A stretch of 64,000 nucleotides of DNA. Source: Eonycteris spelaea. Taxonomy: Eukaryota > Chordata > Mammalia > Chiroptera > Pteropodidae. A program made the position numbers and the translations under genes. Under the pieces are notes generated by a model that was not told where the DNA came from, did no database searches, and worked only from the letters and a program-made list of their open reading frames with translations. Positions 1 through 64,000 of this stretch are shown one piece after another. Numbering within the stretch: the first letter of the stretch is position 1; each line of letters starts with the position of its first letter. The stretch is from contig PUFA01000116.1 in assembly GCA_003508835.1 (NCBI GenBank), forward strand, positions 5,208,001 through 5,272,000, in the 5' to 3' direction.

Positions 1-1609
1 GAGAGCTCTCAAATACTGATCAGTGACAGACAAAATGTCCATGTTTACTTCCGTCTAGGTTTTGAGCTGGTTTCTAAAGAGTGCTACTTTCCAACAAAGT
101 GACAGACCATGGAGATGAAGCGTCCCAGACTCCTTGGCTCCAGGGCTAAGCACTCACCTGGGACTAAGAGCTGACACTGAGGGAAACTGCTGGGAGGAAG
201 TTCACAGGTGCCCCCAGCTGGCTCAGAGACAAACCTAATGAAGTGCAGCAGTGGCTGAATTAGCAATGTGTGGCTGCTGGATTCCCCCCAGGAACTCTAT
301 GGTTAGAGTGTTAATTGCTGTCACCACTCCCCATTCTCAAGGGCAGGGTCTTAATGCTGCCCAACTTCTCCCTGTGCTGGTCTATTCTTTCCATCCTCCT
401 CAGCCCACAACAATCCACTGAAACCTATGGTCACTCTAAAAAGTCATTGAAGGCAATATTCTGAGGCAATATCCTCCTCAAATCCAAACCTGATTTCCAG
501 GACTCATGCCCTGATTCTAGTGAGCAGTGACTAGGCTGGCATCCAAACCCGGTGGAAAACCAATTATCTTTTTCAGCTCCAGGGTGCCCTTACCTTTCCT
601 TCTAGAGTAAAGAGAGTTATCTACACTCCCCTGAGATATGTGTAAAGGGCTGCAGTGAGCACTGCGAGTGTTGATGGACATCCAAGTACATTTCTCATGA
701 TATTATTTAAGTTAAAATATAATAGCAATGAATAGAAAGACTGAAGACCCCAAATAAGATGTGCAAAATAGTTTTATGGTCTCCAGGGGGCAGGGGGTAA
801 AAAGGAAAGGAAAAAGAGGATGTTAAATTCTTAATACAGAGCGTTAACTTCCTGTGCCTCTTCAAATTTTAATATTTAGAAAAAGATTCAGTGTAATTTT
901 GACAGGATGCACTCACATTACCATTCTCTGATATTCTGCAGGCATCATGCATCCTATTATTAAATCATTTATCCATTTATTAATTTATCTACCAAGTCAA
1001 ATACCCAGTAATTCTCAAAAGCGCCATTTATATATCCTTTCATTACCCAATTGTCTGTCACCATCTCAACACTATCACTCATCCATTTGCTTATCTGTTC
1101 ATCCAGCCATTTATGTATTTCTTCATCCACATGTCAATCTTTTACCTAATATTCATTCATAATCTACCAAATCTTCAATACTCACCCAACATATTGCCCT
1201 TCTGCTCATCCACTAATTTACTCCATCATGGTACCATGGCCTGATATTACAGCACCCAGTGACTCTGACAAAGGTTCTGTGATAGTCCAGGAAATAGAAA
1301 CTAGAGATGCTTCTCATTCCTCACCTGAATTTCTGAACTCACATAGAATTGACAGTACTGGCTGTATATTTCTCTGAAGAAAGCTAGAAAAAGTCCATGG
1401 CTGTGAAGACTTCAGTCACAGTATCCAGAAGTTCACATGACTACTGTTCTTCTGCATTCATTTGCAGACAGCAAAGTTAAGCTCCCAAATTCCAAGATTT
1501 TAACAGAAACTCCACAGCACTCTCAGCCACTCCTGCTCAAAAACATGGCAAATCTTTCTTCTCATTCACCCTCTAACATTCAACATGTTCTATCAACTCT
1601 TACTTTGAA
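1..1609. other. No gene seen; intergenic DNA
   Basis: No exon-like or conserved open frame is visible. Apart from the degenerate CATC/CATT-rich tract near 0.95-1.22 kb, I recognise nothing. A G-rich motif resembling the CTCF core (CCAGGGGGCAG) lies near 783-793 and is discussed as a finding. Confidence 0.6.
945..1225. repeat. Degenerate CATT/ATCC-rich simple repeat
   Basis: Words such as ATCCATTTATT, CATCCATTTGC, CATCCAGCCATTT and CATTCATAATC recur for about 280 bp with heavy decay, as in an old (CATCCATT)n-type tandem repeat. The open frame through it is low-complexity and not a gene. Confidence 0.55.
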
Positions 1610-2190
1610 AACAAGGGTCCTTAGGACTTTGATTAAATTTAGCTTTCAATCTTAGAAATCATCTCTCTTTCTACACGTACACATGAAGACCTAGCCTTTC
1701 GCCAAGATAAATAACACCACAGGCAGCAGAAGACAGAAGCCCACATCTGACTAATGGCCACAAGGTCTGGAGCTCTGGCAGGCCAAAGATAACATCTTGA
1801 CCTAAAGTTATATTTCAGTTCGTGAACTCTAAGGTGGATTGACCCCTTGGCTGCTTTCCCATGAAACCAGACAGAGGGACACTGGAACAGACCTCAGAGA
1901 TGTCCTCAAGACCTGAAGAAATGATTTATTACCCTTATCTCAGCTCTGAGCAATCAGCTCCCAGCATGACCACAAACCCCCTAACCTACAGTTATCTTGT
2001 GATTTTGCCCTATGTAATCTGTAACCTACCCACCATCAGGAAGTTTGGGCTTTTGAGCATTAGTTTCTCATTCTCCTAGGCAGGGCCATTCATAAGAAAA
2101 TATTTTTCCACTGCAATTCTCAGTGTGTAGTGTTTGGCTCTGCTGGGGCCAGAGAGACTCTCTCCGTTCTGTGACACTTTGAAAAACATC
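1610..2190 (+). mobile_element. Endogenous retrovirus-type LTR, copy 1
   Basis: This segment matches a second one at about 5,875-6,400 in the same orientation. Shared blocks include a GGGTCCTTA start region, the phrase around 'AAAGATAACATCTTGACCTA', a stretch on GAAACCAGA..GACACTGGAACAGACCT, and a 3' block around CAATTCTCAGTG..AGTGTTTGGCTCTGCT. An imperfect polyadenylation-like motif (CATTCATAAGAAAA) sits before the terminal block; copy 2 has CATTCATAATAAAA. That is typical of the U3-R-U5 order of a class I-like ERV LTR. Boundaries are approximate and no retroviral genes are recognisable. I cannot name the family. Confidence 0.6.
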
Positions 2191-2955
2191 TGTCATATGG
2201 ATCCTTCCTTTCCATTATTAATATTGCTGGTATCTATTATTTTGTTCCTAAGTGCCATTTTGTTCCTAAGTGCCATGTAATTCAGTGCCTCTCAAAGCAT
2301 GATAGGCTTCATCCTATCCAGACTTACTGGCAGAAACTATGCAGATAGGATCCAGCAAACTGTTTTTAGGAGCCTTTCAGGTGTTTCTCATAGAATAAAA
2401 CATTTTTCAGAAATTTCAGATAGAATAAAATTTGAAATCACTGGAACAATTCATTCTGTAGACCACTGTCATGTTACTATTTCATTACAACACTTTATTC
2501 TACCATTACCCATCTAACAAAGATTTGATGTAGAGTCTCCAATGACTTAATGCCAAATCTCGACTGAGAGTGAAGAGCTTCAAAGTCAAGCACAATCTAA
2601 GTTCTTCTCTGCTTCTCTCTCATGTGAGCTCCCACCCATCCAACAATTCTGCTGTTCCCCGAAAAGGAAATGCTCTCTCCTCTGCTCAGGAAAGTCATCT
2701 CATAGGTGTTTACCCAGAACTGAATGAGTTCCTTCAAAAAACAGTGACAGACACAGTAATATATACTATCAATGCATATGCTTGGGTTTGAAAAAAGAAC
2801 ATGAATATTACAAAGTATTTGCTCCAAACTCCATGCATATGTCGAGTAAGCTCCTTCTAAATAAGGTTTGTTTGACTTAATATGTGTTTGTTTAAAAATC
2901 ATTATTTGCCATTGTTATATTTTACTTACTGTAAATTATTCTACTTGCAATTTGT
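2191..2955. other. No gene seen
   Basis: AT-rich intergenic sequence with no supported exon. It contains a short tandem duplication, two copies of TTTTGTTCCTAAGTGCCA at about 2,240-2,275. Confidence 0.5.
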
Positions 2956-2959
2956 CTGT

Positions 2960-3115
2960 TAAAAAGAACTTTAAAAGTAATTGAAAAAGTACAACTCTGG
3001 TGCAGGATGTTTACAGAGGGAAGGCTGGAGTTGGGGTACTCTCCGTACTTTCTGTTCTATTTTGCAATAAATCTAAACCTGCTCTTAAAAATAGAGTCTA
3101 CTTGACAATAAATAG
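2960..3115 (+). mobile_element. LINE-1 3' end fragment
   Basis: The sequence reads through 'GGTGCAGGATGTTTACAGAG', then CTCTCCGTACTTTCTG..TTTTGC and ends CTGCTCTTAAAAATA. This is the usual order at the 3' terminus of L1MA/L1MB-type elements. It is strongly 5'-truncated and carries no coding capacity. Confidence 0.6.
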
Positions 3116-3399
3116 TTGAGCTTGTTCTGACTTCCACTTAGGTGGTAGAAAGCTGGAAAGAATACTGGTTTCACCCTAAAACTAGAGAAGGTTAGATAAT
3201 CTACAAAATCATAACTAGCTGTAAAATCAGTAGGCTGAGACTGCAGAGTAACCAAATAGTGTAAAATCTCAAGAAAGATAGGTACGTTCAGAAAGAGATA
3301 GGTTGTACACTCTTACTTACCTGGGCCAAAGCATGAGAAAAAAATAGGGCCACCGAACAAGCCAGTGAGAACTGCTTTAACAAATGGTTAAAGTTCAAG

Positions 3400-4728
3400 T
3401 GTAGGGTATTATAAGTACAGAATGGCTGAGAACACAGCAAAACGAAAAGTTCCCACCAATTCCCAAGACTTTCTCCGCAGACTTAGAACAGACCCCACAA
3501 GAACTTCTGGGGAAGGGTGGAGAACCAGACAAAGCCTCCTGCATGGCGCAGGTCTGGTGAAAGCGGCCACGATCTCTGCAGTAAGCAGGAGGCAGGCTCC
3601 CACCACCGAGTCTGTCCCCTTATGGGACAAAGGCCTGAAGCCACCGGGGAAGGGCAGTGAACCCTGTTTCCCTCAGAGACAGATGAGGACGCATTGCTGA
3701 GGGAAGAGAAGATGGAGAGGGGGAACCATTCTCCTGTGGGGGTCCTTGGGGCAGGAAATCACTCTGTGTTCGGACCACGATCCCCGTGTCCTCACACTGT
3801 GGCAGAGCAAGAGCACAAAGCAAGCCCCCACCCTGAGGCTTAGGAGAAAGGACCTGCCTAAGACTGAGATGAAAGCAGGACAACAAATAATAATCCCTCA
3901 TTCTCCACCACGCTGAGCAGGAATCGAGGGACAAAGGACAGCTGTTTACCATGGGGAGAGGCAGGGTGCGGGCAGACACACTCTGACAGTCCCACGGGAG
4001 AGCTTAAAACTAAGGGTGCAGCAGCAATACTGGGGAAACCCTGCAACCGCTGAAGATGCCACCTAAGCACAAGGAACGCGGGAGGAAACCGAGGGTCGGC
4101 GCCGTGAGGGTGACCACGGCAACAGCAAAACTCGAACCCAGCTCGACCGTGACTGCACTGACCCCACATCGCTCCCACCTAATGAGACTACAGGACGAAC
4201 AGGAGACGTGCCCGTTGCAAGGCATACTATTTACCAGGGTCCATTATCCTATACACAAAATATCCTAGTTTCACAATCAAAATTAAATATCAAAGGAAAA
4301 GTCAAGACAAATTCCTATGTCACTGAACAAAGAAATTTAAAGAATCACAATGAGGTCTGCTTGGGTATAGGAACTATCTCACAGGAGTTTAAAATAACTC
4401 TCATAAATAAGTTAAAGGATCTGGTAGAATAAATGGACAGTCACACCAAAACTTTCAGTGGAGAACTGAAAACAATGTGGGGGCATCAAATGGAAATGCT
4501 GGACATGAAGGACGCAGTAACAGAGATGGAGGAGGCTTACGAGTAGATTCGAGAAACATTCAGCAAGGAGAATGAGAGTCAACAAAAATTAGTAAAACTG
4601 AAGCAGAGAAAAAATAATGGTAAAAAGAGAAGAGAGGTGTGGAACAACATTAAACCATGTAACGTACATGAAATTGGAAATCACAGAAAGAAAATGGAGA
4701 CAAAAGAAGTTCAAGAAATACTTGAGGA
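3400..4728 (+). mobile_element. LINE-1 5' part with ORF1 relic
   Basis: The 4,280-4,728 part resembles the coiled-coil section of an old L1 ORF1: a GAGATGGAGGAGG run, GTGTGGAACAACATTAA, then TGTAACGTACATGAAATTGG followed by a GAAGAAATACTTGA block. Its reading frame is broken (for example a TAG after GCTTACGAG). The GC-richer 3,400-4,250 part, with several overlapping short open frames, could be the element's 5' UTR, but I do not recognise it firmly. The L1 appears to resume at about 5,399 after an insertion. Confidence 0.45.
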
Positions 4729-5398
4729 TTCTATAATTCTGATTGTGATGCCTTCTTTGCCTTAAAATTGCACAATAGGCATTAATAAACCAAATCCCCC
4801 ACGCTGCTATCAACCTGGCATTTCAGGGTCATCCATTTAATTATGTCTCTCTGTACCTCCAACGCACACTCCCTGTGCCAGGGACCACAAGGTTTTTCAT
4901 AACTTGAGCCTTAGCCCTTACCTCTCATGTTCGGCTTCCGTAGCTTGCTTTTCTAAAATCAACCATCTTCCTTTTTCAAGGACTGTACTACTTTTTGATT
5001 CAACAATGTGGAACCTCTTATAGTTTTGATTTTTTCATGCTTCTGAATCTTTTTTCATGCTGTTTTCCATGCCTACAAGACCATCACAACTTTTCCCCTA
5101 GTAAACCCTTATCCCTTAAACTTTCTTATATTTCCATTCTGCGAAGCCTTTCCAGAGGCACAGAGTTAGTTATCTAGTCCTACCTGTACCTCTGAAATTG
5201 CATCTAGAAGTTTTCCTTTTGTATTTAGCAAATCACATTTTAAATGTTTGCTGCTGTTTTCCCTCTGTTTCTAACTGGTTGGAAAATTTTGAGAATAACA
5301 AACATAACATTCATTTATATATACATTATTTCTCAGAGTATTGGTAATAGTAGTTGTTAAATAAATGTTAATTAAAATGAATTTAACAACCAAAAAAA
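4729..5398 (+). mobile_element. Retroposed insertion ending in L2-like sequence, with poly(A) and target duplication
   Basis: The segment is bounded by near-identical 16-mers, AAGAAATACTTGAGGA (4,713-4,728) and AAGAAATATTTGAAGA (5,399-5,414). They interrupt an L1 ORF1 whose text is continuous across them. The insert ends in an A9 tract (about 5,392-5,400) with AATAAA at 5,360-5,365, roughly 26 bp upstream, the geometry of a reverse-transcribed polyadenylated RNA. The interior (about 5,030-5,390) resembles LINE-2 3' sequence, including a TTCATGCTGTTTTCCATGCC block and a terminal TTAAATAAATG. L2 is normally older than L1, so a retrocopy of a transcript containing L2 fits better than a fresh L2 insertion. 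Confidence 0.5.
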
Positions 5399-5790
5399 AA
5401 GAAATATTTGAAGAAACAATGGCTGAAAAAAAATAGTGAAAGAAATTTAAGCACAAATCAAATAAAGTCAGCCATACAAGGTAAGGAAAAAGCCTAGACA
5501 CATCATATTCTGTCTAAAAGCCAAAAATAAAAATCTTGAAAGCAGCCTGAGATAAAAAGATATAACACATACAGATCAAAGATCTAAATCAAAGCAGAAT
5601 TCTTTTCATAAACTATGCAAGCCAGAAGACAATGAACATCTTCAAAGCCTTGAAGGGAAAAATATTGTCAACAAAGATTTCTATATGTAGAGAAAATCTT
5701 TTGAGAATGAAGGAGAAATACATTTTCGCACAAACAAAATACTTTCCAGCAGACCCAGATAACAAGAAATGTTAATAGAAGTATTCAGAG
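5399..5790 (+). mobile_element. LINE-1 fragment, continuation
   Basis: It opens GAAATATTTGAAGAAACAATGGCTG and continues with recognisable old L1 phrases: ACACATCATATTCTGTCTAAAAG, AAAGCAGCCTGAGATAAAAAG, CATAAACTATGCAAGCCAGAAG and GAATGAAGGAGAAATACATTTTCGC. It continues the fragment that ends at 4,728. Frames are broken. Confidence 0.65.
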
Positions 5791-5874
5791 CTTCTTAGAA
5801 ATATAATTCCCACCATAAGGGAGGAAATGTAAAAATTGGGACTGTAGTATTATAACACACAAGGAAGCAAGCTG

Positions 5875-6400
5875 TTGAAGAGGGTCCTTAAGACTATCTC
5901 TTTCCTTCTTTTCCTCTCCTCTCCTCTCTACCCTTCGGAGAACTAGTCTTTCCCCTGAAACACCCAAGGCAGCAGATGACAGTAACCCAGACTAAAGATA
6001 ATATCTTGACCTATGTTATGTTCCAGCTCCTAAGCCCTAAGGTGAAACAACACTCCAGCTACTCTCCTATGAAACCAGAGAGACACTGAAACAGACCTTA
6101 GAACTGCCCTCAAAACTGGAAGAAATGATTTATAACCCTTACCTCATCTCCAACCAATCAGCTACCAGCACAATCCCAAACCCCCTAACCCATAGTGTCT
6201 TGTAATTTTGTCCTATATAATCTATAACCTACATCCCATTGGGGAGTTTTGGGTTTTAAGCATTAGCTTCCTGTTCTCTTGGGTGGGGCCATTCATAATA
6301 AAATAGCCAACGTCTCTCCACTGCAATTCTCAGTGTTTAGTGTTTGGCTCTGCTAATGCTGGGTGAACAAGCTTTCTGCTCAATAACACTAGGGTCATGT
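5875..6400 (+). mobile_element. Endogenous retrovirus-type LTR, copy 2
   Basis: Second copy of the LTR seen at 1,610-2,190, in the same orientation. It shares GGGTCCTTAAGAC, AATATCTTGACCTATG, GAAACCAGAGAGACACTGAAACAG, 'TCTATAACCTACATCCCATT' and CATTCATAATAAAA, ending in the CAATTCTCAGTG..TTGGCTCTGCT block. AATAAA-type and CCAATC motifs are retained. DNA between the two LTRs looks like L1/L2 rather than gag-pol-env, so they are more likely two solo LTRs than the ends of one provirus. Confidence 0.6.
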
Positions 6401-6424
6401 GAAAAACTAAGTGGCCAGTTTGAA

Positions 6425-6725
6425 AAGGTCTATGGTAGACTAAGTAATGTCCCCCAAAGATGTCTGTGCCTGTGCCCCAGAGCCTGTGAATACGCTGCTT
6501 TTTATGTTAAAAAGAACTTTCAGATGTACTTAAATTAAGGATCTTAGAACATGGAGACTATCTTGGGTAATCTGGTCCCAATGTAATCACAAGAAACCTT
6601 GTAAGACAGTGTGAGAGGACCAGAGGCAGAAGAAAGAGATGTAAAAATGGAAGAGGATCAGATTCAGAGAGAGGTTTCATCTGCTGCTGACTTTGAAAAT
6701 GGAAGAAGAGGTGGTAAGCAAAGGA
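6425..6725 (+). mobile_element. MaLR/MLT1-type LTR fragment
   Basis: It reads GTAATGTCCCCCAAAGATGTC, CCAGAGCCTGTGAATACG, AACTTTCAGATGT, CCCAATGTAATCACAAG, and then a purine-rich AGAGGACCAGAGGCAGAAG stretch. These match my memory of the MLT1 family of mammalian LTRs, in the forward orientation, without the 3' end. Confidence 0.6.
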
Positions 6726-7960
6726 GTAGAGGCTGGGTGAAGGCAAAGAGATCATGCATACAGTGAATAGCGGAGAAAAGTCACAAACATTTTAACCAGG
6801 TGCAGAAATGCAGATACAGCATCTTCATATATTTTCCTCCTTGAAGTGTCATCATGTGTGCATTTGCATTCTTTTAATTAAATTTACTGTGGTGACATTG
6901 GTTAATAAAACCATATAGGTTTAAAGTATATAACTGAATAAATACATCATCTGTATATTGCATGGTTTGTTCACCACCCAAAGGCAAATCTCCTTCCATC
7001 ACCATATATTTGACCCCTTTACCCTTATTAACCTTCCCCAATCCCTTTTACCTCTGGTAACTACTAAACTGTTGTCTATGTCATGAGTTTTTGTCTCGTT
7101 TATCTGTTGCTTTCAGTTTTCGATCCCACATATGAGTGAAATCATATGGTTTTCAACTTTTTCACTGTGACTTATTTCACTTAGCATGCTCAAGATCCAT
7201 CTGTGTTGTCGCAAATGGCAGCATTTCATCTTTTCTTTTGGCTGAATAACATTCAATTTTATGTGTGTGCCACATCCTCTTTATCCACTCATCTACCAAA
7301 GGGCACATCAGTTGTTTCTATGCCTTGGCTGCCACAAAAAATATTGCAATGAACATCAGGGTGCATATATCTTTATGGATAAAGTCTTCATATTTTTGGA
7401 GTAGATACCCACAAGAGAGATTGCTGGGTCACATAGTAATTCTATTCTTGATTTTTTTAAGGAAACTTCATACTGTTTTCCATAATAGCCGTACCAACTG
7501 ACAGTCCCACCATTAGTGTATGAGGGTTCCTTAATGCCACAACCTCTCCAACACTTGTTATCATTTGTCCTATTGATAACAGACATTCAGGTGTGAGGTG
7601 GCATCTCATTAGGGCTTTGATCTGCATTTCCCTAATAATTAGTGAAGTTGAGCATCTTTCATATATATGTTGGACATCTCTATGTATTCTTGGGAGAAGT
7701 GTCTGTTCAGATACTGTGCCTATTTTTTAATAAAATTGTTTCTGCTTTTGTTTTTGTTGAGTCTGGTTTCTCTTCAGATTGTATCTTTGTATTTTTGACT
7801 AATTTTTTCTTCTTTTGTCCCTTTTCCCTACATTTAATATAGGGTGTGTTCATGTAAGTTTTATGGTTTACTCCGCAGGTTGCAAAAAATTCAGACAGAA
7901 TTATGACACTTTAGAGGAGATACAGGGTCCATATAGGAATTCAAAACAGAGAAAATGAGG
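6725..7960 (+). repeat. Duplicated segment, copy 1 (split by an L1)
   Basis: Two flanks, 6,725-6,860 and 7,785-7,960, match a continuous segment at about 15,990-16,315. Shared text includes GAGAAAAGTCACAAACA (6,773 and 16,040), CAGAAATG.GGATA-like sequence, TTTTCCTCCTTGA, TTTTTGACTAATTTTT and GGGTGTGTTCATG. An L1 fragment lies between the flanks in this copy only. It may be a local duplication or an unnamed dispersed repeat. Confidence 0.55.
6870..7785 (-). mobile_element. LINE-1 3' end, minus strand
   Basis: On the plus strand this reads as a reversed L1 3' portion: GACATTGGTTAATAAAACC, GGCTGAATAACATTCAATTT, CACATCCTCTTTATCCACTC, TTGCAATGAACATCAGGG, CCACAAGAGAGATTGCTGGG and GATCTGCATTTCCCTAATAATT. 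It lies between the flanks of the duplicated segment, so it probably inserted after that duplication. It is truncated and non-coding. Confidence 0.7.
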
Positions 7961-7999
7961 TGTTTCTCAGAATCCCTTAAAAAATGTAACCCGACTTTA

Positions 8000-8600
8000 C
8001 ATTTCTCCTTCCCCACTGCCACTACTCTAGTTCAGATTACAATGTCTCACTAGCAATCGCAGAGCAGCCCCCTAACTGGTCTCCTTGGCACCCATCTGTC
8101 TTCTCTGATTCATGTGCCAGAGTGATCATTCAAAAGTGTTAACTTTGTCAAAGCGTACTTTTGCTTAAAAATCTTTACTGACTCCTGCTGCTATCGAAGG
8201 TAAAAGGTGTTTTGACATCACCGCCCTCAATGATTTGACCCTTTTTTAGCTGCCAGCTTCATCCCCACGACTTCCTCAATCTTCTCTGCCCTGCAGGTGC
8301 GCCTCGGGACATCTGGAATCCTCACTCTCCCCCCCCACCACCCGCCCCGCTCTGCACCAATCACAGGTCACCCCTGTGCTCCAGTTGCTTGTTATCTGGA
8401 TCACTTGTGCTCACTTTCCTGGTCTCCACCTAAACTTTCTTGGTCTTTGCATACAGGAAGACCTCTGCCATCGCCCCCGGAGGCTTAGTCTCTCTGACAC
8501 AATGCTGCATTTTCATTGTTCGCTGTCATCCTGCTATGCAGTCATATCCTTCTCAGAACTGTAGCATACTGACTACTGTGTCTCAAGAACCATTCGTTGT
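8000..8600 (+). mobile_element. LINE-2 fragment
   Basis: Phrases typical of mammalian L2 follow in order: CACTGCCACTACTCTAGTTCAG, CCCTAACTGGTCTCCTTGGC, CCAGAGTGATCATTCAAAAG, TTTACTGACTCCTGCTG, and TTTGCATACAGGAAGACCTCTGCC. It is heavily diverged and has no coding frame. Confidence 0.6.
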
Positions 8601-9254
8601 TCCAGACACATAGACTCTCCTGTGATTTTTCCTGAAATAACACCAAGGAAAATACAGCTCCCTGGCACTGACTTCTTTGGGATGCTTGTCTACATTGCAA
8701 AATTTAGGATTGAATTTTTTTAAGGTAAAATTAAAATATCAAACGGGCTCTGGACTATATGAGCTTTCAACTCTGCTTCAATGCTGAGAGTCTGCGTTGT
8801 ATTCACAAATGAAAGAACTGCACATCCACTGACTTAAAGAAGAGACAATGGGAAGAAAGGGCTTTGAGACTTCTTCAAGGGAGACAGAGGATGAGCTACT
8901 GTCACATTCTTTCTCCTCTTTCCCCTTCCTTACCCCTTGTACAATTATTCCTTCCTCCTCTTTAACCTTATTTAACTTGTGCTTTTCCTCAGAGGTGCAG
9001 TCTACTCTCAGACTACTCCAGCTCGGCTGATTTACAAAGACCAAGCAGGCCCTGTGGTGTGTGCGGAAGGAAAAGGTTCAATATGGAGACTAGAGGTGAC
9101 ATCTGCACAGTGGACTGAACAATCTGGAGTCCCAAAATCCACGTTCAAGTTGTCTTATCTCTCATAGTCTTTGGCTGAGGAATCTTCCCTTTCTTAGAGA
9201 ACTATGTCTTTAAGATTTTACATGTTATTTCATGTTTTATGTGCTTATTTTGTT

Positions 9255-9338
9255 CCACTGAGTTACCCCTCTAGCAATCAAGACAAGAACATTATGTCCA
9301 CATGAAGGTCCTGCACAAAGCATTTTAATCCGCTTGAT
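9255..9338 (+). repeat. Local direct repeat, unit 1
   Basis: Unit 1 of a pair; the second is at 9,576-9,661. Both contain TCCACTGA.TTACCCCT, CAAGACAAG.ACATTATG, TCCACATGAAGGTCCTGCAC and AAGCATTTTAATC.GCTTGAT. Only a handful of positions differ over about 84 bp, one of them a one-base indel. Confidence 0.8.
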
Positions 9339-9575
9339 AGAAACACTTATTTTGTTTCTAAAGTCTAGAAAAAAAGAGTTAATAGATTTTTCAGAAATTG
9401 GACAGCTTTAATATTTAAATGATACCCCTTATATATGCTGGATTCCTCTCAAACTGTTCATATGCTCAACACAGGCTTGAAACATAATTTCCCTTGGCCA
9501 GTTATAGTCGCATGTACTAAGGACCTTTAGTTAAGAGTCTCATCAGTGTGAAACAAGACTTTTAGCTGATGCTTC

Positions 9576-9661
9576 TCCACTGAATTACCCCTCCAGCACT
9601 CAAGACAAGTACATTATGTCCACATGAAGGTCCTGCACAAAAGCATTTTAATCAGCTTGAT
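9576..9661 (+). repeat. Local direct repeat, unit 2
   Basis: Second copy of the unit at 9,255-9,338, in the same orientation and about 320 bp away. It carries an extra A in CACAAAAGC and C>A in ATCAGCTTGAT. Confidence 0.8.
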
Positions 9662-10142
9662 CGCATCCCTCTCCTCAGAACAGTGACTCACACAATGCTT
9701 GATGTGGTTACATATATTTTAAGTGAGTCTAAATGTGAAAATGTTTTGTTCCCAATGGAAACACAATAACCTTGTACAAAATTTAGATGAATAAGAACCA
9801 GTGATCCAAAGATCCATGAATAGGTCTGTGATTACAATGTAGCAAATAAAAACAGTAACTATTGTGAGATTTTTTTTTTTAATTAATAATCGCAGGGCAA
9901 AGAAATGGAGATTAAGTGTGGGAAGTTGTTATAGCGGTGCTTCACTCCTCTAAACGTGCTCCTGTGACATAAAAGTATCCCCATATCCCACACCCCAACC
10001 CAACCACTCAGCCTCCTACCGACAAGTACACATTTTGTCATCTCCTTTCTGGTTACCAGGGCAATGCAGTTGATGACTGTCACATCTGAGTTGGATGGGA
10101 GGACACACAGGCATAGTTTTTTTTCTAAATGATGCTCATGAT

Positions 10143-11062
10143 TTATCAAGAAAACTTCCATAACGGTTTCTACCAGGGCCCCTTTGCCTTATTCCTTGAA
10201 CTATAAATCATGGAGTTCAGCATGGGTGTCAAAATGGCATAAAAGAGAGAGATCAGCTTCTCCTGAAGGACAGATGGGCTGGAGCAGGACTGGATGTAAG
10301 TGAAAATGGTCATGCCATAGCACAGGACAACCACTGTGAGGTGAGAGGTACAAGTGTGGAAAGCTTTCTTTCTTCCTTCTGTGGACTCAGTCTTTACAAT
10401 GGTGAGGATGATCTGAATGTAGGACACAAGAACCAGGCAGAAAGATGTCATCAACTAGAAACCATGATTGCAATCTCATTGGAAGAGGTGTCCACAGAGG
10501 CTAGTCTGACCACAGCTAAGAGTTCACATGATATGTGATCAATAAACTTGTTTCCGCACATGGGCAGCTAAAAGGTGACGGCGGTCTGTATGACAGAGCT
10601 GACAGAGCCACTGACCCAGGATGTGATGGCCAACCTAGCACAGAGCCCTCCATGCATGATGACTGAGTACCGCAGGGGGTCACACACAGCCACATAGCGG
10701 TCATAGGCCATCACCGCCAGTAGAACAAACTCAATCCCACCCAAGGCCAAGGAGAAAAATAACTGGAATGCACAGCTCACATATGGGATTACTTTAGGTT
10801 CTGCAAGAAGATGCACCAGCATCTGAGGGACGATGCTTGTGGCATAAGAGACATCAACGACGGAGAAGTTGGTGAGAAAGAAATACATGGGAGTGTGGAC
10901 TTGGCTGTCCAATCTGATCAGAAGAACAATGAAGAAGTTTCCCAGCACGGTCACCAGGTATGTGATGGAGAATAAAACAAAGAGAGGGACCCGAGTGTCC
11001 CAGTCACTGGACAGGCCAAGGAGAATAAACTCTTTCATCCATGTCTGGTTATCTGTTCCCAC
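10143..11062 (-). pseudogene. Olfactory receptor pseudogene, OR2F1/OR2F2-like
   Basis: Olfactory receptors are seven-transmembrane odorant GPCRs encoded by one intronless coding exon. From the ATG at 11,060-11,062 the frame encodes an OR2F-like protein starting MGTDNQTW. It has HTPMYFFLTN (TM2), MAYDRYVAVC (TM3 end), KAFHTCTSHL (TM6) and PMLNSMIYSSRNK (TM7, where the usual PMLNP has P>S). The gene is broken. An in-frame TAG at 10,568-10,570 replaces a glutamine codon expected after AVTF. Near 10,455 a net loss of about 10 bases after the IMVSS-encoding stretch shifts the frame. A second TAG (10,170-10,172) follows GPW where the family has glutamine, and a codon is lost just before it (NKAKG against NKEVKG). 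So this locus cannot make a full receptor. Orientation opposite to TCAF1 matches my memory of the human locus. Confidence 0.9.
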
Positions 11063-12435
11063 TAAAAAAGTGTAGAATATTAATCAGCAGAGAGAGTCAG
11101 AAATAACAGAAGCTGTTGAATTACAGAACCATAAGAAAAACTTCTTATGTATATCATATATGCCACAAATGTTTCAGATAATTTATGGGCCAGGATGACA
11201 GGCTTGAACCTAATATGCATTATATCTAACTCTATACGAGAGAGCCTAGGCCCTTCACAAAGACACGATGTGGTCTCAGGGAGTCAGTTAAATCCTATAG
11301 ATAATGCAGTGCAATTTTGGGAAGCTCTTTTATCTTTTCAACTTACCTCAGTTTTCAGAGCAGATAATGATGGTAAGTGACAATGAGAGATAAAGTGATA
11401 AGGAAGAAAAAAATTGTTTCAAGTTCAAAAACTACACATATGTACTACACCAAATTATGGAAAAAAAATGAAAAATATAGCTATGTACTGAAAATAAGAC
11501 TGGTGTTCCATAGAAATTTCTAGAATAAGAACCTAAATATGAAACCTGTTTTTATTACTTACCAGGTGTATTATAGGATTAAAGGTTTAAACTTTTACAT
11601 ACAAAATGGAATAATGTTATATACCTTACAAGGATATAAATGCAAATGTAAACCACTTACAGAGAAAGTACTTTATTAACTGTTACTGCTAGTAGTACTT
11701 CAGTAGTATGGATATCAATTGTAGCATGAACTCCACCTTAGGAAAAATAGAGTAACTAACAAATGTGCTTTCTTCTCACGACCAAGCCACAATTTCAGAC
11801 ATTTAAAAAAATAAAAAATTAGAAAGCAAAACCTTTGATAAATTTGAAGTCTAAAGGGTAGCTTGGATACTTTGAAATTCCAGAGTCTTTATGAAAATTT
11901 GGTATCTCCATCTTAGGAAGGAGAGAAAGAAGTGATAATTTCATCTTGTTTTTTTTCTTTTTCTACCATTCTTTACTAATTCTGACTTGCTCTTGTTAAT
12001 TTCCTACGACTCTAGCCCTTCTTTCAGTAAAAAATAAAGTATGAAAATGGCTGCATAGGCTTTCTAGTGTAGGAGGAGGAAAACAAATCTGTTCACTTTT
12101 GTTGACTAGCCCATTTGCATCAGAAGTAGACATTTCATTTTGCTAATCTGGCTAATATCTTTAGAGTGTCATCTTTGTTCGATGCTGTGATTTCAAGAGC
12201 GAGTATTACGCTTGCCTACGTTAGTCATGCTCAAGTAGAACAGCACAGCACCCATCCCTGCATTTACTCTGCTGTTACACACGCAAACTGGAGAACTCAC
12301 CGTGCTCCTCGCACCCACTGGCACATTTCTCCACTGCAGCGCTTGCCTCATTACAAATGAGCGACAGCGTCACATCCCAGAGAAAGTGTGAGCTCCAGAA
12401 CCTAACATTTCCTGCTTTCAATCTATTCTTTTCTG
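11063..12435. other. No gene seen
   Basis: AT-rich intergenic sequence upstream of the OR pseudogene. No other receptor frame, exon or clear repeat is recognised. Any 5' non-coding exon of the OR gene would lie here, but I cannot point to one. Confidence 0.5.
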
Positions 12436-12439
12436 CTTC

Positions 12440-12540
12440 CCAAGATCGAGAGCAAGCTACTTCGCCTCTCTGAGCTTCGTATTTTTTAATCTGTAAAATG
12501 TGGATATATTGGCCAACTGAGTCATTGAAGAAGTCGATGT
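12440..12540 (+). mobile_element. MIR SINE fragment
   Basis: GAGAGCAAGCTACTTCGCCTCTCTGAGCTTC..AATCTGTAAAATGTGGATA follows the MIR core order (tCCTCTCTGAGCCTCAGTTTCC..CTGTAAAATGGGGATA). Confidence 0.65.
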
Positions 12541-12599
12541 GTTGAAGATATACAATTCCTAGTGAGTGAATTAGGGCAAATGTCCATCATTTAGTGATA

Positions 12600-13770
12600 A
12601 TAATTGGGTGACCTTTCATTTCAAGGTCTTGATCACATTCGAGATCTTATTCCTTCATTTACTCTCCCTTTCTACCACTCTGGGCCTCTCTTGACCCTGA
12701 TTGATTCCTTTTCCCTTATTGTAAAAGTTATTCAGGCCCAACCTGAGGGGAAAAGTCTTTGTTATATAATTATCGTTCTAATTCTCTCTTCCTTTTACAT
12801 ACAAAATGCTCAAATGATTAGTATCCCTTTGCTGGATTTATTTCTTTATAACATACGTCCTTTCAGCTGTGGAAATCTGCTTTCCACTTTCATTAATCTA
12901 TAGAAATTGCACTCTTGAAGGTCACCTGTGGTTTTCTAATCATCAAATTCAAAGATTTTTATTCTACTTTAGTTCTTTATTGTTTAATCAACTTAACTAT
13001 TTGTTCCTTCAAATTCTCATTCTATGATGCTCTTCTGTCCTGATTTTGTTTGTACTCTTGGATAAGTATTTTAAATTCTCCTGCTCCATTACTGTGAGCA
13101 TTTTCTAAGGACATACTCTCAGAACTTGTACTTTTATTTTTACAGCTCTTCCTTGCAGGGCATGCCTGTAACTATAATAATAATTAACAACTCTATATGG
13201 TTCACTGTCCAGTCTACACTTTCCTCCTGGACTTCTCTCCAAAAGTCCAGATGCTTTCTTCAACAGTTTAATGAATGTTTCCCAAATATCTTATCATCAA
13301 CTCATTTCTCTACAAACTGTATTCTCTCCTGACTCCTTTATTTCTAGCAAGAGGCTAAAATTCTGCCTCTCCCCAAGGTACCATGTTTAATTTCTCCCTC
13401 TGCATCAACATGCCATAGAATAAATCATTTACTTTCATTGTTTTACATATCCCCCACTCTCTGTCTTCATTCACACTGCTAACGTACTAACACATGTCTC
13501 ATCACCTCCCATCTGAAAATGTGCAACAACTTCCTTTTGAATATGACTTATTTGGCCTGTGCCCACTCCAAACCAGCTGATACTCTTCTACCAGAATGAC
13601 CATTCTAAAATAAAAATTAATCATACCCTTAAATACACAAATATATCTTGTGATGTCTAATTGCTTACAGAATTAAGTACATACTGGGCAAGAGAGTGTC
13701 CAAATACTCATTAATAAAATCCTGCCCTATCTCTTATTATATTAATTTTAGCATTTATTATCAGGTACAT
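12600..13770 (+). mobile_element. LINE-2, long decayed fragment
   Basis: The 3' part is clearest: CACCTCCCATCTGAAAATGTGC, CAACTTCCTTTTG, AGAATGACCATTCTAAAATA, TTAATCATACCCTTAAAT and AATCCTGCCCTATCTC follow the L2 order. Upstream, CCAGTCTACACTTTCCTCC and CTGGACTTCTCTCCAAAAG are compatible with the L2 body. It is decayed and non-coding. Confidence 0.5.
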
Positions 13771-14895
13771 GCTTTAAAGCATTCTAATGTCATGCTAATA
13801 CTTCAATATCTTTCAAAGATGTCAGCTAATTCCTTTTAATCCATCAGAGTGTATTTGTTTCTTAAAGTCCACTGTCTTAATTGTATAATATTTTAAATTT
13901 TAATTGATATTCAAATATTCATGTTTTCTACAGTCACAGAGTCCCTTCTTGGACACCTGGTAGATTAAGAAAACAGTAATAGTATCTACATTTATTCCTT
14001 TATGTTGAGGTCATCCCCTTTGTGAAATTTTTACAGTAATTACTCTAAGTGAGATTTTTAAAATATGAAATACCTGATCTTACTATGACTTTGTAAACAG
14101 ATCATGTAAGAGTAGAAAACTGAGACCCTTACAAATGGGGAAGGGATAGAGAATGACATTGAAATTATAGGCAAAATCAAGCATGAGGCATGAACAGCAA
14201 AGACCAACTCCCCATTGATAAAATATAACCTTTGGTGACTCCAGCTAAAAGTATCTCCAAGTGCCTTCTCCCATTATCCAGTTACAGCAAATAGAAATAA
14301 AATGACTTCTGTAACAGAGAAATGGAAACAAAAAAGTATTTTCACATTCCTTATGACACATTTTATATAAGTTAATATAATTAATTAAATAGTCTGACTT
14401 TGGTCAGTTATGATTTTTTGTTTAAAGAAAATTTTTCCAGTTAGCCTAAAATTTGTTTCACCTTCTGTATTAGGGTCTTAACAATTTTTGCTGGGACAAG
14501 TGAAAGTTCTGAATACAGAAGCAGAACACATAAAGGTAGGTCTCACAACCTGGAGATATTTATTTCATGCTGGTCAAAATAACTCAGAGCCATACCTTTA
14601 TAAAGTTGAACTGTCCATGGATATGGCACTTTCACAGAGAACAATTTCTGACTTGTGACTGAAGAGTTGGTTGATGTAGACATGAGTATGCCCATCCTGA
14701 GCAGAAATATTTGCATCATCCTAACATATGAAAATAGAGAACCAAGGGCCCTTCGGGTAATATCTCTAGACAGGTTTGAGATCCTAAAAGAACAATTAAT
14801 TATTTCTCTTTCTGGTCATGTTAACTTCTAGCCTGATTTGGTTACCTGAATCTTCACTTAATTGTGTCCAAGTTTTTACGCTCAGTTTCTCAAAT
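13771..14895. other. No gene seen
   Basis: AT-rich DNA without exon-like sequence; no repeat recognised with confidence. Confidence 0.45.
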
Positions 14896-14899
14896 ATGT

Positions 14900-15400
14900 G
14901 CAACCTGACACTCCCTTTTGGTGACATTTTGTAATGGTCTTGCTTGAGAGTTTTTCATAAATGGATGTTGGATTTTATTGAATTTACTTTTTCTGCATCT
15001 ATTTATATGATCATATGATTTTTATCTTTCAATTTGTTAATGTGGTGCATCACCCTAATTGATTTGTGGATATTGTACCAATCTTGCATCCCAGGGATAA
15101 ATCCAACCTGATCATAATATATAATATTTTAATGTATTGCTGAATTCTGTTTGCTAATATTTTGTTGAGGATTTCTGCATCAACATTGTAAGAGGTATCG
15201 GCTATAGTTTATCGTTGTTGTTGCTGCTGTTGTTTGTTTTGTAATGTCTTTGTCTGGTTTTGGAATTAAGGTAATTATGGTGGCTTCACAAAAGGAGTTA
15301 GGCACCCTTCCCTCTTCTTGAAGTTTTTGGAATAATTTGAGAATAGGTGTTAATTCTTCATTGAATGTTTGGTAAAACAGATAAATCAAGATATTTTTCA
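14900..15400 (-). mobile_element. LINE-1 ORF2 fragment, minus strand
   Basis: On the plus strand it reads as reversed reverse-transcriptase sequence: GGATGTTGGATTTTATTG, TTTGTTAATGTGGTGCATCAC, CCAATCTTGCATCCCAGGG, TTTTGTTGAGGATTTCTGC and 'TTGTAATGTCTTTGTCTGG'. The minus-strand frame at 15,180-15,446 still holds an L1-like [17 protein letters not shown] motif from the RT domain, but the element is broken. Confidence 0.8.
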
Positions 15401-15985
15401 TTAACAAAAAGACATGACTGTTCACATATGTTCTAAGATTATACACATTAAGTACCTCATCCTTAGTGACTAATTATCCTAAAGGCTTGTGGAGATTAAA
15501 TGTTATATTCCAAGAGAAACAAGTCAATCTTTAAACCCAATGTCCCAAAGGGTTTGTTTTATAGACAGCCTTCAAGAATATCTTTATGATTATTAAAGAC
15601 TGAATCAGATTTTTACTCTCAAATATTTTTCAGTGTCTAACTTTAAAAAACAAGTTTTTCTTAATGGCTTTATTGTTTAGAGTTTCCTCTTGTGTTGCCC
15701 CTGCATCAACAGCTCTGTCCTCTCTCCTATAGGTCCAGAATGTCTTTCATAAGCATCTACTACTTAGGAATGCCTACAGCCTCTAGGAGGCCCACAGGAA
15801 TTTAATTTATTGACACTGGCTGATAAAATGCCACCCTGGAAAACAATAAAGCCTATAAAATGAAAGAGAAAAACAGAAATTAACAGATAGATTCTGAGGT
15901 TTGTGATATTTCAACATAGCTAGCGCCACTCTCAACATTTCTGTTTTGTCAGAATGAAGACATGGATGACCCTTTGGATGAAGAA
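15401..15985. other. No gene seen
   Basis: No feature recognised in this AT-rich stretch. Confidence 0.4.
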
Positions 15986-15989
15986 CTAA

Positions 15990-16315
15990 AAGAAAGTGTG
16001 AAGCTGAGTGAAGGCAAATGAATCATGGAATGGGTGGTGGAGAAAAGTCACAAACACTGTCACCACATGACCAGTCACAGAAATGAGGATATAGCATCTT
16101 TCACAAATTTTCCTCCTTGATTTTTCCTATGTATATTTATGTTTTTGACTAATTTTTATTCTTTCATGCCTTTCTCTCTCCATTTTTATAATACGGGTGT
16201 GTTCATGGTGGCATATTTTTCACATTAGTCCACAGGTTACAGAATATCTGTACAAGATTCTAACATTCTAGGGGAAGCATTAAATTTATCCAGGAATTCT
16301 GGTCCTGAGATAAAT
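15990..16315 (+). repeat. Duplicated segment, copy 2 (lacks the L1)
   Basis: Uninterrupted counterpart of 6,725-6,860 plus 7,785-7,960. Shared landmarks: AGTGAAGGCAAA, GAGAAAAGTCACAAACA, TTTTCCTCCTTGA, TTTTTGACTAATTTTT, GGGTGTGTTCATG and the CACAGGTTACAGAAT region. It lacks the L1 found in copy 1. Confidence 0.55.
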
Positions 16316-16319
16316 GAGT

Positions 16320-18100
16320 CTTTGACACCATCTGAGAAGTCAGCTGATGCATTCTAGATGTGCATTGTGTGAGATAAAAGCTTTTTAAAGGGTAGTAGTT
16401 GTTAACATAAGAAGAAAGAAATACATTGATCTGGGGAAGCCAAAGATATGAAATGTAAGCAACATCTCCCGTGACTTTTTCTTTCACCCAGCACCTGAAT
16501 CTCTTTCTATGTTTGGGGTATCTCCCTCAGGAGAGTCTCAAATGTTAACATCCCTTGCAGCAGGGCACAGGCTTGTGACACAGGCTCTGTCACTCGGATT
16601 CTTTCACGCTAGAATCTGGTACAAAAACTAGTGACACAAAAAGGGAGAAAATGCCCAGAATCAAATGTGAGGCTGGCAGTAGAGGCACTAGTGAGTCCTG
16701 TTCTGGAATCAGTAATGATAATGGTGCACTAAGGTATCTTCAGCATAAGTTACACTGTCTCAGCCCAGGAAAGATTTCAGTGCTGTCCTTGTGGAATCAG
16801 TTTTGCAGAATTATTTTTGACCATTTTTCATAAAACTGGTCAACTACAAACCTAATTCTGAGTTTGTGAGCTATTTGGTACTTCTTAATAACCGTTTCCT
16901 GCTTAAATTAGCCAAAGTTTGCACCTATTGCCTGCAATTATAATCACTGGATGATGATATTGAAACTTGGTAAATAACAGAGCGGTACCATGAGTTTTTT
17001 TTTTCTTTTCATTTTTATGTTTAACTTTCACAATAGAAGAAAAAACAGGTGTTTTTTTTGTTTGTTTGTTCATCTCATTTTTCTTTAAAAAGCCTGGCTG
17101 AAGCTATAACTACAGAAAGACGACCCTCAAAGAATGAATGCAAAGATTTACCCTTGAAATTTCAAGGTAACAACCTCAGCTCACTCTCCTACCATGACCT
17201 CCTTTGCCCCAACATGATAGAGATAGTTTTGCCCTATAAAAGGATGACTCACCACACAGTCACAAAAAGTACTCCAAGCTGTCTGTCAGCAGTTGCCTCT
17301 CTGGACAGAAATCAACCCTCTGTACCTGATAGTCAATTTACCTAGCTTAAGTATTTAGAGCTATTGAAAAGATAGATTCGGTTTGCATTTCTAGCTACTT
17401 TCATCCCTGGAAAAATCCTTAGTATTTCCCTCTCTCTTACTTCCCTCAGTCTTTTTGTCCCACCCACCAGAAGAAACCCAGAAGGAAACCATAGATTTGT
17501 AGAGGCATTCCAATCCTAAAATCATGAAAATACTCATGACTAGTCCTTTCTCATCCCAAAGATCTTTTGATTGTCTTTCTAGCTCATTTTTTTTTAATGA
17601 GATGCAACTCTTTTCCTGTTGCCATCTGGGTTTTTCTGATGACCTCTGTTTTAAAGTTCCTTGGCATTTAAGAATATTTCTCAAAAACCTTTAGTATTAG
17701 TAACCAATGACTTCTGCAAATTTCTCACCATAGCATTTCTGAGAGATCTAAAAGTTTGGATCCTTTCAATGTTTACAAAGTATCTTCACATAATATTCAA
17801 ACACCATTTTTAAATTAGCAAATTCAATTTTAGCCCCCAATTTATCTAAGAGAAACTCATTAAAGTACATTTACAGACCTGAAATTAGTGATCTACCACA
17901 ATTAAAGGCAGCAAAACAAAGAGCCATATTTCGTAAGCTTCACATCTTCATCTACACGATGGGTACCAGGGAAGTTTTTTCTGAAAATTGGACCTGCAAG
18001 CTGATATCTAAAATATAAGCAGGAGTTCATCTGAAGGATGAAGGGAGGGAGATCTGGGGAGTGGGGAAGTGAACAAGAATTTGAATTCTGGTAAAGGGGA
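16320..18100. other. No gene seen
   Basis: Several short open frames exist but none shows splice sites, domain signals or similarity that I recognise. Confidence 0.45.
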
Positions 18101-18109
18101 GTACCTCTG

Positions 18110-18475
18110 TAAATGACGACTTTAAAGTGGGCAAAAATTATATGTTAGGGTTCATGTAGCTATAATGGAATAGAATGAGGTAGCCTGTGGTGATAGAACA
18201 ATTCAGTATCTTGATTGTAGTAAAGAAATTTACACTTGTGATGTTTAAAAATGGCATAGAACTATGTGAGTGCATATAAAACTGGTGAAATGTGAATAAA
18301 CTCTGTGGATTGTACCAGTGTCTGCTTATGGTTGTAATACTGCACTATGATTATGCAAGATGTTATCATTAGGGAAAACTATGAAGGGTACACAGGAATT
18401 CCCTGTACGGTTTTTTTTTTTTTCTATAACTTTCTGTGAATCTATAATTATTTCAAAATAAAATTTTTAAATTGT
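18110..18475 (+). mobile_element. LINE-1 3' end
   Basis: The order TCAGTATCTTGATTGTAGT, TGGTTGTAATACTGCACTAT, GATTATGCAAGATGTTATC, GGAATTCCCTGTACGG and ATAATTATTTCAAAATAAA matches the 3' terminus of mammalian L1M elements. 5'-truncated, no ORF. Confidence 0.65.
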
Positions 18476-18479
18476 TGAA

Positions 18480-20995
18480 TAATTTAATTAAGCCCAATTT
18501 GCAGCTATGTTTTTAAATAAAGAGATTTAAAAAGGAAAAGGTCAATATTTAATAATGTTAAAAGCGGTTTTCTTTGGATCTTATAATGATGAGAGATTTA
18601 TTTTTAATCTTTCTACCTGTATGTTTAAATTAGTAATGGAAAAAATTTAATTTTAGGCTTTAATTTTTGGTGTGTTCCTCTGTTTTCCTTTAAATGTTCT
18701 TTGACTCTCTTACCACAGAAAGAAGCCTCTAACCCATCCTTGAAATTAAAGATATCAACCCTCCCTCACTCCAGCCCCTAAGCCAAGCCCCCAATTTGCA
18801 CTAGGGTAAGAGCATGTCCACGGAACTTAGGGAAACTACTCTGGGTTTTGGATAATGATCAATGCTGCTTTGGGGTTTTCTGACAGCAATGCTCTCTCTA
18901 GACAGCCTCTCTAAACTGCCTGCCTTCTGCTATTGCAACTGACAATGTCTTGCTTGTCATTTTAAGCTCATAGAAAGAACAGAGTTGGTTTGTGTGGGGT
19001 TTTTTTTAACTAGTTTGCCTAAAGGAAATAATTTCTCCTTGCCCCACCCACCTGAAACAGAAAGAGCAGCTCTGTGGGCATGTAAGGGCCTGTGCTCCCA
19101 ATGAACTGGAAAGCCCAGGCCCATGACTAATTCTTCCCATTCCTAGAAGGTAGCTCAGCTTTTTATATTGCACTTCTAAATTTACTTTAATGGCAAACAA
19201 CCTCCTTCCTTCTCCTTTATGCTTCTTTACCCAATCGCCCCTTGGGGATCATTTTCAAAAATCTGTTGGAACTAGCAACTTCCAGCTATACAGAATGTCT
19301 CTGATAGCATTTCAGTGAAAAGGCTGTGTCAGAACCAATGGCTAAGAACTTGATCCTTTCAAAGGGGGGGGGGAGGGGGGGGAAAGCACATTTTAACAGG
19401 ACTAAAAAATTTTAAATGGTTTTATAATTTCATTTATTTCAGCTCTATGAATTTTCCAAGCATATGAGCCCCATAAGCTATATCTATAAATCTTATTGAA
19501 TCAGCTTCCACAGCCCCTTGGGCCTCCAATGGAGCCTAGAAGGAAGAGGCTTCGACAGACAATAATTCTCCTTTTCACTTTCCTTTCCTACTTTTTAAAA
19601 CTCCAGGCTGTTTATCTCATCACTTCTCCGAGGATGACTCTCCTCCTCAGCAGAAATAGTATCATAAATGAGGAAGATTTTACCTCTAACAGTTTCTGGA
19701 ATATGGCAAATTTAGTTAAACAGGCGTCATGGTAAGAGGGCAGGGCAGTTCCTTGAGTGGGGACAGAGAAGGAAGCAGTTAAAACTGTGCATGTGGTTGG
19801 AATGACAGATCTTTATGAATGTGTAAAACATAGGAAGGTTTGTCTATAGGTTAAAAACTTGTGAGCCCAAAAGGGGCAAAAGGTTTTTTTTGATTATTAG
19901 ATGTTTCTGTTTTACTCCACTAGTATTACTTTCATGCTTTATTTCTGTCTCAGAATTTCATAGTTCTGACATATTCCTTTTTTTCCCATAACATGCAAAC
20001 TGAGATCCAGAGAAGAAAAATGATTGCTCAGCATGACACAGGAATTAATGACAAAGTATAGGCAGAACTCCGCAAGTTAGTTACCTTCCATCTGTTCTTT
20101 CTGCTACACAAGCCCTGAAGCTGAGAGACAGGACATAGCAATCGACCACCCAGCACCCACACACACAGCACCCAGACCTGGGTGCGGGCTCCACTTATGA
20201 TGGCAGATATGGACACAGCTCTTCCTCTCCCATCCACCTATGCCATCGTACCATCTCCTTACCCACTCATCAACTCCTTCTCCTCTTTTGAAAATCAAAA
20301 TTTTGTGTAATTTCCCAACCTAGTATTTAGACAAATAATTCTAGTATATATGTTTGATTTTATACGGAATAAAAGGATTTCTCTAATAAGTCTTCCATAT
20401 AAAGGGTTGTATAAGCCTGAATAAATATACTTACTTCACATTAATGTTTATGTTAAAAATTAGATATTGGAAACCAATGGCACAGTGTTCCTACATATAA
20501 ATTGGAGATACTAAATATTAAGAAAAAAGGGTAAGAGAAATGTTCCAAATAATCAAATACAAAAGGTTAATGTGACACAAAACTGCAAATCCAAATAAAG
20601 CCAGGTCAGTGGCTTTAGGTATGCTACTGCCCCACTTTTGGAAAAAATGAGTTTATGGCATTATAAGATAGGGTGTACGAAATTAAAATAGCGCTGGAGG
20701 ACTATATTATAGGGGAGCTAAATGAGAAGTTTTCGCTAAAACTGTACGATATATGTTGGGCTTCAGGAAGGAAAGAAAGGAGAGAAAAACCCCTTCTGCC
20801 ACACATTTCAATCTGTACCAAAAAGGATTTCAGATAACATGTAGAGGGACTACATAATGTTTGGAAAATAAGGTATTCGGTCCAGCAGAAGTCCAGACAG
20901 ATATAATCCAATTGACTTGTTGGGAGTTTAAATATATAAAACGTTTCTAGAAAATAATTGGGTACTATGTATCAAAAGCTCACTTTTGGCTTGTT
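18480..20995. other. No gene seen; G-run and a MIR-like patch
   Basis: No exon supported. A near-perfect G run (about 19,364-19,382, one interrupting A) lies here. At 19,985-20,090, ACTGAGATCCAGAGAAGAAAAATGA..GCTCAGCATGACACAG resembles a MIR core in the minus orientation. Confidence 0.45.
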
Positions 20996-20999
20996 AATT

Positions 21000-21440
21000 C
21001 TACTTTGAGGACTACAATGATAATCAAAATGAAATCAAGATGTAAGTAAATCATTTTTAACAAGATTTTTGTGACTAGCAAATTTTTGCAATCATCTGAT
21101 TTTTAAAATGGAAAATAAATATAACTTCAGTAAATGACATGAACTATTATACAGCCACTAAAATGTTTAAAGAATGTTTAATGGTATGGTAAAATGTTCA
21201 AAATATAAATCATGGTGAAAAAAAAAAACATAGAACTGAATGTGATATACAAAAGTCTCAACTTTATGAATATAGGAACATACATAAATATATAAATACA
21301 TATATATATATAAATTTATCATAATGTTAACTATGATTATCCCTAATATTAGTATTACATGTAAATGATTTACATTTTTTTGTTCTATGATTTTGGTATT
21401 TTTCCAATTTTCTATACCAGACACATAGTAGTTTTATAAT
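21000..21440 (+). mobile_element. LINE-1 3' UTR-like fragment
   Basis: AACTATTATACAGCCACTAAAATG, then a GGTATGGTAAAATGTTC..AAATCATGGTGAAAAAAA region, a TATA-rich tract (21,280-21,320), and TTTTGGTATTTTTCCAATTTTCTA resemble an old L1M 3' UTR in the forward orientation. Strongly diverged. Confidence 0.4.
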
Positions 21441-24120
21441 TATAATAATGTTATTTTAACATAATAAGCCAAAATATTGACAAATTTTTATTCATGTGCA
21501 GATCCTATAAAGCTAACATAACTCTAGTAACTAAACCTGGCAAAGTCAGAAAAAAAATCCACAGACCAGTGTGTCCCTAAGTTAGTATTTGCAGAAGTCT
21601 GTCCAACACATTTTAACAGGTATTCCAGGGAAAAAAAATCATTTCTAAATTAATATAAATGTGTGACATTAAATAAATTTAAGCAGTATTATTTGCTACA
21701 GGATAGCTCAGAGCCTTTAATATGTTGATATGACTTAGCATCTGTAGAAATGGGTGTAGAACATGGAATTTTCCAAAGTTATTTGAGCATACTTCACTTA
21801 CTAATATGTTCCTTATCACAAAAATAAAAATCTAAGGAGTGCTGTATAGATGAAGCTCATTTAAAAAAAAATAGATCAAAACTCTTAAATGTTAGTAATT
21901 TTAACAGCTTAATGAAAACATAATTTACTATAATCAAGTGCATACAATCCACCAGTGTAAAAAGTTAAAACCTGAACATCTACCGGATCAATAAGAAAAA
22001 ACAGAAGCAATTTAATAAGATGCTTTGCCCAGGACAGACTTTAGATATTTTGGTACACTAGAAATATATTTCCTTAACATAATGAATACTATCTCTCTAT
22101 TTTAAATCAATAGGTAACATCACACTTCATAGTTTCTTTAAAAAAAAATTAGTAGTATTCCTCAGACCAGCAATGAACCATTGGAAAAATGTAAAGGAAA
22201 AAAAACACAAATGCTACTTTAGAAGGAAAAAAAAGCAGGATATAAATAGAATCTTGAGAGAATTTATATCCGTATATAAAATCAAAACCTCACATAATCA
22301 GAGTAGTTACACATCTGGTTTGACCTTCATCCCTTCTGCACTTACCTTTGAAAGTTTGTCATTACTGCTGGTAGTTTGCATCATTTTTTAAGGATGTTTC
22401 TCAGTTAATCTGCATGGGGATCTAAGTTAGTGGAAATGTTTATTTTTCTAACTATAAGCAATAAGAAAGGGATTAAGTTTTGTTTTGTTGTTGTTGTTAT
22501 TTTTTAGCAATAGCAGAGGTTGAGAGCAGGCCCGAGTACCTTTTAGATATAGAGAGATCACTACAGGCATAGACTGACAATCACTGCACCTTCCCAGAGC
22601 TTCCAGGTAGAACACAGAGGCCCTAGAATGTGATAAGGTGAGAGCAGAAACTGCAGCTAGCTCAAGGGGTGCGGGTGGATAGAGAAAATAAGATTCCCTC
22701 ACACCTAAGGGTCTGTTGGAGTCTCTTGTCTTTCAGAACACGTCAGCTTTCAGCATCTCTGGACTCTCCAGCCTAGCATCCAGGCACTGGAAATAAAAGC
22801 AAGAGGGCAGAGCAGCTGGCCTCCTCAGTAGGGGTGGAAAGAGAGGCTTCTCCTGCCCCTGGCTCTGTTGAAGTAGAACCCTAGTGTCTTCAGGATCTGG
22901 GGGCTTCCTCCAGGAATGGCCAGCCTAAATTTGACTTTCTCAGGGGTTACATGCCAGAAATCTAGGCCCGATATCTAAGGAAATGGAGGTCTAGCTGACT
23001 ATAAGAAATTGGGTAGATCTGGGGTTCCTGTGCTCCCAGGCTGTTAGTGTCATCACCAGTAACTTCTGTAAGCCAAGAAGTGTTCAAGAGTGTCCCCATA
23101 AGAGTATCCAGGCCTGAACTAGAGCTGTCAAGAATTGTTTTGGATCTTGCTTTAAAATAGATTGTTTTTCTTTCCTTAGAAGGATAGTAAGGCATTTTTT
23201 TCTTTCTTGAAACTACCCTATTTGAATTTCCTAAATGAGATTGGGGTGGGGAGGCAGATAGGTGGGGGCAGAGGGAAAGAGAAAGCAAGAGAGACTACAA
23301 ATTTATGGTGCAGAGGCTGTATATTTGAGTGACCAAGAGAAAAAAGATATATAAAACTGTTTAACTTAGAGTAAAAACAGTGAACATTGAGAATTTGTAA
23401 GAGAAACTAGGTGAAATTCTTCCAGGAACATGTTGGTTTGCATAAATGCTTATGTCTGTTAAAAGGCAGTGGCAGGATGACAGATAAAGAGGCTAGGTCA
23501 CAAGATTTCCTTCCATTATTATCTAATAAAATTAATTTTAAAGAAAGTTGTAAAATAAATATTTCTTAGCATAGAGCAAAGAAGGAATAGGGTACAACCT
23601 CATTCTATGAACTTCTAAAAGTGACATTAATTTAATAATAAATGTCTGGCATTTACTGAGCTCTTGCTATGTACCAGACTCTCTTCAAATAAGTCTCATG
23701 CAAGAATGGATATTTGAAGCTAGGCTATTTGGCTCCAAATCCGCCTCTGCAAAAAGCAAGGTTCTCATTCATCTTGGAATGATGTTTAATTCTATCCTCC
23801 ACTCATTCTTCCAACAGCCCCTTCATGGCCTAAGAAATTATACTAAGGAAATAAAGTGAGTTGATAAAATGCTAAGAATTCTCATTGATGTCACCCAATC
23901 ATGAGATAGTGGACTGAAGTGGTGTGCAGCCCTAAAGTCATGGTCTTCACAGCGAGAGACCAACGAAACCAGCAGCACTCAGTTTCAGGCACTCAGGGCC
24001 ATTTCCTGAGAAGAGGATACACCCAACCAAGTGGAGAAAACCATGGTATAGCAGCATCCTCGGCAAGAGTTCAGATGTTCTTGTTATGAAGAAACATTTA
24101 TCTGAGCCAATTCTTCACCT
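21441..24120. other. No gene seen; possible MIR
   Basis: No coding exon recognised. At 23,640-23,760, TGGCATTTACTGAGCTCTTGC, TATGTACCAGACTCTC and GGCTATTTGGCTCCAAATCC fit a decayed minus-strand MIR. Confidence 0.45.
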
Positions 24121-24124
24121 TTTT

Positions 24125-24485
24125 TGTTGAGTTCAAGTTAACTGCTATGAACTAAATGTTTGGCCACCCCAATGTGATGGCATTAGGAGGTGGAGCCTCT
24201 AGGAGGTCATTATGTCATGAAGGTGAAGCCCTCATGAATGAGAATAGTGCCTTTGTAAGGGGATGAACATACCTGAGCTCTTTTTTCTCAGCGATGTCGG
24301 GAGTGAAGACACAGGGAGAAGACGTCTACAAACCAGGACGAGAATCCAGGACGAGAATCCTTGCAGGACACCCAAACTGCTGGCAAGCTGATCTTGGACT
24401 TCCCAGCCTCCAGAACTGAGAAACAAATATTTGTTATTTAAGCCATCCAGTCCATGATATTTTTTGTTACAGCAGCCCAAACTAA
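24125..24485 (+). mobile_element. MaLR-type LTR fragment
   Basis: It reads CTATGAACTAAATGTTTGGC, CCAATGTGATGGCATTAGG, AGGTGGAGCCTCTAGGAGG, CATGAAGGTGAAGCCCTCATG, CTTGGACTTCCCAGCCTCC, and ends with AAGCCATCCAGTCCATGAT and GTTACAGCAGCCCAAACTAA. This is the order of a mammalian MaLR LTR. A 13-bp tandem duplication (AGGACGAGAATCC twice) lies at about 24,337-24,362. Confidence 0.7.
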
Positions 24486-24489
24486 AAAT

Positions 24490-25180
24490 ATATATATAAC
24501 TTAAAAATATTCAGTACAATTACTTTTTCCTTACTTCCCATCTATTCATGCACTATATTGCTTTCATAAAAATGTCATTATCCCAAAGACACCACATAAC
24601 CTTTCTTTAAAAAAAAAATTCTCCAGCTTCATCAGTTTTTTACAATCCTCCCACTATTTTGATTGTTATTTATTTCTGACGTTCCTGAACAAACTTGATT
24701 TCTAAACGCAACACGTTCCAAACATAAGCTTTTAAAGCTTTCTCCTTCGCATCTGTGTCCTAGGAATTCCGTTTAAGAACTCTACTGAATTCCCTACAGA
24801 AGTTCACAAGGAGGGACATGTGGCGAGGAAGAAAATGGGGAGAGAAATGCAGCCTCAACGGCCCTCCTGCAGCACATGTATTTTCGTGCGGCTTTTATCC
24901 CCGACTGTGGAGAAGAGTTATCACCGTCAGTGGCCTTCTCCTCCCTTCCACACCCCAAGTCCCTTCGGTAAGACAGCGCAAGGCTGCAAGAAAAAAGAAA
25001 ACACGAGGGGAGACACAGGGGGAGCGAGGTCTGGCCCGCTCTCACCCTCCACCTCTGTGAATAAAGAGCCCCTGTGAGGAGCTTGTGCTCGGGAGTTCTC
25101 AGCTCAGCAGCGGGCAACAGCAACGCCACGTGGAGCCGAGGAACAGCGAATGCCAAATAAACAAACCAGTCGGCCGCATT
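24490..25180. other. No gene seen; GC rises toward 25 kb
   Basis: From about 24,790 the sequence becomes CpG-richer with overlapping open frames on both strands. None has splice context or recognisable domains, so I treat them as composition shadows. Confidence 0.4.
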
Positions 25181-25830
25181 AGCCAGGCTTCTCTAGAGAA
25201 AAAAGAACAGGAGAGATGGATAGAAAGAGTGAGATTTACTCTAAGGAACTGGCTCACTGGGTCATGGAGGACGGCAAGCCTCAAAAGACGCCGGGTGTGA
25301 ACACGAATAACGGACACCGCGTTTAAGGCGAGGTCCGGAGGCTGGAAGAGGCGCGGCGGCACCACCACTCTCCAGCCACGCTGCCGCCTCTGACAGGAAG
25401 TGGCCTACTTTACTACCGGAAGGAGGACTTTTTCCTTGCCTAGCAACAGATCTAGCCAATGAGAAACTGCCGTGACTCAACCAATGAGGAGCCACTACAC
25501 TTCCACCGCCAGGTTTGACCAATGGACATTTTGTTTATAAGAGCCACGTCTAACTCCTCATTTTTCTCTGCTAAGTAACGTTCCTCTCCTTTGTTCTCTA
25601 GACTAGCCTGTGGGTTGCTATAGCTCACGTGTACTGAATTGCCATGTCTCTTGTCATTCCTAATAAACACATTTTTTACTGGTAAAATAACTAGCAGGGT
25701 TGTTTTTTGTTTTAAGTGGACAAGGGCGAGCCTGCAAGGTGGAGCCTCAGGAGAGCTAATGGTATAGGTCTAGTCTGAGGGCCAACAGGCTAAAGACCCA
25801 GGGAGAGCCCATGTTCAATTCAAGTCTAAG
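25180..25830 (+). mobile_element. Old dispersed repeat interrupted by an LTR
   Basis: The left arm (about 25,180-25,290: CTTCTCTAGAGAAAAAAGAACAGG, GAGATTTACTCTAAGGAAC, TGGCTCACTGGGTCATGGAGG, CGGCAAGCCTCAAAA) and right arm (about 25,735-25,830: CAACAGGCTAAAGACCCAGG, GAGCCCATGTTCAATTCAAG) fit successive parts of a common mammalian repeat whose name I do not recall. The LTR-like 25,300-25,690 block lies between them. Confidence 0.45.
25300..25690 (+). mobile_element. LTR-like, CpG-retaining element with promoter motifs
   Basis: The block has two CCAAT motifs (in TAGCCAATGAGAAACTG and CAACCAATGAGGAG), a third in GACCAATGGACATTTTG, a TATA-like TTTATAAGAGCC near 25,535, and AATAAACACATTTTTTACTGG at the 3' end. 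This is the U3-R-U5 order of a retroviral LTR. Retained CpGs upstream suggest a younger insertion than its neighbours. No viral gene adjoins it, so it would be a solo LTR. The exact TG...CA ends are not resolved. Confidence 0.5.
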
Positions 25831-26600
25831 AGGATGGGGGGCGAGGGGGTATGTCCCAGATGCAAGGCAGGAAGAATTCTCTCGTAAAGGAGGATCACAC
25901 TTTTCGCCCAGAGGCATAACCGCTACTCCTTCTTCCTTACCTCCTTCTCAAAATCTGCAAGCCTTTGTCCTCCCCTCACTTAGCCTCAAATCTAATCTCC
26001 CTCAGAACTACCTGCCAGGCCTGACTTGAGATTGGTGTGCAGATGTGGGGGTTCACTTCTCAGAGGTTTCGAGAAATGAGCAACTTGGATTCCCAGACAC
26101 AGAGGGGTAATTTCTTTGAGGGTGAAAGGGAAAAACAATGTTGAAAAGAGTGTCTGGGGGACCTGTGAAGGCCGATGGGGTTTTAGGGATTGCAGAATAA
26201 TTGTTCCTGAAAGACCCGGGTTCCTTGGCGTTAAGCTTTCTCTCTCTTATTCCCTCTGCCAAGACAGCTGCATTTCTCTCCTGCCATATCCCTCCTCCTC
26301 GCAGAAACTGATAGTGAACATAACACATGCCTGCCAGCACTCCCCCCAGACACACCCCAGAGCACACCATTTTGGTGTTATTCTTGCTGTGTATATGGTC
26401 ACAGTTTCAGAGCTAAAACATCTCATTCCGTGTCCTCCTTTATCAAAAACAAAACAAAACAAAACAAAGGAACACTGAAATGCAGGCAGCAGAAAGAGTT
26501 AGCACAGATAGGAACATAACCTTGACATTCAGATGCCCACTTAAGGCTCCAGAGTTTTCAATACAAAAATCTGTGAGGCCAAGATCATGGCCCTCTAGGT
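25831..26600. other. No gene seen; short (AAAAC)n
   Basis: No supported exon. An AAAAC pentanucleotide run of about four to five units lies at 26,446-26,468. Confidence 0.45.
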
Positions 26601-26607
26601 TTTGCTC

Positions 26608-26653
26608 CGTGTGTGTGTGCGCGCGTGTGTGCGTGTGCGTGCGTGCGTGTGTT
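26608..26653. repeat. (GT)n/(GC)n microsatellite
   Basis: Alternating purine-pyrimidine tract of GTGTGTGTGC, GCGCGTGTGTGC and GTGCGTGCGTGCG units. Alternating GC/GT is prone to Z-DNA. It lies about 180 bp upstream of the CRE at 26,831. Confidence 0.85.
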
Positions 26654-26679
26654 TGGAGTTAGGAGGAGACAGGGCCAGT

Positions 26680-26970
26680 GCTGACTACAGCCCTCCACCC
26701 TGCAAATACACACAGACTACAGGGACTTCTGCCAGCAAATTCACTGCCAATGGGGGCCAGGCTGTTCTGCTCGGCAACAATCCTCCCCCTGCTGCCTCCT
26801 CTCACCCCAGGCCCCTCACCCCTCCCCCTCTGACGTCAGAGACGTGCTCTCCGTAGACTGGCTCTGGAACTGGGTAAGCAAGTCTGGCCTGGGTGAGGGC
26901 TCCCAGAAGAAAAGAAGAGACCAGACTGGAAACAGTACTGAAGCCTCTAGGAGTTTAGAATGTCCTTTCT
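26680..26970 (+). promoter_or_regulatory. CRE-containing module A (paralogue of 42.5-42.8 kb)
   Basis: A palindromic cAMP response element, TGACGTCA, stands at 26,831-26,838 after a C/T-rich tract. It is followed by CTGGCCTGGGTGAGGGC (26,884) and GCCTCTAGGAGTTTAGAATG (26,943). The same three blocks occur in the same order near 42,626, with spacings of 53/112 bp here and 48/116 bp there. A possible splice donor (TGG|GTAAGC, GT at 26,874) lies inside. It looks like a decayed promoter or first exon. Confidence 0.55.
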
Positions 26971-27235
26971 CATATGTTGTCACATGTATTTCAACAATTT
27001 TGTAAAGCACCTAACTTTTAAGTGCCAGCAAAAGGACAGCATAAGTGTCTGTTTGTAAGGTGTTCCACCCACTACACTTTCTACCTGTAAAGAAGTAAAT
27101 TATCTGGGGAACAAAGAGCAACAATGCATAAGACAGAAGATGAACAGAAATACCTAAGGGAAATGAGGATACAAGGACAAGTGAGATTTAGAATTGAGGG
27201 AGGCCTATTGGATCCAGCACAGAAAGGGAACTAGC
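26971..27235. other. No gene seen
   Basis: Unremarkable intergenic DNA between module A and the MLT1 LTR. Confidence 0.4.
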
Positions 27236-27239
27236 AGGT

Positions 27240-27600
27240 CAAACTTGCTCAGTAATAAGTGAAAGAGGAGAAGCAGAGAATGAGATGTGACAACTGAAGC
27301 AAAAGTCCGGATGATGAGATTGCTGGCTCTGATGATTGATGAGAGATTGCTGGCTTGGAACGAGAAGTTTCAAGCCAAAGAATTTGGGCAGCTTCTAGAA
27401 GCTGGGTAAGGCAAAAAGATGGATTCTTCCCTAGAGCCTCCAGAAGTAACACCCCCCCTGCCTGCACCTTGATGTCAGCCAGTGAGATGCTTGCTGGCTG
27501 GACTTCTGACCTCCAGAACAGTATAAATGGTGTTGTTTCAAGCCACTAAGTTTCAAGCCACATATTATGGCTGCCCCAGGAAACCACAGGTACTCACTCC
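27240..27600 (+). mobile_element. MLT1 LTR fragment
   Basis: GATGATGAGATTGCTGGCTC, GGCAGCTTCTAGAAGCTGG, GGATTCTTCCCTAGAGCCTC, CACCTTGATGTCAGCCAGTG, GGACTTCTGACCTCCAGAAC and TGTTTCAAGCCACTAAG follow the MLT1 order to its 3' end. Forward orientation. Confidence 0.75.
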
Positions 27601-28009
27601 CCAGCTGGTATGTAGGGAATGTCACAGTGACTTTGGAGTCCAGGCTTTTAACAACCTTACCTTGTCTCTCACACATGCCTAATATCTGTCACCTGTTATT
27701 GGTTAGTAAAAACTTTAACCCATTCTGTTTAATTCATAAAATTCATACATGTGAGATTTTTTAAAACAATTCAGTGGTTATGAAGTAGTACCAACTTCTT
27801 CACACTTAGTCCTGTCCTTATATAAGCGATGCAAAATTTTCTTAAAAGAATGTAGTCATAGTCTCCATTTTAATACGAATTGATTATTTTAATTAAAAAT
27901 ATATCTGTAACCCATAGATTTTTAACTCCTCCTTGGATATAATTGTGATTAATTTGTGTAAAAATATATTATTATCAACCTCTCATTTGTTCATAAATAG
28001 TCTCGGGGA

Positions 28010-28420
28010 CTTATTTTTCAACAAATTGTCCTGCTGGCACTCCCAGGTAGGGCCCCAGTGTCTCCACCCTGGATTTGGGGCCGCATCTTCGTGCAGAAAT
28101 TGACACAAAGCGGAGCCTCTGCAGGCTGGAGGTGGCCAGCCAGGCTCCGCCCCCTGCCGCGGCCACCAATGAGCTCCCTAGATGGCCCCTCCTCGCCCCG
28201 CCTGCCTGCGACTTCCCAAGTCCCAGGCCTCGTCTGCATCTCGGTCCCTTCTCTCCTGAGAAGCTGCTTTCTCTTGGGAACTGCCGCTCCTCCCTCCTTG
28301 CTAGTCCTCTCAGTCCCCGAATCCACACTGCAGGGATCAGTGGGGCAAACGGTGAGTGGGGCAAACGGTGAGTGGGGCTCAGCGACAGATTCTGGTCCAG
28401 GAAAAGCCTGGCGGTGACAC
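28010..28420 (+). promoter_or_regulatory. CpG-rich CCAAT promoter/first-exon module B
   Basis: GC-rich segment with ATTGACACAAAGC (28,099-28,111), a GC box-like CTCCGCCCCCTG, CCAAT at 28,166-28,170, and a GGTGAGT splice donor. The donor is duplicated: GT at 28,352 and again at 28,368, through a 16-bp tandem repeat. A paralogous module lies at 39.6-40.0 kb with the same landmarks and nearly the same ATTGACACAAAGC-to-CCAAT spacing (67 against 66 bp). It lies on the same strand as TCAF1, about 20 kb upstream of its first coding exon, so a distal alternative first exon of TCAF1 or of a lost paralogue is possible. No transcript evidence is available to me. Confidence 0.55.
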
Positions 28421-29795
28421 TGGCCACAGCCCGTAGCTCTGGTGGTTCCGGAGGGGAAGAGAGGAGATGTGGCGAATGACTGCAGAGGCTGTCTGGGCGT
28501 TTATATGGGATCAAGAGGGGTGGGGACCGGTGTGGGGCCTCTGCGTGTTCCCGAGGGGGCAGTGACAGACGTGTTCCACGCAGGATTCCTTGCTGTTTGC
28601 CGCTGAGAACCTTCTCTGGTGCCCCCCTGCAGCTCGGTCTCCCTTTCCTTCTTGCCATCTAGTTATTCACCCTTGTTTATCGGGAAGCCATGACCCCCTA
28701 TTTTCTTGTGATTACTTTGTGCTCCGTGAGAGTATTGAGATTAGAGCTGAAAAGAATTGTGGAGGCGAAGGCATCTCACCACCTGGAGCTCGCTCTGGAA
28801 TTTTTTCAGCGTAGCCTGACTCTACATAACCCTCTCCTCCCCCAAGGTTAAAGTCCTCACCTACCCAAGGGCTCTGCGAGGGGCCTTCAGAGTGTCCGTG
28901 GTGGGGAGGAAGATGTGAGGTGCTGGAGGGGTGGTGGTGAGAGGGGGTGCAGGGGCCCAGGTGGAATGTTAGTCTAGAATGCATTTGGCCTTCTGGTAAG
29001 TGCTGGGTTAAACAGTTACTAGATGAGTGGCCCTGGAGCTGGCCGCTGAGTTGACTCAAAGGGCAATGGAGGGAGAAGGCCTTAAGCCTAGGAGAAAAAC
29101 AGTTACTAGTGAGATAATCGTGGAAACGTTGGGAAGAAGTGCAGGCCTAACCAGATGTAGAGCACAGAATGTATCTGTCTAGCTGATCACCCATCCATCA
29201 TCCATCCTTTCATACTCCAAATTATTTATTAGTAAATTGATTTAATTTCAACATAGTAGTACCCCCTTACCCACCATTCCACCATTTCAGTTACCCACAG
29301 TCAACCAGTCTGAAAATATCAAATAGAAAATTTTAGAAATGAACAATTCATAAGTTTTAAATCGCACGCTGTTCTGAGTAACGTAATGAAATTCCTGCAC
29401 TGTCCCTGGTTTCTCAGCCAAGATGCCTCAACCAACAGATCCACTGTCAGGGGATGGCAGTGCTTATGTTCAAGCAACCCTTATTCTACACATCAGTTCT
29501 TTGCCACATGGGCTTCTTCTGTATAGGAGCTTGCTTCCCCCAGTGGGAAGGCTCTCAGAGAGAAAGAGACAGATGAACAAAAGCCAGATTCTTTTGGTAA
29601 CCTAATCTCAAAAGTGACCTCTTATCACTTTGCCATATATTCATTAGAAGCGAATCATTGGTTCTAGCCCACATTCAAGGGGAAGGGATTAGACAAGAGC
29701 ATGAATACCCAGAAGCAGGGATTATTGGGGGCCATGTTAAAGGTTGCTTACTACAGGGCAGATTAACAAATAACATTCTTGTACGTGACTTTTAG
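28421..29795. other. No gene seen
   Basis: GC content falls after about 28.8 kb. The long minus-strand frame across 28.0-28.66 kb is a shadow of CpG-rich composition. The 29,590-29,760 part (AATCTCAAAAGTGACCTC, GGGGAAGGGATTAGACAAG) looks like an old dispersed repeat that I cannot name. Confidence 0.4.
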
Positions 29796-29799
29796 TTCA

Positions 29800-32700
29800 C
29801 ACAGGCAGTTTTCCTGGCGTATACACCTAGATGTAGAATTACTGAGTTATAAGATTTATGTATAGTCAACTTCATTAGGTTATTTCCAAGTTGTTTTCAA
29901 AGTGTTGAGCCAGTCTGCACTCCAACAACAGATGATCGTTCCTGTTGCTCTACATACTTGTCATAACTTGGTCTTATGAAATTTCATCTTTAGCTAGTCT
30001 GGTAGGCATGAAATAACATTCCCTCGTGATTTTAATTAGCATTTCTTTGATAAGAAATGAATTTGACCATCTTTCATATGTTGATGAGCTATATTGCTTT
30101 CTCTCTGTGATAATTCTGGTTCCTGTCTTTTACTCATTTTCATGTTGGGTGGTCTTTTTCTTCTCAACTCACTGGAATGCTTTCTTTATATAATCTGAAT
30201 ACTAATTAATCTTTTGTTAGCAATATTTCCTGCAAATATCTGCTTTCTGTTTAGTACTTAGCTTTTCTTTCTCTGTATGTCTGAAGTTTTGACTTTTAAT
30301 TTCAAGTGACCATTATTTTCTTTTATAGTTGTCTTGAGAAAATTATTTTCCCAAGATAATAAATCAATTTTGCTGTATTTCAAAAGCTTTTATTGTTTTG
30401 CATTTGGCCATTAGTCTTAATTCACCTGGAAATTGATTGTTACATTTTTTATTCCACATGGGTAATAATTATCCAGGCACCAGTGATCTGCATGAATCAA
30501 GTTTTTCACACATGCACGAATTTGTTTTAAGCTCCCTACTCCCTTTCATTATCTCTTTGTCTAATTCTGCGCCAATACAAAATTGTTTTTAATTACTGCA
30601 GTTTTATAATGAGTCTTGAAACTTGGTCAGAAAGATCCTCCCACCTCTTTATTCTTCTCCTAGAGTGTTTTAGCAATTCTTGGGCCTTCAACCTTCCATA
30701 TAAATATTTAAAGAACAAAATGAGAAACAAGCGAGCAAATAAACAAATCTACTAGAATTTTGAATGATATCGAATTAATTCTATATGTCCAATTTGGGGA
30801 GAAATGGCCTCTTTAAAATGTTGAATTTTTCCACCTATGAGCTTGGTACATAATGCTATTTATTTAATTCAACTTTAATATTTTTAAGGTTTTATAATAT
30901 TTTTCCTCATTTTCCTTTTGTTCCTTTTTGTTAAATCTATTTATAAGTACATTTTATTTTTACTATTGTAGATGTTTTTTATAAAAATTATATTCTGTAG
31001 CTTATTGTTCCTACTATATAGAAATTCAACTTCCTTTTATATATTGATTATATATCAAACTTGATAAAACTCAATTAATAATTCTAAATTTAACTATAGA
31101 ATCTTTCAGATTTGCTACACAAGTAGTCATATCATCTAAAAATGACAGTTTTATTTCTTCCTTTGCCATCCTTATAACTTTAATTTTTTTTTTTGTTTTA
31201 CTGCTTTGGTTAGTACCACCAGTAGAATATTGAATTAAAGTAGAGAAAGGCATCTTGTTTTATCTGTTAAATAAAGAGAAAGATTTCACTATATCAACTT
31301 CAAATATTGCACTCATGATGGTTGTTTTGTAAATGCTCTGTCCCATGATAAGAACATTCAGTTCTCTTTTTGGTAAGCACTTTTATTATGAGGAGACGTT
31401 TTATTGAATGCTTCTATAGCTATTGATTTTTACATATAATTTTCCATTAAATATGTTAATATGATGAAGTGTAGTTTTTAATATTTAATATTAAATCAAC
31501 GTGACATCCAGGAATAAACCCTCTATGGTAAATATGCAATAAATTTATGTATAGATATAAAGGTAAGCATTAGATATTTGCATCTATATATGTGAATTGA
31601 GGTCGGCCTATAATTATCCTTTTTGGTACTAACCTTATCTGTTGCTGTTATTATCTCATAAAATAAGATAGGTAGTATTCTCACTATTAATATTCTCTGG
31701 AAGAATTTGTGCAAGATTGGAATTATGTGATCCTTGAATATTTCCTCAAATCACCAAGAAAACCATCAGGGTTTGGAGTTTATTTTGTCAGAAGATAATA
31801 AACTTGTTGCTTCAATTACTTTAAGGATTATAGGACTATTTAAGCTTTCTTATGAGTCAGTTTTCATAAATTGTAATTTCCAAAATATTTAACCATTTCA
31901 TATATATATACATATGTTCAAAATAGAATATAATTGTTCTTAATATCCTCTTATTATCTGTTTAAATATTTCCATTTTCTATTATTATGACCTCCTTCTC
32001 GTTATGAATATGCATATGTATTATTTCTTTTTCTGTTTTGTCAGAACTTGTACTACTTTATTAGCTCTTTCACATACACAAAAAACCTTCTGTCTTTTTT
32101 TTACATTAATTGTTATTTTATTTCTTCCTCCTATCTTCGAATTTTTCTTTTACTTATTTTCTAAGCTCTTAAGGTGTATCCTTAGCTTATTAATTTGAGC
32201 TTTTCTACATAAGCTCTTAAGGCTATAAATTTGTGGCACTTCTTTTTTAGCTATATTTCATGAGCTTCGATACAACTATTTTGTTACTAGGTAGCTTTAA
32301 GTATTTTTAATTTCTACTTTGGTTTCTTATTTGAGCTATGAACTTTTTAAAAGTGTATATTTTAATTTCCAGTCACTCAAATGAAGATTCTTTTATTATT
32401 TTGTAGTAAACATTGCCTAATTTATAATATAGTCAGAAAAATATATGATACCAATTCCTTTAGAGTTATTGTAATTAGCGTTATTACCTAGCATGTGGTC
32501 AGTTTTACTTGTATACTTAAAAATAATGCATACTCTCTAATTATATAAAGCCCTACGTACATTTTTAAAACAAGTGTGCTAATTATGAAATCCAGATCTG
32601 CCGTATCTTCATCAATTTTTATCTGCTTGAATTATCAATTACACAAATGGGTGTATTAAAATTTCTCACTATATGGTAGATTTGGAAATTTCTCATTATA

Positions 32701-33225
32701 GATTTGTATATTTTTACTTTATATATTTCAAAGCTATATTATTAGTGAATTGGAGTACATTGAAAATTTTATCATAATGTAGGGATACAATATTTTGGCT
32801 ACCTATTAATTAATAACTTTTGTTTTAAATTTTTAATGTGTTCAGATATCAAATTAGGGTTTCCTTGATTGGTGTTTACCTCATTTATCTTTCATCCTTT
32901 GAGTTTAAATCTTTCTAAATCTATGTTTTAAAAATCATCTCAAAAACTTTTCTATATTTTTTAAATCCTAGGTTTTTAAAATTGTTTGATAATTTATAAC
33001 TTATTGAATAATTTAATCATTATATTTATTGTGATTAATAATACTATTAGATTTATTTCTACCATCTTATTATTGGGTTTATTTTTCTGTTTTATCTTTT
33101 TCATTCATTTCCCTTCTTTCATTCGTCTCCTTTCTTTTTTCTCCTTTGTTTCCCAATTTTTCCTCTTCTTGTTTAGAAGTTACATGTTCTATATTTTAGG
33201 TTGAATGCTTTAGATATACTCTAAT
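29800..33225 (-). mobile_element. Old LINE-1, minus strand, decayed
   Basis: From left to right it reads as a reversed L1: 3' region (TTAATTAGCATTTCTTTGAT), then ORF2 pieces such as GGTTAGTACCACCAGTAGAA, ACATCCAGGAATAAACCC, GGAAGAATTTGTGCAAGATTGG and CATCAGGGTTTGGAGTTTATTTTG. A more decayed AT-rich tail follows, plausibly the endonuclease end. All frames are broken. More than one insertion may be present; the 5' boundary is uncertain. Confidence 0.6.
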
Positions 33226-33234
33226 CAAATAACA

Positions 33235-35880
33235 CATTTAACTCATAACATTTATTGAGGTATAATTGACAAAAAATATGTGTATATATAGTGAACAATG
33301 TGATCTTTAGATGTATGTATACGTTGCGAAATGAGTACCACAACCAAGCTAATTAACATAGTGATCATCCACATAGTTTATCCATTTTTATGAGAACAAT
33401 TGAAATCTACTCTGTTAGCAACATAATAATACAGTGTTATTAACTAGTCACCGTGCTATATATTAGATCTTCAGGGCTTATTCATCCTATATATCTGAAA
33501 CTTTGCAACTTTTGACCAGTATTTTCCCATTTTCCCCACCCCAATGCTCCCAGTAACCATCATGCTATTCTCATAAACCACCGTAAATGCTATGCTTTTA
33601 TGAGTTTGACTTTTAGATTTCACATATAAGTGAGTTAATACAGTATTTGTCTTTCTCTGAATTCAAAAGTTAGCATAAATGCCCTCAAGTTTCATCCATG
33701 TTGTTGCAAGTGGCAGAATTTCCTTCTTTCTTTATGACTAAATAAATTCCATTGTATTCACATAACACAACTACTTTATCCATTTATCCGTTTGATAGAC
33801 ACTTAAGTTGTTTCCATATTGAGGCTACTGAATAATGCTGCAATGAACAGGGGCGTGCAGATATCTCTTCTGGATGCCAGTTTCATTTCCCTTGACTATA
33901 CACCCAGAAGCAGTGTTGCTGGATAATGTGGTAGTTCTATTTTTAACTTTTTGAGGAACGCTTATATGTACTGTTTTCTGTAATGACTCTACCAATTTAT
34001 GCTTCCACAGCAGTACACGGGGTTCCCGTTTCTTCACTTCCTCACCAACACTTTTTATCTTTTGTCTTTTTTATATTAGCCCTTCTAATAGGTGTGAGGT
34101 GACATCTCGTGGTTAGGTTTGCATTTCCCTGATGGTTAGTGGATTTGAGTGCCTTTTCATAACCTGTTGGCCATTTGTATGTCTTCTTTTGAGAAATGTC
34201 TATTCAGGTCCTTTGCTCATTTTTTAATTGGATTATTTGCTTTCTTTCTGCTGAGTAGTTTAGGTTCCTTATATATTTTGGATGTTAACCCCTTATTGGA
34301 TATATGGCTTGCAAATATTTTCTCCCATTCCACACGTCGTCCCTTCACTCTGCTCTTCCCTTTGCTGTGCAGATGCTTTTTAGTTTGATATAGTCCCACT
34401 TGTTTATTTTTGCTTTTGTTGCCAATGTTCTAGGGGTCATATCCAAACATTTTATTGCCCAGACCAATGTCAACAAACTTTTTCCCTGTTTTCTTCTAGT
34501 AGCTTTACAGTTTCGGGCCTTACATTTATGTCTTTAATGCATTTTGAGTTGATTTTGTATATGGTGTGGGATAAGAGTGCAATTTCATTTTTCTTCATGT
34601 GGATCTCCAGTTACTCCAGCACCGTTTTCAAAGAGAATGTCTTTTCCCTGTTTTGTACTCTTTGCATCTTTTTTGAAGATCAGCTGAAGTGTGCAGGTTT
34701 AGTTCTGGGCTCTCTATTCTGTTTCATTTATGCAAGTACCATACTGTTTTTATGCAAATATCATACTATTTTGATTATTACAGCTTTGTAGTATAGATTG
34801 AAATCAGGCAAGGTGATGCCTAAAATTTTATTCTTCTAATTGAATTTTTTTTTTTTTTTGGCTATTTAAGTTCTTTGGTGGTTCCATATGAATTTTAGAA
34901 TTAGTTTTTCTATGTCTGTGTAAAATGCCATTGGAGTTTTGATAGGGATTGCCTTGAATCTGTAGATAGCTTTGGGTAATATAGACATTTTAACATTGTT
35001 AATTCATCCAATCCATGAACACAGAATATTTTTTTATTAACTTGTGTCTTCAACTTATTTTATCATTGTTTTTTAGTTTTCAATATACCCATCTTTTACC
35101 TCCTTAGATAAATTGGTTCCTACGTGTTTTATTGTTTTTGATTCTCTTATAAATAGGACTGTTTTCTTAATCCCTTTCAGATATTTTGTCATTAGTGTGT
35201 GAAGACACAAATGAGTTTATATTTTGTCATTAGTGTATGAAGACATAAATGAGTTTATATTTTGCAACCATACTGAATTTGTTTATTTTATAGATTTTTG
35301 GTGCAGTCTTTAGGGTTTTCTATATATAAGATTATGTTGTCTGCATACAGAAACAATTTAACGTCTTCTTTTCCATTTTGGATGCCTTCTTTTTCTTGCC
35401 TAATTGCTCTGGGTAGAACGTCCAGTACAATACTGAAAAGTAGTGAGAGTGGGACTCCTTGTCTTGTCCCTGATCTTTGAGGAAAAGCTTTCAGCTTTTC
35501 ACCTTTGAGTATGAAGTTAACTATGGGCTTGTAATATATGCTCTTTCTTATATTGGGTACATTTATTTTATATCCAATTTGTTGAGAGTTTTTGTCATAA
35601 AAGGATGTTGTATTTTGTCAAATGCTTTTCTGTGTCTACTGAGATGCTCATATCATTTTATCCTTCATTTTTTAAATATGGTATAGCACATTTATTGATT
35701 TGAAGATGTTGAACCATCCTTGCATCTCTGGAATAAATCCCATTTGATCATGGTCTATGATCCTTTCAGTGTACTGTTGAATTCAGGTAATATTTGTTGA
35801 GAATTTTTACATCTATGTTCATCAAGATGTTGGCCTGTAATTTTTTTTTCTCATAGTATCTTTGGCTTTGGTATCAGGGT
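33235..35880 (-). mobile_element. LINE-1, minus strand, 3' UTR and ORF2 part
   Basis: Starts at the 3' UTR (TTTATTGAGGTATAATTGAC, TTCATCCATGTTGTTGCAAG, GGCTACTGAATAATGCTGC, ACACCCAGAAGCAG), then the reversed ORF2 C-terminal and RT regions (GAGTTGATTTTGTATATGG, CAGCTTTGTAGTATAGATTG, GCATACAGAAACAATTTAAC, GAACCATCCTTGCATCTC). A 38-bp tandem duplication lies at about 35,181-35,256. It is disrupted and less decayed than the neighbouring L1 on its left. Confidence 0.8.
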
Positions 35881-36175
35881 AAGGGTAAGGTTCAAACAAT
35901 GCAATAACATTAAAACAGTTTATTTTCATTAATCTTTATCTTGCAGCTGTGTTATTATATTGTATGTTTCATTTTCATACGCTTTTATATCTCACAAGAC
36001 ACTGTATCTGCTTAAAACAGTCAATATTAACTTGTACTTACTTGTATTTACTATATGAAAGAAAAGTATTCTCTTTTCTTTCACAGAGGCTTCTATCTGG
36101 GATAATTTTCTTTAATCCCAAAGAACTTTTTGTAGTTCTTATACTATATTGCCAACAAATTCTCTAGGCTTCTGT
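35881..36175. other. No gene seen
   Basis: AT-rich joint between two L1 pieces; no feature recognised. Confidence 0.4.
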
Positions 36176-36179
36176 TTAT

Positions 36180-37150
36180 CTATAATTGTCTTTATTTTGC
36201 CTTCTATTTTGCTGTGCATAGAGTTTTGGTAGATTTTATTTTTTTTCTTTTAAAGCAATTCCATCGTGTTCTCATTTCCATCGTTTCTTTTGAAAAGCCA
36301 CCTGTATTATTATTTCCCTGAATGAAAAATATCCTTTATGCCTTGGCTGATTTTCAGATTTTCTTTCTGAATTTGGTTTTCACTATGATGTGCCTAGGTA
36401 TAGTTTTCTTTGGATGTATTCTACTTAGAGAATATAGTTTTTTCCATTTGAGTTTTGATGTTTTTCATCTATTTCAAGGAATTTTCAGACTCTAATTACA
36501 CGTGTCATAACTTTTTACCATGTCTCATCATTATATTATGCTCTTTCTATATCTTTTTATCTCTTTGGACATCAGCTTTTCCTCCCTCTGTATGCTATTT
36601 TTGATACCTTTTGTAGGTATCAAAACTATGTAAACTTTGTTACAGTTCACTGATTCTCTGGTCATTTGTATCTAATATGCTATTAAATCCAATTATTGAA
36701 TTTCTGATTTCAATGATTTTTTTTATTGTCGACACTTCCATTTTACTAATTTTGTGAGTTTTCATTCTATACTAAAATTCTCCAGCCTTGTTCTCTTTTG
36801 GACATATTAATCAGTTATTTTAAAGTCAGTCCCTAAGAACTCAGATGTTTTAACCACTTGGAAGTCTGTTTCTATTATCTCCTTTTCCTGAGTTCTTGGC
36901 AATTTATCTTGATTTTTAACCTCCCTCTAAATTTCTTGATTGGATGCGGAACATCGTGACTGAAAATTTACAAAGTTCCGCTTGATATTATTATTTTTCA
37001 AAGTGGATTTTTTTCAGTGTACCAACAGATGAATTTCATATTATCAAAGGTCAGTTGCAAGGTTTCTTAGAACTGGTCCATCTCAGGTTTTTCCTTTCTC
37101 TAGGAGCATACTTCTTACTCTTCAGATGTCATTCTTAGTCACATGTCCTG
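36180..37150 (-). mobile_element. LINE-1 5'-region fragment, minus strand
   Basis: AAAGCCACCTGTATTATTA, TATGATGTGCCTAGGTATAG and ATCTATTTCAAGGAATTTTC correspond, reversed, to the L1 part present in forward orientation at 5,399-5,790. The right part is more decayed. Confidence 0.45.
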
Positions 37151-39295
37151 GCTTTTTCATATGTGCACTGAAAGCAGGGTGTTTTGCTAAGAGTCATTTA
37201 CCTCGGTGAGACGCCCTCCACTGCTTTGTTTACTCCCAGAACGGTACAGTTACTGGAATGACTGCTCGGTTGTTTAGCATTTTGCCACTATTTTCTTCAA
37301 CTCTTGCGCGGGGTCTCTCCCTGTGCATGCGCAGCTTAGGAGTCAGCCAGTGACTTACGGGGAATGTACACAGAAATTTTTAGACTCTCGTCTCTGAGAC
37401 GTCCTCTTTGAAATTTTGCCCGTTCAGTCTCAGTCAGTTTGGTCATCTTGAGCCAGTCAGACTGACACGTTCTGCTTGGCCTCAGTTACCCTGCAGAGTA
37501 AACTGGAAAATGCCCTGGAGGAAGAAAATGCCATCTTGAACGTGGAACTCCTTTGCCCTGTTTTCCTTCCCCTGGGATCCTAGCTTCTCAAGCCCTGCTC
37601 ATGTTGTTTACTCCTCAGAGGCTTCCGTTGGTATTTCGTCCAACTCTCATAGCATTTTTCAGTGGGAGGGTTGTTCCAAACAAGGTGTATTCTCAATGCC
37701 AGATCTGGAAGTCTCTTGCTAGTTTGTCTTACATCTCAGATTCTTTAGCTGAGATTATTTTATTTCTCCTTGAAATACAACCTTGAGAATTCCCTGTAAA
37801 GCAGATCTTTTGATGATAAATTCTCAGTGTTTTTTGGTCTGAAAATAATATTTTCAAGACTCCTGTAATAGATGATAATGCCTGCGTGGCACTGGGTGTA
37901 AGAAGGCAGGGAGTATAGCACTTGGGTGGTTTCCAGCTTTAGGCTATGGATGGCTGGTGCATGTTTTTGGCGACATGTGTATGCATTTCTATTGGGTGTA
38001 TACCTAAGAGTGGTGTTACTGAACAGTTTTATTTCAAAATGATTTTTGTAACATTTTAAAAATACAAAATGTCTAAAGAAAAAAATGACCAGTCAGCCCT
38101 CCCCACTTCCTGAGTTCACCAAATATGTCCTTATTTTTCCAGATTAACATAAATGAAAAAGTAGGATCATAAATTTATCACTGAAAATATATATTGAAAG
38201 TGTTCTTCGAGGTCTGCCTTGAGTTCATCCTTTTGAAGAAATGCATAATATTTCGTAGTATGGATTTTTAATAAGTTGTTCATTCCTATATTGCTGAGTA
38301 TTTACAGAACTTAATATCTCAAAAGTTATTTCAATGCTTTAACATTTCGTGGCAGCCTCTATTACTCAGGACAAAAAAAAAAAAAAAAAACCTGGAAAGA
38401 AAAACACAAACTCTAGGGGAATTAGAACTAGAGAAGGGTATAGGATTTAAAATCAAAGTAGTAATGTGGAGTCTGAAACAGATAAAGAGAGGATAGAACC
38501 AGCTGCTACGGAAAGAAAACAAAGGCTTAGGGAGAAAAAAAAAAAGGAAAAAAAAAACATGAAGGAGAAAATATGCAGTATAGGCAATTTGTAATTTGAT
38601 CGTTTTCTATATGGAGCTGCTGTTTGCTTCGCTTGGGGGTGATCCTAGGATTGCTTTCCTCAGCCCACATCCATCTATTTGGTTCATCTATCTACCAAGT
38701 GGACATTACAGAGCATGCGTCTAGGGCCACATGAAGTGGAAAAACTAAAGAAGAAAAAACACCGTTCTTGACTTATGCTTACTTTGGTTTGGGGAATTGA
38801 ATGAAAACCTGAATAATACTGGAGGGTACTCTATCTATCGCCTTTACCAATGAATCCACGTTCCAGTGGAAGGTCCAGCCTGAACACTGTTTTGTGATCG
38901 GATAGAAAGCTTTTTAATGGTCTCTTCCCAGGGACAGTTTGGTCTGGGGACACCTCCTCCTTAGGTCCCCTAAGAACCAGGGCCAGGGCAGTGAGGCGAG
39001 GGGTGAGGAACCAGGAGAATGTAAAGGAGCCACAGAAATTTCAAGGCTTTGGGGCCAACCGTGAAAAGGGAAAATTGGTTTTCCCCCAGGTCTAAAGATG
39101 AACTCACAAAGCCAGATGAGCAGACACCAATTCAAGGCAGGACCTGGTCAGGCATGGGGCCAGGCCCTGGCTCAAAAGGCAAGTGCTGGATCCCACCCTT
39201 TACTTGATTAAAATGACACAGGATTCGAAACAAATTCAAGAAACCCACACACAGGAAGAAAGCTGTATGAGCAAGGGTATTTTATCTATTTTTAG
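37151..39295. other. No gene seen; poly(A) tracts and L1-like patch
   Basis: No exon supported. Contains an A20-like run at about 38,371-38,390, further A-rich runs at 38,535-38,560, and at about 37,980-38,320 an old minus-strand L1-like patch (TTCTATTGGGTGTATACC, ATGCATAATATTTCGTAGTATGG). Confidence 0.45.
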
Positions 39296-39299
39296 TTGA

Positions 39300-40030
39300 T
39301 TAAATTTATTTTATCACAAAATAATGTGTATTACTATTAAAATTTTAATGAGGTGTATGAAGAAAAAAATACTTAAAAGCTACTCTTTCCTGTCTGAAGT
39401 AATAGCTTGATGTACGTTTTTTCATATAATTTCTATGTTTATATAAGTATTTAAAATATTTTTAAAGTTTTTCCTACAAATATGCCAGCTCTCCATTTTA
39501 CAACCACGTTAAATGTTTATTTAAAAGATGAATATAAATATAGTCTCACTTCTGGCAAATATATAGAGATTTAAGGCATCCTTGTAAACATTTGTGTATC
39601 ACTTCATATAAAGATCTATCATAATGTAGCAACCCCACCCTCGTTGGTAAACAGTCTCACGGATTTATTTTTCAAAAAACGGCCTTGCCGCACTCGCGGC
39701 TCGGATATTGACACAAAGCCGGGCCTCTGCGGTCCGGGGAAGGGGGCGGGTCCGCCCCCACCGCCGCGGCCGCCAATCAGCCGCGGGATCGGCCCCCTCC
39801 GCTCCCACCTCTGCACCGCAGCCCACCTCCCCTGACAGGCCAGGCCTCCCACCATCATCGCCACCGATTTCCAAACCCCCAGGCTGCCTGTCCCCTCTCC
39901 TCGTCACGTCTCTGCAGAGGAGTCCCTTCCCCCTCCGAAGTCGCCCAGTGGAAATTGCTGGACAACCGGTGAGTCTGGTCCAAGGATGGTTTCTGGAACC
40001 GGAGCAGGCCCAGGCGCCCTGACCGAGCCA
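39300..40030 (+). promoter_or_regulatory. CpG island promoter/first-exon module B'
   Basis: From about 39,640 the sequence is strongly CpG-rich. Landmarks: ATTTATTTTTCAA, ATTGACACAAAGC at 39,707-39,719, Sp1-type GGGGGCGGG and CCGCCCCC, CCAAT at 39,773-39,777, and the splice donor CCG|GTGAGT (GT at 39,969). It pairs with module B at 28.0-28.4 kb. The similarity seems to extend about 110-300 bp upstream, into non-GC-rich DNA, so it is not mere composition. It lies on the TCAF1 strand about 8.5 kb from the coding exon and is a good candidate for an alternative TCAF1 first exon. Confidence 0.6.
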
Positions 40031-40250
40031 CCGATCCGGGGTGGGAGAGAGAGGGACCCGGCCCGGATCCTGGGTAGCGCAGGGGATGGGGCGCCTGCAG
40101 GGCTGCGAAGGTGGTCGGGTTTGGGGCCCCAGACCGCTTGGGCCTAAGGAGGCAGATGTCTTTCAAAGAAGCATCCCTGCGGTTTCTCCATGTCCGTTTC
40201 TGCCTTTTTTTTTTTTTTTACCTCTATGGCTGTTAATTATTGGTCTCCAG

Positions 40251-40458
40251 GAACCTAACCATCAGGAGTCTAATATATCCCTGTCCTTTAAAAACATTTT
40301 TCATGATGAAATATTTCAAAGCTATAGATATGTGCAGACAACAGATTTATCAGATGACATTTTATCACCTTTGCTTCAGCCGTGTGTCTTCCCTCCTAAG
40401 AAACCAAACCTGACCATTAAAACCTTTTCCCCCAAATCTCATGTCCCCATTCTCAGAG
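40251..40458 (+). other. Possible non-coding exon (acceptor and donor)
   Basis: A T13 tract followed by CTCCAG|GAACC gives an acceptor at 40,250, and TCTCAGAG|GTAAGTC gives a strong donor with GT at 40,459. The enclosed 208 bp partly resemble an old L1 3' UTR (TTCATGATGAAATATTTCAA), which would make this a candidate exonised repeat in the 5' UTR. The 168-residue open frame here starts in module B' GC-rich DNA and is probably not translated. Confidence 0.3.
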
Positions 40459-40959
40459 GTAAGTCGGGTGGTGCCCTTTCCATGTATATTTTTGTTCTTT
40501 TATTTTTATGTAAGCAATATATGCATTTTCATTTTAAATTTTTTTAATTAAAATATTTTGGAGTTTTACCTTGCGGTGCTATTAGTCCTGGCATTTCAGA
40601 CCGGAAAGGGACTTAGCAAGCAAGTCACCGGCCCTTCTTGTTTAGCTGAGAACCCTGAGCCCTGGAGAAGATAAAGGACTGCTCACTGTCACTCGGGTGG
40701 TCCTTGAAGAGACAGGATCCTGAATTCAAGATCTCAGTTTCTGTTCCTGGTGTTTCCTGGGTGTAAACCCTGCCACTGAGATCACCTACCCACAACCCCC
40801 TCCTGATTATTGTTCAGATGAGTCGATTTGGAGGAAAGGGGTTGAAGGAAGACGGGAAAGGAAGTATAGTCTGACTCGGATTGGACAAAAACCCTTGCTA
40901 GGAGTCAAAGATGCATTTTCCTGAAACATGAAGTATTGATTCTTAGGACAACCTGAATA

Positions 40960-41235
40960 TTTATTTTACTTAACAAGCACTCATATAGTCTTAACTATCT
41001 GCCAGCATTGATCTAGGAACTTTATAAGGATTCATTCCCTAATTTAAACCTCACAAGAACTCGGTAATGTAGGTATTCATTTCATCATCCCATTTTACAG
41101 GTAGTGGAAGTGGGGCATAGAGGAATTAAGTAACTTGCTCAGTCACTCAGTCACTAGTGTCACCCTCAGATCCGAGTCTGGGCCATCTGGTGACAATCTG
41201 AGTTCCTAACCACTATGCTACCCTGGACTGCACTT
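40960..41235 (-). mobile_element. MIR SINE, minus strand
   Basis: CTATCTGCCAGCATTGATCTAGG, AACCTCACAAGAACTCGGTAATG, CATCCCATTTTACAGGTAG, GGGGCATAGAGGAATTAAG, TAACTTGCTCAGTCACTCAG and CCTAACCACTATGCTACCC follow the full-length MIR order in reverse. Confidence 0.85.
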
Positions 41236-41689
41236 GCGAGAACTGCCACTAGACTGACGTGACGTCACACACGAAGCAGGGAGTTGCAATTCACAGGGGA
41301 ACAGCTGTCACCTGATTATTAGAAAGGACTTGGAAAGAAATAGGGCTTGAAATGTACACTGAAGAATAAATTGCATATGAACTATATTCTTATTTTTAAC
41401 TTACAATGCAAACTACGTAGAGCTATACAAAATTGCCCTCGGCTGTCTCCTAGGTGAAACAGTATTAGCAGGTAGAGCTGTATGTAGCCTGTCCTCTCCC
41501 ACCATAATACGAATATACGCGGAGCTATGTTTTATTATAAAAAGGAAAGCACATTCTACAATTTCCAGAGTTTTTATTTTCTCCTTGGCAATACTTCAAG
41601 TGCATCGCTCTAATCGAATGGAGATCTAAGCTCTTCAGAGAACTGAGTAACATTCCGCAGGAGCCTTATAGTTTGTTGAGCCGTGTCCT

Positions 41690-42300
41690 TACTCGCGTGT
41701 AGTCAGAGGCGTGTGTCTCTCACAAAACGGCCGCCCCCGCTGCCGGGTGGGGGCCGCTGCCGCGGTGCCGAGCAGACGGGGCCGGCGACACAAAGAAGCG
41801 CTGTCCCCCGCCAAGCGCCGCCCCTCGGGCTCGCTGCCGCCCGGGAGGAAGTGAGGAGGAGGGGAGCTCGGGAGCCCCTCCCCTCCTCCCTCTCCCCGGC
41901 TCGGCCCTGCTCCCCGCTCGTGCTCCCCGCGCGGCTCGCAGCGGAGCCCCTTCCCCGTCGCAACGCGCATCCCCTCCGCACGCAGCCCTGCCCCCCTGTC
42001 CACCGCGGGGCGACCAGGTGAGTGGCCCCCCTGGAAAGCCTGGCAGGCGGCAGAGGGGCCGGCGGCGGCGGAGCGGCCCGGGGCTGGGGGAGGGCGCTGC
42101 CGCGGGCCGAGGGGGCGCAGCGGGGCGGGGGGCGCCGCCGCCGGCGACAGAACCCGTCGCCGTCTGTGTCGCGGTCCTGCCGGCGCGCGTCCCGTGCTCT
42201 CGGGCCCTGCGTCGCGTCCGCCGCAGCGCTGCTCCTCTCGGGGTCTGACATCCGATGTCGTCTGCCTGCTTTGTGTCGTCGAGCTACGCACGGGCCTGAC
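41690..42300 (+). promoter_or_regulatory. Main CpG island with first exon donor (candidate TCAF1 promoter)
   Basis: The densest CpG island in the window, with many GC boxes and no TATA motif. A strong donor CCAG|GTGAGT (GT at 42,018) ends a plausible non-coding first exon on the TCAF1 strand; joining it to the acceptor at 48,441 would remove a 6.4 kb intron. A GACACAAAG word (41,787) is shared with modules B and B', and CAAAACGGCC resembles the B' text at 39,673, so it may be a third, more diverged relative. Long open frames on both strands are GC-rich shadows. Confidence 0.6.
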
Positions 42301-42419
42301 CAGCAGGAGCTGCATCTGGGCCGCAGCGTTAGCGGATGACAATACCGTGGCCCAGCGAGGAGGCAGGGCCGGCTCGGGCTCACACAGGTGGCTCGTGACA
42401 GCACCCTTCTGGCCTACTG

Positions 42420-42780
42420 CCCTTTGATCTGTGCAAACACCGTGTCAGGGACCGAGATCCCTCGCCCACTCTCCCTGGCCCCCTGGCTGTGCGTGGAGAG
42501 GGGCCGACCTCTTCCCAGACTGTGCCGGCGGGCCACAGCGCCCTGCCAGCCCCAGCTTCTCCTCTCGCTGCCCGCCTCCCGCTGCCGCTCCCACTCCCCC
42601 ACCGCCACCCGCCCCCGTCCTCCCCTGACGTCACCGACTCGGCGCTTTGTGGACTGGGCCTGCGGAGGAAAGGCTGGCCTGGGCGAGGGCCTGGAGAGGA
42701 AAGCGGGGTGAAGGGTCTCTCGCCAGAACTTCACACTGACAGCCCCTAGGAATGTAGAACGTCCTGCCTCCAGCATCGTC
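42420..42780 (+). promoter_or_regulatory. CRE-containing CpG module A' (paralogue of 26.7-27.0 kb)
   Basis: TGACGTCA at 42,626-42,633 after a C-rich tract, then CTGGCCTGGGCGAGGGC (42,674) and GCCCCTAGGAATGTAGAACG (42,742) reproduce the order seen near 26,831. This copy is much richer in CpG, consistent with an active, unmethylated promoter element, whereas the 26.8 kb copy has lost CpGs. The CRE suggests CREB/ATF responsiveness, by inference only. Confidence 0.6.
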
Positions 42781-44415
42781 CGTTTGATTGAACAGCCTCT
42801 GAGGCAGGCTGATCAACAACAGCTAGTAAGAGGCAGCACCACGATTTCTCTTAAAAAAAAAAAAAATAGGTCTTCTCACTCCTGGGCTAGTGGTCCTCCA
42901 TTTTGCTGTTCTGGGAATTTTGCAGAGAGCGAAGGGAGCAAATATGAGTGGGAGAGAGAGGGAGGGACCCAGGAACTCTCAGGAATTAAGGAGGAGTAGT
43001 AAAATCAAAATGGGGGTACAGAAAAAGCAAAGTCTTGAATCGTGCTTGCTTTTATGGGAGTGGGGGAGGGGCTGATTGGGAAGAGCCACAAACAGACCTC
43101 CAAAGATAACGGTAATGGTCTGTTTTGTAAGCTGGGTGTTTGGTATATGAGAGTCTAATTTTCAAAATTGTTTTATTATTATTTTACCATCTGTATTCTT
43201 CCATGTGCATTAAAAACTCTTTTTAAAGTATGAATTAAACCATTTTTAAGTGAAAATCAAATAAGATTGTCCTGGGAATAGACAGAATGCCAAAGAAGGG
43301 GTTAAACCCACCCTAATTCTGGCTTAAAAGAAGTTGATGAATATTGGAAAAGATTTTGGGCATATAAGGAAAAGGAAAAAACGGTTCACAAAGAGAACAG
43401 CATGAGAAAGAGAAGACCTACAAAATTGGATGTCTGTAATGGTCATCATTTTTCAAGGCCAGGGTGGCAGTTTGCTGGAGGAGACAACCTAGGTTGGTCC
43501 TTACACCCGCACCTTACATCCATCATTCAATCATCCATCCATAGACTATTCATCCTCCTGGCAAATCCAAAGAACAAAACATGTCCCCTAACCTCAGACA
43601 CTTGCCCTACTTTGGGATTTGAAAGCAAAGTATAATGCAGGATGTGGTGCAATATGCAAGACAGGCCTGGACCCTCCTTCCCTTCCATATACACCTCTGA
43701 AAGGCGAACCCCATTTGAGTGCCCTGGGACCACTTTGTGGCATGGATAGGGGATCTGTAAAGCCTTCTCCCTGAGTTACATGTTGTGCCTGGGGTACCTT
43801 CTGCGTTGGAGGTGACTGGAGTTCCAGAAAGTTGGTGGGCCTGGGGGCAGGGGTGGGGGAGAGGTGGTGTAGAGAAAGCAGGGTCCATGGAAGAAGAACC
43901 AAAAATGAAGAACTTAGGGGGAGAAATAAAAGGGGTTTCTCCAGGCTGTGTCCATCTGAGCTCACCGAGCTAGGAAGGCAAACGGATTCAGGCACAAAGA
44001 GGAAGCAGCTGGTTCAAAAGTCAAGTGTCAGAGTCACCCGGAGCTGGTTAAAGTGGGGACAGAACCAGCTGCAAAGCTCAAGGAACCTGCACAGGAGGAA
44101 ATCAAGTTTATCGGTGGGCGGATGTACAGCCTGTTGGGAAATGAAGGAAGACGTCTGAAGACGAGTGAGACAGGATCGCTTGATCAATCTAATCATTTAT
44201 GTGTGTGATCATTTAATATGTGTTTACGTGGTTGAATTTATATTGCCTGTGCTATTATTAAATTGTAATAGTAATACAATTCAAAGGATGCAGACTTGTA
44301 TAAAGAGGAGGAATACTGTTCGTTCACCTCTTCTCTTCCTAATGCAGTCAGTGTCAGCATGTTGAAATGCGGCCTTCTCAGTTTTTCTGTGTATATAAAA
44401 TCCTGGTACATAATA
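42781..44415. other. Inferred TCAF1 5' intron; no exon recognised
   Basis: Contains an A13 run at about 42,853 and at 43,120-43,230 an L1 3' UTR-like patch (TTTTGTAAGCTGGGTGTTTGG). GC-moderate frames between 43.4 and 44.2 kb show no splice context or family similarity known to me. Confidence 0.4.
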
Positions 44416-44419
44416 GGCT

Positions 44420-44680
44420 TATCTATTTCTTAAGAACGTGGACTGTAGGACTCAATTTCCTAGATTTGGATCCATGTGATGTGAGCAAATTACAAATTCT
44501 CTGGCCATCAGGTTTTTCGTTTTGTTTGTTTTTTACCCATCTGTAAAATGAGAGACAGTGATAATACATACCTCATAAGCTTACTGTCAGGATTAAATAA
44601 TTATGTAAAGCACTAATTATAATGCCCAGAACCTGGTATGTACTGTATTAAAATTACTAATAGCATTACGACTATTGTTA
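44420..44680 (+). mobile_element. MIR SINE
   Basis: GACTCAATTTCCTAGATTTGG, CATCTGTAAAATGAGAGACAG, ACCTCATAAGCTTACTGTCAGG, ATTAAATAATTATGTAAAGC and GCCCAGAACCTGGTATGTAC follow the MIR order in forward orientation. Confidence 0.8.
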
Positions 44681-46915
44681 TCTTCACCCATACAAAAATG
44701 GGCTTGTGTCCTACATATTATAGTGTTTTGGAATTTTCATTTAAAATATATCTAGAACATCCTCCTAGGTAGACGCAGAATAGATTTAACTCAGCCTTTG
44801 TGCTAGCTACGTGATATTCTATAATGCAGATTACCGTGCTCGACTCAAACATTCTCCATCTCAAACACCTTGCCACATATACAACACTGGTGTCAGCCTA
44901 AGGCTGACACTGCGGCCTCGCTCACAGTGCAGCAAAGAGGGAAACTGGCAGAGGGAAGGAGGGCTTGGGCGTTCCCAGCCAAACCCCACCCCATCTGGCC
45001 GCTAGGCTGGCCCAGGAGAAAGGTAGAAGGAGGGTCCCATCAGGAAAAACCTTCCTCCCCGGTCCCCTGCTTTTCACATCTCCAAGCCATCTGCCCATCC
45101 CTTTGTCGCTCCACAGATGTTTCTTCTCCCATGAACTAGCGCAACACAACCAGAGAGACAAAAATGTGAGTTTCCAGCTCCAGGTGTGTTTGAAGTATCA
45201 ACACCAGCAGTGCCATAGGCCCAGATAGAAAGGGTCCTATGGACAGGTCTTCCAAGGTGTGTATGGGTGGCTGGCGGGGGGCTGTTCCCCAGGGTTTTAT
45301 GGTGGGCACAGTGGGCCATGGGGCTGGGATGTGTGGATAACAGGTGTAGCTTTGGGTTAGGGATCCTGTACCCACAGGACTCAAAAATGGTTCTAGGACA
45401 CATTCCTTGTCCTTCGTCTCCACTTCTAGGTTTCCACTTATCTGTCTCCGTTTGTCATTTTGTGTGGTAAAGAGCATCCTTGTATGTACACATTCAATAC
45501 TGCCACTCGTTTCTGTAAGAAAGGTTATTAGAAGAGGGATCTCTGAGTTGTCACTGTCAGGTGGCTGTCAAGTTCTCAGTCCTTCCAGCAGATGTGATAG
45601 TGTCCCCAAAGCCGTGTGGATAGTGAACATTATTAACTGCCTTTATCTTCCTCACCTTCTCCTCTTCCTCTGCCTTTTCCTCTTTCTCCTTCTTCACTGC
45701 CTTCTTTTTCTGACAATCTTAGGGGCAACATACATTGTATTTTCATTTGCCTGATTAGTGAGACTGAGCATATTTTCATAAACTAATCAGCCATTTCAAT
45801 TTTCTCTTCTGTGAATATCTTTCCTTAGGAGGATAGGATTTCAGTAGACAGAAAGATGTGGGAGAGGAAGCAGGAAATAAAGAGAATGGGAAGAGAACCT
45901 AATGTTTTAAAAGCAGGGCATGTCCAGGGAGGCCAAGTGTTCTGGAAACCGCGGAGGGTTGGGTGATGGGAGAGAGTGGGTGGCAGGAGATAGGGCTGGA
46001 GAAGTAAAGAGCACCCAGCCCTGGAGGCCTCGCCCCACCAGGCTGGGCTCAGACTTTCCCCTGCGGGCCAAGGCGAGGCCCAGGGATTCTGTTCTGGGAA
46101 ATAATCCCATCACTGCCTTTAGATACTGGTAACAGATGCCGGTGACTGAGAAACTGGATCTGTCTAGTCGAGGAATGAATTACTGAGGACCCGAGTGAAC
46201 TTAATGGCAGCGTGACTGGAAACCATAAACGACAACCTTAGCAGGCCTTGGGACCAGCTGGGTATGGAGAAGGTGGGAGAAGGGACGCAGCTGTGACTCT
46301 GGTTATTTGTGGACACCGGAGAAGCAGGGAAGGGACAAGTCTCGCTGACCCGCTGTGTGCTGACTTTATCTGCTCAGCATTACATAGGCCGCCCTCTTTG
46401 ACACCTCGGGACATCAAGCTCCCGTGACTTACTGAATCGGAGTGAATCTGGAGGGAAAGCATAAACGCAGGACCTCTTTCCTTTCAGGGGCCGCCACCGA
46501 TCCGAGAGTGTACCCTTTAAGTTGGGGTCTTGGGTTTCTTAGTTGCGTCAGGACCCAGGGCCTTTTTGAAATCTCTGGCCTGGGGAAGGCACAGTGCCTG
46601 TGCCGAGCACTTTTCCAGGGCCCAAAGGCACCCTTGAGGACTAAAAATAATTAGTATTGGCTCCAAAATACAAAAGCTATAAAATCAGAACGAATAAATA
46701 CTTAATCCAGTGTTTGTAAAATCCAACATCGGGTTAGGTTTTTTTTCTTGTTTACTTTATAAGAATTCTCCATTATGTGCATACTTCAATACTTTCCTCT
46801 GAACCAAATAATTATAAGCAAGTATCCATATATATGTTCACATATGTATGTATATGTAAGCATATACGTATATATAATAAATAATCGAATGCTCATACGT
46901 GAGATAAATCATCGA
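44681..46915. other. Inferred TCAF1 5' intron; small L1 patch
   Basis: No exon recognised. At 45,715-45,830, GTATTTTCATTTGCCTGATTAG, TGAGACTGAGCATATTTTC and CTAATCAGCCATTTC resemble a reversed L1 3' UTR. A TA/CATATA-rich simple repeat lies at about 46,826-46,885. Confidence 0.45.
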
Positions 46916-46919
46916 AAGG

Positions 46920-47090
46920 CACTTAACCCTTAACCCTCAGCACAACTTCAGGTGGCAGTGCTGTCATCCCACTTAATGAATGAGAGAAACTAAGGCCGAG
47001 ATGAGTCGCCTGATCTCAGTGACAGTAAAGCTAAGGTTCAGCCCCAGGCAGCCTACCTAATTCCAGGGCGGAGTGTGTAAGGCTTCTACA
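46920..47090 (-). mobile_element. MIR SINE fragment, minus strand
   Basis: CCCTCAGCACAACTTCAGG, GAGAGAAACTAAGGCCGAG, GCCTGATCTCAGTGACAGTAAAG and GGTTCAGCCCCAGGCAGCC match the reversed MIR core and 5' part. Confidence 0.65.
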
Positions 47091-47735
47091 CACTGCCTCA
47101 GGGGTGAGTGCCTTCTCCGACAAAAGAAACAGAAACGAGGTAAGGGCCAAAGCTAGACAGGTAAGGATTTTCAGAAGAGGTAATGGAAGGATAGGGAGTA
47201 AATGGTTCAAGAGGTGGCAGATACTGATGTTGGCTCAGGCCATAAGGTTAGAGGTGGCGGGAGCCTCAGGGACAGGGAGAGAAGCACTGTCCAGAGCCAC
47301 CAAGTGGAGTGGTTGGCGAGGACGACAAGCCCTGGAAGTCCCGAGTACGAAAACGTGTCTGTCCCTGGGGGAACCGTTTCGGTAACGGGCTCGTAGTGGA
47401 GGTCAGATTGTAGAGCAGCCTTAAGTGGGGAGCGCGTGGAGAAGCAGCGGAGGATTTTTGTGGGTACACATCCTTTCTCCACTGTGTCCAGGTGCAGATG
47501 AGAATCTGCCATAAGTTCATAACTCATCTTTCGCCTCTGGTTGTCTGGGAGCTGGATTCAAGCCACCGTGGACTTCCGCTTTCCTCTCCCCAGCCTGTGA
47601 CTATGACCAAAGAACCTTCTCTGAGGACCCAGAATTTTCAGACTGAAGTTCTGGGTTCCCCAAGCTGGGCTGAATCAGCTTACTGTGGAGCTGAGTAGGG
47701 TAAAGTGGGGGTGAGGGGACAGCATGCTACATTGT
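47091..47735. other. Inferred TCAF1 5' intron; no feature seen
   Basis: Moderately GC-rich with short open frames on both strands; none is supported as an exon. Confidence 0.4.
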
Positions 47736-47739
47736 ATTT

Positions 47740-48175
47740 AGTTTCCAGGGGACATCATAACAAATTACCACAAACTGGGTGGCTTCAAACAACAGAACTT
47801 TATTCTCTCAGTTCTGGAGGCTTAGGAGTTTGAAATCTAGCTGTTGGCAAGGCTGGTTCTTTCCAGAAGTTCTGAAGGGGAACCTGTTCCATCCCTCTCT
47901 CTCCTGGCGTTTGTCAGCATCTTTGGCGTGCCCGGGTTTGTAGATGCAACGCTCCAATCTCCAGCTCCAACTTCTCATAACATTCTCCCCTGTGCATCCG
48001 GGTCTGTGTCCACATTTCCTTTTCTCAGAAGGACACCAGTCATTAGGTTAGGGACCCCTCAAATCCGGGATGACCTCACTTTAACTCAGTGACATCTGCA
48101 AAGACCCTGTTTCCAAATGAGGTCACATTCACTGGAGGTTCAGACTTCACAAACCTCTTTGGGAACACAATTCTG
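47740..48175 (-). mobile_element. MaLR-type LTR, minus strand
   Basis: CATAACAAATTACCACAAAC, GGTGGCTTCAAACAACAG, AACTTTATTCTCTCAGTTC, TGGAGGCTTAGGAGTTTG, ACATCTGCAAAGACCCTG and TTTCCAAATGAGGTCACATTC are the reversed 3'-to-5' landmarks of a common MaLR-like mammalian LTR. It ends about 265 bp before the TCAF1 coding exon. Confidence 0.65.
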
Positions 48176-48310
48176 CCCTCATTCTTCACTTTCGTTTGTT
48201 TCCTTTGATGATGGCAAAGCACTGAGCTCTTTTAGTTTAGCCAGAAGCATTTAAGGGAACGGGAAACAATGGGGCCTCCTGGATGGGGGACACTGACACT
48301 CCGGGTAAGT

Positions 48311-48352
48311 GCTGGAGGCATTTCACAATGAGCTGGAGGCATTTCACAATGA
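48311..48352 (+). repeat. 21-bp tandem duplication beside the TCAF1 acceptor
   Basis: Two perfect copies of GCTGGAGGCATTTCACAATGA lie in the intron, ending 89 bp before the coding exon. Perfect identity suggests a recent duplication and possibly length polymorphism. Confidence 0.9.
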
Positions 48353-48441
48353 GCGGAGGAAGGAACTGCTTGGCTGGCTTTATCTGTTCCTTTGTTTAAC
48401 CCAGTCTTCATCAAGCTGAGCCTTTGCTCTCTTCTTTGCAG

Positions 48442-49075
48442 AAGTCCCTCCAGCCATGGCGACTCCCTCTGCTGCCTTCGAGGCCCTTATGAACGGAGTA
48501 ACAAGCTGGGATGTCCCGGAAGATGCCATCCCATGTGAACTGCTTCTCACTGGAGAGGCCTCCTTCCCAGTGATGGTGAACGACATGGGCCAGGTCCTCA
48601 TCGCTGCGTCCTCGTACGGCCGAGGCCGCCTGGTGGTGGTGTCCCACGAGGACTACTTGGTGGAAGCCCAGCTCACTCCCTTTCTCCTCAACGCAGTGGG
48701 GTGGCTCTGCTCTTCCCCAGGGGCGCCTGTTGGTGTGCACCTATCCCTGGCACCTCTGGCCAAAATCCTCGAGGGCTCTGGCGTGGAGGCGAAGGTTGAG
48801 CCAGAAGTGAAAGACTCCCTGGGAGTTTACTGTATCGATGCCTACAACGAAACCATGACTGAAAAGTTGGTCAAGTTCATGAAACGTGGAGGGGGCTTGC
48901 TCATTGGAGGCCAAGCCTGGGATTGGGCCAACCAAGGCGATGATGAAAGGGTTCTCTTCACATTCCCTGGGAACCTCGTGACCAGCGTGGCCGGTGTGCA
49001 CTTCACTGACAACAAAGGAGACACTAGTTTCTTTAAAGTGTCTAAGAAGATGCCCAAGACCCCAGTCTTGGTTAG
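48442..49075 (+). CDS. TCAF1 first coding exon (TRPM8 channel-associated factor 1, N-terminal part)
   Basis: TCAF1 binds the cold-sensing cation channel TRPM8 and promotes its delivery to the plasma membrane. The exon begins after TTTGCAG at 48,441. The start ATG is at 48,456-48,458 in a good Kozak context (GCCATGG). It ends at the donor AG|GTGAGT (GT at 49,076). The coding part, 48,456-49,075, is 620 bp: 206 full codons plus two bases, so the exon ends in phase 2. The protein begins [15 protein letters not shown] and, as I recall the human protein, matches TCAF1 with only scattered differences; TCAF2 is clearly more distant. Visible blocks include [17 protein letters not shown] and [18 protein letters not shown], the repeated N-terminal domain that resembles a glutamine-amidotransferase-like fold. 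The full protein is about 920 residues, so about three quarters, including the peptidase M60-like domain, lies in exons beyond this window. The apparent termination just after codon 206 is intronic. No frame damage is seen. Confidence 0.95.
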
Positions 49076-50755
49076 GTGAGTGCTCCAACCAGGTTAGAGA
49101 GCAGACCTGGTTCTCGTCTGCCGGTTATCCCGCTAACAGAAACGAATGTGGCACTCAGACGTGGATTCACCATAAATCAACTAGATTTTTAAAATACCCT
49201 GAGGCATAGGAGAGGCAGGGTCTAGTGTCTGCTGCCTCCTCAGACCCGACCACTTAGCTCTCTGACAGAAGAAACTGAGTGACCCTTATGTCCCTCAGTG
49301 CCTAGCTTAATAAAGTACGTTGCTGAACCCCAGAGTTGGAATGACTAATCTGGGAAGGTTCATAGCAGGAGATTGCTTACAACTGAAATGTGAGGAAAAG
49401 GAAACCGAACATGAGGGACCCTGTCAGACAAAGACCAGAGAGCTCTGGGAAGTGCTGGAAAGGTCCAGTCGGATGGGATTAGGATGGCAGCAAGAACTAG
49501 AGGATTCAGAAGCAGAGAGAGCAGAAAAGATGGCGCAAGTTATCTGTGCCAAACCTAGGAGGAGTTGGGGGAAGGTTTTCTCTCTGGGGGCAAACGACCT
49601 GCTGGTGGAGAATGAAGGAGTCAGGTGATGGGCGCACAGACAGCTGCACCAGAAGTTTCTGTGAGTGTAGCCCAGCTGTTCTGTCCTCATTGTGCTCCTG
49701 CACCTCGGACCTTGCTGAACATGGAGGAGGTTAGTGGGCGCCCAGGAAACGTTCTTTGGATGGATGGTTGGATGGATGAATGAGAGAGATTAGAAGCTGG
49801 AAGTCCCAGGAGTAGAAAAGGTATATCAGGCCATGCCCTGTGTTGTACATTAAAGCTCTCTGCATTCCCTGGAGCAAAAGGCAGTGGTATTTCTGAGCAC
49901 TGGAAGCAGAGGAAGGTAGGACTGGGTGAGGAGGGCACAGCAGGGGCAGCAGAGAGACAGAGAGAACGACTGGTGGCCTCCCCTTGGCATGGAACTCCCA
50001 GAATTCCCCTCAGCTTCATTCTCACATGTGCAATGAGGAGAGACACAGTTATTCAGGGGCATAGTGACTGAGCAAGTCGATCAAACTTCAGCTTATCCCA
50101 GTGACCTTCATCCTAAGGAATAGGAAGGTAAGACTTGGCCATAATTGTATTTCTTAACAGTTTACTCTCTTTTAGTTGCCTTAAAAGATGTTTACTCCAC
50201 CAAAACCATACCTCTTTTTTCACTGGCTATGCCTAAATCATCTCCCTTCATCAACGATTCCGAATTTGGGGGGTGGTTGGGTTGTATGTGTTGTATACGA
50301 ATGTATGTGCATACACACATGTGAAATCAACTTGAAGGCTAACGCTTGAGGAAAAATCGGACTTAATAAGGAAGTATATAGAATCTACTGTGAAGATTGT
50401 GAGTTATTAGTATTGGTTATTTGCTAGATAAGATTCTATCACAACTCTTGACTATTTATACAGGTAGGTATATCATAGCATTACTCGCATGTTAGCCGTG
50501 TAATTTTTTGACTTGTGGATGGATTGAAGATGGCAATAGTGTTGTTCCTGAGCTAACTGACTGAGATGAAGAAGAAAGTAAAAGGTACACGAGGGTGTGT
50601 CTGTGTGCACATGCACACACACAGAGAAACAGGCTGAGATGAGTGGGGGAAAGAGAAAAGAACCATTTCTCCCCCTTAACCTGCAGTGTTCTTAACGTTA
50701 GTGCTCAGGTACCCAATGCTGAAAGGTAAACACCGAGCTCTCTTCCTCCCGCCTG
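49076..50755. other. TCAF1 intron; no exon recognised
   Basis: Starts with the GTGAGTGC donor. No sequence resembling the next part of TCAF1 was found here. An AATAAA-containing string (TTAATAAAGTACG, near 49,309) could serve as a polyadenylation signal for a truncated transcript, but nothing supports its use. Confidence 0.5.
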
Positions 50756-50759
50756 GTGT

Positions 50760-51400
50760 TGTGGGAGAGAAACTATACATATTTATCAAAAGTCATTAAT
50801 TGTACACTTAAATCAAGAAAATTAAACCTTTATGTAAATTAAACCTCAATAAATCTTTAAAAATAGGTTCTTTTAATAGAACTTTAAAATATAAAGAAAT
50901 AATCAGGATATAATAAGATCCATGTAAGAGTATATGCAATTCATCATTCTAATAGGGAAGAGTAGAACGGGTAAATAAATTATAGAATTATTAATCAACC
51001 ATTACAAATATTATGTTTCCAAGAATATTTAAGGACCTGGGAAAATCTTTGGGGGCACTATTAACTGAAATAAAGTAGTATGCTAACCTGTTGTTCAATA
51101 TATTCCCAATTTTGCTCAAAAAAATATAGCTATGTTTAGAAAATATTACATAAGAAAAAAGCCAAAATATCACTAATGGGTAGATATCTGGAGTGTGGAA
51201 TAATGGTAAGTGATTTTTACTTTTAAACTTTTATTTCCCAAACTTCCTATCAAATTTTACTAATAAGGCATATATTTCATTACCTCACTTCACATGCAAG
51301 AAATTGAAAGACAAGAAAAATAATTCAGAAGTCACATTAAAGGTCTTCTACATCTGTACAGCACACAAGCACTTTTTATTCTCTAAAAAGAAAATATAAA
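50760..51400 (+). mobile_element. LINE-1 3' end fragments
   Basis: AAGTCATTAATTGTACACTTAAAT..TAAATTAAACCTCAATAAATC (50,790-50,860) is a typical L1 3' end. The following 50,870-51,250 stretch (CAACCATTACAAATATTATG, AATGGGTAGATATCTGGAG) resembles another old L1 3' UTR. Decayed. Confidence 0.5.
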
Positions 51401-51449
51401 ACAATTTTCTAATAATTTATTTTTTTTCTCTTTCCTTTCTAATATCTGA

Positions 51450-51640
51450 TATACATACATATATGTGTGATTATGTGTGTGTGGTATTATATATACTATA
51501 TGATATATGTGTGTGTGTGCGCTATTATATGATATATATGTGTATATAGCATGTGTAATATGTGGTGTATGTGTGTATTATATATAATACATAGTATTAT
51601 ATATAATATATGGTATATGTATGTGTGTATGGTATTGCCA
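51450..51640. repeat. TA/TG-rich microsatellite cluster
   Basis: Alternating runs of ATATAT and TGTGTG with TATATAATATATGGTATATG-like units for about 190 bp; imperfect, probably several expanded dinucleotide tracts. Confidence 0.85.
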
Positions 51641-52790
51641 ATACTTTTGAATTATGTTCTTCATGGGGTATTTTATTTTTTAAACTACTTTTTAAATGTT
51701 GCTGGATCTCTTTTTAAAATTTCGTTTTAAAAAGTATTAAATCATAAACACACAATACAATTCTTTTCCCCTTTGCATATTATTTTCCCCATTCATTCAT
51801 AATGATACATTGTGTCATCTTACTATAAACGCTATTTGAATTCTGCTCATATGATTTTTTTATTCTATATAACCTTTAAAATTATATTTGATTCACTCTA
51901 TGCAAATGCAGCATGTGTGCCCTATTTATTTAATCATTGCCTACTGTTGGGTCTTTCTCCACTTATTATACTGTACAAAATACCTTCAAAGCATTTTAGA
52001 AATACTAGACACTACAGGACACTAAGATGCTTTTGTTTAGAATTCGAGAGGAAGGATTGTTTCCATCACAGCCTGAGTGAGGTTCGGATTGAAAGACCCT
52101 TGCGGGTTTAGTTACTCTGCCAAAGTGTCCTATTATTTACTTTTAAACCCTCATTTGAGTATGTAAGTGTGAATTAAGCTTTAATCTTATTACTTTCACA
52201 TTTCTTACTAAATTCTAAACAAGATCTTGGGATCCTCTCAGCCTTCTAAGAGAGTGTCCACAGGTCTTTAAGAAGATAAATCAATTTTTTATCAGAAGAT
52301 GAATCAAATTTTTATCAGAAGAAGTAACTACTTTTATGATCAGGAAAATTAAACCCTAAGTAATCAAAACAAGTGACTGACTTTTAGTCTGGTGAGAATA
52401 TCCACAGACGGCAGGACACGAGCCTTGTCTCACTGCTCTGCCTTCCCGCCTGGAAGGCGTCACGATCTGCATTTAGAATTCCAGCCTCCACCTCCAAAGC
52501 CACCTGTTGTCTGTTCCCTGAGCAGCTTCTCCTTTCCCGTCAGCTTTCTCCTCAGTGGCCCCTGCCGCACCTCCAGCTCCAACAGCAGTGGCTGCCGTAC
52601 TTCATGTACAGACCTGGTCCCACCATCTTTCTATTATCTCATAGGGACAAGCACTGGGTATATTGTCATAAACTACTCACAGCCCCATTGTGGGGCTCAG
52701 GATTCTAGTAAAAGATTCCATATGTCCTGGAAAATGCACAGAATTTACAGAAGGCAGACTTTAGTAAATTCCCATACTCTGGGGCTTGCT
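51641..52790. other. TCAF1 intron; old L1-like DNA, no exon
   Basis: 51,780-52,100 resembles a reversed L1 3' UTR. A short imperfect tandem repeat, TTTTTATCAGAAGA twice, lies near 52,285-52,325. The GC-richer frame at 52,392-52,802 has no splice or domain support. Confidence 0.4.
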
Positions 52791-52794
52791 CTAA

Positions 52795-52910
52795 AATCAT
52801 AATTACCCTCTGTGAGCCTCACCTCTGTCTCTAAAGTGGGATGACTGTCTGGCCTTCGGGGTGGTTGTGAGGATTAAATGAATTAAGAAACATGCTCAGA
52901 GAACCTAAAA
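52795..52910 (+). mobile_element. MIR SINE fragment
   Basis: CCCTCTGTGAGCCTCACCTCTG, CTCTAAAGTGGGATGACTG, GGTTGTGAGGATTAAATG and AAGAAACATGCTCAGAG fit the MIR 3' half. Confidence 0.75.
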
Positions 52911-53895
52911 CTTGAATTGTTTTGATTTCCCATCTCCATGCTATGGTATGTAAGCACACGATGTCCTGAGTGAATATCACTGCCAACCATTGAAACTGAC
53001 CTAGCACCCCTCATCATGACGCTTTGCCCCAAGTCGCACATGTTGTCTCAGTTGTATAAGGTATTGACATTTTAGCTGATATTTTTTCCTACTTCCTCCA
53101 CCAAACTGAGATAGTGTCACAAGGATCAATTGACATCAGTTGACATTTTACCCTCTTTATATACTTAACAATACAGGGACTAGAGACTGAATTGGCTCCA
53201 CCAGAAAAAGGTTTGATGCAAATTAAACAGATAACCAGTCTTAGGGAGGTTTCAGGAGAATCAACCAAAATAGTTTGTCTGCTCTGCCTTTCAGATAAGA
53301 AGGCCCTGGTCTCATTTTAACCCAAATCTCAGGCTTCTATTAAAGAGTTCTAACTCTATATTCAGTCATTTAGCTAGCATTTTTTGAGTGGTTCTGCTTG
53401 AAGTTAGAGCAGATAAAACGAGAAAACTGCGGAATTACTGAAGGTAAACATGAAAAGACTCCCCACAGTGTCTGGACAACAAAAATATCTGCGCAGACAT
53501 TAATAAGCGTATTTATAACAAGGGTCCACAAGTCCCTGCGGGTCATTGCTAGTTTGTTGTATGTCAGGACTGTATAGAATCCTGATTATTGACTGTACGT
53601 CAGATCACGGCCAGACTTGGTGGGCTGAGCGTACTTTCCTAACTAGTGTTGTTTCTTATTGTATTCTTCGCCATATATAGTCAACTTGCGTTAACTGATT
53701 CTCACACAATGAACTAGAAGTTTTTAGCGAATGAATGCAACTGGGATGAGATGCCACCATAGAAGAGAAATCGCTGAGTCTCAATTTAGTTGTCCTTTCC
53801 TTTTCATGAACATTTTTTTAATTTCAAAATATGTGCTTTTTAGGGGGAAAAAATGAAATATCTAGAAGTAGATAAAGTAAAAAGTGAAAGATATT
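52911..53895. other. TCAF1 intron; nothing recognised
   Basis: No exon or clear repeat was identified. Confidence 0.4.
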
Positions 53896-53899
53896 CATC

Positions 53900-55850
53900 C
53901 TCCACCTCTCTTTCTGCCTCTTGCTAATTCCATTCTTCTTCCCAGAGATGATCACTGCTAACAGTTTGGACTCTGTCTTTTCTGACTTTTTCCTACACTC
54001 TTGTGTATGTCTTAGGGTTGGAGTGGGAGAGCTGGAGAGGAGAGGGAAAGACAGAGAGAATCTGCAACTTGCTTTCTCACTTAATATGTCTTGAACATTT
54101 TCCCATATGTGTGTAAAAAGATGTTCATCACCCTTCGGAATTGCTACATAGTGTTTCCCAGTTGGATGGTTCCATAAGTCATTTAAACTTCATGTGTTAG
54201 TACACGTTAAGGTTACTTTCTAATTTTTTCTCTTATAAATCATGATACAGTGAATATTTTCCACTAAAAGGTATTCATTTTAAATATTTTAGAGTTTCCC
54301 GTTAGAAACATCTTGAATTGGAAATCTTTGGACATGTACAGAAATAGAAAATAGAGCAATGAACAAACATACCCATCACCCAGGGACCTCAGTCATCAAC
54401 TCCGGCCTAACATATCGACTCTATATGCCACCCACTCTCTTAGTTTCATTTGAAGCAGTCCCTGTCATTGCATCATTATCCACAAAATGTGTATCTCTAA
54501 AAGATAAAGACTAATTTTTAAACATAACCACAATACTGTAAACACATTTTTTAAACAGCAGCATTTTTTCTGACCTAACAAAATGTAAATAGCAATACTA
54601 TTTTTTGAGAGCACTTTGTAAATATCCAGGGGGTTCTGTACATCTTCATAGTTATCCCTTAGATCAACTGGATTAGTCATTTTTTGTGAATTACTTAATT
54701 TTAATATGCTTGATCTAAAAGAGATTTCTAAAACAATTGCTTCATACCCCCCACTGTGCTTTTGGGACTGAATTTGGCATTTATTTTATATATTTCAAAG
54801 TTATATTTTAGATTTCTAAAAACTTACATAGTTCATTTTTATGGTTTATTCATTTTGTCAATATAAAATATCTGTTTTTGCAACTAATATATTCCACTCT
54901 ATTTTGTCTAATATTATAATTACTATTCCTATTTTATTTGTTTGCTTTATTGATCCTTTTTTAAAAGACTTATCTTTTAAAAAGAATTGTCTCTCAGCAT
55001 CATCTTATTTTTAAACCCAGAGAGACTCTAGGAAAAAAAATCATTTATATAATTGATCAAATTGGTGTTCTAGTTACTTCATCTGGGGAGAAGTGGGCAG
55101 GGTATAGAATTGTTATGCTTTCTTGTTGCTTTTTTAAATGTTTGCTGATTGGTTAAGTTTCTTTTCCCTTTTCCCTGTTTTAAAATTACACATAGTTTTT
55201 CTATTCTTTCAAAGTTACCTTTAATTTTTTTTCAACTCTTTAAATTTTTCACATGGGGAAGTTGCAAGAATAAGATAATGATAACTGTACCCTTCCCCTA
55301 AATTCACCAGAGTTTAGATTTTGTCACATGTGTTATATAAACACGCAGGGACAGATTATTTTTCCTGAACATTTGAGAAAAACTTTTAGATACCATGAGA
55401 CTTGACACTTAATACTTCAGCATGCATCTCCTAAAGACAATGGCATTCTCCAGCTTAACTACAACACTAATGTCCATATTCAGATCTCTCCAATTGTCCT
55501 AACTACGTCTTAAAAAATGTACAGGTTCCAATCAAATAGTTGCAGCTTTTATTTTTCAAGACATCAGCATTTTTGAAGTATCCAGCCCAGCTCTTTCATG
55601 GAATACCCCTCATTTGGATTTGTCTAATTGTTTCCTCCTGATTACACTCAGTTCAAACATTTTGGCCAGAATACTACATAAGTGACATTGCGTTCATCAC
55701 AGTGTATCAGGGGGACGTGAGGTCAGTTTATAAATTGTTGGCAATTTTTGAATTGGTCATTCAGTTAAACCTGAGTTTGCGAGATTTTCCTATTGTACGA
55801 GTACCTTTCTCCCCTTTTTAACTAACTTAGTCTACGGTATGACAATTTGA
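53900..55850 (-). mobile_element. Old LINE-1 3' UTR sequences
   Basis: CAGAGATGATCACTGCTAAC, TGCAACTTGCTTTCTCAC, ATGTCTTGAACATTTTCCC, then 54,300-54,420 (ACCCATCACCCAGGGACC) and 55,310-55,830 (CTTCAGCATGCATCTCCTAA, TCTCTCCAATTGTCCTAAC, CATTTGGATTTGTCTAATTG) all resemble L1M 3' UTRs. Strand is set from the first part; the rest could come from separate insertions. Confidence 0.5.
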
Positions 55851-55984
55851 GACTATTCACATCCTATTCACCAACAACGCTTCGCCCACTGGTTTTGTGA
55901 TCTCGATGGTCTTTGCGTTAGTCAGTATTTATAAAAATGTTTACTTTTACCACTTGGATAGCGTCCTGTACTGCTTCCATAAAG

Positions 55985-56205
55985 ATTCATGTCAAGTATC
56001 ACCTCCTCCAGACACTGTCCCTGCCACCTCTCCTATTCTAATATAGATGGCTCTCTTCTGTGCTCCCATGGCAACCTGACACTAGGACTGACCCCGGCAG
56101 AGTTCCTCCCAGAATTGGCTGCATCCTTCTGTCACAAGGTGCCTCCCTTCCCACCTTCACATTGGTTGTTGGTTTTGTGATGGTTTTTAAATTTTGTGTG
56201 TCTTA
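55985..56205 (+). mobile_element. LINE-2 fragment
   Basis: GTCAAGTATCACCTCCTCC, AGACACTGTCCCTGCCACC and CTCTCTTCTGTGCTCCCATG follow the usual L2 3' half order in forward orientation. Confidence 0.65.
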
Positions 56206-57055
56206 GTATCACTATATACTCATAGACCCTTTGTTTTTTTTTCATTTTAAATCGAATGTGTTGTAATTCGTTTCTAGCTGGCATTTCTGAAGTCCAGTTG
56301 TTTCAAATTTGGCAAGCAGAAGCCCCACTGAGCTGACTCCTGAGTCCTCTGACATGCCCCATCAGTTTTTTAATACTTAATTTCTGGCACAACAAGAAGA
56401 GAAGGTTTACCTTGTCCTTTTCCAGTCCAAGACCTGGGTTCAGCTGTTTCTTCGAGGAGTCCTGGTTCCTTTAGCGTGAATGGTATTGGAAGCCAAACCC
56501 ATCTAGGTATGCTCATTGCTGTTAGACTGTCTTCATTTCGGACCCCTAAGAAGACATAGCCAGGAAATATGTATCTTTTAATCGTAAGTCCGTACCAATA
56601 TCCCGAATTTTAATCCAGAAGCACAGGATTCTTCTCCTTCACGCATACCATTTCTAGCTTTCTTCTCCCATAGTGAGAAACTGGTTTCCAGCAACTTCGG
56701 TATGTGCTCGTTTGCTCATTTCCTACAGTGCTACAGAATAACGCCATGCTGTTACCAAGGGCAGACTTACAAACTTAAGGTCAAATTTTTCTGTATTTTT
56801 TTTTTTTTGGTTGTTCTCTGAATATACTACATGAAGCAAGAACGTTTAAGTACTCTGTTCAAAATTACTTGGATTTTTTTTTCCATTGGCCCTATTTTTT
56901 TAATGAGAGTTTTCCCTCATATTTGTTGTTTTAATTTTAATTTTTGAATGGGTAAACTATTGGCATGGTTACGACAGCAGAATGCATACTCTTTTTAAGT
57001 GCACACGAAACATCCATGAAGCAAGACTATATGTTGTACCATAAAATGTGTCAAC
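56206..57055. other. TCAF1 intron; nothing recognised
   Basis: No exon; several poly(T) runs (for example T12 near 56,797) only. Confidence 0.4.
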
Positions 57056-57744
57056 GAAATTAAAATGTTTGAAATCATACATAGCATGTTCTGATCACAG
57101 TGGTATTAAATTAGAAATCAATAACATTAACAGATCTGGAATATCTCAATATTTTTAATTTAAAAAACACAAATACTCTAATAAATAAGAAATTATGTAG
57201 GAAATTAGAAAATATTTTGAACTGAATAAAAATGAAACACAACATGTCAAAATTTTTGAACTGCAGTTAAAGCAGTGTTAGAGGGAAATTTAAATGCTTT
57301 TATTCGAAAGGTGAAAATTTCAACTCAATGTCCTAAGTTTCCACATCAAGAAGCTAAAAAAAGGAAAATCAAATAAAACCCAAAATATTTGGAAGGAATA
57401 GAAGATAATAAAGATGAAAGGAGAAATGAAATTGGAAAGAGAAAAATAGTAGAGAAAACAAAACCAAAAGCTGGTTAGTCGGGAAAGAAATAAAACTGAT
57501 AAATATCTAGGTACAGATTATGACAATAAGAGAGAGGACACAAATTACAAATTCCAGGAATGGAATAAGGGACATTAATACAGATCCTACAGACATTAAA
57601 AGGATAATAAGGGAAGATTGCAACAGGTTTATGCCAATATATTTGACAGATGAAATGGACAAATTTCCTGACAGACAAAAACTACTACAATTGACACAAG
57701 AAGAAACAGAAAATGTTAAATGAGTTGAACTGTAGTTAAAAACA

Positions 57745-58000
57745 TTTCAATATGAAATGCAACGTGGTAGCCTAGAAAACATTAGTGGGGAAACTGGTGA
57801 AATTTGCACAAAGTCTGGAGTTTAGTTAATAGTATTTTACCAATGCTAACTTCTTAGTATTGACAAATGTGCTATGATTATATAACATGTTAACATTAGG
57901 GAAACCAGGTAAAAGTGTATAGGAATTCTCTGTACTATATTGGCAACCTTCATACTTTTAATTTTAAAATAAAAATTTTATTTAAAATCAACGATGCAAA

Positions 58001-58039
<39 letters not shown>

Positions 58040-58045
58040 AGCCCC
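57745..58045 (+). mobile_element. Nested L1 3' end with (AAAT)n tail
   Basis: About 300 bp reading GCTATGATTATATAACATG, GGGAAACCAGGTAAAAGTG, AGGAATTCTCTGTACTAT, ATTTTAAAATAAAAATTTT and ending in (AAAT)n. The L1 ORF2 text runs GTAGTTAAAAACAT before it and CCCCCGCCAAAACAAAC after it, the expected adjoining ORF2 sequence, so it was inserted into copy a. No clear target duplication was found. Confidence 0.65.
57996..58040. repeat. (AAAT)n microsatellite
   Basis: About ten to eleven AAAT units, the expanded tail of the nested insertion. Confidence 0.9.
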
Positions 58046-60194
58046 CGCCAAAACAAACAAACAAACTCCAGGCTCAGGTAGCATCACTGATGAATTTTAT
58101 CAGACATTCAAGGAACAAATAATACTAACCCTACATGGACTCTTCTAGAAAATAGGAGAGGAGGAAAATTTTTACGTCTTGATTTATAAACCAGTCTTTT
58201 TCTGATACCAAAACCAGAGAGAGATATTTCAAGAAAACTACAGAATAACATCCCTGGTGATATGCCCTAAGAATAAGAAAAAGCCAGGAAGGATACTACC
58301 TGCTCTCACTGCTTTTACTCCACATTGCACTAAAGGTCCTAGCCAGTGCAATAAGAAAAGTAAAAGAAGGCATAAATTAAAAAATTAACAACTAAACCTA
58401 TGTTTATGTGCAAAAAAAAATGACCCTTTGCATAAAATTTGTTTTAATCTATAATAAAGCTCAGTAACTGATTTAGCAAGGTTGCAGGCTACAAGGTCAA
58501 TATACAAAAATCAATTTTATTTTTATATACTAACAGCCAAAAAGTTGTCATTGAAATTTAAAATACGATATTATCTAGCACAGGACTCAAAATCATGAAA
58601 TACAAATAAGTATAACAAAATATGGTATAAGAACTGTATGCTGAAAACTACAAAACATTACTGAGAAATTAAATAAAACCTAAAGAAACGGAGAAATATA
58701 CCACGTTGATGGATCAGAAACCTGATATTTTTAAGATTTTTCCCAATTGACATATAGATTCAGTGCAATCCCAAGCAGAGTTCAAATTGATTCTTAAATT
58801 ACAAGCAAATGAAGGGTGCTAACATAACCTAATTTCGAGACTTACTAGAAAGCTAATCAAAACACTGGTTTTGGCATAAGAATAGACATACAGATGAATG
58901 AAACAGAGTAGATAGTTCAGAAATAGACCCACAATTTATGCTCGATCATTTTTTGCCAAAGGTGCCATGGTAATTCAAAGAGGAAAAGATAATTTTTTCA
59001 ACAGATGGTTCTGGAACCCTTATGGGGAAAAAAAATGAATCTTGAAGTTTATCCCATTCATATAAAAGAAATAATTAAAAATAGATCTAGACTTACATAC
59101 AGAAGTTAAAATTTTCAAATTTCTAAGTGGATGCACAGGAAAAAATATCTGTGACTCTGAGGTAGGCAAAGATTGCCTAGATAGGACAGAGAAAGTACAT
59201 GAGTCATAAGAGGAAAAGATTGATAAATCAAACTTTATAAAAAAAAATAATAACTCCTGCAGTTCAATATAGAGCATTAAAACAAAAAGGCAAACCACAC
59301 ACTGGAAAAATATTTGCAATACTTATATCTGACAATAGACGTGCATTCAGAATACATAGAGAACTCTCTTACATCTCAATGAGAAGTCAGACACAGTACA
59401 AAAATAAATAAAAGGGCAAAACATTTTAACACACTTCACAGAAGATGATGTAGGAAAGGCCAGTAAGTCCATGAAAAGATTCTCGGCATCTTCGTCCTCA
59501 GAGAAATGCAAACGAAAACCGCACTTAGCTACCCCACACCCCCACTGGAATGGCTGAAATTAAGACTCGCAAACCAAGTGTTGGCATGAATGTGGAGCAG
59601 CTGGAACTCTCATGCGTTGCTCCTGGGAATGTAAAATGAAACCACCACTTTGGAAAACAGTTGGCAATTTCTGTAAAGTTCAACCTACACTTATCATACC
59701 ACCCAGCCATTTCACCCCTGAGCGTCCTAAAGAAATGAACACACGTCGCACAGAAACTTGTACGTGAACGCTCACAGCAGCGAGCCCCAAACTGGAAGCT
59801 ACACAGGTGACCATGAACAGATGGACGGGTGAACGAAGTGGGGTGCATCCATGCACGGCAGTGAAAGCAGATGAATGACCGACAGGCCAACAACGTGGAT
59901 GCCTCTCACAAAACTATTCCAAGTGGCAGAAACCGAGCACCAGAGGACATATTTTATTATTACATTTACATGAAACTTTAGAAGAGGTTAATCTAATGGA
60001 TACTGAAAGCAGCCACATCAGTAGTTGCCTGAGGGCTGGAATGGGGCAAGGGGTAGCTTTTAACAGTTACGGAAAGGTTATATATTTTTATGGTGATTAT
60101 ACAAGTATATAAATGTAGCAAACACTCATCAAGATGTACACGTTAAGTGGGTGAATTTATCACATGTCAGTGAAGCTGATTTTTAAAATCAGCA

Positions 60195-61775
60195 TGTTTA
60201 ACGTAATATTGAGGGAAAACAAAGCTGGAGGACTGACACTACCCAACTTCAAGACGTCTGCAAAGCGCAGTAACCAAGCGCGTGTGGTATTAGTGAAGGA
60301 ACAGACAGAGACCGCCGAACAGAAGAAACAGCCCAGAAATAGACCCCATGTAAATGCAGTCATCTGATCTTTGACAAAGGAGCAAAACGATAAAATGGAG
60401 CACAGGCAGTCTTTTCGACGAATAGTGCTGGAATAACTGGACATCCACATGCAGAAGAATGAGTCTAGACATAGACCTTACACCCTTCGCCAAAAATCAA
60501 CTCAAAATGGATCATAGCGCTAAACGTAAAACACAAAACTATAATAAAACTTCTAGAAGATAACACAGGAGAAAACCTAGATGGCCTTGACTATGGCTTT
60601 GACTTTATAGATACTCACCAAAGGCACAATCCATGAAATAATGGATAGGCTGAACTTCATTAAAATTAAAGACTTCTGCTCTGCAAAAGAAGTGCCGAGA
60701 GAATGAGGAAGCAACCCCGACTGGGAGGAAATATTTGCAAAAGACGTGTAATAAAGGATTATTATCCAAAATACACAAAGAACTCTTAAAACTCAACAAT
60801 AAGAAAGCAATCTGATTTAAAAATGGTCCAAAGACCTTAAAAAACACTTCACCAAAGAATACATAGAGATGGCAAATAAGCATATGGAAAGATGCCATAT
60901 CATGTGTCCTCAAGGGCATGCAGAACAACGAGATGCTGCTACACACCTATTAGGATGGCCAAAATCTGAAGCACCAATAACACAGGCTGGTGAGGATGTG
61001 GAGAAACAGGAACTGCCATTCACTGCCGGTGGGAATGCAAAACGGTATGGCCACTTTGGAAGACAGTTTGGCGATTTTTTATAAAACGAAACATGCTCTT
61101 GATCGTATCCTTTAGCCATCACACTGTTTACCCAAAGGGGTTGAAACTTCTGTCCACAGAAGAATTTGCGCATGGATGTTTATAGCAGCTTTATTCATAA
61201 TTGAAAAAATATGAAAGCAACCAAGGCGCCTTTCAGTCGGTGAACGGGTAAACAAACTGGTACACCCAGACAATGAAATATTCAGTACTGAGAAAAGAAA
61301 TGCGCTATCAAGCCATGAGAAGACATGGAGGAACCTTAAATATGCAAGGTTAAGTGTATGATTCCAACCAGATGACATCCTGGAAAAAGCAGAACTATGG
61401 AGCAGTAAGAAGATCATTGGGGGTGAGATGGGAGGATGACCAGGCAGAGCACAGAGGATTTTTAAGGCAGTGAAAATACTCCGTATGATACCATGACAAT
61501 GGATGTATGTCATAACTGTATACATTTGTCCAAACCGTAGAATGTACAACAACAGGGATGAACCTAATGTAAACTATGGACTTAAAGTGATAATGCTGTG
61601 TTATCATAGGTTCATCAGGTGTAACAAATGTACCAGTCTGGTCAGGGATGTTGACAGTGGGGGAGGCTATGCATGTGTGGGGGCCCAGGGTACGTGGGAA
61701 ATCTCTGTACCTTCCCCTCGCTTTTGCTGTGAACTTTAAACTGCTCTAAAAAAATAGTCTTATTTTTTTAGTTGG
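60195..61775 (+). mobile_element. LINE-1 copy b, ORF2 C-terminal part and 3' UTR
   Basis: Opens with AACAAAGCTGGAGGACTGAC and runs through ATAGACCTTACACCCTTCGCC and AACTGCCATTCACTGCCGG to the 3' end (GATGTTGACAGTGGGGGAGG, GGGAAATCTCTGTACCTTCC, AACTGCTCTAAAAAAATAG), resembling L1MA. It abuts copy a in the same orientation. Frames are broken. Confidence 0.8.
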
Positions 61776-61849
61776 CATGTTTAAAGCCTCAAAACCACTT
61801 GAGTGTAATAAGAAAAGTCTCATTCCCTTCCCGACTGTAAGCTGTCCCC

Positions 61850-62420
61850 ACTCTTGTATGGTAACCAGTTACATAGTTTCTTGATTATTCCTTCCGTGTT
61901 TCTTTTTGCAACCTGTATGTGTGCGGATACATATCGTTCCCAAATTAAAGGCAGCGTACTATTAATACTCTCTTGCACCTTGCTTTTTTCAATTAATATA
62001 TCTTGGCAATCACTCTTTGACAAAATTTAGAAATCTCCTATATTATTTTTCCATAGTCGCATTCCACTCTGCTGTGTGAATGTACTGTGGTTGACTCAAC
62101 CAATCTCTAATGTATGAGCATTCACATTATTCCCAGCGTTTTGCTATTATAAATAATGTTGCAATGGCTAATTCTGTGCGATGTGTTTTCACCTTATTGG
62201 AGCTGTGCCTTTTGGGTCATGTTTTAGAGATGGAATTGCTAGGTCAGAGAGTCAAGGTACGTACACTTTTGTTAGAAATTGCCAAGTGCCTCTCCACATT
62301 GGCTTGTACCACTTGTCATTCCTGCCAGCAATTAGGAGAATGTCTGTTTGCCCACAGCTACCCAACAGAACAGCTGCCAGATTTCTGAATTTTTGTCCAT
62401 CTGATAGCTGAGAAATGTTA
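61850..62420 (-). mobile_element. Old LINE-1 3' UTR, minus strand
   Basis: GTACTATTAATACTCTCTTGC, CACCTTGCTTTTTTCAATT, GTCGCATTCCACTCTGCTG, ATTATAAATAATGTTGCAATGG and GGAATTGCTAGGTCAGAGAG fit a reversed L1M 3' UTR. The forward frame at 62,110-62,388 is a shadow of it. Confidence 0.6.
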
Positions 62421-64000
62421 GATCTTTTGATCTTTCCTTCATTATCTCTTAACTTTTTTGTGATAATATTTATCTTTTTGTCCTTTAGTACTGCTGTTTG
62501 GAAGAATCACTTGATTCAATTTTCCCGTTGACTTATTTACAGTGTTCATCTATGTCAAGACATTTTCTCAATTAAAATTGAGATTGGCAATTATAATTTT
62601 ATTCTAATTAGTAACTTGATATAGCAGCCTGCCTGTGCCCTTCCCCCCCCCCTTTTTTTTTGTGTGGAGACTGAGAGATCTCAAAACTCTCCAGTGATGC
62701 ACAATATTTATTTAGGACTTTCTTCTCCATTTATCACTGTTTTCTTGGGAGCTGGTTTTCTCTGTTCAGTTTGGCATTTCTCTTTCATGCTGTTAATTTT
62801 TATCAAAAATTTGACGATTCATATTTATTTAAATGTTAAGTGGTATTGAAATTCTAGATTGGTCATTATCGGTTACTGAAGTGTAGTTTCTCAGGACAAA
62901 CCATAATCCTTGTCCCTTTCGCTTTCTTAAGCTTGTCTTTCACATTCATGCAGTTACAGTTTCTCTTGTTGTCATGAGTTTCTGATCAATCTGATTCCAC
63001 TTAATTTATATTTACTGCACATTCCTCGCTGTCCTAGTTTGCCAATTGTACCTTCTCGAAATATAGTGCTATCATGGATTTATTCTTTTCTTCTTAAATA
63101 AAACAAGAGTAAAAGTCCAATCTAAACTTTTTCATTGATGGATGAGTTATTTATCTCCCTCTGCATATTAGCCAGGGCTGTTGGAAATGACAGATAGGTG
63201 TCTCTGAGGGTGCCCCCTGGCTCAGCGTGAGCAGGTCCTCACCTAGGGTCCTTGTCTAGATGAAGGACTCATGACTCAACTAATGTCTGGATCTGAATTT
63301 CAACTTTGCACATTCTGTATCACTCATCTTGTCCTAATAAGCTAGTATATAAACCTTGATGCCAACGTATTAATTTAAAACACAGTATCCTACTTCTTCA
63401 CTGACTTCATTTGGAAAATGGTTATCTGCATGATATTTATAAATAGAACTCATTTTAAGAATTAAAACACATTTTCCATTTAATTTTATATACATTTTTA
63501 AAGTACTAATATTTTTTTAATGAATTTTTTTTTTAATTTTATAATCACCAAATCAAAGCTAGGCTGTCCAAGATATTTCTTGAATAATAGAAATGTCACA
63601 AAACTAGAATATTCTGGTTGGCCTGGTCAATGACTTCTTTCTTTACGCCGATGATCATCAGAAGCAAGGTCCTAATCACCAGGTTGCTTGATAAACCTGG
63701 AGTCAGAGCAGGACGAGCTAGTTGAATAATTGTAATGATTAGTTCTTCATGGAGCAGGAGTCATCTAGCAGGATGAAACCTTTATCTGCTGAGAGCATCA
63801 GTTGGTTAGGGTTCTCTCGGCCACATGGGTACTCTACGTAGGCTGCTGTCGCCTGGCCACCGTTTCTCAGTGTCCCCTTGCAGCTCCTGCTGACCATACA
63901 GTTGTACAGCTTTACCTAACACAAGTGGCACACCCAGCCCTGGGGTCTCAAGCTTACAGAGGTCGCTGTACACCTTATCTCCTGTTACCCGCTGGGCATC
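62421..64000. other. TCAF1 intron; no exon recognised
   Basis: Contains a C-run followed by a T-run at 62,643-62,660 and a motif resembling an inverted CTCF core near 63,210-63,222. No sequence matching the next TCAF1 coding exon is present up to the window end. Confidence 0.5.

Follow-up and report, generated by a model that had tools for sequence, protein, structure and literature searches.

TCAF1 and the region upstream of it

TCAF1 is a mammalian gene, the product of which partners the cold-sensing channel TRPM8. In the window, that is, the whole stretch of 64,000 nucleotides of Eonycteris spelaea DNA that was analysed, TCAF1 exon 2 is located at 48,442-49,075 on the + strand, with the acceptor AG ending at 48,441, the ATG at 48,456 and the donor GT at 49,076. 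This exon, which is proposed as the common acceptor exon, was identified with the human TCAF1 protein sequence (95% over 206 residues), and a Pfam search with it found 0 families. TCAF1 is followed by TCAF2 in tandem on one strand in this genome. Scanned for Rfam families and for tRNAs, the window gave 0 hits in each case. The TCAF exon pattern had 8 matches in viral and 27 in prokaryote contigs, with no relative among them, and a motif scan of viral contigs gave 0 matches.

Two promoter-like segments lie upstream of TCAF1, 11.6 kb apart and in the same orientation: the CpG-poor outer M1 (27,796-28,440, + strand; CpG o/e 0.47) and the CpG-rich inner M2 (39,418-40,045, + strand; CpG o/e 0.77), both of which contain a putative first exon. 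A second duplicated element consists of the outer K1 (26,782-26,971, + strand; CpG o/e 0.19), with a full CRE, TGACGTCA, at 26,831, and the inner K2 (42,575-42,770, + strand; CpG o/e 0.63), with TGACGTCA at 42,626. K2 is at the 3' edge of the main CpG island (41,680-42,700; GC 0.74, CpG o/e 0.82), a candidate third promoter and first exon. The island contains GACACAAAG at 41,787-41,795 on the + strand and at 42,269-42,277 on the other strand, and GGTGAGT at 42,017-42,023 (+ strand) as the donor CAG/GTGAGT. The preliminary description overlooked element K and this stronger island at 41.7-42.7 kb, with its good donor and two more GACACAAAG.

The M, K and island candidates are all on the TCAF1 strand, ahead of exon 2. 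The + strand of the window contains six copies of GGTGAGT, four being candidate donors and one the exon-2 donor. In a simple donor score, the M1 donor (ACG/GTGAGT) and the M2 donor (CCG/GTGAGT) fall below the threshold of 7.5; over 26.0-48.4 kb, only the island donor at 42,017 and a site at 40,459 exceed it, the former with the higher score. Of the SINE consensus sequences compared, only MIR matched in the window (4 matches). The 324 kb around the gene gave 23 MIR matches, 13 to a bat-type consensus (at most 39 columns) and 2 to a carnivore-type consensus (at most 31 columns), the last two sets being of insufficient length to indicate a mammalian order. A raised-CpG stretch at 24.75-25.75 kb was considered as a further promoter copy and rejected, since blastn matched it neither to M or K nor to the island. 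Its part at 25.4-25.7 kb, with three CCAAT boxes, TTTATAAG and AATAAA, resembles a lone LTR.

Common descent of the promoter-like segments

The words that had been named as a shared module are all present in both copies, in the same order. TTATTTTTCAA is at 28,011 in M1 and 39,665 in M2 (4 copies in total in the window), and it is followed by ATTGACACAAAGC (28,099-28,111 and 39,707-39,719, + strand), GCCTCTGC (28,115 and 39,723), TCCGCCCCC (28,146 and 39,751), GCCGCGGCC (28,156 and 39,763) and the CCAAT box (28,166-28,170 and 39,773-39,777, + strand), which we take to be of the NF-Y type. The reported spacing from ATTGACACAAAGC to CCAAT, 67 bp in M1 and 66 bp in M2, is correct. The two exact copies of ATTGACACAAAGC are the only ones in the window; with at most 3 mismatches, this 13-mer has 22 matches in the window versus 28.6 expected from shuffles, i.e. 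it is not commoner than expected. The M2 donor GGTGAGT is at 39,968-39,974 (+ strand). In M1 the donor is doubled (28,351 and 28,367) by a 16-base tandem repeat of 2.5 copies at 28,339-28,378 (+ strand).

Local alignment of 27,700-28,450 with 39,250-40,050, the comparison on which the preliminary description had made its proposal depend, gave a score of 135, whereas 300 block-wise dinucleotide, composition-matched shuffles averaged 53.9 and reached 73 at most. For M1 against M2, blastn gave identities of 62% (290 columns) and 72% (108 columns). A colinear chain of exact words as good as the observed one was found in 0 of 1000 shuffles at each of k 7, 8 and 9. The similarity does extend upstream into AT-rich DNA as had been suspected (27,700-27,999 against 39,300-39,650 scores 57; shuffle maximum 50), and it fades upstream of about 27,770/39,390, where 27,200-27,760 against 38,700-39,360 scores 20.5 with a shuffle mean of 22.5. 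MAFFT identity is 0.53 in the AT flank, 0.65 in the core and 0.50 in the exon. The exon body alone (28,180-28,420) scores 34.5, below the best shuffle of 37.5 (z 3.3), and the sequence beyond the donors (28,420-29,000) scores 35 with a shuffle maximum of 38 (z 3.3). Alignment of the intron side, close to the donors, is marginal: the score of 28,365-28,450 is reached by 3/500 and 17/500 shuffles and that of 28,376-28,500 by 77/500 and 47/500. Because the exon body and the intron side align weakly, the case for a shared donor rests mainly on order and spacing. The common descent of M1 and M2 is well supported by these alignments, and as judged from them two promoter-like segments of one origin stand upstream of one gene, TCAF1.

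K1 and K2 are likewise homologous by alignment: blastn gives 65% over 203 columns, and in four tests the numbers of shuffles, out of 500, that reached their score were 0, 0, 0 and 1.

Origin of the copies

Two sources of such a pair other than duplication of a TCAF1 promoter should be considered. M1 and M2 might both derive from an old interspersed repeat, given that K and M are short elements, each present twice here. When M1, M2 and K2 were used as queries against the 1.96-Gb home genome, each matched itself alone. A family of close copies is therefore unlikely. This search detects close copies, and divergence like that between M1 and M2, neither of which found the other, escapes it. However, in the 324 kb around the gene sensitive blastn detected no additional M or K, and nhmmer no additional M, and both copies have the same orientation before one gene. 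We regard a repeat origin as very improbable.

The preliminary description also suggested that one module is the remnant of a lost paralogue. In this case M1 would be the promoter remnant of a TCAF gene lost between the olfactory receptor and TCAF1. The tandem arrangement of TCAF1 and TCAF2 on one strand makes a third tandem unit conceivable, and three units, with losses, could account for the order K1-M1-M2-K2. However, TCAF1 and TCAF2 probes found no TCAF exon in the window besides 48,456-49,076 (the next best match has E 0.14), even though the TCAF2 probe detects the TCAF1 exon at E 4e-84. Furthermore, the TCAF2 CpG island of the same genome showed no likeness to M or K in 8/8 tests, with scores reached by 16/200 to 173/200 shuffles, and a relationship of M or K to the sequence upstream of TCAF2 was rejected. 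As neither a coding remnant in the window nor a module upstream of TCAF2 was found, the suggestion has no support, and we give a lost gene very little credence.

Probable alternative starts of TCAF1 and comparison with known systems

Since M1 and M2 descend from one promoter-and-first-exon region, TCAF1 is likely to use several starts, two of which would have arisen by duplication. We favour, with a probability of roughly 0.6, the reading in which two or three untranslated first exons serve TCAF1 as alternatives, and in which the CpG-poor outer M1, an ancient copy sharing its origin with M2, keeps blocks resembling factor sites. An ancient local duplication of a promoter and untranslated first exon in the TCAF1 5' region would have produced the pair. 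M2 and the CpG island just downstream of it would form a CpG-rich start region that is probably broadly active. M1, 11.6 kb further out, would be a low-CpG start that keeps TTATTTTTCAA, ATTGACACAAAGC, GCCTCTGC, the GC box, GCCGCGGCC with CCAAT, and the donor. First exons ending at 28,351 or 28,367, at 39,968 and at 42,017 would each be spliced to the acceptor at 48,441. We infer transcription from each start including M1, the splicing and the factors. CG in M2/K2 stands against TG/CA in M1/K1 at 15 places and the reverse at 4, a count that omits the AT flank (1 and 0 there); we infer both the direction of the CpG change and the age of the copies. Because the acceptor exon begins 14 bases before the TCAF1 start codon, every start point would yield one identical protein under differing control. 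In 4/4 spliced models, the sequence from the assumed start to the main ATG is free of upstream ATGs. The first of the two earlier proposals, that of two paralogous promoters that would serve TCAF1, is the best reading.

The main competitor accepts the duplication and holds that M1 is dead or dying, starting no TCAF1 transcripts, or is an enhancer or a non-coding RNA start. M1 and K1 are CpG-poor (0.47 and 0.19, versus 0.77 and 0.63 in M2 and K2). In addition, the M1 donor sits in the 16-base tandem repeat, and the main CpG island with its better-scoring donor lies downstream. However, the GC box, the CCAAT box, the spacing and the donor are all kept in M1. Exact M1/M2 runs of at least 8 sum to 66 bases, a sum reached by 0/188 uniform-rate pairs of similar alignment score, simulated under one simple mutation model. 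This comparison of the two copies may point to block-wise constraint, with gene conversion also conceivable. The longest single run, 13, was reached in about 16-17% of simulated pairs of similar score and is not unusual. On balance, a decayed or otherwise employed M1 seems rather unlikely.

Beyond the reading of alternative first exons, the TCAF1 control region may be speculated to be an array of related promoters that arose through successive local duplications predating the placental radiation. In such an array GACACAAAG, bound by one factor, would be common to M1, M2 and the island, K1 and K2 would be paired CRE elements, and the start used would set the level of TCAF1 relative to TCAF2, and so TRPM8 activity, by tissue. 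The island scores against M2 were reached by 75, 5 and 6 of 300 shuffles, those of the control 42,080-42,560 by 257, 257 and 267. Against M1 the numbers were 55, 272 and 29 for the island and 33, 289 and 215 for the control. Restricted tests gave 9/500 and 10/500 against M2 and 171/500 and 57/500 against M1. Island word chains were equalled in 18, 13 and 43 of 1000 shuffles against M2 and in 21, 42 and 18 of 1000 against M1, with 981/1000 and 298/1000 for the controls. We consider the array improbable as a whole.

If both copies are active, they constitute a natural experiment in which two promoters of the same descent, one CpG-rich and one CpG-poor, stand before one gene, so that the role of the kept blocks could be separated from that of CpG density. 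This study also provides a concrete set of candidate TCAF1 start sites. In a genome-wide view the event is of an ordinary kind; alternative promoters born by duplication are known. Mammalian alternative promoters whose untranslated first exons are spliced to a common coding exon likewise place several first exons before one acceptor just ahead of the start codon, and likewise may pair a CpG-rich with a CpG-poor promoter. What differs here is the homology between two of the first-exon regions, an indication of duplication and not of independent gain.

By titles and abstract openings among the matches listed, no description of duplicated TCAF1 promoters was found in the literature. For human TCAF1 (FAM115A), PMC5351588 reports the upstream start TSS1 together with an intragenic CpG island that covers a putative alternative start. 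It is the same gene, again with one start preceding an internal CpG island; however, the topic of that report is methylation, and duplicated promoters are unmentioned in the part drawn on here. In a survey of human full-length transcripts, TCAF1-subfamily genes were recovered as single isoforms, though the models were retained by open reading frame and may fail to tell untranslated first exons apart (PMC8387397). The same paper considers the TCAF1 level relative to that of TCAF2 relevant to TRPM8 activity (PMC8387397). The human-specific TCAF segmental duplications treated there concern the same locus and gene family; however, they are recent, large and nearly identical, whereas the M and K pairs, from another mammal, are short and share about 50-72% identity, varying with the piece and the aligner.

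Common descent of the duplicated promoter copies

The module of CCAAT box and first exon that the preliminary description had found duplicated upstream of TCAF1 carries all of its named words at their places, with correct spacings of 67 and 66. M1, the outer CpG-poor copy (27,796-28,440, + strand), and M2, the inner CpG-rich copy (39,418-40,045, + strand), were compared by local alignment, each score being set against the maximum of 300 block-wise dinucleotide shuffles. For the whole pair, the score was 135 (shuffled maximum 73), the stretch 28,000-28,420 scored 75.5 with M2 (maximum 49.5), and the core (28,100-28,180) scored 38 with M2 (maximum 17). The likeness reaches into AT-rich DNA, as had been suggested, since the flank by itself scored 57 against 50. 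The exon body by itself (34.5, maximum 37.5) and the stretch beyond the GGTGAGT donors at 28,351, 28,367 and 39,968 (35, maximum 38) remained below the shuffled maximum, and upstream of 27,760 no M1/M2 likeness was detected (20.5, mean of 300 shuffles 22.5). In the word-chain test, the observed value was reached in 0 of 1000 shuffles at each of three word lengths. MAFFT identity was 0.53 in the flank, 0.65 in the core and 0.50 in the exon. Judged from the shuffle scores and the word chains, M1 and M2 are about 650 bases of common descent, in which the promoter core is strongest and the exon is weak.

When M2, M1 and K2 were used as DNA queries against the home genome (1.96 Gb, 3,802 contigs), only self-matches were found in this search, which is sensitive to close copies only. 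The search with M2 missed M1 and that with M1 missed M2, so only close copies are excluded and absence of a match is no proof of rarity. In the 324 kb around TCAF1, a third M was detected by neither blastn nor nhmmer (two-copy M profile; next matches E 5.2 and 7), and blastn detected no third K. M1/M2 is thus unlikely to be a family of close repeats; old, diverged copies may be located elsewhere in the genome. A separate stretch at 25,400-25,700 contains three CCAAT boxes, TTTATAAG and AATAAA, and by these signals it resembles a lone LTR.

A second duplicated element, missed in the preliminary description, was found by blastn at 26,782-26,971 (K1, outer) and 42,575-42,770 (K2, inner) on the same strand, with 65% identity over 203 columns (E ~4e-12; 0.60 by MAFFT). 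Their score was reached by 0/500 shuffles in both scorings for the whole stretch, and by 0/500 and 1/500 for a shorter one. Both K copies keep the full TGACGTCA, which is located at 26,831, 41,260 and 42,626 in the window. Just 5 such sites occur across 324 kb, of which 3 belong to the TCAF1 5' region; the site at 41,260 is just upstream of a CpG island. The strand order is K1-M1-M2-K2, all direct. We infer that this order did not arise from one simple tandem duplication; three units with losses or later rearrangement would fit.

Age and sequence constraint

In a simple simulation, about 0.25-0.30 substitutions per site on each branch reproduce the M1/M2 alignment score. K2P of the AT flank is 0.76 (MAFFT alignment), and ten neighbourhood MIR copies of at least 100 columns share 67-75% identity with a MIR consensus. 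These values roughly suggest an age near MIR activity, and hence the duplication probably preceded the placental radiation.

Exact runs of at least 8 bases in M1/M2 total 66 bases, which was reached by none of 188 simulated pairs of similar score (108 at 0.25 and 80 at 0.30). Among all simulated pairs, whatever their score, the total was reached by 1% at 0.25 and by 21% at 0.20, the latter with scores mostly above that observed. The longest exact run, 13, is not unusual (~16-17% of score-conditioned pairs). From the exact-run total, these blocks look as if kept by selection in both copies; gene conversion may also be responsible. CG in M2/K2 faces TG/CA in M1/K1 at 15 places and the reverse is found at 4 (two-sided sign test by hand, ~0.02; the flank, with 1 and 0, is not counted). 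A CG is altered in some other way at 23 and 11 places (1 and 2 in the flank, again not counted). CpG-type differences point chiefly towards the outer copies.

The TCAF locus and the lost-paralogue explanation

In the window (C113:5,208,001-5,272,000), the first coding exon at 48,456-49,073 (+ strand) matches human TCAF1 residues 1-206 with 95% identity in tblastn; we take it to be TCAF1 on the basis of this match to the human protein, and Pfam assigned no family to this exon. TCAF1 matches extend to ~70.7 kb, counting on past the window, and TCAF2 follows at 84.3-97.2 kb on the same strand, the two genes being in tandem on one strand here (L007-L009, C113:5,272,001-5,302,000). Coding exons of both contain frame breaks in this assembly, perhaps by sequencing error. 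On the other side, an olfactory-receptor reading frame is located at 10.6-11.1 kb (- strand; Pfam 7tm_4, E 5e-22). The stretch over it, 9,994-11,148, and another at 7,993-9,347 have near copies upstream of the window (87.7% over 1,201 and 97.8% over 1,362 columns), which by their sequence are a local duplication. A direct repeat links 9,254-9,338 and 9,576-9,661 (86 columns, 93% identity).

The proposal that M1 is the remnant of a lost paralogue found no sign in its favour. The window contains no other TCAF coding match of meaningful score, the next best being E 0.14 in GC-rich sequence at 28.2-28.6 kb, in a search without low-complexity filtering. The CpG island ahead of TCAF2 (81.75-83.0 kb, counting on from the window) had no similarity to M1, M2, K1 or K2 in 8 tests (16/200 to 173/200 shuffles), nor had wider stretches upstream of TCAF2 to K2 (158/200 and 53/200) or M2 (53/100 and 39/100). 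The 41.7-kb island gave 161/200 and 6/200 against the TCAF2 island in two scorings.

A third candidate promoter and proposed alternative TCAF1 promoters

The preliminary description also missed the strongest CpG island, at 41.68-42.70 kb (GC 0.74, o/e 0.82). It contains a candidate donor, CAG|GTGAGT at 42,017-42,018, which scores higher than the only other donor above threshold in 26.0-48.4 kb, at 40,459, by a simple frequency-based score. The 64 kb contain four copies of GACACAAAG, two of them in the island and one in each of M1 and M2 (0.74 expected; at least 4 copies in 0/100 shuffles); for the island alone 0.0023 was expected (0/3000 shuffles), the word having been picked after inspection. 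Of 12 9-mers common to M1 and M2, the two that recur in the island overlap and belong to the GACACAAAG element. There are 12 copies of GACACAAAG in 324 kb, so it is not promoter-exclusive. Allowing up to 3 mismatches, the longer 13-mer shows no enrichment across the window (22 matches against 28.6 expected). Comparison of the island, as a possible third copy, with the module gave uncorrected counts of 5/300 to 272/300 and 9/500 to 171/500 shuffles, and 13/1000 to 43/1000 for word chains. Two GACACAAAGC words lie 13 bases apart on the - strand at ~215.58 kb from the window start (C113 ~5,423,583).

Any first exon spliced to the acceptor AG, whose last base is 48,441, would be untranslated, as the TCAF1 start codon follows at 48,456. 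Four spliced models built on assumed start sites contain no upstream ATG. Most likely, the region is a set of alternative TCAF1 promoters, in which the untranslated first exons of M1, M2 and the CpG island would each be spliced to 48,442 (exon 2, 48,442-49,075); use of M1 as a promoter is what we infer.

The human TCAF1 gene start is presumably ~17 kb upstream of the FAM115A methylation region, and M1 could then correspond to the upstream start. A table places that region at chr7:143581612-143582257 (PMC5342191). For TCAF1-subfamily genes, single isoforms were retained in a human long-read survey (PMC8387397), which is against alternative promoters. The human TCAF1 gene is reported to possess an upstream start, together with a CpG island inside the gene that overlies a putative alternative start (PMC5351588). 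The M1/M2 duplication is real and old, and is of a known kind, the alternative-promoter duplication.
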